From NCBI GenBank assembly GCA_019096065.1, contig JAGUCH010000001.1, forward strand, positions 14,012,001 to 14,076,000: a DNA stretch of 64,000 bases, written 5' to 3'. This DNA is from Paracyclopina nana. Lineage: Eukaryota > Arthropoda > Copepoda > Cyclopoida > Cyclopettidae. Position numbers and translations under genes: made by a program. This document shows, one piece after another, positions 1 to 64,000 of this stretch. Below the pieces are notes generated by a model. That model was not told the DNA's origin and did no database searches. It worked only from the letters and a program-made list of their open reading frames with translations. The number at the start of each line of letters is the position of its first letter. Within the stretch, counting starts at the first letter, position 1.

Positions 1-3000
1 TTATTTTCATCCATTGCACCTAAAGGCCACTAATAAAAACTCGAAGCCATGAGGCAGAAGAAAAAAGCCCTCTTTTGGGATTTGGCCTCCGCACTTGAGG
101 TCATGAAGCCATGAGGAACTTTGATGCGCTTCATCATCCACGAGAGGCTGGAAAGTTTAACCTTTCAAAAAAGGGGAGTAGAAAATGATGTTATATTGTT
201 TATACCAAAAAAAGCCACACATCGGAGCTTTAATTAGAAAATCACCAATATCCAGCTTTTTGGGGTGACAATTTAAGTGGTATAATGGTGGAGCAACTCA
301 TCAATTATCGTAAATAAACACTCTCTTTTTGACAATGCACCCTGTAATGAGGACATTTTTCTCGTCAATGGCCAAATCGATGGCCTTCGCGTACAAGACA
401 TCAATCTCAACCAGTCTTCCACGGCCTTTATTGATTGAAGCCCTTTATTTTGATCAAGACCATGAAAATAGAGGAAAGGCTTTGAAAGAGAAAGCTCCTT
501 TTGAGGAATGATCAATTAGCTGAGAAATGCAACTTATTATTGAGGAATCAAGTTAGAGCAAACGAATTCTATGTGCGGAATGCAGGTCCGCAAATAGGCT
601 GAACAAGGTTCAATAGCTTTGCTGAAAAACGCCCCAATAGGAGACAAAATAGTTGGCTCTATTTCTGCAGTAGAACTTTTGTAAGTGCTTTTTGACCAAC
701 TGGGAAATTGCTTTTGGTCACCACTCCATTTCTCACCTAAGATCTATCTTGGAGTATCTTTTTTGATCTGCAATAATTCATCATCGTAATGTCTTAATTT
801 TTTTCCTTACTCGATGAACGAGACATAAATCACTCTGTCACAAGAAACAGGTGAGCAAGTAGTGAATCTTAAGGATAAAACGTATATATAAAAATTATGT
901 GTCTTAAAAAATCTAGAATTTCTGCTGCATAGGTAACTCAAAAAGTCTGATGTTGATTTCGCTGTTACAATATCCAGAAATGAATGCTAAATTGCTACTT
1001 CTTTATTAACGCAACCAATCGTTAGAACTCACGAAACCTTTGACGCTTTCTTCCTAATATTGCTCTTGCTTTTAAAAGTGACCAACCAGCGCGGCCGTTT
1101 TGTTATTGTGAAGCTAATATTTTAAAATTGACATCAAATTCGCACGAATACAATTTTCGTAATGCTAGCTTCACATCAAAAAAGGCTTAAGAGTTGTTGA
1201 CGACTTGTGTGGGTATAAGAGGATTATGCTGCAGTGAATGCATTTGTTGCAGCCCCTATCATCTGAAAAAAAACGATACATGAATGACTGATATAAAAAT
1301 AGCCCAACTATTTTCATAAAAAATTGGATTTTTCAAGATTAAAATGCTTCTAATGATTGCTGTCATAGTGCTTTCTGTGTCGGGGTAAAATTCAGCTATA
1401 TGATGATTAATGGTCATAAAAGCAGATGAGCAACACTTAACTACAACAGCGCTGACGATGATGTCCATTGTTGTCATTATAGCCGTTAAAGTCGAGATAA
1501 GAAAGCTGCAGCTACCACCCTTTATAAGCATGGAGTCTCGCTTTTCAGCTTTCTTTCATCCTGGGCTCCTTTCCAGGACACACTGCTATACTTTTGGGGT
1601 ATATGGTATTCTATATGTCTCACCAAGGCGCTCGCCACAATGCACGAAATCTAGCAGTAGAAATTGTAATGCTTTGTGATTAGTAAAAAACGAATCAGCC
1701 AACTTAGCTGAACGCTTCTCAAGTTTTATTCAGTAGGTTTTGTGCTGCGCAGATTTCTCGCTCTGTACTCTCAGCTTCTTTCTTATTCAGCTCGGCCGCC
1801 AATAACTCAGTTTGCGCTTGAGCTTCGACCGAGCAAGAGCGATTACAGCAGTGAAAGCAAAAAGACTGTTTTGCTCGCTTCTTTTGTGATTCGCATAAAA
1901 TTCGTCAAAATTGAGGGGGGTGCAGCATCCTTTGAAAAGCTCTCCCAAATGCTGGTTAAGAGGTGAGTCAGTTAAAATACGTTAAATTCCTCTCGAGGCG
2001 CCAAAGTGTCTCGAAACGCAAATCCTCGTCGCCAGCTTGTCTAGACATGAATAGCCGTTAAACCATGTGGCGCCTCACGATCTTTGTTCATCTTATTGGC
2101 AATAGCCGTGAGTAACAAAGGAGTCACTTGCTCATTTATTCGATATGCTCGAGCGTAAGGCCATTTACTGAGTCAAGCATAGCAGTAATTGATGTAATCT
2201 GCCCCAGGCTCTGATGCTTAATACAAGGAAAAGGTGCTGACTCTCTAGATTTTGGGGGTGGATAACAGATTTAGCAAAGTTTGCACTTTCCAAGCCATCA
2301 GTCTGTATACCCCGTTTTTGTATTTCTAAGCGGATCAGTACATGAGAATACAACAAATGCTCCGCATTATGATGAAAATAATGCTTTGTTGTCATTTTTC
2401 GCGTGCGAGCAACTCAAAAGATTGCATCAGATTAGGATAATGGAATTGCGCTCAGAGTGGGTAAAATACACGGCCGGGGAATAAAAACATTCCGTATAGC
2501 GCTATCTGCATTTAGCATAAAACAGAAGTTAGTACGTCACTCGGCCATTATTATCATCTAAAGAACTTGAGTATCGTTTGCCTTCATAAAAATATATAAT
2601 ACCTTAGTATTTTTTGCCATGAAATACTACTGCATGAAAAACACCATAGGGAAACCTCTTAGTCTTAAAATAGTTTATAGTTTAGTAGCGCCTGTGAGTC
2701 TAGACGCGTCGGTGAATGAATTGGCACCATGGAGAAACTTTATTCGCGAGGCGAAAGTCCGCCAATTAGGTGTTTCTTCAATGTTTGTAATGTATAAGTC
2801 TAAGGAGGGTCAGAGAAAATTTCTGGGCTTGACATGACATTTGTCACACTTTCCGCCTTTCTGAGGGGGATTCACTCGCAAAAATGACACATTCCTTTCA
2901 AAAAGTTAATTACTCTCGAGCATGAAATGCCCTACTTGGAATCAACAACTATGCTAATTAACAATTTTTGCTCTGACCAATTGCTAGCTAATCTGGAGCC

Positions 3001-4423
3001 TTTCTGATAATATTCTGCCTAACTGGAGAAACTCCAAGAAAAGATTGCATTCATGCCAAGCTGAGATTGATTTCGGAACTTTTTACGATCATAAATCTCA
3101 AAAGGGGGATTTTCCATGATCATCTTGCGCTGTTACGTTAATGGCTATTTTGCGTGCAAAGTCTCTATAAGGCAGAACTACGTAGCAGTAATGTGGTGTG
3201 TTCATCTGATTGAAAAAGCTCGGGTAGATGAACTCTCCTTTCTCGTTCTGCAACGAACGTTGAAACTAGCTGAAAATTAGAGGTTGCTACTTTGTTGCAT
3301 CAAGTCGTCGTTAGAGGAGAACCAAATCAATCATGGATATGAAAAATCAATATCAATTACCGAAGGGACATCAAAGGCATACCGCAAATTACATCATACT
3401 ATCGAGAGCATCTCGATTCGTTTCTCAATCTCAATTTTGGCTCCCTTGCACATTTGGATAAAATATGAAAATGACTTTTGGGGTGGCTTGTAAAAAAGCT
3501 TAAAAAGCATCACTGAAAGAAGTAAAGCCCCCAACTTGAATGTGTCCCCCAGTAGCAACTATTGGAAGCAATCTTGATTCAAAGTGATCGATTTTCCCTA
3601 CACTGGCTTTCTCCCTTCGACTGCACTGCAAAAATCCATTTATATCAGAAATTAGATTTGGAAATTGGCAACTACTTCCCTTATCTGCAATGTGATGGTA
3701 GGAAATGTCATTCCATCATAATGGAGAGCCGATTCCTCTCACTGTCACTCCTTGAAATGGCTGCTGCATTTCCTCTGATTCTCCCGCCATGTGATGTAAA
3801 CAAATGAAGTGACTTCTGCGAAGTCAATTCTCTTTTATTTAAAGCTTGCTCCAATGTCATGTTCAGCAGTCAATATATAATGGGAAATTACGCAGAGTGT
3901 GGCTAGGAAATGTCAGATCACAAAGGAGGAGGACTGATTTTTTCTTCCCTCCAGCTAGCATTGGAAAAGTGATCACAGCGTGTATAGTAGCACATGCACG
4001 GCCTCTGGATGATTGCGTGACCAAAGTCCATTTTCAACCAATGTTGGTGGTTCCTTTGCTGCTACGTGGCAGCAACTTCAGTCTGCCAACTGTGTCAAAA
4101 AAGTGGCTGAAATGTAGAAAGGGTGGTGTGTGTCAAAATGGCAACTAGACATTTTTCAGCACTAGTTTCACAACTCACTAAGAATTAATGAGCACGTCCT
4201 GCTTAACTAGGTTTCGAGCAAAAGCAAGGCTAAAAAAGCACCTTTTTTGCTGTTGTTCTGCAACAAGCTGCTGCCTTATCTGCTTTTCCTTCTCCTCTTG
4301 GGACAAAGACATCAAACAAGAAATGAAGCTCATCTTCATAATAAGATTTGCCAACTCCAAGAGCAGCAAGAAAAGTTATAATCCTTGTTTGCCTGCATTA
4401 ATCCCATCTTTTCTCCATTCCAG
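1..4423. other. Non-coding, probably upstream intron of the zinc-finger gene
   Basis: No convincing exon, RNA gene or repeat was seen here. The exon that starts at 4424 begins with the last base of a split codon, so a coding exon must exist further upstream. None ending in the required phase 2 with coding-like composition was recognised in this stretch. The open frames are short, low in complexity and lack domain motifs. It is most likely intron; the missing 5' exons probably lie outside the window. Confidence 0.5.
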
Positions 4424-4911
4424 CTACTATGGGCCTGGTACCTCATTGTTCTATCCAATGGGGCCGGCCGCGGCGGCGACCGGCCTGCCGCTCACAGCCC
4501 ACTCGCCTTTCGGCCCGTCGGTCACCGTTAACGGTGCCATGCCGACCATGGCCACAGCTGGGGGCGTGGGCGGCGGGGCCAGCTTCCACCACGCCCACAA
4601 CCTAGCCGCTGCTGCCGCAGCAGCCGCAGCGGCTGCCCAACAACAGCATCAACAGCAGCAGCAACACAGTGCCGTTTTTCACCTTGCCGCGCCCTCTACC
4701 GCTAAAACCTCGGTGTCTCCCTCTGCAGTGAACTTGCAACCCTCAGGCCTTGGTTCGAGCCCCAATCATTCCACAGTGAATTCCAATGCAGCTAAGTTGG
4801 GCTCGCCCGCGGCGAAAAAGTTCCGTCCCGCATTCACCAGACCGTCTCATAAGGGATCGAGATATATACCGAAACCGATCCCGCAAGAATTGGGCAACTT
4901 GAAAACTTACA
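4424..4911 (+). CDS. Zinc-finger gene exon with Ala/Gln tracts
   Basis: The acceptor is a pyrimidine run ending CAG at 4421-4423; the donor GTAAGC starts at 4912. The exon begins with the third base of a codon and ends with the first (phase 2 in, phase 1 out). It is far richer in GC than its surroundings. It encodes a Gly/Ala/Pro-rich stretch, 11 alanines, then QQQHQQQQQH, a Ser/Thr/Asn-rich linker, and a basic segment KKFRPAFTRP...SRYIPKPIPQ. That last part looks constrained; the tracts before it are typical disordered regions of transcription regulators. The long frame upstream of 4424 is intron read-through and should not be counted as coding. Confidence 0.8.
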
Positions 4912-7900
4912 GTAAGCCGACCTTTTTTCTCTCTTTCCCAGTAGCAATTTGAAGCCAGCCACCCGATCAATCAGGTTAATGGCTTTCTTTTCAGTCACTT
5001 CTAATATGTCAATCCATGGCTCTCTCTTATGTTTACGCGCGCCTTTTTAGCTCACTGATATTGCTAGGGCTCTATTGGCGTGCCTGCCAAAAAAGCAGGC
5101 CAGTTTATGGGACTCTAGATACAAGATTAGTGGGGATGCCAGCTGATTTATTCTGATTTATCGACTGTTTTGTACTGTCATTACATGATGCTGGTATATG
5201 CTCTTAGGAGTGCATTAGGGAGCATGCATCAACATACTCAGTAAAAAAATATGCTGGATGACCCACTATTATTAACAATCTGCATGCTTTGTATCTAAAA
5301 AAATGTGAAGGAGTCGTATTGACGATGCAAAGTCCCTTTTTGCCTCTTGCTTTCCCCTCAGTGAACGAGCAAAGAAAGATTACTCCCTGTCCCTTTTTTG
5401 TTGGCATCATTAGGCAACAATGTATTCATACAGAATAAGGGCTTGAATGTATTTATAGGAAATCTAACTCTTACTGCTGTTGTAGCATATTGGAAAAAAT
5501 CTACAAATATTGACCTTTCTTCTCCGTTTGAGGTGGCAGTGGTGCACTTTCTTCAGTAGATACAATACAAAATGTCCAATAATTTGAATGCAGAGTTATG
5601 TTGTAGAATGTTGTAGCATTTTTGGACCAGCTGTATTTCCTGGCTAGCAAAGTTACTTTTTGCCAGCTTGGCTGCCAAGAAAGTTCACAACTTTTCTCAT
5701 CTGATCTGAAAAAAGGCTTTTTTTCGTCGGAAACTGCAGCATCAATTCGTTATCCAGCAACTATTCTTGCTTATTTGAATTTTCAATTCTTGCGCATGAG
5801 GACAAGTCTGTTTAGTGCCAATCAGGACTGATGCAAACATCATCCAGTTCAGAGCAAAGTTTGTTCTTCACTGGTGCTAGTTTGGTAAACATGGCTGGTA
5901 GTATAACATTGGATGTAATCTCATGCTACTCTACTCTCCCTGTCCTGGTCTGGTACGTGTTTGGTATGGTGCCAATAGCCAAGTTTGAACTTTCACGATC
6001 AAATCCTGCTATAATACCAAAGGTCAGCCAGCGTTGACCCCAGATATGAAAGTTACCTTCTCAACAGATCCAGCCCTTAAATACCCTCTTAACTTGGCCT
6101 AGTTGATTAAAAATGTTGGCAACTACTTTTTTGTGTGTGATTTTTTCCCCTTTTGGTAGTTGGCCGGACTGGATTTGGCTGAGGTCCAAATTGCAAAAAG
6201 GCTTCTAGAAATTATGGGAGCCTTTCTACGTACTTCTTCAAACCCTCATGGTCCCCTCAGATGATGGAAGGAAAGGATTGATCCCAAGCTGTCATCGTTA
6301 AGAGCACTGAAGCTTGAAGATCTTGTCGAGGACACTCCGAGGAGAGTCTCTCTAGAAATTCAGCTCTAAAGCTAAGCATTATCACGCCTTTTTCCCACTG
6401 TGTCAATAGTTGGGGGTCTTTGCCAGTAGGTAAATTTGCATAAAACTTTTCTTCCTCTTTTCGATGATGGCTTTAATGGATTTGGCAAAGCAGCTAAATT
6501 GCCAACTTTTATGGCGCCATTCCTCATCATGCTACCATGTAGTAGTATATAATATATGTATAATGTTCCTGGCACCTCCGATTTCTAAGACTCAAACGGC
6601 TTTCATATATTTTTTACGCTGTACACCGCAGATTACAACAAGAAAACCCTGTGGGAAAAATATTAGGAAGGTTCACTACAAGGGGATCTTCATCATCATC
6701 CTGCTGAAACTGTGAGCTTGACATGAAAACTGGCTCATTAATTTTGCAAGGGAAAGAAATCTGTGCGCTAATAAATAACCCCTACCAGCCTCACTGTAGT
6801 TCCAAAAAGAAAGCATTCGTATTGGGCTCAGGTTTTCTGTGGGCTATTCCAATAATCCCGCTTGAGTCACTTTTCGCTCAACTGAGTAATGAGCCATTGA
6901 TATTCGTGGCCATTGAGCAACAAGCTGCTGAAAGATTGAATAATGGAGCTGCATTAAATGGTCAATCATCCACGATATATGAGTACTATAATTATAAAGG
7001 GGCATTCTAGGCCAGTTAAAACATAGAGAGGTCTCCTTTCTAGTTTAAACCATGCTCAGTGCTTTATTTTGTCGGAATTTAATACATTCGTAATACACAG
7101 AAGGAGTTTTGCGAGAAAAATGTGTACCTTTAAAAACATTAATCAATCCTCACACTAAACAGCAACAAGTAATTAGTGAGGCAGTTATCAGAAGCAGTTA
7201 GCAAACCAGTGGGTAAATACAAAGAAACTCCATAATCAGGCCCATGATGGATCAAATCACAAATGCTTTTTAAATTCGCCTTAAAAAAGATAAATTGCGT
7301 TTCTTTTTATTTAAACAACTAGATCAGCGGCACAGATTTTCCGTTGAAAGAAATCGCGGAAACGGAATTTGTGATGAGTAGAGTGGCATGCAGCTTAACA
7401 TGGATACCACCTGTTGATCTGGGGTTGACTGTCGATACACAGTTTTGCGCCGATTATTTTCATGCGATTGATTATTAGCTGTCAAGCTATAGAAAAAAAG
7501 AGCCAAAATAGCTGGTTTTGTATAACTCGTGCAATTATTTGCATGCGAGTTGTACAAAAAAGGGGCTAAAATAGCTGTTTTTTGTATAACTCCTGCAATT
7601 ATTTTCGCTTCAGTTATACAAAATAGGGGCTAAAATAGCTGATTTTTGTATAACTCGTGCAATTATTTGCATGCGAGCCATACAAAAAAGCATTATAAGC
7701 ATGGGAGTTATACAAATTAGGAGCAAAAACTGATCATTTATGTATTACTAATGCATTTATTAGCAAGGAAGTTATACAAAAAAGGGCTAAAATAGCTGTT
7801 TTTGCATAACTCCTGCAATTGTTTGCATGCGAGTTATACAAAAAATGAGCTAAAATTCGGATAACTCGTTCAATTTCTTGCATTCGAGTTATACAAAAAA

Positions 7901-10900
7901 GGGATAAAATAGCTATTTTTTTATAACTCAGCAACAATTTGCATGCGAGGGGCTAAAACGGTATATCAGCCAAACTGAGAATCCACTTTTCCGCGATCCA
8001 CTTTTCAGCGGTCCGATTTACCGCGATCCACTTTACCGCGATGTTATTGTGGCTCTTTTCATTTTGCACATGCTGCGTTTTATCGTTTGAACTTAACTTT
8101 TAGGCACCTTAATCACTTTTCATTTGACTACAAAGCAGCAGAAAATATAGATGACTATTTTTGCTCATAGCTCCTGAAAAGTCTTGAGACCAAGTCTTGC
8201 ACCACTTTGGAGCCTTTACTTTTTTTAAAAATCTTTCTAAAAGTATATGTTCTGGAGGAATAAGGCTTCAAGCTAGTCCTACTTTTTGCATAGCTCTTTA
8301 GATTACTTATTTGCTCGATGCTTATGGCTTTTTCTTGGTAAATTTGAATGTTTTAAAGTAAAGCCAAAAAAATGCCAAAAAACCGAAAACTTATTACATC
8401 CAAAGAAGTGAGTCCCTAGCTGACCTTACTGGCTTATAAATGTCTTCGGTTTCATCTTTAACATCTTTAATTGATCTAAAAATTACATTTGAGTGGATCG
8501 CGGAAAAGTGGATAGCTTAAAAGTGGATCACAGAAAAGTGGATCGCGGTAAAGTGGATTCTCGGTTTGGCAGTACATTCGCTAAAACAGCTGTTTTTTAT
8601 TTTATTCCTAGCCGCCTCAAGAGTATTAGTTATATGTAGTTGTGTTTGATTATATTTTTCAACGTAACTAGTATTGTACGAGAAAATGAGCCATAAGCCC
8701 GGTTCCAACAAGGAAAATCAGCATAGTCAGGAGACGTAACTTGACTTTTTAGCATAGTCAGGTCACAGCTAGCTCGCGCGCTCAGCTCAACCTAACTTAA
8801 CTGGTTTACCGTACTATACTATGCTGATATCCCGAGTTGGAACCGGGCTATAGTCTTTGTAATGCTGTCTTTGTTGGGCTTTTAGTATTCCCTTATTATA
8901 AAATGTGTAGCCATTGTCTTCTACTTGCTGAGGAGGCTAAACAAACAATCGTGTTAACATAACAATGATGACATGTGAAGAGCTCAATTATGGACAATGT
9001 TTTATTCAAGCAGACGCTTAAAATAATTTAAACAAACAGTTGTTATCTAATATTGGATTTTTCTCTATGACGCCTCAATTTTAGCTTCGGGAATAAAACT
9101 GGCTTTTTAGACAAAGCTCTTTTTAACTCGGTTTGCTCGCCCTCCTTCGCCCTAAATAAAAAGGCTCGCGTTTTGTGCTGATACATTAACGCCAGCACTA
9201 TAAGTTTATAGAACTACAAATAATATTGGAGGAGTTAGTGCAATTTAGCTTAGCTTTTATGGCTTTTGTTGGCAGTGAGCAAAACGCCTTTTTCACAATT
9301 CGCCCCGAAAGCTGTGTGCGTGTGTCCCGTGATTGTCGTTCCCCTTTTCACAAAGAGGAAAGCTCAAGAGATTTTGGCGCGCCAAATACCATTTCAGAAC
9401 GTGTACGCCGTGCTTTTCTTCGGCTAGCCCAAACCTTTCCAAAGAATTTTGCAAATCCAATGAAGAAGCGTCTTAATTTTTCAAGGCTCGTGCACGCTCC
9501 TTTTTGTCAGTCAGTGGATAACTTTACATGAATTGTTGAAGTCCTATTGGGAATTTTCCTTTTCTTCCAAAAAAGTTCAACTCTCCCAAGGGATTTTCTC
9601 GAAAAAAGAAAAGCGAAACAAGATTTTGACTCAAGGGCGTTCCCATATTGACCTGTTAGTCAAGTTAAGTTAGGTAAAAAGTTAAGTTCAGTTCAGTTCC
9701 GTTCCCAGATATTTATGTAGGTAGAACTTAACTTAGCTTGATTTTATGTAGTACTAGCTTACTTGCCCAGCTAAGTTCAGTTGCCAAACTGAACTTAGCT
9801 TCAAAAAGTGTTCTCATATGCGTAGTAACTGAAGCTCGCTCAATTGAGGAAAGCTAACTTTGCTCATCAGCTGCTGATGTACAACGCGTTGGCGTGTCAG
9901 CTCAGCGGTCAACTGAACATTGCTAAAACGAACCGAACTTGGCTAGAACTAGCTGAACTTAACTGATCAAGTAAGGTTGCTGTTTTAGCAACGTAACTTG
10001 ACTTAAAATTCGAATATGGGATCGCCCTTCAGGCTAGAAATTGAGTTTGGCTTCTTTGGCCAACTTGGAAATGAGAAGCCAGTTAGCACTGAAAACTGTT
10101 CTAGCCATTTTAAGGTAGCGGAGAAGTCGTTTAACGACTGCAGCATCAATGGTCCTGAGATGAAAGCTTCGGTCCTCCTTTTTGGCCATAAACATGGAAA
10201 GAAAGCAGTCGCACTAGCTCTGTAAAAGCAGTGGAAGAAAAAATTCCTTTCTTTTCCAAGAGATAACAAAGGGCCAAATTTTTCTGGATCCATCATAGTG
10301 CCACCTAAAAAGGCTCTAAAACAAAGAGTGGACACTTTCTTTCAAGGTGAAAATAAAGGCTGTGAGAAAGTAGCTTTTCTCAAAGTAACGTCTCTTTTTT
10401 TCCTTCAGTGCTACATATACTAATTGGATATCAGAAATCAATTATCACTGTTATAAGCTTTTCAAAAGGGAATCAGCTTTGACCATTCCCAGTTGGCTGC
10501 AACACTCTTTATTTGCCGCTGGCTGCCAAGAAAAATGCGTCACAAGCCTTATCTTAATGGAAGAGCGGCTATTTCCATTATGAGCTTCTTTTCTGGCAGC
10601 GAGAAAATTGCCCTAAATTAAGATTAGCTGGTCATAAATCCAGCCCTTTTCTTCATCTGTTTTTAGCTTTTTTAAGGCTACAACAGATGATAAGGCATAT
10701 GGCTGTCGCTAGTTTTAAAAGCCTCCTCCTTTCAACTCCAGTTGCCCCTTTGATAAAAGCTGATATCACAAGTTAGTATATGCTTTTAATATCTGCCTCT
10801 GACATGGAGATTGTGAAACCACTTTATCTCACAACTTTATCTCATTTTAAACAACAAAAACTGAGCTGCTGTGGATGGCACCCCGACTTTTTCGTTGCCT

Positions 10901-13900
10901 CCTGCTCTTTCGACTGCAATTTTGATCTCTAAGATATAGTGGAAAATTGCCTCTGGAGATTCCATTACTTTTTGTCTTGGTGAGTAACTTCTCATGTACT
11001 CTCTTGTGTTGCCATGGATATGGCGAAACCACTATGGACCTTTTCATTTTGGGGCGAGAGAGCCATTCATGCTTGATTATTTCTGTACCATTTCAGCCAA
11101 AATTAAGGTTTGATAATTATTGCAATAGCTGCCTTACCATTGGATACATTTTTGATCAAGAAACTTTTATATAGCCATACCTTAATGAAGTGCAATAGTG
11201 AGGTTGCCATAGAAGCAACCACGATAATCTTTCAAATCTGCTAGCAATTCGGAGGTCTTACCTCATCTTTACTCATGTTGGACTCAAGCTGTTTTTATGG
11301 CCTCTACCACTCTCAGATCCTGGACTTGGAATAGTTCCCTCCTGTTGTGGTTAAATGCCCCTTTGGCAGGTTTTTCCTCTGCTACAGCAGAAATATAAAC
11401 TTGCACAGAAAGTATAAGCAAGAAAAGTTTCACATTTCAACTCTAGCTCGTGAAAAAAGTTGACCTACCTTTTCACACTTTCCTGGATATGTAAGCCAAA
11501 CTTTTTCCATCCTCACACCTTATTAGTACTTTTTAATCAGCAAAATTCTCTCGAGCTTTTGCAATTTTTTCATGAATCTTCTTCATTATCTTTTCTTTCC
11601 ATAAAGTTGAGAATTTTTATGACAAAGTTGTATTTTGCAAACATTGGAGAAAGCTCAAGAAATCCCCAAGAGACACTCTATGATGGATCTTTTGGTGGCT
11701 TTTCGTTCTTCTCTCTTGCTGTTCGTGGTACATGATAAACTACCAACTTGTCCAGACACGACTCATAAATTCACTTTTTCAAAAGATCCTTATAAAAATA
11801 ATCTCTGATTCCCCCGCTGTTGGATGTCAAAGATGTGTAAATAATTTACCCAATAGAAGAGCATAAACATGACTCGAGGATCATTGGAGTTAAAAATAAA
11901 ACAGACCTTCAGGCTCACACGCAGTTCAATTTTTCACCCATTTGAACTTGGACAATTGGAGAAATGTTGTTCATGCTCACTTTAAATTCTTTACTTTCTT
12001 GGCCAAGCTTCTTCGGCTCTAAGGTCGCTCGCAAATTAATTGCAGATTCACTTTCCAGCTTAGCCATAAGAAAACTACTAAGTACTTATTTACTTTTTAT
12101 ACTATTCTTGAACATTTGTGGGCTATCGCTAATCTTGAGTGCTTTACTAGCTACATTTCTGCTGACAAGTTTTCCCTTTCTCAAAGCTTGTTCAAATTGA
12201 CATAAAGACGAATGACAAAAAGAAGCAATGAACGACTTTCTAGAATAGCGAGAACGTTAGGACGAGCTCAAAAGGGTAAACGTATGTTTATATGTTGTAA
12301 TTGAGCGAGCTGATATGCTATTTTCTCCCTTGTGATCTTCTGCCACTTCCATTGTTAAAGTGATTTTTCATGAGGACTGAAAGTTTATGACAGCTTGGAA
12401 GGAGTGTCTTGACACAGCCTCCCTTGGCTTAAAAAAGGAGAATCTTGCCTGTATTCAAAGCTTTGCTTACATCCATTGGTCCAAAATCGAGGGGAAAGTT
12501 TGAAACCAGTTCGCTGTAAAGCTTGAGAAACCACTTTGACAGTCACATTTGTCTTGCTGGATGCATCTCCTCCGCATACTCACCTACATAGCAACCACTA
12601 GCTAGGATGTATTTCGGCCCAAATGCTACAACATCCTTTACGCATAGATTGATGATTTGCAGTGAAAATGCCCCATTTTGGGTAAACGACCGGAAAAAAG
12701 CCTATTTCTTACTCTGCTTAGCCCAGCAAAACGGAAAGGTTCACTTTGGCTCATTATCTTCCGCGTCTTTGATCGTGGCTTGGTTACGGTTGTTATCGCT
12801 TCTTATTTACTGACATCGCAACCTCGTCAGTAAATAAGAACCGATAACAACCGCAACCATGCTACGATCAAAGACGCGGAAGATAATGAGCCTTTGTGTG
12901 TCTTTCTAATGGAGCCCATGAAATATTCAACACAGATCTGATCATGAGCATTGCAGAAGGGACAAAATATGGCTGCTTTTTTGCCCATCATGTCGTTAAT
13001 CTCTGTCAACCATTGCTTCTTTCTTGTCCTTAGGCTGCTTTCACACAGTGGATATTCCCAGCATCGTAGCCTTTTCAAAAGGTGCTAAAAAGAGTCATTA
13101 TTCGGAGCCTTTTGTAATTTGGCCGTATTTCACTTTAGTGGAGCCATAAAATCTTGAGCATTACAATTCAAATGAACTTGTTGACATCTTATGGGACACA
13201 ACCACTTGAGATTACAAGGATGATAAATGATGACCGTGCTCTTTGCTTTTGGGACCGTATGTCCCATTAGTGCTCCTTCGATACAGAATTGATTACTATC
13301 GCTGCGTATATGAATTATATAATACATTCTAGGCTTGTTTTCGTATTCCTCGAAGAAAGCAGATCTTCCCCTAAAAGGATACGCTGCTGCATGTCAGAAG
13401 AAGCAGACAAAAAACAGCACATAGTATATGTTTTAAAATCGATATGTTAAGAGTATTGTCTGACTTCTTTTATGAACTTTCCTTTTTTGTGGCAAAATAC
13501 TTTGTACCTCAAATGCACTGCTACAAGAGTGTGAGCAAATATAGCTTGCCTGTAGGAGCAGTGGAAGGAGGGCGTTGGAAACTATTTGAAAAGTCAATAT
13601 TGGTCTGGTACTTTCATTGTTTTGGTCGATTTTACGTCCCACCACCAACACAAACAAAGTTTTTGCTCAACCACTGAAAGGAATTATAGGAACGCAATGA
13701 CTAGAAAACCTGAATTGTCCTTATGTTTCAGCTAAATTCGTGAGAAAACTTGAAATGTCTTTTTCTTGCAAATTTTCCCATACTGGCCAGGAAATTGCAA
13801 ATTGCGAAAAAGGGGGGCTAGAAAGCTGTGAAAGCCTCGACGGTTAAAAGATACACTTTTGGGCCATAAAAATGTCCAGGTGCTCGATTTTAAGAGGGAA

Positions 13901-16900
13901 TTTTCTTCTCAGGCCTTGAGAACAAGAGGAATTTTCAAGCATTGCTGCAGCTATATGTATTGTAAAGGGTTTACCTTTCTTCTCTGCTGAAATAAATGGG
14001 GTAATTGAGATAGACAGTTCTATTGGCTCAGTCCCAAGAATCACCTTTTTGGGACAAACATACATGAATAAACAAAGGTCTGCTTCTTTTGTCGAGTCGT
14101 CGTCTCTGTTCTCTATCTATTTAACCAAGTCAAGCAGCTCCTGCCAATTTTTTTGCTATGTTTTCCATCTACGTAGTATATGTAAGCTTGTTTACTTGTC
14201 GTTAGTTTAATGCTTTGAATGGCAGGTGCTTTTTGTGCAATAAGAGTGCTTTCATCAATTGTGTCCATCATGTACATGACAGCGTAGCCCAAGAATAGAA
14301 AAAATAACTTAGTTAGGAAGATCTCATGGGAAAAATGTCATAAACTTCTGACCCAACTTGATTGCCAGAGCACTCTCGATTAGTTTCCAAACGCATTTTT
14401 CTTTCAATAAACAAGCAAAAAGGTTAATTAGTTTGAACACACGCCTCTTGGCTGTTCAATGGCTATTCAAAATTACTGCTTGGTGCGCATTGCCCTTTTT
14501 GGTAGCTTTGCTCAACTTTATCCTATATTGGCCTGGCATCATTGTCCTCAGTGGCTTTTTTATCCCCAAACAATGTTATACCTTTAGCTAAGCTCATCAA
14601 ACAGAAAAAGTTTGTTGTGGGTCGCAAAAAAGCCAAAAAACATTGAGAGGAAGAGATGGCTTTCTAAAGTGTCATGCCCTATAATACTACAGGTCCCATG
14701 GGACCTTCTCTCAACAAACTACTTTTGACAATATCAGCTCATATGTGCTTGTATTAGCGCAACTTTTAATTAAGATCAAGTCTTCCCTGCTGCACAGAGG
14801 CTTCATTTTTCCTTGAAAGTACCTAGAGTAACATTTGTCTTTCTGCTCATTTTCTTTCTGTTTCTTTTTGGTCAAAGAACTGTTCAGTATTCATAAGCCT
14901 GAAGTTATACTTCCATTTTGCAAGAGGAAGTTGGACTTTCATAATGCACGCAGCTTTCACACATGACTTTTTGCTGATGAAGTACACGGGTCAAATGTGT
15001 AACTCATTTCACATTTGGATCAGCAATAATTGATTGAATTGGCAATGCATTAAAATTCTAAATTTTCAGGCATAGCCTGGATTATCTATGCTAAATAGTT
15101 GAAGATGCACTTATGGGGATTTTTTTTCCCGCTGTGCTACGGGTCTCGAGAATTCTTCATCACTACTTTCATGCAGCTTAGCATCTGACCTCCTTAATTA
15201 TCCCCAACCTTTGCAATGCATTTAGAAGCTTTGTTGAGAAGATCTCATTAAAATGAACTATCATGACAAGTTTATCTTGATAAATGATTTTTTTGCCCAG
15301 AAGTATTTTAAATGCGAATATCTTTGAGCAACTCTTATTTTGTATCGGTGGGTCTTTTTCAACGTCAAACTGAGCAAAAGGGACTTTTTGATTCCCACCA
15401 GGGCTTGAGCATCAAAGATTACAGCTCCTTTGAACTTGTCAGCCACATGCTGACATTTTGTGTGAATTTTTTACACTCCATGAACAGTGACAATTGGATT
15501 TTCGGGTTCTTTCTGGAAGAAGACACTCGCACCTCTCAGAGGATTTCTCTTAACATATCCTTTTGGTGGTGCACTTCTCACTACTTTTTCACCCTTTGAA
15601 ATGGAATCACTAGCCCGGTTCCAACACGGGATATCAGCATAGTGCAGTGCGGTAAACCAGTTAAGTCAGGTCGAGCTGAGCGCGCGAGCTAGCTGTGACC
15701 TGACTATGCTAAAAAGTCAAGTTACGTCTCTTGACTATGCTGCGGTAGCAGTAAAAGGCACACTAGGCACACCGGCACACTGAGCACACTATGATATGGC
15801 AGGTAAATTTCTCAGTGAGTGTGCTTTTTACCATTGATTGTGCGTTTTTCCAATTTGTAAAAGGCACACTCCAGTGACAAAGTTATGACAAGGAGGTGCG
15901 AGAAATTAATCAGCCATAAAAAATATGATATTCCATCTTAATGCAATCTTTTCCAACTGAACTTCACTAATATCTATTTGAAAATAAAAACTGAGGCTCA
16001 TTATCTTCCGCGTCTTTGATCGTAGCATGGTTGCGGTTGTTATCGGTTCTTATTTACTGATGAGGTTGCGATGTCAGTAAATAAGAAGCGATAACAACCG
16101 TAACCAAGCCACGATCAAAGATGCGGAAGATAATGAGCCAGTGTGTTTAGTCTTTCAGAAACTATGAGTCAAGTAAATCTCAACAGCTCCTCTCAAACTG
16201 AACTCCACTAATACAAATTTAAAAAAAACCAGTGTGTTGAGTCATTCAGAAAATAATTAAGAGTCAAATAAATCTCAACAACATTCATGTTTTATAAAGT
16301 TATTTCTCAAATTATGTTAGACAAAAAGTCTAAAATATTAAATAATGAATGTTATCTTTTTTTTGGCCATTTTTCTCTTAGATAAATTTGTTTGTCCATT
16401 TTTGTCACTCCACTTATCAAACCTTTGCTTGGATTTACTAAGTATGCAAAATCAAAAAGTATAGGAACTGAATCTCTTAAACTTTTATGGAACATTTCTC
16501 CAACAGATTGTTAATAATTTATTTTGGATTTTCTCATTTTTCATAGCAATTAAGTTGAGGATTATATGAAACTTTAACAGATTTGATTGATTTTTCACAC
16601 TTCCTTATGGTCTCTTTATCTCTTCAGAGTGCCTTTTACAAATTGGTAAAATGCACACTGACAGAGAAATTTACCTGCCATATCATAGTGTGCCTAGTGT
16701 GCTGAGTGCGCTGAGTGTGCCTTTTACCGCGACCCACTATGCTGATTTACCATGTTGGAACCGGGCTATTCTTGGGATCGAGTCCTGGTCCACTATAAGG
16801 CCGTTCTCATATTGCCGGAAAAAGCTAAGCTAAGGTAAAATTAGCTAAGCTAAGGTAAAAATTATGCAACGAAAACCGGTTATTCCGCTCAACATTCACA

Positions 16901-19900
16901 AAAAACAGCTATTTTGCTTGAAATGTTGAGCGTTTGCTTAGCTATTTTTACCTTAGCTTAGCTATTTTTACCTTAGCTTAGCTTTTTCGGGCAATATGAG
17001 AACGGCCTATTGTATAAATAGTATGAGGCTGGGGGTGTTCAAAGTTCATAAACTTTTCTTTGTCACAAGAAAGTCTCTCAAGATGAGTGTCGGGCAAGGG
17101 ATTTGCATAAAATACAATCTTTTTGGCAATATGGAACCCCATCTCACACCTTTCAATGCTCCCACATGATCTTTCAGCCTTCCTTTGTTCGCAGAATGAT
17201 TCAATTATGGTGACAGTTTTCACTGCACTCGAGAAGAGCTGTAAGAAATAGCTCAACGTTTCACTTCTTCTTCGCCTTCAGTTCAAAAAGCAGTCTCATA
17301 AAAGTCCACGGGCTGCACTGCTGAACTTTTTCATGAATATGAAAACAGGCTCTTGTTTTAAAGCCCTTCAAGAGATACAGCAGACCTTAATCTCAGATAA
17401 AAAAGTAAGCTCAAAATTGTTATGCTTTCTACGATAGGTGAAACTTTGATGTCAGCTCACTGATTTGGATTAGCTTCTGAAGAGTCGTATATTGAGGCTG
17501 AGTAATTATACATCAAAGGTCATCATCGTCATCCACTCAATGGCTTTCTCTTATTTCTAGAAATGTCTTTTTATTTCATGATGATTTGAGCCTCCCTTGA
17601 CAGGCTTTCATACTCGTGAAGCTGGGGCTGATTATCATATTCCCAGCAAGCCATATTTCATGCTCTAAATTCGCCAATCTTAAAGAATTCCCCCATCATC
17701 ATGATTTTCTCATAGCTTTTTGCATGATGATGCGCTGTACAAAGCAATATATGTTGCATTAGTTTTGCACTAAAATCAGAGTCAAGTTTCAATTAGACTC
17801 GAATTAGGGGAAGGTTGGAAGGTAATGCATTTCTGCTCTCTGCACTTGACTGGCAAAGGTTACTGAAAGAGGCAAAGCAGCCTTTAAAACGTATGAAATT
17901 GCAGAAAAATATACTATAATAAAAAGTAGTGAGCACCACGCAACATTTTGCAAAGCTCCGTTATAGTTGTGCTTTTCATAGTCCTTAGATGGTATCACCT
18001 TTTGTCGTGTGTGGCATTCATAATTATTTCTCCACTCTCGCTTACGCTTTTGTTTTTTCCGGAAATTGCCCACTGTGAAATGTAACTCTTGCGAGGTGAA
18101 ATGTAGGGCTAATGTTTCTTAGACATGCTTCCAAAATTCTTTTCATTTTTTGACCCGCATAGTATCTAAAGGTGTGTACAGATACACTGACAAACAAAAT
18201 TGTATTTTCTACAAATAAAAGCACTCGGGGGGATAAATGAGGTTTGCACAGTGGGCATGGAAACTCCACTCCACTCCTGATTTATGTTAGAGAAAGGGTT
18301 ACTTTCATCCCCTGTGTGAGAGAGTTATAACTGCATGGCATACCATAAAACCAACATGATGCAAAAGATAGGTCCCTTGAGAAATTTCAACACCACCGCC
18401 ATTTCATTTCCCATGGAGAAGAAACTTCTTCGAAATTGATCTAAAAAAAATGAGAATTTCCTAAAGCCTTTTTGGTTAGCTTACACGCGCCCTGTGTGCC
18501 TGCCGTGCCGCCCCGTGCTCTGAAGCATCTCTATAGCTGACGTCAGCTGACCATTCGCTTGTAATGCCGATTAATTTGCTTCGCCACTTGATAATCCATG
18601 GAGCTTAATTAAAGTTGTGCCACATCTCAAGTACCGCGCCTCATCTAATTGAAGAGTATGTCAAAGTAGCTTACTATTACTCTCTAACTGAGAGCCAAGT
18701 ATTTATCAGAACTATTTTCTTTTTAGATTTTTTTTGATGTTTTTCATTTCTTCAATAATGGAAGCTGCACAAACAAACGTCAGGTGTTGCTTTTTTGCCC
18801 ACACTCGATAATCCGCAGGCTTTTGAAAAAAGCGCATCCCTCTTCAAGGATAAAGAAATACTTTTGTTCAAAGACAAATATATTGTACATCAAGTTACTG
18901 AAGCAGAAATATTACTTCTCCTTTCAGCAGCTTATGAATAATGATCTCATTGTTGAAAATGGACTCAGACAGAGAATCCATTGTTGGTCATCACTCAATA
19001 GCTCCCCCATTTTATTTTTATGTCATATGGATATGTGTGAAACTGATCACTTTTCAGATAATGCTTGCTGCTCCAACTTTTTCACAAGCATTTTTCTTCT
19101 TTTTCTAGGTAAGTCTGGAGGCAGAGCTTTATGAAATGATGCCAAGTGAAAAATGAAGTTTCAAAACTGCACCTTCTTTGAAAACTACTCCATTCCACCT
19201 AGAGCAGCAAGTTGCTTAGAAATCTCAAAGTAGGCTCATGGGGTCTTATTTATATGAATATGAGCACAAGCTCACCATCATACTTATTGAAAATGGAAGA
19301 TCACAAGACTTTCTTGCTTTCTCATTGGCATGGCTGGGCAGCAGAAATTGAACAAACTATCTTTGGTTATTTTGGTATGAAAGGATTTTTTGTTGCCGGG
19401 GGCTCAGTAAATCCCACCAAAGTACAATGGCTGACAATTGACTATATGACCGCAATTCATGCCATTCTCCCATTCTATTGAGCATTCTTGTCAATGGTTT
19501 TTGGGAACCCTTAGCTCCCTTTGCTCACTGAAGAAAGGCCATTTTTATTATCACAAAATACTTTTATTTACAAAAATGGCCATTCTCTACCGTGCCAGAG
19601 TCATGTTCATAGTTATATGGCAAATGGAAGAATACAGCACAAGAATCTAAGGAGCTTTTGGGCTCATAGGAATTCTTGTAATGAAAAGTTATTTGTGGTC
19701 AGGTCCGAGGGGTCCCCTTGGAACGAGTGGAGATCAATTATATATATGCTCAAGTTATGGAGATTATGCAAGTGTAGGGTTTTGCCAGCACACCATTTGA
19801 TCTATTGTGCCTCTTGAATACACTTTCCCGACCACAATAAAAATGAAGGATTATATTTTGTGGTAAATGGTTAAACTTTTTGTGAGAGCTAATGATTCCA

Positions 19901-22900
19901 TGGTATATCAGAAATACCATTAGTTGCAAGGTATACAAAAAGTTCGACCCATTTCTTTGCTCTCCATTTCTACCTAAAACACATATACTGCGTTAAAACT
20001 TGAATTAATACAGATCTAATTGGTCACTTTGGCCTGTGCTTGGCAGCTTTTCGGACATATGATAATATCACTGGTTATGGCAGTTTGTGATTGCAAAGTC
20101 ATTTGAAGACATATATTAATTAATTGCAAGAGCTTGATTAATGTATGGGAGGGTAATATTATGGAAAAAATGCATAATTCTAATTAACTAGCTTGATTTA
20201 TTTTCGAGACTTTCCTCTAATGGGTGCAATTATAACTTGCCTTTGGGGAACTTTGCAAAGTTGCCATAGAAGTTGCATGCCAAAATGGGGACTTTCCACG
20301 AAAAATTTGGAAGCCTTCCTTGCCAAACAGGAATTTTGCCAGCTATACAACCAAGTTGTTTGCTACCTCGTTGTTTTATGTGAAAAAACGGTGGGGAACG
20401 TGGCGCTCCTCCAGTTTTATTGTTAATCTTGATAAGCTCTGATTGTTATCTGCCAAGTAGCTTATTACCTTACTTTTAATTTGGTGCCTGCATTTTGAAT
20501 TGGGCTTTCTCTTAGAAGCATTTTCCAGCTGTGTACCTATAAGGCTCCATATGGTGTGATTTGCGACTTTTTTCTGCTTTCCCCCTCTCAGTATGTTGTA
20601 TCCTATCTAGTTGTGCAAAGTCTTGAAGTGCTTGTTAGCAAAGGGTTCTCATTTTAGTTGGCAGAACTAAAGTTTGCCAAAATTGGCCTTAGATTTTGTT
20701 GCTCCAAGTATTCTGGCTCTGGAGGCAAATTGCTCAAGATGTTTCATTGTTACTTTCTTAATTCAAGTCATGTTTCATGGCAAACTTGACAAAATTCCAA
20801 ATCCTTAAAAAGGAGAGAAATGAGCTGACAAATCTTGATTTATGCTTTTTCGGCTCCGACAGCAAACTATTGATGCTTGAAAGTGCTGAATTTGCCTGAG
20901 GATTGGGAAAGTCCACACCCACTCGAATTACAAGTTGAGCTCATGGAATTCGAATATTAGAGAGTTTCATAGAGGGGGACCTTTTTCTCTGCTCTGCCAA
21001 CTCTATTTGTTCTGCTCTTGAGCCTCTTTAAGTTTAAGAATGCCCGGGAGGTTTGCAGTGACATCCCCTGAATATAAATCAGCTGTATTCTAATCAAAAG
21101 GTGACTACGATACTTACATGCTCTCTACTCCCCTCTGCGAAATAATCATGAGAATGTTTTACGAGCAGCTAGCCGGGTTTCCTGCTTCGTTAATGGTGAA
21201 TCTGCATTCATTCAAATGACTACTAAGGACCTGTTATTTTGTGAATGCATATTCAGCTCTCAAATTAGTTGCTGCTAGTTTGCCACTTGGGTGACTTTCA
21301 GCCGAGGTGGAGCCAGATTGTCTTGATTACTTTGGCATTCCCTTATGGAATCATCCCTACATATTGGATGTAGCTCGATTAATTGACTTATCTTGGCAGC
21401 ACGCAGAGAGAAATTGCCGTTAAAAGTTTGTTTCCACAAATATCTTATTTCCAATTGATGAAGGCTTTGATGAGGTTTGCACCACTGTGCTCTGTGTCAA
21501 TTGGATCTCAAATTATTGGTTGTTGAGATGGGATGTGTGGGTACTGAGTTAGGCTTTCTCTTTTATTCTCCTTCCTGGATCACAAAAGGGGATCGAAAAC
21601 TGCCCCAAACCACGGACCAGATGAATATGGCTCAATGACCATGAGAGCCAATTCCGGAACAAAGGAGTTTCAAGTGACATTTTCTGTAGTGGAGCTCACA
21701 ATAAACTTAAAGCTTCGATCCATGTTATTGCCACGTTTTCTGGCCCCCAGTTTGCTTTTAGTTCCCATTTGTGTTTGTTTTATGGATCATTTACCTTTTT
21801 TATCTCGACGACTTTCGACTTTGATGTCCTTGGTAGCACAATGATGTCCTCAGAGTTCCATGATGCATATGGCTGTATTCTCATTGTTCCCGAATATGCC
21901 AGCTTTGTCATCATAACTTTCCATTGTCAAATAGATGCAAATTAAAGGCCTGGATCAGCTGGTTATTTCACCGCAATTTTGAGCGCCGTAATTACGATGC
22001 AATTGTCAACATAACAGCGATCAGCTGGTAATTGTAATCCAATTTTTGCTATGTGCAAAAATTACTTCTTTAGCGGGTTTAAAGTAAAACTTTAAGACCA
22101 AAATTAAAAAATGGGATCATTAGAGCTTAAACTATCAAGAACAGCCTCTGTTATGACAAATAAGGACAAAAAATAGGCCAACTTAAATTGCAAAGGTTTG
22201 GCTGACTTTACTCTTAAAGTTCCGCCGCTACTTTGCTCGCCGAAATTGCACTGCAATTATCTGTAGTAGCTGATCCACTTAAATTGCAGCGCAATTACAA
22301 ACAGCAGCTGAAATTATAACCGAAATTGCGCTGCAATCAGGACCAGCTGATCCAGGCCAAAATCTGACAGACCGGAAAAAGGGCCTGGCTTGAAATTAGC
22401 TGGAGAGAAGAGATGCACCAAAAAAGCGGCTTTGCTCACCCTGTAGTATTATAATGGCACTTGACATATACAGTGCACTGTATTTGATTCATTGCATGAC
22501 TTTAGTAGTTTCTTTCTATAATCCATCTTGTTTTTCGGTCATCAATCATCGAATATTAATATGTATGCCGAAAAATAAAGACTTTTCCTTTTTCAACAGT
22601 TCATCATGGAAGAAAATGTGAATACTACTACAGCCTCATTATTTGATAGCAAATCTGATCCAATCAAAAAACTTTGCCTGCGCTTGAGATTTTGCGAAAA
22701 AAGAAGTGGAGGTGAAAAGAAGATTTATGCTTTCTCTCTTTGCTTTCTAAAACTTTGATGGTCTGCACAAGGAGAAAAAACCAAGGATTAGAAAGCCAAT
22801 TTATTTGGCAGCAGTATCTGGCGGAAGTTTACTTTGAAGGAAGCGTATATAGTAGCAGTATTTTTCAATGAAAACGAACAGTTTCTCTTGCACCAAGCTT

Positions 22901-25900
22901 CTAGTGGGAAACCAATTTGGAATGAGTTTCTTATCTCTCTGTTAAAACGAGGCTGACTTTTTCATCCCAAAAGCACCAGCCAAAAGTTTCTTCTTCAGTT
23001 TCAGCCCTATCTTTTTTGGTGGCTCTGGGAAGGAAAAAGTAAAGCAATAAAGTCCGAAATTACTTTTCTTGCTTTCTAATACTTCTTCGCGCAGAGAGCT
23101 GTTATGTTGCCAGCCAATTCAAACTTTCGGGGAATTTTCTATATAGTATATGATCCTAAGCCGATTTTCGACAAACTTAATCGGCTGCCAGCTCAATTTT
23201 CCGAGGCTAACTTCAATGTAGCAAAGAAAGCAGCAGCGAGAAAGGGCCTCCGAGCTCAGAACTGTCATTAATTAGGGTCGTTTTAAGAGAAAAACGCCTT
23301 AAAATGCCACGTAAATGGATCAGTTTAAAAAAAGAGGTAGCAGCCACGGAAAGCTTCTTAATTCTATTTGCATCATACATTGAAGCCTTTAAATGATATT
23401 CTCGTATAACATTTCTTCTTCACGAGAAAATATCGGTTTACGGCAACTTAGAAATGAGGTAAAATGCTAGATCAGGTGTTTTCAGCTACAAATTGAGGTC
23501 ACTTGAATTTAGGGTTCAGGCCCAAAATGCAGCATATTTTCAGCAAGACTTTCCTTCGATGCAAGTGAATGTTCATTGTTTTGTGAAATTGCCTTCAGCA
23601 TCCCTTACATTCTTCTTATGTTTACTTAGTGACAGGAGAATTAAAAACAGAGCTGTCAGCTCTTGCTCTCTTGAAATACGAAAAATAAGCCATAAAAGAT
23701 TTATTTATTGTAAGCAAGCCTTACAAAATAACGAGGAACAACTGTTGGCATACGGCATAAATATTAGGAATTTCATTAACGCTCATTATTTGTTGGGTAA
23801 AAAATATGGCAGAAAGGAATTTCTTTTGTGAGGGAACCATAAAATTAGCAGCAAAAAAAATCAATCTTGTCCGTGTTATATTCTTTATATAAGTGTGTGT
23901 ACTGCTACGTACGTGATCTTACGGCTGATACTTCCATGAAAGAGTATTGTACCAGTTGTGTAACATTAGCTTGTTCTCATAAAACTCAGTAAGGCAGGCA
24001 GTAAGCAAAGCTAGGCACTTTGGAAGCTCATAACTCAGTAAGTACTGAGCCGATTGGAACCAAATTTGGAGGGATTCATAAGAGCGTATTGAAGAATCTT
24101 CATGCCAATTTTCATCCGGATCGGAGGTCTCTAAGGGGGTGGCTGATTTTTCTCCCTTGCTTAACTGATTTGCCTCACTTTCAGTAAGGCGGCCTTAGCG
24201 TCCTCCGATCCGGATGAAAATTGGCATGAAGATTCTTCAATACGTCCTTATGAATTCCTCCAATTTTGGTTCCAATCGGACGAGTAGATGCTGAGATATA
24301 AGCGCGCAAAGTGCCTTGCTTACCTTATAGAAATGTTTATGAGAACAAGCTATTTGCTTAAAAGTGTAGCTCTCAAATTACTCATAATAGGCCGTTCTCA
24401 TATTGCCGGAAAAAGCTAAGCTAAGGTAAAATTAGCTAAGCTAAGGTAAAAATTATGCAACGAAAACCGGTTATTTCGCTCAACATTCACAAAAAGCAGC
24501 TACTTTGCTTGAAATGTTGAGCGTTTGCCTAGCTATTTTTACCTTAGCTTAGCTATTTTCACCTTAGCTTAGCTTTTTCCGGCAATATGAGAACGGCCTT
24601 ATAAAGCACGAATCTACGTGACAAAAGATGGGGGGGAGTCTTTGCGTGATAAAGGACCTTTGTAAGCAAATAGCTCTTCGTGATCCTGTTGGTACATTAA
24701 GGCTGGATATTTAACTCGTGTATCCCTTTCAATCGGCATATAGTTTCATAGGAATATCTTAATATTTCACTAGATCATTTGTTACCTACTTTTTTGTATG
24801 GTCATTTAGTTTGCCAAGTTTGTTGCCGTCGTAGTATCTTATTAGCCTTATCAAATATCAAGCCCTCGTTTAGAAAGCTCCACCTGAGCTCAGTGATTAC
24901 TACACCAGCCCAAAAAAGTGTTCCCCGAGGCGAACTTTATTGAATTTATACACCAGTCCCTAGGGACCTTTTGAATTAATGTGATTCACGACGAATCTTT
25001 GTTGTTAGGAAACCTTGTATCAACTTGCATGTTTAATTATTAATGTGGGTGGTAATTACCTCATTTTGCGCTCTGATCAACAAGAAAATGAACAAAAGCA
25101 GCAGCATCTCGCATCTTGCCATTATATTGAAAAGAAAAGCCATTAGAAACTTGCCATCGAAGTAGTAGCATAACCTAATAATAGCGTGAGATCTGTCATG
25201 TTACAACGATATGAGGTGCTCGTCTACCCAGCACTAAACATACATTATTTTTTGTACGTAGCTAACATCAATTGAATACGAGAATAGAACGATGAAACAA
25301 GCTTGGAATATTGCTCACGGTAATAAATGAAAAATGTAACATTCCGTTATGCTTGTAGTATATATACCAAAAGGAGGGAGGTGGTAAAATCAATATTCCC
25401 GCAGTGTAGCCTCATTCATTTGGACCCCTCCAAAGGAGCATCCGCCCACTTTACCTTCTTATGGGGAAACATGGTTAACTGCTGCATAGAGCTCTCCATT
25501 GGCAAAGTTACATTTCTTTTGGGGAAAACACGCGAGCTTGATTTATTTGCTTCTTCGACGGCTTTAACAGAGCTTTATCTCACATGCTTTTGCAATTCCT
25601 CTGCAAATCCCTCATTGATCGGGGATTTTGTACCCTTTTTTAAGGATTTTATTTTGCTGTGAAAATGTGACAGCTTTCGCGCGCGCCCTCTCGCGCTTGG
25701 CGCGTGCGAAAGTCGGTTCTCTGCCTATTGAGGCCTCTAAGCTGAGCCCCTGCATTTCTTGAGGTTATGTGAGCACAACGGCCCAAGATGCGTCCGTCTC
25801 ATTGGTCTTCACCACAGTGGGTGATTTGCTCCAAAAATTACACTTTGCTATCTGTCCCTTGATACGATAAGATTCAGCGATGATTTTAGAGAGTGATTGT

Positions 25901-28001
25901 TTTGAAGTAGCATAATTTCAGCCGCTGTGCTGATATGCGCTATGCGGCAAATGCTCAATTGGTTTACCATATTTTCTAGATGGCCAGATAGTAAATCGAT
26001 GGTTTAAACAAATAAATGCACGATAGGGGAAGCAATTCCATTTAACCGATTGCTATAAATCCAGGGGAAAATAGCATTTACCGGAAATGGCTAGCCATTA
26101 TTGTGAAAAGGAGGCTGAAAATCCCGAAACTTTTCTTGACCATCTAGAAACACTCACGACGTACTTCCAAAGGCTGGCAGATTCTGATGTCTCTGTAGTA
26201 ATCGAAGGCTCTTTTTTGCCCTAAAGGCCAAATGTGTTTGGCAGAAGGGCCGATTTATCTCAAGTAAAGGAAGGCGTGACGTCATAGTTGGCAAAATTGC
26301 CAATCCCTAGCGGGAACAAACAAAGAAATGGCACAAAATCAAATAAAAAAGTAGGAGAGCATTGCTTGTAGTAAGTCCTTCCTCGTCTTTTAGCACAGTG
26401 GAAAACAACCTCGAAAAAGGGCGTGCCAATAAGGCCATAAAAAATGTAAATGCAGAAAGATAGCATTCTGTGCGCTCTGCGTGTAGTTTTTCTGGCAGTA
26501 AATTGGATATTGAAAATGCTAAAGATCTCTGTGAGATGTAGAGAACAAGAGGAATGTAAGAACCGCACTCTGTATTGCCTTATGTATATGCTACACTTCT
26601 TCTTGCCTTCAATCTTGTGGCTCATTTTCAATTCACAAAGTTAGAATTTTGATGAACTTTAATCAAGTTTGGCTGCGTCACAGTGGGGGCAACTGAGCTT
26701 CCAAAAGAGTTTCCCCAGGTTTCTGAAAATGCAATTTCTTCAAGCTTTTTTATTTATTTATCCATAATTGTGGTGATTTCCTTAAGTGGTCCATGGGTTT
26801 CATATTAGGGTATATGGGTTGCAGTCAAGGGATGGATATCCCAGGGATATCTTGAGAATCCGTTTTTGCTCGTGCCTTTTTGCGGCCTACATATGTATTA
26901 TAGTAAAGAGAATATTCTATTTTGCAGGTAGCCCTGACATTTTGATATGCGGGAATTGCCGGGAAATGTTTAACGACTTGGTGGACATGATGGAGCACAA
27001 ACGAGATTACTGCAAGCTAAGATTTACTTGCAAATGTGATGCTTTGCACGAGGATGGAGACATTTGTGCTACTGCTGAACTCGTGGCCACCAATAACGCT
27101 GACCCAACAATCAACAACGAAGGTAAATACTTGGTGGAAAAAATGTAGCTGCTGCTTTAATGAAATGCCTGATTTATGGCTAATAAACGAGTCGGCCCAC
27201 TGTGCGGCTTTTTGGTCGGATGATCTCCATGGTTGGTGGGGCATGAAGCTAAAAAGGAAATGGCTTTTTCAGCCAAGGGCCAAAAGTGAAGATCAGCCAA
27301 AAAAAGTCACTTTTTGATATCCTCTTGAAAAGCTACTAGGTAGTTGGTATCGCCGTTATTAACGACTCTCTCTTTTTGATGAGAGACGAAAGCTTGCTGC
27401 AAAGTTGCAGAAAAAGTGTAAAATTGGCTCCTTTTAAAGGATGTCGATGGAGAGACAGGCGGATCTTCTTGATAAAGTGAATTATTGAAAAGCCCCCAGG
27501 CCGTTTTGAAAGCATCCCCTTCGGCGCTTTTTTCAAGCTGCCTTTCAGTGAAGATAGGAAATTCACCTGACGTTGCATTATCATTTTCTGGCATTTTTAC
27601 AGGCTCTGGACCGGTGATTCCGACAACTTCTTCAAGCAACACTTCTTCAAGTTCAAAACAGGCTCGTCCAAAATGGCTGCATTGTGTCAATTGTAAATCT
27701 CCGTTTGGTAACGCTTGGGATTTGATGGTTCACGTGCAAACCGCACACATGATGAACATCTACCAGCTTGCAGACTCTACCAAGTTGCAAAACGTAATAT
27801 TAACGGTTTTTCAGCTGAGCTGCTATGTTAACGTTCTAACAACATTTAACTTTTTAGTTGCAACGCCAAAGAGCATCCGTTTCGCCATCAACTTCAGTTC
27901 AGAGCTCGACTTCACCGTTGTCATCTCCGATTGCTGCTGCTACAACAACCGTTACCAATAACGAAAACTCATCAATGCCAACTTGCAACTCGAAAAATTA
28001 G
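4424..28001 (+). CDS. BCL11-like zinc-finger transcription regulator, 3' part of gene (four exons)
   Basis: Joined exons 4424-4911, 26928-27122, 27603-27793 and 27858-28001 give about 338 C-terminal residues ending at TAG 27999-28001. Junction phases match: 1, 1, then 0. Order: low-complexity Gly/Ala/Gln region, a basic conserved-looking segment (RYIPKPIPQELGNLKTYS), a C-x2-C-x12-H-x4-C finger (CGNC...EHKRDYC), then a C-x2-C-x12-H-x4-H finger (CVNC...HVQTAH) followed by NIY. A C2HC finger followed by a C2H2 finger with an AWxLxxHxQxxH core and a trailing IY is what I know of BCL11A/B and fly CG9650, which are nuclear DNA-binding regulators. The protein stops about 60 residues after the second finger and lacks the C-terminal finger cluster of BCL11, so it may be a short isoform or a different BCL11/SALL-related family. 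A possible poly(A) signal ATTAAA lies at 28038-28043. The 5' exons are missing from the window. Confidence 0.8.
7440..7960. repeat. Minisatellite, about seven 60-70-bp units each with an internal hairpin
   Basis: Degenerate tandem units share the words GGGGCTAAAATAGCTG and TGCAATTATTTGCATG. Within most units GTATAACTCG and CGAGTTATAC flank TGCAATTATTTGCA-like sequence, so each unit is itself an imperfect palindrome of about 36 bp. Unit length and order are irregular toward the right end, where the array meets the inverted-repeat element at 7967. Confidence 0.8.
7967..8572. mobile_element. Fold-back element with iterated GATCCACTTTTCCGC ends
   Basis: The ends are inverted: CAGCCAAACTGAGAATCCAC at 7967-7986 against the complement of GTGGATTCTCGGTTTGGCAG at 8553-8572. 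Inside each end a word close to GATCCACTTTTCCGC is repeated about four or five times, in opposite orientation on the two sides. The middle (about 8050-8490) is AT-rich without an open frame, so the element is non-autonomous. No clear target duplication was found; the transposase superfamily is unknown. Confidence 0.75.
8697..8848. mobile_element. Miniature inverted-repeat element, GCCCGGTTCCAAC family, copy 1
   Basis: GCCCGGTTCCAAC at the left end is mirrored by GTTGGAACCGGGC at the right end, with TA next to each end (one base offset on the left). The arms pair around a central GCTAGCTCGCGCGC word. A second, interrupted copy is at 15613-16766 in opposite orientation and a decayed third at 57228-57384. 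TA flanks suggest a Tc1/mariner-type mobiliser, which is inference. Confidence 0.8.
9633..10029. mobile_element. Fold-back element with AAGGGCGTTCCCATATT ends
   Basis: AAGGGCGTTCCCATATT at 9633-9649 is mirrored with one mismatch by AATATGGGATCGCCCTT at 10013-10029. The arms consist of iterated words such as AACTTAACTT and AGTTCAGTT. No coding capacity. The end resembles those at 16799, 24390 and 33393, which carry GTTCTCATATTG. Confidence 0.75.
10030..12747. other. Intron stretch, nothing recognised
   Basis: AT-rich sequence with short chance frames only. No repeats, splice-supported exons or RNA genes were seen. Confidence 0.5.
12748..12892. repeat. 145-bp near-perfect palindrome, copy 1
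   Basis: Arms of about 67 bp start with GGCTCATTATCTTCCGCG and end with its complement, separated by an 11-base loop ATCGCAACCTC. The arms differ at about four positions. Copy 2 (15995-16139) is the same length in reverse orientation, with the same arm mismatches and loop. The palindrome produces two unrelated chance frames that end in the same peptide. Confidence 0.9.
15743..16735. mobile_element. Nested element with 9-bp target duplication, Mutator-like candidate
   Basis: ACTATGCTG occurs at 15734-15742 and again at 16736-16744, while the intact host element at 8697 has it once: a target-site duplication of 9 bp. The ends are inverted around GTAAAAGGCACACT, and the inverted similarity extends inward through CACACTATGATATGGCAGG. 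A 9-bp duplication is characteristic of Mutator-like elements. The inside has no transposase frame; it holds a duplicated segment (CTCAACAGC...AACTGAACTCC) and the 145-bp palindrome. Confidence 0.75.
15995..16139. repeat. 145-bp near-perfect palindrome, copy 2
   Basis: It is essentially the reverse complement of 12748-12892, with the same loop in inverted orientation. It sits in the inner part of the element at 15743-16735, interrupting one unit of a duplicated segment there, so it arrived after that element's internal duplication. Confidence 0.9.
16799..17007. mobile_element. GGCCGTTCTCATATTG fold-back element, copy 1
   Basis: A 209-bp element with inverted ends GGCCGTTCTCATATTGCC. Each arm carries two iterations of AGCTAAGCTAAGGTAAAA in opposite orientation. 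It has TA-rich flanks and lies only 31 bp from the end of the nested element at 15613-16766. Copy 2 at 24390 has the same length and differs at a handful of bases. Confidence 0.9.
18481..18660. promoter_or_regulatory. Candidate intronic enhancer
   Basis: A GC-richer island in AT-rich intron. It includes a CRE palindrome TGACGTCA near 18539, TCAGCTGA overlapping it, TAATTTG, a GATAATCC Otx-type word, CACTTGA, GCTTAATTAAAG and CTAATTGAAG. Such clustering of homeodomain and bHLH words in a long intron of a developmental regulator is suggestive only. No conservation data are available here. Confidence 0.25.
21947..22358. mobile_element. Fold-back element with GGCCTGGATCAGCTGG ends
   Basis: GGCCTGGATCAGCTGG at 21947-21962 is mirrored by CCAGCTGATCCAGGCC at the right end. 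The arms iterate variants of AATTGCAGCGCAATTAC with GATCAGCTG between them. The centre is AT-rich and non-coding. No target duplication was recognised. Confidence 0.75.
23969..24350. mobile_element. Fold-back element with GCTTGTTCTCATAAA ends
   Basis: TA-GCTTGTTCTCATAAA at the left is mirrored by TTTATGAGAACAAGC-TA at the right, giving a TA target duplication. The arms pair over more than 100 bp, including CTTCATGCCAATTTTCATCC on one side and its complement on the other. No open frame. The GTTCTCATA core is shared with the 209-bp family next to it (24390). Confidence 0.85.
24390..24598. mobile_element. GGCCGTTCTCATATTG fold-back element, copy 2
   Basis: A 209-bp near-identical copy of 16799-17007, in the same orientation as judged from the central ATTATGCAACG word. 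It is preceded by TA and followed by TTA. High similarity between the two copies suggests recent mobilisation. Confidence 0.9.
26928..27122 (+). CDS. Zinc-finger gene exon with C2HC finger
   Basis: The acceptor TTTTGCAG ends at 26927 and the donor GTAAAT starts at 27123 (phase 1 in, phase 1 out). It encodes SPDILICGNCREMF...EHKRDYCKLRFTCKC: cysteines in C-x2-C spacing, then His 12 residues later and Cys after four more, a C2HC zinc knuckle like the N-terminal finger of BCL11 and SALL proteins. A second Cys pair (CKC) follows. Reading on past 27122 meets a stop within a few codons, supporting the donor. Confidence 0.85.
27603..27793 (+). CDS. Zinc-finger gene exon with C2H2 finger
   Basis: The acceptor TTTTTACAG ends at 27602 and the donor GTAATA starts at 27794. 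It enters in phase 1, completing a Gly codon, and leaves in phase 0. It encodes a Ser-rich linker and then PKWLHCVNCKSPFGNAWDLM followed by HVQTAH and NIYQLAD. The finger spacing C-x2-C-x12-H-x4-H and the AW-L core match the first C2H2 finger of BCL11. Confidence 0.85.
27858..28001 (+). CDS. Zinc-finger gene last exon
   Basis: The acceptor TTTTTAG ends at 27857. Reading in phase 0 gives 47 codons and TAG at 27999-28001. The peptide is Ser/Thr/Ala/Asn-rich (LQRQRASVSPSTSVQSS and on) with no domain, typical of a disordered tail. The phase fits the preceding donor exactly. Splicing to other downstream exons in a longer isoform is possible but none was seen. Confidence 0.75.
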   Translation: MQRQRASVSPSTSVQSSTSPLSSPIAAATTTVTNNENSSMPTCNSKN

Positions 28002-31000
28002 CCCTCTCGCCCGACCCTTCTCCTTCTCATCTCTATATTAAAAAGCCTTACTTGCTCGGTTGAAAACAATGCACTTTAACGGATTTTGTGATTAGGATAA
28101 TGTGCAGTGTGTAAATACTACATATAATGATTTGGCGAACCAAAAAATAAGGAATGCAGTATTTAAAGATATGATAACTGTTGACTACTGTTAATTACCA
28201 TTAATTATGATTACGTTCTTCTCCGGAGATGAAACCAATTATGCATTGAAATACATACTATTACTTCTTAAAATCTAATAGTGCTTGCTTACGTCCATTC
28301 CGGATCTTCAATGCAAGGTATGAAACGGGGCTTTCTAATTTGACATCGGAATGTTTACGAACAAAACCTCGCAACCTTTCACCTAAAGGTGTTTATTATA
28401 AAAAGGGCTAAATAGAAACTTTTTCTGCGAATTGTCTGATATTTTTTTCTTGAAATGCCAATTGTTTGAGACGATAATATCAGCAATTTGAAAGAAACCT
28501 TGTAATTCAGCTAGAAAGATTAATCGACAAGCCACGTTTAAAAGCCACTCTTTGAGATTCCTGAGTGGTCTGTGTTTGTCACAAATTAATGGAGCAAATT
28601 TTTCCCATTTCGATCTATTGATTTGGATCTCGAGACGGAGGAAAACAAATGGATGTTAAAAGCTTTCACATTGCACAGTGGGTAAATTAGGCTGGAAAAG
28701 GTCTCACAACTACGCATAAAGTTATTTTTGTTCAATTAATTTTAGCTGAAGAGCCTCAAGGAATATCACTCGTATGGATGACAATCATCCGCAACTTTGA
28801 AGCTTATTCGGGATACATTCCCCACTGTGCTTGGGTACTTTCTCCAATCTTACTTACTGACTATAAAGGATTGTCTTTCTCCGCTCAAAAGGGACTACTT
28901 GAGATTAAGTAGAACCCACTCATTTCAGATTACTCAAGAGGCCACTCCTATTCAAGATGAAAAAAACAACAAAAAACAGATTTGGGAATCGAAAAGAAAG
29001 GAAGAAATGGATGGTTTAAAGGGGACCGAATCGACAAAGAGTGAATTAGACTTGTCTCTCCTAAAGCCTCACCGATAAATCCAAGAGCCAGTGATAGATT
29101 TCTAAGTAGGTATGTCTGGTAGCTAGCTACATATGGCAAAACTGATGATTCAGCGTCTACCAAATGGAATTATTTCAACATGAGAAGCTCCAATTTTCCA
29201 TGTCAAATCATTCGTTTCCCTGTTAAAAAGAGGAAAGTCAAGCTCTTCATGTTTAGAGCTAATTTGATGCAAAAAACATGGATGATAAATTAAAATGCAA
29301 GCGCGCGATGACACGTAATTTTTTCATCAGGCGTGTAAAGTGTCAGTCAAAGTTGCTAATTCTTTTTGGACCAAAAATGTATTTTAGGATGAAAGTGCGC
29401 GTTGCCATGGCCGCACATTTTTAGGGAAATCTAGGCTGGGCAAGAAAAAATCAAGGCACCTCAACAACCAACAGACAAAGCAAGAAATGATGTTTCCAAG
29501 GCAATGATTTCACCACGAAATAACTTTCTGGCATGCTTTTCATCTCGAGCACTGAGGTAAAATCGGACATGAATATTCAGTTTTTATAGCGCTATTATGC
29601 TATTAGAGGCTTCTATTGCCGAGAAGGGTTAATGAATTCGTGCAAAGCAACATTAGTGAATTTGCAAGGCAAGCATCGCATGCAAGATTCGCTTAGGCGA
29701 AGGCTCAGATCATTTACTGAAAGCAAGCTTCACCATGAAATAATGCAATATGTTTTGTGAGAACCTAAAGGTCAGCCGTTCGTTTTACTGCTCATTTTCC
29801 GAAAATCATTCCTCTCTATCATTCCTATTATGAATTGATTTTGATCAAGCTAAGAGATTTTTTGCTGAGGATTTCATTGAAATTCTGAAATGCTTGTCCT
29901 TATTTCACCTTCAGCTTCATTGGAGCCTATTTCTAATTCGAAATTCACTTCAATTAAAAATGTATGTGTATTCTCGAATGAGCTCTTTTAAGAATGTTTG
30001 GACTCCTATATATTTCAGTTTATTTCGTGGCATATGATCGGTGCCCTAGTTGGCGCCAACCACAAATTATCACTTGGCTCTTACAATAGCCGCTGTTATT
30101 GTCATTTGCACCAATAGAATATTAAACAGACCAACATTTCTGAAAATGGCGGTGCTAATGGCTTCATATTTGCTTCTTTATGTCCTTTTCAAGAGGGCGC
30201 AGATTCCCCAGGAAAATCACATTCTTTGTCAAAAGTAGGCACGCTGTGATCAATTATAGATGTCCCATGGGACGACCAAATTCGAGTTTTTGAGCTAAGC
30301 AATGTATGCGGTGTATTCTAGTTTGCTTGGCATCTACAAATAGGCTGATCTCCCAAGTGAGTGGCTCGCACACGCCAAAAAGCCAAAGCAATGATGTGTA
30401 TTTGTGGGTATAGTGTTTCAGGGAGGGACAGACGTGAGTAAGTGGAGATGGAACTCAAAGAGAAAGGCCAAGATCGATGGGCCTTTTAACTGGCAAGCTG
30501 TCATCGCTTATTTCTCAGCTGCGTTCACCTGCTCCAACTATGTACAATAAAGGGATAATAATGCTCCTACGTTAGGAAAGCTGCTGACTACAGAGCTCTA
30601 GGATTTGCGCGAAAATCTCGCGAGAATTTTACTGCATGAATGTTAGAGAAAAAGTGAGTCAAAACATAAGCGACACATAATTTTTAGCCCATTCATAAAC
30701 GCCCATAAATGAGTGCATTTAAAATTCGGTTCCCTTTTGGAGCACATTTGCCTCTGACATGTTTATAGTGCCCCCTTTTGGAAGCTTCCAAAGGAGAATA
30801 TAATGATTTATGCAGTCTGGCAATAAAAAAGAGTCCGCGCGCGCGCGTAAAAATGCCACTCATAAATAAAGCCTCTACAAATGTGGGATACATCGATCTC
30901 ATGTCCATCTAGCAAGTAGATGTAATTTTTTTGCGTAGTAAGGCCAAAAAATGCATTAGCTTTGCTGTACTCGAGACTTTGGTGCATACCTAATGGACAA

Positions 31001-33392
31001 CAGATCTGTATTGTTAACGGGGTGGTACAATTGATATTATGCAGGGTGGAACTGATGACCCAGGTTGCCAATAAATGCGAATGCAGGTTTTGTATCAGGA
31101 AATATACAAATGCCACATAGCATTCTCTGGTTGGAAAATGTAGCCATTCCCACCCTCTTTCATCAAATCGTATTCGCGTTGCATCTACAGTAAAAAAGGA
31201 GAAAACAGTACTATAACTGCATATAGAACGTGGTAGCTTTGGTGAATGGATAAATGAGTCTTTTTAATACATTTTCTATTTCCTAAGCATCCTATCTAGA
31301 AGATAAAGAGACAAGTAGCCATCATCATGCTATGGCACACTGGGCAATCAAAATAAGAGCTCAATGCATGCCCACACAGTGTGTCCCTCATTTGGGTAAA
31401 AACACACTGGGAGCAAGAACTAACCGGTTTTCTTATTCAATTTAGAACTTACCTAGCTAACCATCCCTGATTAATTCTCCATATTTTAATTCTCAGCTCT
31501 TGTTTGCCCACTGTGCATCTCATTGGTCTTGTGGAGATAAGTTGCATTTCGCCAAAAGCACAATGTTATCACCCCACCGCTCTTGCATGATGCGTTTGGA
31601 CTAGAAAATAGTGAATGCTTTGCATTGTTTGAAGTATGGCTAATTGTGGAAACAGCCCAGATTTTCATCCTCTTCCATTTTGGCTCGTTGAAAGCATAAA
31701 TGGAGAATGATATCAAAGGTAATGACCAGCCATTAGCCATAAAGAAAACAAAAAGCTTTTCACAAGACCTCAGCTGCAGCAAACGTGTATCCCAAAAGGA
31801 AACTCGACATTTTTGGGGCCTTCAGAGTCCTGAGAAGGCAGGATCATGGGGAAGACCCAGGGCAACATTCAAGTCAGGGAAAAATCCAGGGTCATGGAAA
31901 ATATACCTTCACTGATGGCCTGGAAAAGTTAGACTTGTAGTAGTGCTACATTGGGAAAATGGTACTTTGGAAAATTTTGGTGGGATGCAAGGCTGAAACT
32001 TTTCACTTTTGTATAAAACAGTCCCAGAGGCCATTTTTGGCACTACTTCATTACGTACAGCTTTGAACTTATCTCATTCCCAGCACTATGTGAAAGCTGG
32101 CCAAAAACAGGCCTCCACGCGCCATTTTATTTGCTGACCATTTAAAAGTCATTCTCAGCAGAAGACATAGCATTTCTGAGGTTGATGCTGAAACAATGAC
32201 AGCCATTCCCCCAAAAGGCCTATCAGAGGACCCCCTTATTTATAGGTAAAAACACTTAGCAGAGATTATGCACAATTCCCCACGGTGCAGCAGCAACATC
32301 TCCCATCTGAAACTCTTTTTCTTAAAAGGCAGTATAGTGGGACAGTGTACTATACGATATGCATGCAATTTCTGTGCGCAAAATCTGAGCTGTGTAGTAG
32401 TAAAACTGGCAGCAGAAATGTGTTTACCACCAGTTTGGGTCCGTAAACTTCAAATGCAAGGGGAAATGGGCGTAAATGGAAAATGTGGCAACTTTCCCCC
32501 TGGCCCAGATCACCTTTTAGCTAAATTATGCAGCCTCCAAATTCAGCTTTTCGCAAATTCAAGCCTTCAAAGCACTCTTTATAAATAAAATGAAACATAA
32601 GAGGACTAGGTGAACTCGCCCTTAATAAATTGGATGCACATAGCCGCAAGAAACTTTTTTCCACTCTCGCATCATCAGGAAATAGAAAGTCATAATTAAG
32701 ATAAGAAGCAAGCTTTCTTCTTCACTCTAATCCATAATTTTTGCTAGCTGGTGGCTTCGTGTCTTGGAGCCCTGAGAGGTGTTTGTAAAACAGAGGGTGA
32801 TGCAAAAAAAACCTACCTTTTTCGTGTAAGGTCTCAATGATGGATGATTTGGTGGAATAATTTGCATTCTTACAACGTACATCGATGCCTCTACTTGTTA
32901 TGGATTGCCATTATTTTACGTAAAAGATAAATTGAGCGTACAGCTCTTGCCGTTTTTGCATCACTCTGTGGCTTATCTTGGCACCAGATGACTATGATTT
33001 ATATTTTGCAGGAGCTGCTTTTGAAACTTGGGACACTCCCATCCTTTAACCGCAAAACCATGGCAGGTTGGAAAAAAGAGGCTTTCGAAATTCCCAGCTT
33101 GACTTGTCAACGACAACAGCAAAACTTGAGAAGAGACAACGCAGTTAACCAACATAGAAAATACATATTCGAACCAAATTAGAGCAAGCTTTCACCCATT
33201 TGAACAGAGAATGCTTGCCACATCTACGCTTTGAAAGGAATAATACTTTTTGAGCCTGACTTTCCACAGAGTACATTGCTATGGAAAATGCACCAATGCC
33301 TTGATAAAGCCTAATCTGTGTCCTTACAGAAAGACAGACAATGCATGTGTGTATTATTCTCATCCTGCTATCTTGATTTTCTTCAAAAAAGA
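28002..33392. other. Non-coding, downstream of the zinc-finger gene
   Basis: No supported exon or repeat element was seen. It contains a short alternating GC stretch near 30837-30848 and three CCCACTGTG words. The open frames (for example 28797-29078) have no acceptor/donor context or recognisable domains. Confidence 0.5.
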
Positions 33393-33550
33393 GGGCGTTC
33401 TCATATTGGACTTTAGCTTACCAAAACCTGATTTTGGTTAACCAAAAACTGGTTTTAGTCAAGCGCTATGTAGTGGCTACCTACCGAAAACAGGTTTTTG
33501 GTTAACCAAAATCAGGTTTTGGTAAGCTAAAGTCCAATATGAGAACGCCC
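33393..33550. mobile_element. 158-bp hairpin element with GGGCGTTCTCATATTGG ends
   Basis: GGGCGTTCTCATATTGGACT at the left is mirrored exactly at the right end. The arms of about 60 bp pair almost perfectly and iterate ACCAAAACCTG-like words (AACCAAAAACTGG, ACCAAAATCAGG). The loop is GTCAAGCGCTATG-like. It shares the outer 14-16 bp with the 209-bp family at 16799 and 24390, but none of the interior. Confidence 0.9.
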
Positions 33551-35199
33551 TAAGATCTACTCGTTGTGGGAAATATGAAAAAAACCGAGCATGGCCTCTT
33601 TTTTTGGCCTTATTTGTCTCCCCAACAAATAAAGGTTATTAATGACTTTTTTCATTCATCGGTCGCGATTTATGGATTGACCAATGCAAAGCCAAGGTAA
33701 TTGTTTGTCCGGCCTGGAAAACCTAATAATGGACTTGGTAATGGAAAAAATAGAGGCGTGTATTCTATTGAACATGTCACATATGAGAACAAACCAAGTT
33801 ATGCCACATTGCGTACACTTCTATGCTATCGCATAGTAGGGAAAAAGCATTTCTGTATCCAGGCCTAATATTTTGGTAACAAGGTATTATCGAGCGAAGC
33901 CTTAATGTAAAGAAATCAGAGCAAATAGTTTAATTCAGATAAGGCTATGCTTGAGAAAACGCTAAAAATGCACTTCAGTAGGCCAAAGTGCACTTTGATC
34001 GGATTTCTTGGATTTTCCGCTTATCACAATTAAAAGCTTTATGCAAATATTGAGGTAGCTGACGAGGGAAAAAACCTCCAATGGATGAACTAGGGCAATG
34101 TGTAAAGAAAGTGGCTCTGACTGGAAAGCTGATAATTGTTTGCACTCAGTAATGCAATGGAGTGTGGCAGTCGTTTAGTCAACCACAAAGAGATAATTCT
34201 GGTAGCAATTCCGGCAACAATTTGCTTTATTACGCAATGCCAAGGCATTTAATTCATTGTCGCGTTCATCTACTAAAATACTATGTTCTTCCTGTGGTCG
34301 CTTAGAGGTATCTCAATTTTAGTGGAGAACAGAGGGTCTTGGTCATCTGTTAAGCCCTTTTGATTTATGGAGACTTAAAAGTAGTAATTTTTCAAAATGA
34401 GTTATGGGCCAGCGAGGCCATATTCTGTAAAAGTAGCACTGCCTTTATTACTATACCAGGTATAACCTCAAGTCTTTTGCAAGCTTTTGTTTATATAAAG
34501 CTCAGCTTAGATGGGTATACACATTTGGAAAATTAAAGCCTCAATTTGGTTAACTGCCTTAATTGGAAGCAATTGAATTTGGAAAAAGCTCCCTTTAAAG
34601 TGGATATCTCAATTAAGCACCTACTAATTCTACTTAGTGACTCTAAATAAAAATGGTTTGTAAAAAAGCAACTTTTGCCATAGCCATTCTTCGGGCCAAA
34701 TTGTATGATCTCTAAGTTTCTGTTGGTGGGTGGAAGGGGCCTAAAGAGGGACATGAAAGATAAGGGGACCAAGATTTTATTGGATAAGCGTAATATGTCC
34801 CTAGAGCAAGTGGTTCAAGTATAGTAGTAGATACGCGCCATTAGTTGCCCGCATCCCTAAAGGCTTTTTCGAAAAGACTTTCGGTTACTACTGCATCATC
34901 AAGGCTAGCTGGACTTCAACTGAAGGCTGGATATTTGGCCTGGACTAGGAGGAGGCCAGATAGTAGTACGTAAATACTTTGGTCGAAGGGCCTCTGCAAA
35001 ACGTGCAGCCTTCGTTGTAGTATTCTCTATCCAGAAATACTTTGGCCTTTGGCTCGATGAACATCATCCATTTTGTTAGTCCAGAGGCAATTTTGGCAAC
35101 TTCTAAACACTTTGGGCCTGCCATCATTATCTTGTTCCAAGGATGATACCAGATAATTGTATTGTTATGTATTTGGATACACTCTCTGTATTCCCAAAG

Positions 35200-35255
35200 C
35201 AAACAATGAAGAAGAAGAAGACGAACTTGATGATGCGCAAGAAATTACGACAAAG
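35200..35255 (+). CDS. Possible acidic exon with GC donor, weak
   Basis: After the acceptor TTCCCAAAG (ends 35199) comes a stretch coding NNEEEEDELDDAQEITTK, followed by AAG-GCAAGT, a good match to the rare GC-AG donor type. The composition looks coding, but no neighbouring exon was recognised and it could be a GAA microsatellite remnant. Confidence 0.2.
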
Positions 35256-35322
35256 GCAAGTACGAGTGTTTTGAGTTTATTTCATTACACAAATAGAGGG
35301 GTAACAATGTTGATAATGTGGT

Positions 35323-35727
35323 CAATATATTGGTCAGGATAAAGATATTTCATCGTCAATTAACAATTATTACAACTATTGACAAGTTTTTTGGGGAGGG
35401 GTAATTGCAGTCTTTGACAAGTTACAAGTGAAAAAAGCGTAAAGTTTCAAGTGACAATTGGAGCTATTGTTCAAGCTCAGATTCTTGAGGGCCATCGCCG
35501 ATCAGATCAATAGCTGTCGGCTTATTTGCTCAATATATTGGTCAGAATAAAGGTATTTCATCGTCAATTAACAAGCTCTTTGAATTAAAATTATTGACAA
35601 GTGTTGTGGGGAGGGGTTATTGCAGTCGTTGACAAGTTACAAGTGAAAGCTTAAAAGCGTAAAGTTTAAAGAAAGTGACAATTGGAGTTCAAGCTTTGAG
35701 ATCAATGGCTGTCGGCTTCACAGTTGG
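35323..35727. repeat. Two tandem copies of a ~200-bp unit 3' of gene A
   Basis: Copy 1 runs from CAATATATTGGTCAGGATAA at 35323 and copy 2 from CAATATATTGGTCAGAATAA at 35531. Both continue through TTTCATCGTCAATTAACAA, GGGGAGGGGT, TGACAAGTTACAAGTG and GATCAATRGCTGTCGGCTT. They differ by small indels. On the minus strand this lies just past the stop of gene A and may be in its 3' untranslated region. Confidence 0.85.
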
Positions 35728-35771
35728 CCTCTGATGAATGGCCGCACGAATAAAGATGTCAGCCACGTAAT

Positions 35772-36630
35772 TCAGTGGCTCAAACTAAATTCGGCCACGA
35801 CGGTTGCGCCCTCAAAATATGGCCTCTTTGGGCAAGGCTCTCCTTGATCTGGCCCTTCTTCTCTGGGCCGCTTTGCCAGATTGATCCGAAGTTGGGTCGG
35901 CCCATCCAGCTCCTGAACCGGGATCTCCAGTTCCAGATCTGAGACCTCCAGTCCCAGATTTTCGACGCCCATATCCGAGACGTCGACACCAAGATCCGAG
36001 ACGTCCAGATCTTGCACCTGGTCTTCTAGGTGCTCCGGGACAACTGGGACCTCAATTGGGATGAGGACAATCGGGTCCCTTTCTTTGACGACTTTTAATA
36101 GCTTCCCATGTCGAAGTCGCAGCCCTGATAACTTGTTCTCAAAAGCACCAGGCTCCAACCAACCGAACGGAATGCACCATTCCTGGTTCAATGGCCTCAA
36201 TCTCGCTGATTCCGAGAGTTTGGCCTCAAGACTCAGGCCTTTGGCGAGCTCCGACTCAAGATCTCGGGGCTCAACCCCCAAACTCCTCAGCTTGAGCTTG
36301 AGGCACTGCAGCAAATTCATGCCGTTGTGCTCAAACCCGACAAAGTCCAAGAAGTCCTTGGTGAAGGTCCAGGACAAGGGGCCGCCGATGCGTGTGTCAA
36401 GAAAGGGCTTGTAGGGATCAGCCCTCACGGCCCTGGAGGTTAACTCTTGGCCGATACTCTTCTTCCGGGCCTTCCCTCTCTCCGTGAGGTACTTTTCCAC
36501 CGGCGAATTTTTCGTCAACTTGGAGTTCAGGGCCATGAGGTAGGTGAAGTATGCGTACACTTCATCGATGAGGCTCCCGCTCCTGATTCGCAGGCAGCCT
36601 CGAATCACGGGGTCAAAGAACACAATTTCC
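35772..36630 (-). CDS. Gene A exon 2
   Basis: On the minus strand the acceptor CTTCTTTTCAG is directly before 36630. One base completes the split Arg codon and 286 codons follow, including the stop at 35774-35772. The last 260 bp or so recur at about 90% identity downstream of gene B (about 45615-45880). Confidence 0.8.
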
Positions 36631-37367
36631 CTGAAAAGAAGAGTAAAGAAGGTCCGTTATTGAAAGTCCTCTCAAAGATGGAAACAATCTCGCCCATTAT
36701 CTCGAATCGCGCTAATTAGTGGGCGGGGCGTTGGACGGCGGTCAATCAAACGGATGCGCGAAAGACCTCACAATCAAAAGGGCTCGGGGGGATTAATTAA
36801 GACTAATTTTTGGACGAGGAATCAACAAGTGGCTAGCTAGCGTCAGATTTCAACGTCTTTTTCAAAAACCGCAACATTATATCTATCTTTATATCTACAC
36901 GCTGCTATGAAAGACTCTATTACGTTAACAAAAAACGGTTTTAAAATCATGTGAGGTAGTCTGACTTTCTAATAAAAAGCTAGCGCTACTAAAAACTTCC
37001 AACTGGGAAGTTAGTTAATGGATCACTTTAAGAAAAGCGTTCAAATATAAAAGTCAATTGGCTCTATTTTAAAAAAAAACGCAGCCTTTCTTGAAAATCT
37101 CTAAACTGTTATTGCTGAAAATTGCTTGCAATAATTTCAAATTGAAATTCTCAAGGTTTTTTTCTAGCTACAGCGTGGAAGCCAAACTTTTTTCTAGACA
37201 CGGCTAGGAAGCCTAACTTAACACTTTCCTGAGAATATTTCTTTATATATAAAAAAGAAAAAAAACTATAGTTACCTGAATTGCGGGATGGAAGCAATTA
37301 TTATCAGCTGGTATATGGGAGCAGCCTTGGTGTTGCGATCAAAAATTCGGGAGCAGCGTTTCTCCAT
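35772..37367 (-). CDS. Gene A: unknown nuclear-type protein, member of a local two-gene family
   Basis: Two exons, 37367-37276 and 36630-35772, join in phase 2 (AG plus G, Arg) to give about 316 aa. I do not recognise the family. The start follows TTGCAATGG, with a TATA box about 80 bp upstream. Visible parts: a short N-terminal exon with a hydrophobic stretch (YQLIIIASIPQF), a mixed alpha-type region to about residue 200 (WTFTKDFLDFVGFE, then KGLSLEAKLSESARLRPL), an acidic repeat of DLDVSDLG / GVDVSDMG / GLEVSDLE type near 235-270, and a basic bipartite-like nuclear signal (LAKRPREEGP...PCPKRP) near 290. Collinear short matches and an identical first-intron position tie it to gene B. GC content is clearly above the surroundings. 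Nuclear location is inference. Confidence 0.75.
37276..37367 (-). CDS. Gene A exon 1
   Basis: ATG at 37367-37365 in the context CTTGCAATGG, 30 codons plus two bases, then donor CAG-GTAACT. The 645-bp intron that follows is GC-richer near 36720-36790. The phase agrees with exon 2. Support comes from the promoter words upstream and from the equivalent exon boundary in gene B. Confidence 0.7.
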
Positions 37368-37447
37368 TGCAAGATTTCAGATTTCCTAGGTCCGTCTGAT
37401 TTCCTTGAATTTCCAAATAGGAATGAACTTCTAAAGGGCCTCTGAGC

Positions 37448-37574
37448 TTTTTATATGATTTGGCGGGCTCGCGGTTGACCCATGAGCGCCTAGCTGATAC
37501 TCGCGCGTCATTGGCTGCTCAGATAACGCGCCTAGCTAATGCTCGCGTGTCATTGGCTGTTAAGATAACGCGCC
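37448..37574 (-). promoter_or_regulatory. Gene A promoter: TATA box, GGGTCAAC motif, two CCAAT boxes in a 42-bp tandem repeat
   Basis: Read on the minus strand: TATAAAAA (37455-37448), GGGTCAACCGC (37481-37471), and CCAAT at 37514-37510 and 37556-37552. The CCAAT boxes lie in a 42-bp unit (starting GCGCCTAGCT) repeated at 37486 and 37528, with the first bases of a third at 37570. The order and spacing suit a TATA/CCAAT promoter starting near 37420. Confidence 0.65.
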
Positions 37575-37578
37575 ACAG

Positions 37579-38600
37579 CAGACGACCTCCAGCAAGCAAA
37601 GCATCAAGCCCATCTTTACATGCAATGACCCGAAAATTTTATTTTGTATTAGATTGACTAGAGAGAGTATTTCTCAAGGATCATTTTAAGCCTAAGCTTG
37701 AAAAGCTCATGATATTTCAAGTCTTGGAAAATCGGTTTTAAAATCTCACACGATAGCAGACGCGGCCCGGCAGACGCCACCGGTTGACTTTCTGAAAGCA
37801 AACGTTTCTGAAGATATAAGGAAGCTATCATAATGAAATATAGTTTAATTTTGAATACAGTAAAAAAGTCCTCGTCTCAAGGATTATTCTAAGCTAAAGC
37901 ATGAAGACTTCGAGCGCGAGGAATTCTTAAAAACTGGGTGTCAAAATTGCACAGTCAAGCAGACGCCACCTGTTTCGGTCTGATGCGAGCATAATTTATT
38001 GGTAACTTTAACAATTCATTGTTATGAAAGATTTGAATTTATCATCATTGGAAAGCTAATTTTTCAAGGAATATTTTGATCTGAAGCTTACTGAAATCAT
38101 GCGAAAAGTAGACTTCAAAAAGAGGCTTTTAAATTGCCCGCTGAACCCGCAGCGGCTGAGCAGACTCGGCGTCACCTGTTTCTATTTTTGAAAACTTTAA
38201 GAAACAAAAAAAGAAGGCAAGAGCGTAAAATGTTACTTTAATGAAAACTCATTCGAAAACTAAAGTCTCATGGACTATTTATTATGAGCACAATAATGCC
38301 GAGGTCATGCGAACAATAGCCTCGGAAAAAGGTTTTTAAATTGCCCGCGAAACCCGCAAAGAGAGTAACGGCGGAGCAGACTATTGGCACCACAAGTTTC
38401 AATCGTCGTTAACTTTAAAAACCATTCTTATAATTTAAAATCCACGGTCCTACATATATTACTGAACATGAAATATGAGATAAAGCATTGATTTTAGCAC
38501 ATGTATATCTAAGAATACGAAGCCTCAACATAGGTTGAGTTTTCCCGCGAAAACCGCGCGCCCTCGGAAATCAGCTAGAAATGGCGTCGCAAGATTTGGC
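37579..38600. repeat. Degenerate tandem repeat, ~190-216-bp period, five to six units
   Basis: Landmark words recur in order: CTCAAGGATTATT-like, GAAGC, TTTTAAATTGCCCGC-like, then CAGACGCCACC-like. The last landmark is at 37579, 37771, 37960, 38161, 38377 and weakly near 38583. Units are well diverged. The array lies directly 5' of the gene A promoter. Confidence 0.65.
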
Positions 38601-39719
38601 TTGCTACTCTGACCAGAAACCGTCTCTCTCATTTTTTGTTAAAAATAGTTGCTTAATACGTTTGATTTTCAAGTAAAATATGAAGCTAAAATGACAAAAA
38701 CTTGGTCTCAGATAGCTTTCAGACTAATAAAATAAATGGTGTGAATGAATCAATTCAATTGTTGTATGCCGATGTACAAGCCTACTTTTGCCTCACCATC
38801 AAGCAACTTATTCCACTTAGGTTCTTTCTATGCATGTGCAAATTTGTTCGAACACTTTTTTACCTCTAAAGTCAATTCGCATCTCGTAATCAAAGCTATT
38901 TTTTTTAACGGTGAGGGCCGAATTTGAAGTATTTTGTTATACCAGAAGCGCGAAAACTTTCATTTATCATAAGGATATATGATATATTACGGCTTTATGG
39001 AAACGAAGCTTGGTGATCAAAAAGCAGCCTTATTTTTCTGATAAATACCGCATTGTTTCATTGGAGTTTCTTAGCGCAGCGAACCTAAGTTCGGCCAACC
39101 AACGATTCTTGCGGATCGGTCCGGTTTATTGTCCAATCACCGTTCAAATACATACTAGATCTAATTACAAGAAAATCTACTGTTTGACCAGCTACAAAGG
39201 TCCTGGATGAGACCGCCCAAGACTCATTCATGATTTAAAGATCCATTCCAGCAATCATCAAGCATAATACACATGATCCATATGAACTGTTCAAGGTGCT
39301 CAATGAGATGAAGAATGAACTACCTGTTGAATGAATTTCGCACATTTGCAAATTTCACACGCTCAGTTTTCAGCTAATATATTATAGAAAATTAGCGTTT
39401 TCTTCACACTGAAAGGTGTCAATGATTTCGCACCTCTGCCAAGATTCCACAGATAAGCGTTCATTCCATCAATGATAAGGTAATATAAAAAATAATACAA
39501 TTCAACTTGATCTAGCGGCGACATTGAAGAACTGCCAGCAACGCCAATTGGCTCTACTCCAATTTTGGTAGTATAAACCCGCGCATAAAGGCTTTCGTAA
39601 CATAGGGGGCCTGACTAAACAGATAGTTAGGGTAAATTGCCGCTTTGGGTAACTGAAAATTATGAAGTTGTACCATAAGTGGCAATACGATATGGGACCG
39701 AGCTCAAATATGTATTAGT
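38601..39719. other. Non-coding, nothing recognised
   Basis: Short chance frames only. The frame at 39010-39210 has no splice context or domain. Confidence 0.5.
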
Positions 39720-40395
39720 ACGATCTGACTCCTAGGACCATGTCTATCATGGTGGCAGTAATGGGTGCTAGTACCTGGTACTTCTATGGATCGTGCCTGG
39801 TACTTCCAGAACGCATCATACTTGGAACTACAAAACGCATCATCCCTGGTACTACTGCCAAGACATGGTGCTACAAAACGCATCTTACCTGGTACCACTA
39901 CCAAAACGCGCAGTACCTGGATATACTACTTATATACTACTTGGTAAGTACCTTTGCATGTATTTTACCTATTAATTAAGACTTGTTCGAAAAGTTTTGC
40001 TTCAACTTTGCTTTACAAGTCTTCACTGCACTGGCAAGTCTTGTTTGGAAAGTCTTGCATAGTCACAGTCCCCCTAGTGCAGATGTGAAAGCCAAAAAAA
40101 TCTTGAAGGAATTCTCAAAAAGGAAAAAGAAAAGAATCTGTAAATTCAGTTGTACCTGGTACGATCCGTTTTATAAATAAGTAGCACCGTGTACGATAGG
40201 TCTTGGAAGTAGTGCCAGGTACGATGCGTTTTGTAGTACCATGTACGATCGTCTTGGCAATTGTTCCAGGGACAATCCGCCGTAGTCCAAGTACGATGCA
40301 TTCTAATAGGACAAGTTAAGGTTCACCGTAGAAAAAAGCACTATCTGACTTGTAGGACAAGGTAGGGTCAGTAGTAGGACCAGGTATAGGCACCT
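39720..40395. mobile_element. Degenerate fold-back element built of ACCTGGTAC / AAAACGCATC words
   Basis: The left arm iterates TACCTGGTACTACT, GCCAAGACATGG and CTACAAAACGCATC. The right arm (about 40150-40390) carries the same words in complement, in reversed order. The middle is unrelated. The exact ends and target duplication could not be fixed. Three overlapping chance frames arise from the iteration. Confidence 0.6.
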
Positions 40396-40609
40396 TGCCA
40401 AGCTCTATCAGTCTTTATATAGTTTCAGTGGCACCCGAACATCCTCACAAAGGCAGACGGTTCGTTATTTTATGTCAACTTTCATAAAAAATAATCATAC
40501 GTAAAAAGAGAACATATTTTCAATCCGAAGGCAAAGACATCAAAATCATTACATTTTCTCGCTATCTAGCGATTAGCTGAAATCGCTTCGGAGGCCTTTG
40601 TTTCGAATA

Positions 40610-40883
40610 GCCTTAGTGGAACAACAGTTTGAAGTAGGGATAATTCCTACGCGAGATGGCGCTAGGAGCTCCATCGGGGCAGATTATTTTCGTACTTCAA
40701 GGGTTTCAGTGGGTTTTAATGGACTTTTAAGGCAAACTATATGATATTTCGACGCATCGAAGGGAGTTTGGCATTTTCAGATAATTGTAAACCGAGTTTT
40801 AGAGCATTTTTTTTCGGACTGCCCCGATGAGCGACTGAAGCGCCACTCTGTGGTAAAATACCGCAACTAAGTTCCACTAAGGC
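40610..40883. mobile_element. 274-bp inverted-repeat element, GCCTTAGTGGAAC ends, TA duplication
   Basis: TA-GCCTTAGTGGAAC at 40608-40622 is mirrored by GTTCCACTAAGGC-TA at 40871-40885. Subterminal words TGGCGCT and GCCCCGATG are also mirrored. Non-coding. The TA duplication is compatible with Tc1/mariner-type mobilisation. Confidence 0.8.
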
Positions 40884-40914
40884 TATACAGTCAGCTTATT
40901 CACTAAAAAGCATA

Positions 40915-42040
40915 GGCAATAAACTTCTCCATGTTTTTTCTAAAGACTGGTCAGCCAAATTGACAGGGAAAAAGTTGAGCTTGAAGGGGCGTTGCAAAAA
41001 CGAATTAATTTAAAAAAAAAAACTTTCAACAAAATGAAATCTTTTCAAAGGCAGATGAGAACTTGATTTTTTTAAAGTTTTCCCCTTTTTCTTGTCGCCC
41101 CTTTGCCCTGACAGACATGAAAGAACAATGTTACCTCAAGTAGTCTCTACCAGTCCTAAGCTTTTGGCCTAATTTGTTTAACGCCAAGAAAAAAACTAGT
41201 TGACTTTGTACCTCCAAAAATTGGAAGCTTCGTAACCTTTTGCTGTATCATCTTTGCATCTATTTTTGAATGGTCACAAGACAGATAACTACAATTGGCC
41301 TTAAAAGTATTGACCCGTTTCATTATATCGTCCACTCATTTCCCTGTACTACATACAGATTAACGCGTGCCTGTAAGACTCAGACCACATTGACTTGAGA
41401 GAGAACCTAACCTAGACTTCGTCAACCACCCCTAAACCTATATATTTTCTGAAAGCTTATGTCCCAAGGGTTTGTTTGGTGGTAGTTTTAAAATCCTGGC
41501 CTATCCCTCCTCATAACATAAAATCTTAAAAAACCTCTAGCTCTCTTCGGCATGCTTTTTTCACTGAACACAGGTTCAAAGACCCCTCATAAAATCAAAA
41601 GAGCTAACTTTTTTTATTTCATAAGCAAGTTGCTAGGATGACCAGGAAATGAGATAGAGAGGGACAAATTTTCAATTAGCAAAACATTTGTAACATTCTA
41701 ACATAAAGTATGGCACTCCATATCTCCTTTTCTGGACATTTTAGCGATTTGCTTATGAAATAGAAAAAGTTAGCCCTTTTGATTTTATGAGGGGTATTTG
41801 AAGCTCAACTCATCGAAAAACCACGCTGAAGAGAGCTAGAGGTTTTTTAAGATTTTATGTTATGAGGAGGGATAGGCCAGGATTTTAAAACTACCACCAA
41901 ACAAACCCTTGGGACATAAGCTTTCAGAAAATATATAGGTTTAGGGGTGGTTGACGAAGTCTAGGTTAGGTTGTCTCTCAAGTCAATGTGAGACAGTGTT
42001 GACCAGTCTTTAAGAAAGAGGAATGGAGAGGTTTAATAGG
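40915..42040. repeat. Large inverted repeat, ~1.1 kb
   Basis: An inner pair of arms, about 41388-41640 and 41740-41985, matches closely. Both carry GACTTGAGAGA..AACCTAACC, CGTCAACCACCCCTAAACC, CCCTTGGGACATAAGC (one strand) and CCTCTAGCTCTCTTC. An outer pair, AAAGACTGGTCA near 40940 and its complement near 42010, lies beyond; the left side holds about 430 bp extra between the two. The loop is about 100 bp and non-coding. Confidence 0.75.
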
Positions 42041-43516
42041 AAAGATGATCAATAGCAGAGACTTAGATTATAAGAGAAGCGAAGTAAAAATGTAAACATT
42101 CCACTTTTCTGCTACGCGTCAATAAGTTATCTTTTTCATTACTTTTATATAACCGTATACTTTCAAAAAATGCCACACTCTGCATTTTTTTGACAATAAA
42201 AATCCCATTTAGAGTAACGCCGAAATCAGCGCTATATCAGAAAGAGATTACGCATACTACCTTGGTTTCCCAACAGCCGAGATTTTCCGTCAAATTATGT
42301 GAGAGTAACCAGATTCGCAAGTTTGATCATATATATGAGAGAAGTCTCTGGGGCTGATCATAGGCAGTTCCATATGGATAGCTAATCAAAGTGGCCTTCA
42401 ACTTAGATATGCCCAAAATTCGAAAAAAAATTTTATTCACTGGTAAGCATCATGCATATTAGCAAAGAAAAATCAGGCCAATCTTTTTAAAAAAGCGGGA
42501 AAATGCTTATCAACTTCTTTACTCGTCTTCACTCTTCAAATGAGTGCTTTTGGCTGTTTAAAGAATAACTGTGGCGTTTTTTAGAGTTCTTAGCGTTTAA
42601 ACAGAAAATTGATTTATAGAAATGCAAATCATAACAATAACATTTGCTATGCAGCTTCCTTTCGGCCGTCACGGGCAAAACTTACAATGAAACGGACATT
42701 GAGACATAGCTACCAGATAAAGATAGTTTCTTAACAGTATATCTAAAAAAAGGCTGCTTTTACTAATTTCTGGCGAATTGAAATTTACCTTGTACAGTGC
42801 ACATTGGTGTGACATTTGCTGGTTTTTGTTTGTTTGTGTTTAAGTCAGCCTATAAGGCATAGAACGAAACAACCCCTGCCTTACACTTTTTAGCTAAGTC
42901 AAATGATTTTTATATGATTACAATTCGTGTAGTGAAACAATAATGATTATTAAAATTATTTTTAAGGTGAGAATTGAAGAAACTTTGGCATTCTTTTACT
43001 CAGTAAGCTCATACAGGATGCTCAAAAGTTTTTTTTTGCCTCAAATTAATTAAAACGATTTTAAAACAAATTGGTGGTCAGCTTCCGTTTACCAGTAAAT
43101 GTTTCCCGCATTTGATCGCAAGTAGGCGTTGTATTGTTATGATTTGCCTTTCTATTACGATTATTCAGAGCGTCATGCGTATCACATTTCAAAATCAGCT
43201 CTAATACAAATTACGCAAAATTAAGTGACTTTAAAAGTTGTGAGTAATCTTAAAAATTGTAGACTCCTTACCGACGTTAAGTTAGGTCTGCTTTTTTCCT
43301 GCCATTTGTTTTGTTTTCGGAATCCAAGTTCACCAGGCACTTGCTCAAAGAGCTAAAATTGACGACAGTTTTACGATTATCGTCGTACGGGTCCTTCGGT
43401 CAGCTAAAATTGCCTTTGTCGATATTTTCGGATCGGTCCCGTAATTCGGAATTTGCCCAAGTGAGTCAAGTCGGCTCACTCGACTGAGGGGCGACAGCTG
43501 AACCTGAACCTGACTA
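42041..43516. other. Non-coding, nothing recognised
   Basis: AT-rich with no supported frame or repeat; slightly GC-richer near 43,370-43,510 (ACGATTATCGTCGTACGGG). Confidence 0.5.
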
Positions 43517-44003
43517 GTGATGGAACGAGTGTCAACTCGACTCGGTAACTCGAAAGGCCAACTCGACTCGACTCGGACAACATAAGCGTTTAACTCGAAC
43601 TCGCTCGAAAATTATTTCGGGAGAGCTCGGAAAACTCGGTAGCAATTTTGGCGATCTCGAAAGTCAAACGAGCTGGAGCTACATAAGGAAAAATTTGGCC
43701 AAAGTTGAAAGTTCAAAGTGAAACTGCTATACATTCAGAAGAAAGTGATCAATTAGACTCTGAATTTAGGAAGCACATGAAAAAGGTTTTCTAGTACATT
43801 AATTTTCTAACTAAAATATTGTAAAAAATCAAATTAACACTGCAGGTTATGAAGCAATGCTTGAAACTCGAGGTAACTCGGATTTTGAAATTTGTTAACT
43901 CAACCGAGCTCGTTTTCCATTAGAGGCAACTTGAACTCGCTCGGAAAAAGTTTCGGCGACTCGGAACTCGCTCACACCCAATTTTTCCGACTCGTTCCAT
44001 CAC
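43517..44003. mobile_element. GTGATGGAACGAG inverted-repeat element with AACTCG iterations
   Basis: TA-GTGATGGAACGAG at 43515-43529 is mirrored by CTCGTTCCATCAC-TA at 43991-44005, giving 487 bp. The subterminal arms iterate ACTCGACTCGG / GAACTCGCTCG. A sister element at 56650 has identical ends and nearly the same length but iterates a different word. Non-coding. Confidence 0.9.
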
Positions 44004-44320
44004 TAAACTGGATTCCATGCGCCATCTAGCCCGGCAACTTTGCCCAGTACATTTGACATGGCTACACTACATAGGAGATCACTAATGGGCTATTTTTTGG
44101 CTTTTGGTGCAATAATTCTGAAAACTTTATTAATATGACATAATCTACGGATAAAATGGCACCCTTTCAAGCCATAAAACCATATGCAACTCACACAAAT
44201 TTCCAAGCTTTTCATTACTGAAACCAATTTTTTCTAACCTGGCTCCGCTGATCAGCCAATGAAATTGCCGCTCGTGATCACGTGACAAGTTTCGCGCGCG
44301 ACAGTTTTTCCAAATATACT

Positions 44321-44878
44321 CAGAGTTATCAACGGTGGTCGGAAACGACCAAAGTGGTCGTTTTTGACTGACTTTGGTCGGAAAAAAAATTGGTGGTCGG
44401 TGGTCGGAAAAGTGGTCGTATTTGAAACTGACCAAAACTAGCTAAAAATAGGCACTTTTAGACAAAAAAGGACCAAAATTCCAATTTAAAATTGCACATT
44501 TTTTCCTTTGGGAAGTAATCTAAAATATATAAACTTAGCAAATAAGATTGGTCTCAATAGAAATATGAAATTAGATGAGAAACAGCTTCTCATGAGTAAG
44601 GCTACTTTTTTGCTCAGAGATGCGACATCAAAAAAAAATTCTGATTTCTTGTAAACATTTTCCTAAGTGACATATTTTTTACAGCAAACATTGCTCAAAA
44701 AGACTTTGCAGATAAAAAAAGGACATTTTATGCATAAATTGTGTGAGTTTTGGCCGTTTTTGTGTAGGTGGTCGGAAAAGTGGTCGTTTTTGAAATAGCC
44801 TGAAAAATGGTGGTCGCAAAAGTGGTCGTTTTTGGCCAAAAAGGTGGTCGGAAGCCTAAAAATCTGTTGATAACTCTG
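44321..44878. mobile_element. Non-autonomous hAT element with 8-bp target duplication
   Basis: CAGAGTTATCAAC at 44321-44333 is mirrored by GTTGATAACTCTG at 44866-44878. AATATACT lies on both sides (44313-44320 and 44879-44886), an exact 8-bp target duplication. CAG-type ends plus an 8-bp duplication are the hallmark of hAT elements. Both ends carry many GTGGTCG / GTGGTCGTTTTTG iterations. The 558-bp inside holds no transposase; the open frames at 44145-44435 and 44728-45039 are artefacts of the iterations. Confidence 0.93.
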
Positions 44879-45492
44879 AATATACTTGCCCTAAAAGCGC
44901 CATCTAGCGAAAAAGTTTGTCCCTCCAATGGCTTATTGTAATTTAATAATTTTCTAAATCTAATATAACCGCCGGACCAGCAGCAAGGAAATATTAGCGG
45001 GCTTTTACTTTTAGAAAAATTATCTGGTAGCCCTGCCACCAGACTCTTAGTCCGTTAGTCGTGAATCCTAGAGCCCGTCAAAGTCATTTATTTGAAGAAA
45101 AATTAGAAAATCATTGTTTGTGAAATTGTGATCGGTAACGTCAAACAAGTTAACTAGGACTGCGAGTTTTAAAGTTGCGAAGAGTGCGAAGTTAAGACTG
45201 TAATAATATTTTTTTTGTAATTTTATTTCGGATTTTAATGGCAGTAAAGGAATGGACAATCAATCGCCAAAATAGCTGAGTTTCTCATTTGCTCAGTTTT
45301 CTGTCCAAGTGAGCATAGCGGTAAACCTTCCATCACTTCTCGAGGTCGCGTCAAGTTATGTGGCTCCTTCAAACTTCACTCGGGATCATCTGGAATTAGT
45401 CAAAATAAAAAAGGTAAGTTCAATTAGTCCCTTTTCAATTAGAGATGCAATTCATTACCTAACGACTTGGCCCACTGGTTTCGTAGGCCGAT

Positions 45493-45903
45493 TTAATCAT
45501 CAATCGTGACTTGGCTCACTTCCGACCGAACCACGATTTGAAGGCCGGCCCAAGTTGAAATCCGTAACCAGCAAGGTTTGGCTTGAACAGCCAGAACCGG
45601 GGCTTCCAGTTTGCTGAATTCGACCACGACGGTTGCGTCCTCAAAAGATGGCCTCTTTGGGCAAGGCTCTCCTTGATCTGGCCCTTCGTCTCTGGGCCGC
45701 TTTGCTAGATTGATCCGAAGTTGGGCTGGCCCATCCAGCTCCTGAACCGGGATCTCCAGTTCCAGATCTGAGACCTCCAATCCCAGACCTTATCCATCCA
45801 AAGCTGAGACGTCGACTCCAAGATCCGAGACGTCCAGATCTTGTACCGAGTCTTCTTACTGCTCCAGCATCTCATCCGCGTCTTAGACGTCCTCTTCTCG
45901 AAG
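45493..45903 (-). pseudogene. Decayed copy of gene A's 3' coding end, behind gene B
   Basis: From about 45900 down to 45600 the minus strand is about 90% identical by eye to gene A's acidic repeat and nuclear-signal region. In the gene A frame there are three stops (45885-45883, 45858-45856, 45792-45790). Downstream of the last stop the frame stays open for 95 codons (45780-45493), reading EVSDLELEIPVQELDGPAQL and KRPRDEGP, then diverges after the VVEF equivalent. Gene B's own stop precedes this region. It could still be used as an alternative terminal exon, but no good acceptor in frame was found. Confidence 0.65.
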
Positions 45904-46087
45904 TCACCAGGCTTCGTCCCCAAGTAGGTCCTGGACCGACGGCATCACCACTTGGCGGTTATCCAAAATTTGGCGCAATGTTGGATCTTCTTCCGCGATC
46001 TCGGCAACCCCATCCAAGAGCTGATGAATTTCGTCAATGGGTTCTCCATCCGCTGCATCGACTATGCCTGCTTCTACTTGTTCATTT
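45904..46087 (-). CDS. Gene B exon 4 (last)
   Basis: The acceptor CTATTTTTCAG precedes 46087. It encodes RNEQVEAGIVDAADGEPIDE and continues acidic to DLLGDEAW, then TGA. The stop is directly followed by the gene A-like relic, so the original end of gene B may have been replaced by it. Confidence 0.75.
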
Positions 46088-47391
46088 CTGAAAAATAGCA
46101 AAATGTAAGTTAAACTACTTGATTTATATGAAAAGAATTGCTATTTACCTGTCGAATCTATCCCTCAGCTCAGGCATTGCATCAGCATTTAGCGGCTGAT
46201 TACCCTGGAAATCCTCACCGCCCACTCCTGGTTGATGGTTTATGCCACCAGCATTGGCAAATCCTGGTCTTTCTTGGTCATCATGTTCTTCTAGCCACGC
46301 CTCCGTCAACACCTGATCAAGCTGATGTTGCCATTCGTCACCTAGGGTTTCCAAAGGCGCGGCGTTCAAGATCTCCAGGAAATCATCGTAGCCGTGCTGA
46401 TCGATCCTTGCCCGTTTATTCGCCGGTTCGTCCTGCCCAGGTTGCTCCGCTCTTGGATCATCCGCCTGATTGGCCACCGCTGCCACCTCCTCAACAGCTT
46501 CGTGTGGCTGCTCCCTATGAGGATTTGCCAAGACCTCTTGGGCAGCGTTCTGGCCTCTGTCCTGGAAAAGCTCCGCCAAGCATTCCTCAGGGAGCCCAAT
46601 TTCCTCAAGGATTGGCTTCAAGTCGCAGTCCTTGCTCAGTTTGACGTCGGCTTTTAGACCTTCCCGAGCTTGGCCAACGAGATCCCGAATGAAACGGTTC
46701 TGCTCCCTGGCAGTCCTCTGGATTGCCTCATAAAAATCGGCATCGCGTTGAGGATCGAAGTTCACGAGGTTGATGAACTTCTGGGTGAACCCCCATTGGT
46801 TTGCAACCGACTGCAAAAGAAAGGTGAAACTTGTGCTTTATTTTAAGTAAAATGTTGATGTTTTTTATTTTTATTTTTCTAGTGTAGCATGATGCGTTGT
46901 AAAGCTGGAAAGCTTACCGTTTTCGTGGTGAAAATGGCCCTTTCGTAGTCATAGCCATTGCAACTGCGGGCCGCCCTGGATGCGCTGGCGAAGGTCATGC
47001 CCAGAGCAGCCTTGCGCTTGGCCCTATACGTATCCAGGGGCATGTTTTCATCATTGGACAGCCTGATGAGATGTTTTATGAGCCCCCAACCCTTGGCCAA
47101 GTTCGTCTTGTCGGGAAATTGAATCCTGTTTCCCTCCGTCCATTGAACCAGGGGCCTGGAATTAAAAGAAGTAAGTAAAGAGTTGAGAATTATCAATGCC
47201 AATCATATTGAATAACATTACCTCATTTTAGATGCCGCCATTAAGAGGAACGCGGTCAATGTTACCATCGAGCTCTCGGCGAATACCGTGGAGATGACGT
47301 CCACCGAGAGCTCAATGTTACCATTTTGTTGCAGCCAGTCCAAATGGGACAGGCTTTCAAAAGCCTTGGTCTTTTGGTTCTTCGGCTCCAT
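45904..47391 (-). CDS. Gene B: unknown nuclear-type protein, paralog of gene A
   Basis: Four exons, 47391-47222, 47155-46918, 46810-46149 and 46087-45904, join in phases 2, 0 and 2 and give about 417 aa ending with TGA. I do not recognise the family. Short introns with standard ends support the model. Features: N-terminal MEPKNQKTKAFESLSHLDWL, a hydrophobic stretch (MVTLTAFLLMAAS), a basic region (YRAKRKAALG), WGFTQKFINLVNFD near 140, then GLKADVKLSKDCDLKPI. A long acidic, Glu/Asp-rich C-terminal half follows, with a basic patch ANKRARID near 255 as a possible nuclear signal. The WGFTQKFINLVNFD and GLKADVKLS..DLKPI segments align with WTFTKDFLDFVGFE and GLSLEAKLS..RLRPL of gene A in the same order, and the first intron splits an Arg codon in the same phase in both. 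Confidence 0.8.
46149..46810 (-). CDS. Gene B exon 3
   Basis: The acceptor TTCTTTTGCAG precedes 46810; the donor GACAG-GTAAAT follows 46149. It holds 220 codons in one open frame. The first third (SVANQWGFTQKFINLVNFD and on) matches gene A in order; the rest is acidic with the basic patch ANKRARID. The 168-codon frame on the opposite strand here is its shadow. Confidence 0.85.
46918..47155 (-). CDS. Gene B exon 2
   Basis: The acceptor TTTTAATTCCAG precedes 47155 and the donor ACG-GTAAGC follows 46918. It encodes PLVQWTEGNRIQFPDKTNLA through YERAIFTTKT. Arg- and Lys-rich in the middle. No known domain. Confidence 0.8.
47222..47391 (-). CDS. Gene B exon 1
   Basis: ATG at 47391-47389 in the context CGTTGCAATGG; 56 codons plus two bases; donor ATGAG-GTAATG. 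The TATA box lies about 65 bp upstream. The hydrophobic end of this exon corresponds to the hydrophobic end of gene A exon 1. Confidence 0.78.
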
Positions 47392-47453
47392 TGCAACGTG
47401 TAGTTTGTATCAGCAACAAGTGTTGAATGATCTACCAACTGCGAATCAGCTGC

Positions 47454-47537
47454 TTTATAGGTGGATCTGACCGGCGAGAGCGCTCTATCTACGGGTCAAC
47501 TCCGCGAAACCCACGTAGGGTCGCACGGGTCAACCGC
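47454..47537 (-). promoter_or_regulatory. Gene B promoter: TATA box and two GGGTCAAC-type motifs
   Basis: On the minus strand CTATAAAGC lies at 47460-47454, about 65 bp before the ATG. The plus-strand words GGGTCAAC at 47493-47500 and GGGTCAACCGC at 47527-47537 match, in opposite orientation, the single GGGTCAACCGC of the gene A promoter. The segment is GC-rich relative to its surroundings. Confidence 0.55.
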
Positions 47538-47544
47538 TCGACGC

Positions 47545-50500
47545 TCCCCAATTTGCCGATCGCATTAAATATGAAGCTTGGAAGTTTTGTTACATGAAAT
47601 AAAACCATCGATAAAGATATCCTGCTTTAATTTTGATAAATCTTATCATTGGCATGCGGGTCAGTCAGCCCTGTGCTGATTTTTAGCGGTAGATGGCTTT
47701 GGCTACATTCGGCAGCAAAGCTCGATCGGCTCAGCGCTGGCTTGACTGCCTCTCACAGTGAGAGCAGTCAATGAAATGAGTATAAAAAATTAATTAATTA
47801 AATGTTGAATGACGGGAGACATATCGAAATATTGCCATAAACATTGTTTCCTAGAATACGTTTCCATTCAAAGCCGATTGCGGGCATTTTATGAATTTTC
47901 TTACGCGAGGCACTTAAACGATCGAACTTCGAAGTTATCAATGTCCAATGATAAGGCCCTTGTGTAATTAATCCATAATTTTTTTATTGCTTATTTCATG
48001 CGGTGAATTGCGGAGACGCCAACCGCAACCTAAAAAACCATCAAGGATTAACGCATATTTTGCACGTTGCCTGAGAAGTCGGTTCTTTTAAGAAATATGC
48101 ATACTCGAAGTCATTGGATCGTCATGAAACACGACTTGTTTTTAATGCTACATCCTTACGAGTGATCTTTAGTCACTCTTGGGTGATATTTAGCATTTCA
48201 AAAAGTGTAGAGTTTATGGTCGTTACTTCGCTCAATATGTGAGAGACGCCAAGCTCAATTGTCAGCTTTTCAGAATCAGCAGAGCAGTAGGGTAATTTAT
48301 TAGCAATCGCGAGGAAAAAGTGGACGAGGAAGTCGTGAAAGCACCCCTATGGGATCGTGCTAGGAGCCTCTCGCTGTCAATCATACACCGATTTCAACTA
48401 CCTGCGAAATACCGCCACCTGTTCAAGACGAGCGAGTTTAATTAAATGAAAAGGGGGTGGAACCTTTCTCAACATCTTTCCCACCAAATTACCAATCTAG
48501 CATAGTTGCACTACGTAGCTCATATACCATGAGTGATGTTTACCGGTCGATGTACTTGCAATTTCGTCTTTTAAACTGGGACCTTATTTTCCTTGGAAAA
48601 ATATTTGGCGAGAAAAGAAGATATCAAAAAGCATCATTTCGGCCCCTTTTTTCGTCGTAAACGTCAAAAGTGAGAACGGAAATTAGACACCATCAACACC
48701 ACTGTGGATCACGCCATTTTCATGGCTTTCTCCAAAATATGGAAAGAAAACTTTCCTGATGACCTGAAAACGAGAAAGATGCACTGCTTTCCATATTGTC
48801 GTGGCAAAAATCATTTTATTGGCCAGCCCCTTGGATTATATTGGGCGTCACGAAATGCTATTTTTACTCCAGTCTAACCGATAGTATTAAAAAACTCGCA
48901 CTTTGCTCCTGATCTTCGTTAATGCACTTACCCCTAGAAAAGTGTCGCAAATTTTTCCCACTTAGGAGCTCGCTGTATAAGAGAGTGTGATGTCAATATC
49001 TGTCGTCTTGTGATGAAACTTTTGGTATCAAATACATCTGAATACTCTACATTTGTCCACCCCTCTTTTCTGTCTCTTAAGAAGTTTTATGCTCGAGTTC
49101 TCCCCCTTCGCTTCCCCTTTTTGTCAAGGGGACTGTCAAAAAAGGTATATAAAATGCATCAGTTGAAGCTAACCAAGAGCCGAGCTTTTGAACGGCATCT
49201 TAGCAGCCATGCTCGACTAATCGGAGGCGCACAACCCAAAATAAGGTTCTGGACGCGCAAGTGTCATGGGACACATAAATGCATTGAACTTCTGGAAATG
49301 AAACTTCCAAATTACATTGCATGCTTCTCTGGAAAAAAACCCGAAGGGAAGTTAAATTAAGCCGTCGATCTAAGTTGATGCAGTCAAACGCCCCTCACCA
49401 ATAAAACTACCCCACTAATATAGAGTGAAGTTTGTTCAACTGGGACCAAAAACCCGAAATTCTGAAAGAACAGATCACTCTTTTACTCGAGTTTATTCAC
49501 AAAATCGAGAAAAATAAACACCATCAATATAAACACAACTTTACGCAGGTCACCGAAAAATGGCCAAAATTGACATAAAAATCGCAAAACTTGGATGCTA
49601 AAGAATGTCCTCCATTTTTTGCTTTACAGTTGACTACTAACTGTCTTTTATGTTAGATTTAAGGAGAATTTTGGTAAGATTTGACATTTCTCATCGTTTT
49701 GCGCGGGTGAAATGCGACATCATTTTTCTTCTGCTTTGCTCGAGGAATCCATTTTTTGCGGGTGTTTCCATATCATCCGAGCAAAACCTTATCGAACTTG
49801 GGACAACAACGTAAAAGCCACTTCATTTGTTCAATGTTCTAGAGCAATCTCAGTTGCTAAAAAATCGACCGTGCTCGTTTACCTCCGGTAGATCGCGATC
49901 ACGTGACCAACCGTCGGAGGAAGAACGCAAGCGCGAGGGCTCAAATCGTTCATTTTGAGCTCTCCCTTTTCCCGCTGTGCATTTTAGGCATTTACTGCAG
50001 CATTTTTGGCCATAAAAGTATATAGAGTGGACTGATAAATCACCGATAAAATGCATGAGATGTCTCATCTATGCATGCAGAGCTCCATGACAAACGTGCC
50101 CTCGAAAAGCTGATTCTTGGTTGAGGGTTTTGAGGACATGTTTTGCCACTGTGGCCATCAAATTAATGCAAGACCAAGATTTTAGGACAATTGTCTCCTT
50201 GCCAAAACAAGTCACGTGACTTTCTCATTACAAGCCTTGTTGTGTAGTATTGCAAAAAGGCAATTACAAACGTGTGATATTTCCTCCTTTCCACCCATGA
50301 TTTATTGGGACCTTTGGGGCACTTGAATGTGGCCCAATTTTTGGTAGTCTGATATGAAAATGCCAAGTTTGCCTTGCATTGGCGAGGTTGGATTTTCAGA
50401 TAATCTGAGTCTGGTGACAAAGGTCGTTTTTCATCTTCTCACAAATGCGGATTACGCAAAAAGCTCTAATTTGTCAAATGTCTTAATTTAACCTTTCTAC

Positions 50501-53500
50501 GAGACAAAACCAGCATAAAAGCATTGTAAAACTGTGACATGGGCATCACTCAGCCTTAAATTAGGTGTCCTTTTGAGCTTCTCTTGAGCGGATTCGCGGT
50601 AAAAGCCTGAGATCACTCGAGCGGAGAGCGGTTGCGAGATTGCGCACTTTTTTCGCTCTGGTTTCTTTTTTGGCATTGAAAAACTCATCGAGAAAGTCAG
50701 GAAAAAGAAGAGTTGGGAGAAACTTTGTTGGCATGGTAAGAAGTAAAAGCCGCATAGCAGCGAGAGGAGCTAGAACAAATAGAATTTCTACTACCTATCC
50801 TCGAGTATATATGGAGTAGTATCCAACAAAGTGAAAAGTTTGAGTAATACTCAACTTTTTTGCTCGAAGAGAGAACAGATACACAATTGGCCAACCGAAG
50901 CAGCGAGCAGGAGTTCCCATTAAACCGAGCTACTGAAATTCACGTCTCGCTTCACATTTTTGCTTCATGAACGCGATACGGATGTAGGTTGAAGGACTAT
51001 GCAGTCGACTCATTTTGCAAACTCTTGTCTTGATTCCCCTCGGGGAATTGGCTCAATTGCAAGATAAAAGGCCAGATTCGAATGGACCATTTGCAACGTA
51101 CAGCAGCGTGGGCCAAATTAATTTTTATCCCATGACAACAGCAAGTTTTGAGATGACAAAAGCAACTTTTGCATATTTTGCGCTGGGTTTTGGCATGCCC
51201 CCAAATTGGATCATTTGTTGGTCAAGCCGAGGGAATATTGTATCAACAGGCAATAAACACAAAAAGCCTGTCGTTCAAACCATTACTCAAAGTACAAGCA
51301 ATCAAAATTCGGCGCTTGCACAGCGTAGCTTTGGCAAGTGCAAACAAAGCAGAGCGCTGACCTTCAGCGGGCCTTGCCTCTGATACACTTGAATGAAGCT
51401 TATGAAAGAAAGGTCACTTTTTCCCCTTGATAAAGTTGGAGGAAGACAATTCTTTCAAGCTCCATTACCTTTATACTGCATGTACATCGACTTCATGAAC
51501 ATCATGCGACAAAAATGTCCCTCCCTCTCAAAATATAGGGCTCTCCACCACCATAGCCACATGTTCAGATTTTTGCTGAGAACATGATGTAGCGCATAAA
51601 AACTCTCAGCTTATTAACATTAGTGCGGAAAAATTGGGACTTGGGAGGTGAGCTTGAGCTAAGGCCACAGTAGAATCAATATAGGCTAAAATATTTTGCG
51701 GACTCAGCAGTTATTTTATAACGCAAATAAGCCTATTTTTAAATCACAATTTGGACGGATATCCTAAGCTCAGTTCTTATGGCTGATCATAATTACTAAG
51801 CTTTTTAATTTTTGAATTGTGGGCTGCTTTGTTCACATCTGAATTGGCTGGAAGTCAGCAATGTGCTCAGTATCAGCTTAACGAGCAGCCGATTTCGTAG
51901 CTCAAGTTCATATGAGTCGTTCCCTCCAAAAGCAGACAGGCAAAGGGCGTATCTTTGCAAATACAGAACTGTATTTCAAATGGATGCTGAAAAGGCTGTC
52001 AAAAACCGGCGAATAGAGAAATGAAGCAGTGTATTGTCATCTCTGAGTGCACAGCCAAACTTGTTCAATTTAACCAAATGCGAGGCAAAAAACCCAACTT
52101 TCTATTTCAAAAAAAATAATTACCCCGCATAATTAGCTTCTTTGCGCAAGAGTCGAGTAAATTTACAAGCCTGTTATTGGTGCAAACAATTTTTGTTTTC
52201 CTCTCGGCCACAAATAGGATCCATAAAAACGGTCTGGTATTGAGAAAACCTCCATAAGGGGCCAAAATTATTGACTATTTCTCAAAATGAAAACACAACC
52301 AGGCCACAACACACACAAAAAAGGAAAAAAGAAAACTTGACAGATTTTGCACTCTTTTCACACACAGGGATTTGAAACTTTTAAAGTCGGCGGCTTTTCT
52401 ACAGTTGACAAAAAGTCCGCACTTTTGTAAAGTGGCGCTACCGTACAAGAGAGGGCTTTTGCTATTGTTATTATTTTTGTTTTCTACATAGTTTTTTTTT
52501 CTCATATCCCTCCTCCCACTGTGAAGCTCGATCTTGGCCTAAAAATATGTCACATGGATAAAGAAAGCCCTTTTGTCAGTTTTGGACCCAATCTGGTGCT
52601 GTATTGCATTGTTGTCGCAAATGTAGTTACTACCATTTTAGTCTCTCTTGTCATAAAAGAAAATTGCCACTTTTGCAAACTTCATCTATTGCGCTGGCCA
52701 TGCTTAAAAATCTCATAAAATATCTTTGTGCATCCGCTTTTATTGCTGCTGCAATTCCAGAACCAAAAACTGTTCGACTTTATTTTGCTGATCTACCTCG
52801 AGCAATCATCGATCGGGTATTATTGTATTTTTTTCTCAAAATGTCAAGTGCAGAATGACAAATGGTCCATAAATTTTCCAAAAGAGTTCAATAAAATGCT
52901 GCTCAGGAAAAGTTTTAAAAATTGATGATGGAAATGGGCCTATACCTTACATGTAAGTGCACTTTAGGGGACGCCTGGATCTGAGCTCTGCTCACCTAAT
53001 ACAACTCCAGCCTCAGGAATAGCAATAAGACACTTTTGCCTCAGCTGAGCTGAGCCCACTTCAGCTAGGGTGCATTGTAAGCAAGAATTTTGCATCCATC
53101 TAACTTTTGGCAATGAAACTACTTTCAGTTGTCATTCCATACAAGCAAAACTTTTCAAGTTTGCAAGATTGCTCACCATTCTTACTTCCAACCTCATTCA
53201 TAATGCATAGCTTGTAAAATGCGTGGGCTCAAAAGCACTCTCTTTGATTTCAGGCTTTGAGACAAGGCCATCACCACGAACCACTGATAAATTGAAGTTC
53301 AAGTGGTGACAAATGGGCCAACAGTAGCAAAGGTTGCGGTTCAAATCCCTTCTCAAATGCGAAGGAGGCTTCCAAATCTGAGAGAGAGAGACCACGGTGA
53401 TGTTACAACAAATTGATTCCCATTCAACGCTGATGGGGCATTCCTTGGTGGCCACTTTTGGGCCTCCTTCCCGCCATGGTCTGGCCTCAAAACGTCCCCA

Positions 53501-56500
53501 GTCTTTGGACCAAAGAAGAAGTTATGAAAAAATGCCAAGGTTATTTGACACCAATGGCCCACAAAGTCTAGAGCTATTTTTATTTAACTAGTGCCAAAAT
53601 GTCTCGTGAAATCCACTAGAATAAAAGTAGTAAATGATCTGCGATCAATACAAAATAACTAGCACGCAGTACCATGCAATTTGTGCTTCTAACAGCTTGT
53701 CATATAAGGCAGCAAACATTTATGCTTATGTGAATGGGTTTGTGCTTAGTAAAGCATGACACCTAATTAATTACCTAAAGCTCTTTTAAAGGTTTCCATT
53801 TGTTCACGCATTAGCAAATACAATTCATTTTGGCAACGCAACTCGAGTGGCAACACGTAACCTTCTCCTTCAATTAGATTCCCTGCGTTGCAATAATTTG
53901 CCAAAAAAAAAAAAAAAAGGGAACACTCAATAAATTCTTATACTAGGTGTATAGCACTTTTGGGCCTGCCTTATTTCGCAGACAAAGGGAGCTCGCCAAC
54001 AAAAGAACCATGTGTACTACTAGTATTTTGGCGGGAAAGCGTTTTCCACTAAAAAGCATAAATCGCACTTGAGGAAATATTGAGGTTAACCTATTATTAT
54101 GAAGGACACTATAGGGCAGAAATTCTCAAAACACTTCAGAATACGCACTTTACACAATATTGCTAAGCTGATACGTTCTCATCGTTTCGCCCAATTTGGT
54201 CTAAAATGTAAGGTGAAAAAAGTAGAGTTCTATGAATCGTGAGTTTCATGAAAAAGCTGTCAGATGATAGAAAACGCCTTATTTAGGCAATTTTTTGCAG
54301 TAAAAATTCCAAGTCTGGTAAAGCTGATTAACAGTTTCCTCCTACTCGAGCACTAAAAATTGACGCTGAAATCAAAATTTGAATTTCCCGCTATTTTATT
54401 GAAGCGAGCAGTAAAAGTGCCATCGCACAAATGACAAAAGAACTAGAATAAGTTTGGTGAATCAATTTGCACACTTCCGTCTAGAATTGTCATAGTGGAT
54501 GGCCTAGGTTTCGCCAACTTTCATATCAGCCGTTTCAATGGCTGTAAACTTGTAATGGGAGCCAGGTTACAAAAACACTTGCTTTTTCCAGGTTTCCCTG
54601 AGAAAATAGAGATTTTTTTTCAAGCGAGCAGTTCATGACCTTGCCTCAAATTGTTGTTTCAAGGCTCCTTTATGTATGTGAACCTGAAATCAAACTGCAC
54701 ACTGTCAAAACGACCTATGGAAGCTACATAGACTTTGGTTGTAACTAAGTAAGAGTTACTTTGCTTTGCTTTTACGGCGTATGAGAACAAGCAGGCAAGA
54801 AAAATGCTGCTGCATATTTTCCAAGCATCGAATGTGGATGGGAAAAACCAATAGTATGTGATAGAGCACTGGGGAGGGCAAAAAACATATTTAGCCCTGA
54901 TGGCTTTTATAGCCTCATTTCCTCCAGGTGAAAGTTGCTGAAAAGTTGATGTATAATAGACTTGAAAATGGGAAACAACCAAAAGAATTTCAGGGTTTGG
55001 CAAGCAAACTTTGTCACTAGCTTGAAACCTCCAAGGAAGAAGTTTGAAATGGATTCCTTTACATGGTGAGTGGCTTTCTTCAATGACAAAAGCTTGCTGA
55101 GCTTTCACAATTCAACCATGCTCAATGTCCCAGAGCAAAATCAGTACTAACAAAATTGGACTTTCTGATGAGTCAACTTGGCTACAGGAGAGATCTATGG
55201 CTCAGCTCATCTTTTCATTAAAGTGATGCAAGATTCTAGCTAGACATTCATGCTTTTAAAGCCTTGTTTTCTTAGACTCTATTTGGAGATATTTTCTTAG
55301 ATGACAAAGCCCTCTCAAAAGGTTCAATCTTTATAAGAACCAAAAAGTGAATGGAAGGCCAAGCGGAAAATTAGTCAAGTCAGTTCACTCAGGCAAAATG
55401 GATTATTAAATTGGCTCTGAAAAGATTGAAGCTTCAGGTCATAATTGTTTGCTGTTTTGAGAAAGGCATTAGCTGCTCAAATACTCAGTGAAAACTGAGT
55501 GCCAATGCCAATCTTTATGGAGAAGAAGCCAGACAGTTTTTTTTTACTTTCCACCAAATCTTATCTGGCCTCAGATCAATTCCCCTTTTCCTCTTTGTCT
55601 TACAGACTCACTCTGAGCCATTACACCATGGGGTAAATGTTGCATGAAAAGACTTACTTGCTCATCACCAAAAATGGCTACCAGATCTTTGCATGCAAAA
55701 GGTGTCACACTCAGAAAAGAGCCATCAAATCTCTCAGGTGAAAAGCCTTTGTGAGCTCTAGTGCTTCCAGAATACCCCAGAGTGCATTATAGAAACAAAA
55801 TGGTCAGCAGAACTGTCTAAGTGATACTCACATCATTTATTTGCCTTTCTTCAGCCTCACAAGGCACAAAATGATGGTAACTTTAGCTGACAATGACACA
55901 TTTACTGATTTTTTTCAACACCACGAGGAGAGAGTCATCTGCTTCAAAAATAGTATTTATATACTAGCTTTTTTATGCCTCATTTATGAGTATTAAATAC
56001 CATTAAATATGTGCGTCAAAAAAAAGACTGCATATGACGTTCGATGAAAAGGTCTTTTCTGTGGAGGAAAAGGACAGGGATTTTTTGAGGAAATGCAATG
56101 TGGCACAGTTTGCTATCAGTTATTGTTCTGTGGATTTTGCTTTCTTCTAGAGACTGAAGTTTTTTCCCCCAAAAACATCTAGCCTTTGGAGCAGCTCTCA
56201 TCAAACGTTATATTGCCGTTTTTGCTTTTATACCAAAAATTGCTCTTCTCTGCGCTGCCCCTCATTCATTTTTTAAAAAAGCAATCCAGAACTTTCTGCC
56301 AAATGGATCCAATTCTTCTTTAATGATCTTCAGAAGCCAATTGGGATCTTGTTCAACTTTTTTCGAGCTTTTTCACGGTCCAAGATAACGTTACTTTCTA
56401 CACAAAAAATTGCTGCCAAGAATGCTGGACATTTTGCAATTAGAATGCTCCATTGGTAAAAAGTGAAAGAGTGCCGATCATCAGAAACGGAACCACGTAA

Positions 56501-56649
56501 CCATCTAGCTATTTTCACCACTTTGTAAGCAAACTTTTGCTAACAAAACTGTATTTGAATTTTGAGCGCGATCGTGTCACGTGATGCTAGGGCGAGCGAG
56601 CCACATGCATGGCAGCAGAGTGCTGCTAGCTAAGCGACGTTTGACGCTA
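47545..56649. other. Non-coding, nothing supported
   Basis: About 9 kb without a supported exon. The longest frames (49010-49360, 51015-51383, 54659-55108) lack splice context, domains or coding composition. A 16-base A run is at 53903-53918. TCACGTGA words occur at 49899 and 50212. Confidence 0.5.
53903..53918. repeat. A16 homopolymer
   Basis: A run of 16 adenines. The preceding sequence shows no recognisable retroelement tail or target duplication. Confidence 0.9.
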
Positions 56650-57134
56650 GTGATGGAACGAGCCGGAAATTTTCAGCTTGATCAAGCTTCAAGCTTTTAC
56701 AAATGTGTTCGAGCGATCCCAAGCTTTTGAAAATTATAATCAAGCTTTTTCAAGCTCAAAATTTCACATTTCAAGCTTTTTTCAAGCTTTTCACTTTTAG
56801 TATTTTGACATAAAAAATGGCGACTAGTCGCCAGAGTTGACAAAATTACCCAAAAAGCGCAAATAATGATAGAAATAGCTTTAACTTTGATTAAGAACTT
56901 CACTCCCTCAAGTATTTGCTAATTTTAAAATCCGCCCTTTTTTGTTTTGATTAAAAATGGATAAAGTTTTGAAATTTTTTGGTGTCAAGCTTTTTCAAGC
57001 TTTGCATTTTTTGGGTTCAAGCTTTTTCAAGCTTTTCAAAATTTGGTTCGAGCGATCCCAAGCTTTTTGCTTATGTAGCTCAAGCTGGGTTTTAGCTTCA
57101 AGCTTTCAAGCCAAGCTGAAACTCGTTCCATCAC
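56650..57134. mobile_element. GTGATGGAACGAG inverted-repeat element with CAAGCTTTT iterations
   Basis: TA-GTGATGGAACGAG at 56648-56662 is mirrored by CTCGTTCCATCAC-TA at 57122-57136, giving 485 bp. The arms iterate TTTCAAGCTTTT in place of the AACTCG words of the sister element at 43517. A TTATGTAGCTC segment near 57065 corresponds to the complement of one near 43680 in the sister, confirming kinship beyond the ends. Non-coding. Confidence 0.9.
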
Positions 57135-57227
57135 TAAAGTTTGACCCGTGTGTTGGTCATTAGAGTAGAGCACGCACTGCCATCTCCACGTAGCAACTAA
57201 AAATTCGGCGGCGCTAGGCAAAATCCC

Positions 57228-57384
57228 AGTTCTAACGAGGAAATCCAGAATGTTTTTGAGACTTAACTTCACTTTTTAACCAAATCAGGTCAAAGGTCAC
57301 AGCTAGCTCGCGCGCGCACTCAACCTAACTGAACTGATTTCCCGTACTACACAGTTACTATGCTGAAAATCCTTGTTAGAACTA
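57228..57384. mobile_element. Decayed third copy of the GCCCGGTTCCAAC family
   Basis: The inner sequence matches copy 1 at 8697: GTTCTAACGAGGAAATCC, GGTCACAGCTAGCTCGCGCG, CTCAACCTAACT, then ACTATGCTGAAAATCC. The outermost GCCCG bases are lost or changed. It abuts the element at 57381. Confidence 0.7.
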
Positions 57385-57682
57385 GAGCACTGAGATTTGA
57401 TGAGAGTATCTCGTTCTTAACAACAGCTGAACTTTTTTTGGAAAAAATTTACTAAGGTACATCTCAAACTACAGCTCCTATCGGATCGAAATTTTGAGGG
57501 GTTCATGGTTTCTCGGTACAATTACCAAATACCAAATAAAAAATAGCGTAACATAATATAATAAACGGTTGAACAAAAAATGGGCAGATGTCGTGCTACC
57601 GTAGGCTGGCCGGCCACCTTTAGGCTGTTTTTCGGAGCTGAGTTTTGAGAACGATCTACTCATCAAAATACAGAGCTCTAGT
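57381..57682. mobile_element. Degenerate inverted-repeat element, ACTAGAGC ends
   Basis: ACTAGAGCACTGAGATTTGA at 57381-57400 is mirrored imperfectly by the complement of the sequence ending GAGCTCTAGT at 57682. The TTTGATGAG and TCGTTCT words are also mirrored further in. The arms are diverged and the inside is non-coding. Confidence 0.55.
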
Positions 57683-60600
57683 TAGAGCCAGGCTACTGAA
57701 AAACCTTATTAAAACCTGGTTATTAATTATTATTGTTATATCACAAACTTTCAAGTTTTCAGTTTAAACTGTTGAGTATTTTTAAGAGGAAACGATAGAA
57801 AGGGTAATTCCCAAAGACTCTCAACTTACCACTCTCCTTACTTTAGGTCATCTAGGAAGGGTGGTCACAAGGTCACTCCTCGTTTTTTGTTTAATCTAGA
57901 GAATGGGTTTTACGGTGATCAAAATGGGATGGTAAAGGGAATTTTTTGGCTTCACTGGCTTCGAGATAAACACGATCCATTAAATGGCCATTTCATTCTC
58001 TTGCTTTTCATGCAGAGCTCTTTTTTTTTGGCTTTCCATATTTCCAAGTTTCTGTGTTCGACAACTGCCAGCCAATAGAGGAAAAAAGTCCCAGAAGTTG
58101 TTCTTGAGTTGCAGAAAATCAGATTTCTGCAAGCAATTAATGGACGTTGCCAACATTTCCAGAAATGACCATTTTTTCATCATTCTTCATATAAAACACT
58201 GCCTCAAAACACCAGAAATAATATTTCAAAATGAAGAGGTGTCAGCCATACTAATAAGAGAAAATCCCCCAAAGGAGGATGGGAAAGGGCAAAATGAAAG
58301 CAGAGCTTTGGATGCCTAGCTCTTTTGTAGTTTATTGTGAGATAAGAAACCTAAAAAAGCTAGGGGAAGTCTTGGCGGCGGCAGCAGCGTACACAAAAAA
58401 ATTGGCCTGGTTTGTAATGTTTTCTTCTATTTGAAATGTTGTGCGCGGGGGGCTCTCTTCAAGACACAAATCCTATTGGCTATAAAAAGATTGTTTGCTA
58501 TGTAACTCCCCCAAACGAGACTTTGAATTAATGCCAAAATAACCTCTTCTCTTTTGGGTTAACGCCTTCATAAAATCAGAGCTACCAGATATTGTCGACT
58601 TTTATATGAACCGTTGTAAATCTTGGGAATTTTGCCACAAGAGGTTTTTTTCACAAGCTCCCCGAAACTCGAGAAGATGAGGCTGCCCCAAAAGAGTCAT
58701 ATGTTAACAGGAGACGGCGGCCTCACGACGTCATAGACCATCAAGTTTTTGCCAAACCTCGAGATAGCGTTACAAACACCAAAGGGAATTGCTTGAGGCC
58801 CAAACCCAGAAATTCTCCTAGCTACAAATCGGTAGCATTGCCCCATGGCCAATTTTGAGGCTGCTGCATTGTGGCCTCATAATTTTCTCCCAACTCCAGT
58901 TGAGCTCATCTACAGCAAAAGTCGTTTAATTTTGCACTGGGGAGCCAACAAAAGTGGTGCCATCTGATGGGGTTTTTACTTTTAAAATTACCTTGTCCCA
59001 AATGCATTTTTGCAGCATCTGCGCAACTATTGCAACTCCTTCTTTTAGTGTGCTTCTCCCGTCCCCCCAAAAATCTTATTGGCGTGCATTTTTTCTGGCA
59101 CATGAGCGCATCATTTATCAGCTATTGGGCACAAGACCTTCAGCTTACGACATTTTGCCGGAAATTTGCAAGCTCAAGTGGCCAGGTTCACCTAGTTTGG
59201 CCCAGATGAGTAAGGCCTTTGAAATACTGTGGTAGATTACAGCAAGGAGGTCACGATGTAAATTCGCTATTTTAAAGATAGGGAAACTCCCTTGGGAACT
59301 TCTGCTCGAATTGTGGCTCTTCTCAAGTTCTGTGGACACTTGATATTATTGACCATTGATTTTAGGGCAGAAAGATAAACAGGCCTATTTCTCCTTTGAG
59401 GTCAAATAAAACCTCGATTTTGGCATTGAAGCGTGAATGAAAAGCTCCTTTGTTGTGGCTGTCAAAGTGAAAGCCTCCCTTCTTACCTCCATGTCCAACC
59501 AAGTTTTATTTCACATCACTATAGCTGTCCGATTGTGCAATTCCCTGGAACTATTAATTGTTCAGGGCCAAGTGAACACAACTTTTTTACTTTATTTGGT
59601 GGGCGAGGGGTGGGCCTCCAGATTGGCTTATTTTAGGGTCAAAACAGACAAATGTTGACGTTTGATCGACATTTACCTAAATAGGCACGAATCGCGTGAT
59701 GTGTCGTGATTTTCAGCAAGATCGCAATAAATGCCCGGTTCACCTGCTTTCAGCATGATATCGCACGAATTGGGCCTCGATTTATCAATCTCGGCATGGC
59801 CACAGCAGCGTAAATGAAATTCAGCAGATGAATCGAGATTATACGATAAGGATTGTCATTAGCGCGCGCGCTTTGTGTGTACCCGCGCGCACATATGTGC
59901 GACAACTCGAGGAACACTGATGTGGCAACCCAGATTATTATTCACAAAAAGTGGACTCCTTTGCGGCGGGAAGGTTGATTTTTATCTACTTTGTTTGCAT
60001 AGGAATTACTGTAAAAATGTGTTTTCCTCATAAGGTTGGAAACCACGTGGGCAACAGAAAAAAATGCTTGCTCCGAAATATTTTCTGGACTTTTTTTGTA
60101 GAAGAGAAGCATTATGATCCAGTTTTTGCACAAGTTTCTCATGATCAGCGCAGAAAAGATCATTTTCTTATCCTGAAGCACTATAAACTTTTTTCACTAT
60201 CAATTGAGATACCGGCCATTTTATGAGGATTCCTAAGGTTCTCCTTATTCCTGGTGCGACTTTTTTGCTTGCGAAAGCCTGAGGATTTTACGATACAAGT
60301 CTTAATTTTCTTCAATTTTTGCCCGTTCAAAGTTTCACCCAGAGCAGATGACCACAGTAATCTACTTGACTTTGTTTAGAGGTTTCTGTGGAAGAACAAT
60401 CTCCAGAAAATGCAATTTGAGCCAAGAATTTCCCAGATTTCCCACACATCACTGGGTTTTATGCTCTCAAGCAAACTCGAGATTTTTTCTGGCTTTTACA
60501 TTTCCTTAGGAGAAACCTTATTACACAGTCGCAGCTGCAGCAGTGAGTTGGTAGAACATAATAAGTTGTCCCATGTAAACCAGAAAAGAAGAGAAAAAGT

Positions 60601-63600
60601 GTAATACTGTGCGGCCAATATCGAGTGTTAACGGCTTTTTCTTGTATAGTAAACGAGCCATTTGTGAATGAAGGCCAACACAGTGGGTGAAAAAGGACAA
60701 CCAAAAATAAACCTTTATCTCTATCTTTTCATCGAAAGGATTCTTCTTTTATGGTTCAAAATGATATTTTTGACCACGAAATATCATCAACAACATTGGG
60801 CATGAAACTTTGTTGGCTGGAACTTTTGCAATCCACAGTGGGACTGGTGTACTCAATAAATAGCAATAAAGGTTAACAAGCATTTTAATAAAATGACAAT
60901 TCCATTAAAGATTTTAAGTTTGATGGTGATCTCATCACCACTTTTGTTCCCATCATGCTCAACATAATTTTTGGCAAAATGCAATCTGAGTTGTGCATTT
61001 TGGAGGATGCATGGTTAGATATAATTGATACTCATCCGTTGCATCGAGTTGCACTGCAAAAATAGCGTAAAAAAGGCGAACAGAGAACTAAAATTATTAT
61101 TAGGTATTTTTTGAGAGCCAAGTCTTCTGAAAGAGAAAAGTGGGGCTTTTTTACTCGGTAATTTTCTGCCAGTCAGAGATGTGATCAAAGGCACAAAAAA
61201 TGAGCAAAGTAGACAGCAATGAAAGCAGAAATGTTTTAGTGGCACATCATAAAACGAGTGCATTTTTATGCCACTAAGCTGAAAAGAAGATTTTATGGGA
61301 AACGATCGAAACGTATTCATGGGCTAGGATTCATTTCGAATGATTAATGAGCCTTTTTGGGCAATAAAGCGCGCGTTAGAAACTTGTAGTCGCGAGTCTT
61401 TACCATAAAGGTAATAAATTGGGGAAGGCACTCACGGGAAATAGGAGCGCCGAGTTTTCGACTATAGTTGCTTTTTTGATGAGCTTCTCAGTTTTGGCTG
61501 CGCTCAGTATCATTGAAATGGTGGTAGGATTTGATCAAAAAACGCGAGAATTCGTTGGAACAAGAAATAGTCCCATGGGAGTATCGCATCGTAAAAGTAG
61601 AGCTAAAGCTTGACAAAGAATGGTAATTTGTTGTCTTGACAGCTACACGTTCAATTCTTATCTCAAGCTTAGGATGTGTTCTGCTAGGTAAATACTACAC
61701 TGGTCACTGAATTACCTCTGGCCTTGCTCAAATTGGCCTTGTTATCGGGTACCAAAAGTTGGCCACTCAAGCACTGATTAAAGTTGAATTAATATTTTCG
61801 AAAGGCAACTCTTCAATCACTCTAATGGAGCCACTTTTGATAATTGGCCAATTTCAGGCTCCAAAAATAGTCAGCTACATTTGAGAGAGCAGATTTTAAT
61901 GAAATGCATTTTCACAGGGGCAACAGTGGAAACTTTTTTTGAGAAATGGCTTGCACATATGGTTATTTAATGGTCTCAGTTGTTTGAAGCAGATACAAGA
62001 GCGCCATTTATAATTGTGCTCGTCCCCACTTTAGAATAAAAGGCTATTAAAGTTGCCCTGTCAAGGATATTCACTTTTAGGGTGGAGTTCACACTTTTCC
62101 AGGAGAATTAAGGCTGGCATAGTTATTCAATGCTGAATCATGTTTGGCTATGCAGGAGCAGCTATTTTTGCTGAGCCAATGTGTTTAGAAAAGCCTAGTC
62201 ATTAGAGTAATGAGGTGGTTGCTCCCAGAAAAAAAGTGTCCACAAAAGGAAGAGACTTTTTTCCTGTCACGTCAAGGAGAAAATGGCTATTTACCTAATA
62301 GTAGAAAGCAGTAAAAAGTTTTCTAAAAAAGCCCTCCCGGCTACTTTTACGCTATAAGTAGCCGGCTTTTCAAAAGCCAGTTAGTTAGCAGGAATAATCC
62401 AATTTGGCCTTAAATGTGCCAAATCGGTGCCAGGGACGACGAGGAAATCTGATCGAAGAAGCACAGCGATGAAAAAACTGGAATAGGCAATTTCATGCCA
62501 CTTTTTGCGAATTGTTCGATCTCTCATTTTTTACACGAGGAAAGTGAAATGTCATAAAAACCCATTTGTCTCGCCATATCTTCCTACGACAATATCGCGA
62601 GGAGAAACAACACAGATATAAAAATCGAGCGGAGCGGCTCGCGAGCGAAGCAGGATTAACATGTCGAGCCTAATGGTTCGCGGCTATATAACTAATTAGT
62701 CTTTGAAGTTTTCACAAGTTGAGTATAATGAATAAAGTCGCGTATGATTTATTAACATAGAAACTACAATATGTGGAAAATTCCCGAAGAAGCAAAGAAA
62801 TGGCGGCGCGTAACTGCGCAGATTTGCAGTCACGCAACCTCCTCGCGTGTAAAACTACTTGAGATCATATTTTCCATTTTGTAAACAGAAGCAAGGACAA
62901 ATAATTTCGTATCGATTACAACCGCTATTTCAACTGAAAGGGCTCTCTAATTTTAAAACAACTGAAGGCTAATTAGATACAAAAGGTAGTTCTAACATTG
63001 CCCTTTTTGTGTATATTGTTATGCTTGAAATAGGATCTTTCTGGAGATATGATTTAGTATATAGTGAGACGTTGAATAAAAAGTGTAAGCTTTTTTTCTG
63101 GGAGGGGGCCATATCGTCAGTATCTCTAATGCTGCCATGAATTGGCACAATTTAGCAGAAGGAGTATTAGAAGTGTTGGCAAAAGTGGCTTCAAACTGGC
63201 ACTTGAATTCCATCCTGATGACAATCCATGTGGAGAATCCAGGGCTGAAATAAAAAGCATAAAAAACTGAGCCCTTAAGCTGATCAAATAGTCTATAAAA
63301 AAGGGGAATTTTCAAGCTAGCATGACATTTTATTTCTAACGTCCAAAATGAAGAAAATTGCCCTTTTTTGCAATGACGGCGGCCTGAATTCGGCCTCACT
63401 TCGAACATTTTGTGCCAGGAAAAGAGTGTGAAATGTAAGCAAGCGCAGCCAGTCATAAAAGTAATGAGGAAATATGCCAGACATCTAACCCCTCCAAAGT
63501 ACTACAGCTCTAGGGGCAGACATGTCGTATATTTATGGACCATAAAAATTATGAGCACAGAGAGAGAGAGAGTGACTTTAACAAGACGAAATTACAAATC

Positions 63601-63621
63601 AATATCAGCTGATTTTTTTAC
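57683..63621. other. Non-coding, likely intron or 3' flank of the Beat-like gene
   Basis: No supported exon. A CpG-richer patch lies at 59,690-59,920 (CACGAATCGCGTG, GCGCGCGC), a short hairpin around AGCCGGCTAC near 62,335-62,365, and an (AG)7 run at 63559-63572. The 145-codon minus frame at 63019-63456 lacks splice sites and domain signal. Confidence 0.5.
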
Positions 63622-63880
63622 CTGCTGGACGATTTCCATCTTGGACAAAGCTGTCAAAGTTCGACATGGATGCTCGTTTGCTCTTCATGCCCTCAGCGGA
63701 CTTTTCGTGAACTCGCCAATAAATATCGCCAATTGAGGCGGTGCATTTCAGCTTCATGTCCCCATCTTCGGGCTCAAAATGCTGCGTCGAGGCTCGAAAC
63801 TTGAGCCCCAAAGTGGAGGTGTGCAGCGTGCCATAAGTGTTGTTTTCGATGGGGTAGCGAACCAAATATTCTGGATTTGC
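63622..63880 (-). CDS. Beaten path (Beat)-like immunoglobulin protein, internal exon
   Basis: The minus-strand acceptor CTTGCTACAG precedes 63880 and the donor CAG-GTAAAA follows 63622; phase 0 in, phase 1 out, 86 codons plus one base. The peptide ANPEYLVRYPIENNTYGTLH ... STLGLKF ... HF ... DMKLKCTASIGDIYWR matches the second immunoglobulin domain of Beat proteins: the S-x-LGLxF strand, the HF word, and a Cys in the MKLKC strand that would close the disulfide. Beat proteins are secreted or membrane-anchored partners of Sidestep proteins in motor axon guidance in flies. The rest of the gene lies off the right edge and perhaps leftwards; only this exon is certain. Confidence 0.8.
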
Positions 63881-63923
63881 CTGTAGCAAGGAACAAAATG
63901 CCAATAAATCAGCCGTCACTCAC

Positions 63924-63974
63924 CAATCTGTCGAACTTTTTCACACAATCCTCAAAAACGCGAGCTTGAATTGA
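63924..63974 (-). CDS. Possible short preceding exon of the Beat-like gene
   Basis: A 51-bp stretch between acceptor AATTGCAG (minus, before 63974) and donor TTG-GTGAGT (after 63924) is open in phase 0 and would read SIQARVFEDCVKKFDRL into the next exon, whose entry phase is also 0. The sequence does not resemble known Beat proteins and such a short exon is unusual, so it may be chance or an alternative exon. Confidence 0.3.
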
Positions 63975-64000
63975 CTGCAATTGCTATGACGAATAAATTA

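Follow-up and report, generated by a model that had tools for sequence, protein, structure and literature searches.

The 64,000-nt window analysed here, i.e. the whole stretch of DNA within which the positions of genes A and B are counted, carries both genes on its minus strand, together with all their features given below. Gene A is built of two coding exons (37367-37276 and 36630-35772) and encodes 316 amino acids, and gene B of four (47391-47222, 47155-46918, 46810-46149 and 46087-45904), encoding 417 amino acids. These structures are established as open frames, that of exon 2 in gene A running over 285 codons, and the exons are those proposed in a preliminary description of this DNA, with GT-AG borders at the proposed junctions. 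The same description correctly placed the first intron in phase 2 inside an arginine codon in both genes, behind an exon of 92 nt in gene A and 170 nt in gene B. It also credited gene B with one extra intron; there are in fact two further introns, of which only intron 2 falls into the part that can be aligned with gene A, where A is indeed continuous.

In terms of the ETS-like domain described below, exon 1 of gene A would encode helix 1, and exon 2 the remainder of the domain, a family-specific helical block and an acidic tail. The four exons of gene B would encode, in order, the N-terminus and helix 1; strands 1-2, helix 2, an insert, the recognition helix and strand 3; strand 4, the family-specific helical block and an acidic region; and the acidic C-terminus. 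The family HMM, of whose profile A and B are themselves part, matched exon 1 of gene A (E 4.1e-5) as well as exons 1 (E 1.2e-6) and 3 (E 8.7e-31) of gene B.

Upstream of each gene lies a core promoter, recognized by its pattern, in which a TATAAA box and a TCATTC initiator start 29 nt apart (37421..37455 for gene A and 47425..47459 for gene B); the match between the two promoters is established. The pattern TATAWA-N23-TCAKTY, which was picked together with its spacing after both sites had been seen, occurs twice in the whole window, once upstream of each gene, where 0.13 occurrences are expected, and at least twice in 1 of 100 shuffles. A Pfam scan of the neighbourhood covered 10 of the 413 retained ORFs, and nothing was found in the one arbitrary 2-kb stretch that was examined.

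The C-terminal regions are acidic (Asp+Glu to Lys+Arg 24/13 in A and 48/12 in B) and carry nuclear-type signals, both as previously noted. The signals, identified by eye, are bipartite in gene A (KRP...PKRP, 35820..35873) and monopartite in gene B (PANKRARID, 46400..46426). Behind gene B, a decayed copy of the gene A tail (45614..45865, minus strand) extends over 252 nt that are 90% identical to 35785-36036; it contains two in-frame stops, retains the nuclear-import-type signal of gene A, and is matched at 82% identity when gene A is used as the query in a genome search.

Gene C and the family relation

Where the preliminary description saw a family of two, a third gene with the same domain and intron, gene C, is found on another contig (C7), and the family comprises at least three members plus the decayed A-tail copy. 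The first intron lies at column 28 of alignment A6 in all three genes; in gene C its codon specifies lysine, in the same column as the arginine of A and B. As a side observation on the contigs, four of the six contig ends examined carry TTAGG repeats, which fit an arthropod.

In genome searches, gene A finds gene C with E 6e-6 and gene B only with E 0.3, gene B finds C with E 3.4e-7 and A with E 0.0043, and gene C finds A with E 3.3e-4 and B with E 0.024. Profiles of two members, scored against the third, reach 50.1, 60.3 and 87.4 bits, compared with 4.2, 14.2 and 10.0 bits for the best of 2000 shuffles each; the scores are slightly helped by profile rows drawn from the joint alignment. The three genes are thus established as kin above the level of chance, the links running mostly through C. 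The reading of A and B as an old duplicate pair holds, with collinear blocks, a common phase-2 intron and low identity.

Similarity to the ETS domain

The preliminary description matched these proteins to no known family, but its motif blocks are those of the ETS DNA-binding domain, as Pfam, profile and alignment evidence indicates: the hydrophobic end of exon 1 corresponds to helix 1, the block behind the intron (LVQW in B) to strand 1, and the WTFT/WGFT block to strand 4. It did not list SRxxR, the diagnostic motif of the recognition helix.

For genes B and C as well as for the family profile, the relation to ETS is established. Pfam assigns Ets to gene C with E 6.1e-4 and 20.5 bits (1.4e-4 and 22.5 bits when trimmed) and to gene B with E 0.046 and 14.5 bits, and names no other family for either at E<=10; none of the three members reaches the curated Ets cut-off of 26.9 bits. 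As a reference, we grouped 21 of 22 rows of a genome search into 14 ETS genes of the same genome, leaving out L035 (19.8 bits, with stops). A profile of these genes gives 22.5 bits for C and 19.6 for B, with best shuffles of 10.3 and 10.9 (1000 each), and the alignment of the family with this ETS set by hhalign yields 93.5% and a score of 45.8, compared with 21.3 for the best of 200 column shuffles. Conversely, the family HMM scores the 14 ETS domains at 6.0-15.1 bits, and 10 of them exceed the best of 1000 shuffles (8.7), while the remaining 4 score no better than it. Among 1704 ORFs of the window, exon 2 of gene B is the sole significant match to an ETS-only profile (E 2.2e-4; next 0.96).

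Searched against 177,635 PDB sequences, the profile of A, B and C matches ETS proteins in 44 of 44 cases at E<=10, of which 42 have E >0.1 and which, judged by molecule name, reduce to about 14 different proteins; the best match (E 0.0053) is the sum of three stretches, of which one falls outside the ETS domain of the matched protein. With the untrimmed profile, all 10 matches are ETS proteins (E 0.31 to 1.6), and the reversed-sequence control returned a single match, a ribosomal protein and no ETS protein. In single-protein phmmer searches of PDB, the whole of C gave 1 match, the N-terminal half of B 1 and that of A 2, all with E >0.5 and none to ETS. In a tree, A, B and C sit on a single branch with support 98/96, to be read with caution for its long branches, and a label-shuffle test was not significant for three rows (103/500). 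A viral origin was also considered and rejected, as a scan of viral contigs with the family alignment produced 64 pattern matches and no relative.

Gene A has no Pfam match, scores -1.5 bits with the ETS profile (best shuffle 5.3) and 3.0 bits with a profile of ETS plus B and C (best shuffle 6.0), and reaches 0.2% against ETS by hhalign. ETS membership of gene A by its own match is therefore not supported; it would join the ETS descent through B and C only.

For the exon 2 piece of C, which is without helix 1, AF2 structure prediction returned the expected order strand-strand-helix-helix-helix-strand-strand at a pLDDT of only 48.9, and for the corresponding piece of A, the expected ETS order in part (pLDDT 69.8). 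With these weak models, Foldseek found nothing under E 0.2 and no ETS protein among all 48 rows for A and the best 50 of 152 for C; PadR winged helices were at the top of the matches listed for C, without significance.

Domain anatomy

Like the ETS factors (Pfam PF00178; ETV6, GABPA, ELF5, EHF, ETS1), the family would have helix 1, strands 1-2, helix 2, the recognition helix and strands 3-4 in this order. It shows LxxFLL in B, a tryptophan after helix 1, WG/WA in helix 2, SRxxR and, in B and C, WGF in strand 4; beyond that strand the likeness extends to the C-terminal helix of ETS proteins. Unlike them, the family has an intron of its own separating helix 1 from strand 1, a place at which the domain pieces of all 14 ETS genes in this genome are uninterrupted. 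Behind the domain comes a helical block peculiar to the family, with no further Pfam domain in A, B or C at E<=10. The family has no tyrosine after SRxxR, and its Pfam scores lie under the cut-off. Finally, the stretch from helix 2 to helix 3 is longer by some 20 residues, in a domain that measures about 85 residues in ETS proteins (PMC2789578).

This enlarged spacing is established: 40, 36 and 35 residues separate the helix-2 aromatic residue from SRxxR in A, B and C, compared with 15-17 in the 14 ETS genes. The insert lies approximately at 36465..36539 in gene A and 47008..47067 in gene B, and its region contains 8 Lys/Arg and 3 Asp/Glu in A, 6 and 3 in B, and 8 and 6 in C.

The recognition-helix motif reads SRAVR in A (36423..36437) and SRAAR in B (46966..46980) and C, its S, R, A and R being invariant. 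In Etv1, the two invariant helix-3 arginines Arg-391 and Arg-394 are described as reading GG, and the invariant Tyr-395 as reading the A of GGA (PMC4447949). Both arginines are present in A, B and C, a retention that we regard as established, and the tyrosine is lost in all three, with Ala, Ser and Asn, respectively, in its place. According to the same source, changes at Lys-379, Tyr-396, Tyr-397 and Lys-404 abolish DNA binding by Etv1; the counterparts of these residues are mostly missing in the family, apart from a lysine of B at the place of Lys-379, when counted from the helix-2 tryptophan, and Tyr-396 of C in the alignment. Because these binding-critical residues are mostly missing, DNA binding may have been lost. 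Of 27 positions conserved in ETS, A keeps 3, B 12 and C 11, and the three kept by A are the serine and both arginines of SRxxR.

Drifted ETS domains also occur elsewhere in this genome. L027 (C7:5752811) and L030 (C7:5765026), which lie about 12 kb apart on contig C7, keep 13 and 10 of the 27 positions; unlike the family, however, they have normal spacing (17 and 15) and a Pfam match over the cut-off, and fall outside the A/B/C group in the tree. In the open-licence PMC literature, searched by titles and abstract starts, we found no family of this kind, which is not proof of absence; the phrase 'divergent ETS domain' is used once, in one such paper.

Descent and possible function

We consider it highly likely that A, B and C form a clade of strongly diverged proteins that descended from ETS transcription factors and retain ETS anatomy. 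That gene A lies outside this family, as an unrelated single-copy or decaying gene resembling B by chance, would agree with its lack of an ETS match of its own and its direct match to B of only E 0.3, but is extremely improbable in view of its match to C (E 6e-6), its intron in the column and phase of B and C, the TATA-initiator spacing it shares with gene B, its SRxxR in register with the family, and an exon 2 open for 285 codons. Convergence of a different winged-helix family, be it heat-shock-factor-like, PadR-like or other, on ETS likeness appears very unlikely as well. In its favour, ETS domains and heat shock factors are both of the winged helix-turn-helix class of folds, two loci that we take to be heat shock factors are weakly matched by a diverged ETS gene of this genome (E 0.009 and 0.015), and there are the non-significant PadR rows for the C model. 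Against this stand the ETS-only PDB matches of the family profile and the naming of Ets alone by Pfam for B and C, with no HSF match at E<=10 in any of the three. Moreover, one HSF piece from this genome scores 0.3 bits with the family HMM, under the best shuffle, against 6.0-15.1 bits for the 14 ETS domains, on which grounds we reject heat-shock-factor ancestry.

A further alternative is compatible with ETS descent and competes only with the step of DNA binding: the proteins might bind no specific DNA and instead engage protein partners, for instance as dominant inhibitors relying on what is left of the fold. The loss of the adenine-reading tyrosine and of most phosphate contacts, as described for Etv1 (PMC4447949), and the mere 3 of 27 conserved positions in gene A speak for it. 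Yet all three members keep the two base-reading arginines, basic residues exceed acidic ones in the insert region of each, and the fact that the sole positions kept by A are those of SRxxR would be difficult to account for if the protein did not face DNA. We regard this alternative as possible but rather unlikely, and judge that specific DNA binding is somewhat favoured.

A, B and C most likely form a family derived from ETS proteins in which the turn of the helix-turn-helix is enlarged, and they probably act as nuclear transcription factors of altered specificity. We infer that their N-terminal halves would fold into a winged helix-turn-helix, with helix 1 from exon 1 followed by strands 1-2, helices 2-3 and strands 3-4 in ETS order, and with a Lys- and Arg-rich stretch of about 20 residues lengthening the turn from helix 2 to helix 3. 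In the recognition helix, both arginines for reading the GG of GGA are kept, and the tyrosine for reading its A is lost. The proteins would enter the nucleus via their Lys/Arg-Pro signals and may recognize a DNA core that still contains GG but is altered or relaxed, and their acidic C-terminal tails could act on transcription, presumably by activation. A more speculative scenario, which we advance with considerable doubt, is a lineage-specific ETS clade in which an extra basic helix in the turn replaces the DNA contacts of the lost tyrosines and lysines, so that fast-evolving nuclear regulators gain a new specificity founded on the ancestral pair of GG-reading arginines.

As transcription factors of animals, ETS proteins are well conserved, and A, B and C have lost most of the conserved positions while keeping the base-reading arginines. 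Gene A, which looks like an orphan when searched alone, illustrates that such a gene can be placed through its paralogs. With their helix-turn-helix insert, these proteins would show how far an ETS domain can drift, and whether two residues can serve as the core of a rebuilt specificity.

A third gene of the family

The window (G000:C1:14012001-14076000) belongs to a genome that spans 92 Mb in 10 contigs. Six contig ends were examined, and four of them carry TTAGG repeats, which go with arthropods; the start of contig 1 (G000:C1:1-1500, locus L043) has a CTGGC-type repeat array in their place.

The exons proposed in the preliminary description for gene A (35772-37367) and gene B (45904-47391), both on the minus strand of the window, were reproduced exactly, with open frames and GT-AG borders, and predict proteins of 316 and 417 residues. 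In both genes, as had been described, intron 1 lies in phase 2 inside an Arg codon. The family had been thought to consist of these two members, a view that no longer holds: whole-genome searches with A (E 6e-6) and B (E 3.4e-7) found a third gene, C, on another contig (C7). Gene C comprises two exons on the minus strand of the extracted locus L013 (5046-4871 and 4810-4027) and encodes 319 residues; its single intron is likewise in phase 2, interrupts a Lys instead of an Arg codon, and shares column 28 of the joint alignment with the first introns of A and B. A genome search with C gave four matches, representing C itself, A and B, and no fourth member, while a family profile detected no additional copy among the 1704 ORFs of the window. 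Given that single-protein queries covered the genome and the profile the window ORFs, more distant members may exist elsewhere in the genome. Among the papers listed in searches of the open-licence PMC literature, none shows a family of this kind.

Affinity to ETS domains

Although the preliminary description had recognized no known family, B, C and the A+B+C profile match ETS domains, and we hold the ETS descent and domain anatomy of the three genes to be very probable. In Pfam, the Ets model is the only one to match C (E 6.1e-4; 1.4e-4 when trimmed) and B (E 0.046), in each case below the cut-off; gene A has no Pfam match. A trimmed A+B+C profile, searched against 177,635 PDB sequences, returned 44 matches at E<=10, all 44 of them ETS proteins, of which 42 have E-values >0.1; by molecule name, the 44 come down to about 14 different proteins, and the best match (E 0.0053) sums three stretches, one of them outside that protein's ETS domain. 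The untrimmed profile found ETS proteins in 10 of 10 matches (E 0.31 to 1.6), the reversed sequences, as a control, a single ribosomal protein, and A, B and C as single queries no ETS protein in the PDB.

A profile of 14 ETS genes from the same genome, their exons joined by eye, scores C at 22.5 bits and B at 19.6 bits (best of 1000 shuffles 10.3 and 10.9); among the 1704 window ORFs it has one significant match, B exon 2 (E 2.2e-4), followed by an ORF at E 0.96. The family HMM in turn scores the 14 ETS domains at 6.0-15.1 bits, 10 of them above the best of 1000 shuffles (8.7). Comparison of the two profiles with hhalign gave 93.5% (score 45.8; best of 200 column shuffles 21.3), with 56.1% when C was left out, 77.4% without B and 96.0% without A; single members reached 90.7% (C), 24.3% (B) and 0.2% (A). 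A heat-shock-factor affinity was rejected: an own-genome piece that we take to be such a factor scored 0.3 bits with the family HMM (best shuffle 8.7).

By this direct sequence evidence, B and C are ETS relatives. Gene A scores -1.5 bits with the own-genome ETS profile, inside the shuffle range, and 3.0 bits with a profile of ETS, B and C (best shuffle 6.0). It is placed among the ETS relatives by way of B and C: a search with A retrieves C directly, the intron is common to all three genes, and a B+C profile, with alignment rows built jointly, gives A 50.1 bits (best of 2000 shuffles 4.2). In the tree, A, B and C form one branch (support 98/96) beside other ETS genes, a placement that is unreliable because their branches are very long and the label-shuffle test, which three rows cannot pass, gave 103/500.

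Structures were predicted from exon-2 pieces of A and C lacking helix 1, with four short rows. The low-confidence model of C (pLDDT 48.9, pTM 0.33) runs from two strands through three helices to two further strands and places an additional helix inside the turn; that of A (pLDDT 69.8, pTM 0.61) leaves strands 3-4 unformed. With these weak models, Foldseek found nothing in the PDB at E<=0.001, the best matches being a calmodulin-bound channel domain entry for A (E 1.1) and a PadR winged helix for C (E 0.22), and no ETS protein occurred among all 48 matches for A or the best 50 of 152 for C.

The loci and their surroundings

Genes A and B are each preceded by a TATA box and a TCATTC initiator, with 29 nt from the start of the one to the start of the other; the initiator begins 59 nt (A) and 39 nt (B) upstream of the start codon. 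The pattern TATAWA-N23-TCAKTY, defined after these sites were already known, matches twice in the 64 kb, at A and B (0.13 expected; at least two matches in 1 of 100 shuffles); gene C has no such pair within the first 160 nt upstream.

Behind gene B, 252 nt repeat the coding end of gene A at 90% identity, by our count in frame with the stop of B; over 83 codons, there are 14 non-synonymous differences, two of them stops, and seven synonymous ones. The domains of A and B are far less alike than this, so that either the two loci have exchanged sequence or another A-like copy has decayed behind B.

Between the genes (41386-41990) lies a 605-bp foldback element with 175-nt arms, 98% complementary, and nested inverted arms. 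A genome search with it gave at least 89 matching pieces on both strands (75-100% identity; 40 of 436 candidates scored); it is probably a non-autonomous transposon of the foldback/MITE type. In the 3' flank of gene A (35369-35648), a 65-nt unit occurs twice, 215 nt apart and 91% identical, probably a local duplication, and positions 33392-33551 hold an inverted repeat (65-nt arms, 97% complementary, 30 nt between). Upstream of gene C (L013 5100-5900), GTGCGGTATTTAGTA-type units recur in both orientations. On the plus strand, a polyAla/polyGln ORF (4182-4949) and C2H2/CCHC-like ORFs (26786-27145 and 27476-27958) may be pieces of one large-intron zinc-finger gene (4182-27958); their Pfam matches are weak, all below cut-offs (best E 0.0023).

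Two more diverged ETS genes lie about 12 kb apart at G000:C7:5752811-5752981 (L027) and 5765026-5765202 (L030), likewise a local pair of drifting ETS genes, but with normal domain spacing. Near-identical ETS domains at G000:C3:4248278-4248517 (L014) and C2:9900756-9900995 (L015) are presumably of the GABP-alpha type, a gene that therefore seems duplicated in this genome.

Domain anatomy and predicted function

Among the 12 canonical own-genome ETS genes, 27 positions are conserved in 11 or more. Twelve of these positions are retained in B, 11 in C and three in A, those of A being S, R and R of the SRxxR motif in recognition helix 3. The tyrosine that follows is replaced by Ala (A), Ser (B) and Asn (C). 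The helix-2 aromatic precedes SRxxR by 40 (A), 36 (B) and 35 (C) residues, compared with 15-17 in all 14 own-genome ETS genes, and because of this spacing we take an enlarged turn of the helix-turn-helix to be a shared derived trait; the stretch contains 8, 6 and 8 Lys/Arg, respectively. As tyrosine, turn length and Pfam score all set A, B and C apart from canonical ETS genes, we would file them as an ETS-derived variant outside the canonical membership.

According to a study on Etv1 (PMC4447949), two invariant arginines of helix 3 (Arg-391 and Arg-394) recognize GG and an invariant tyrosine (Tyr-395) the following A of the DNA core, and change of Lys-379, Tyr-396, Tyr-397 or Lys-404 abolished binding. 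Counted from the helix-2 Trp, the residue of B that corresponds to Lys-379 is likewise a Lys, which is our reading of a position where the MAFFT alignment has a gap, and C aligns a Tyr with Tyr-396; most of the other equivalents are missing. DNA binding may thus have been lost, with the proteins acting as partners or inhibitors, a less likely alternative to the specific DNA binding that we predict with some confidence. Both SRxxR arginines are present in A, B and C, and because of their retention the proteins would bind a GG-containing DNA core. The nuclear-type signals previously noted are seen by eye (KRP...PKRP in A, PANKRARID in B), and the acidic tails are borne out by D+E/K+R counts of 24/13 (A) and 48/12 (B), with 27/4 in C. 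With their N-terminal ETS-like domain, the three proteins would most likely be nuclear DNA-binding regulators.
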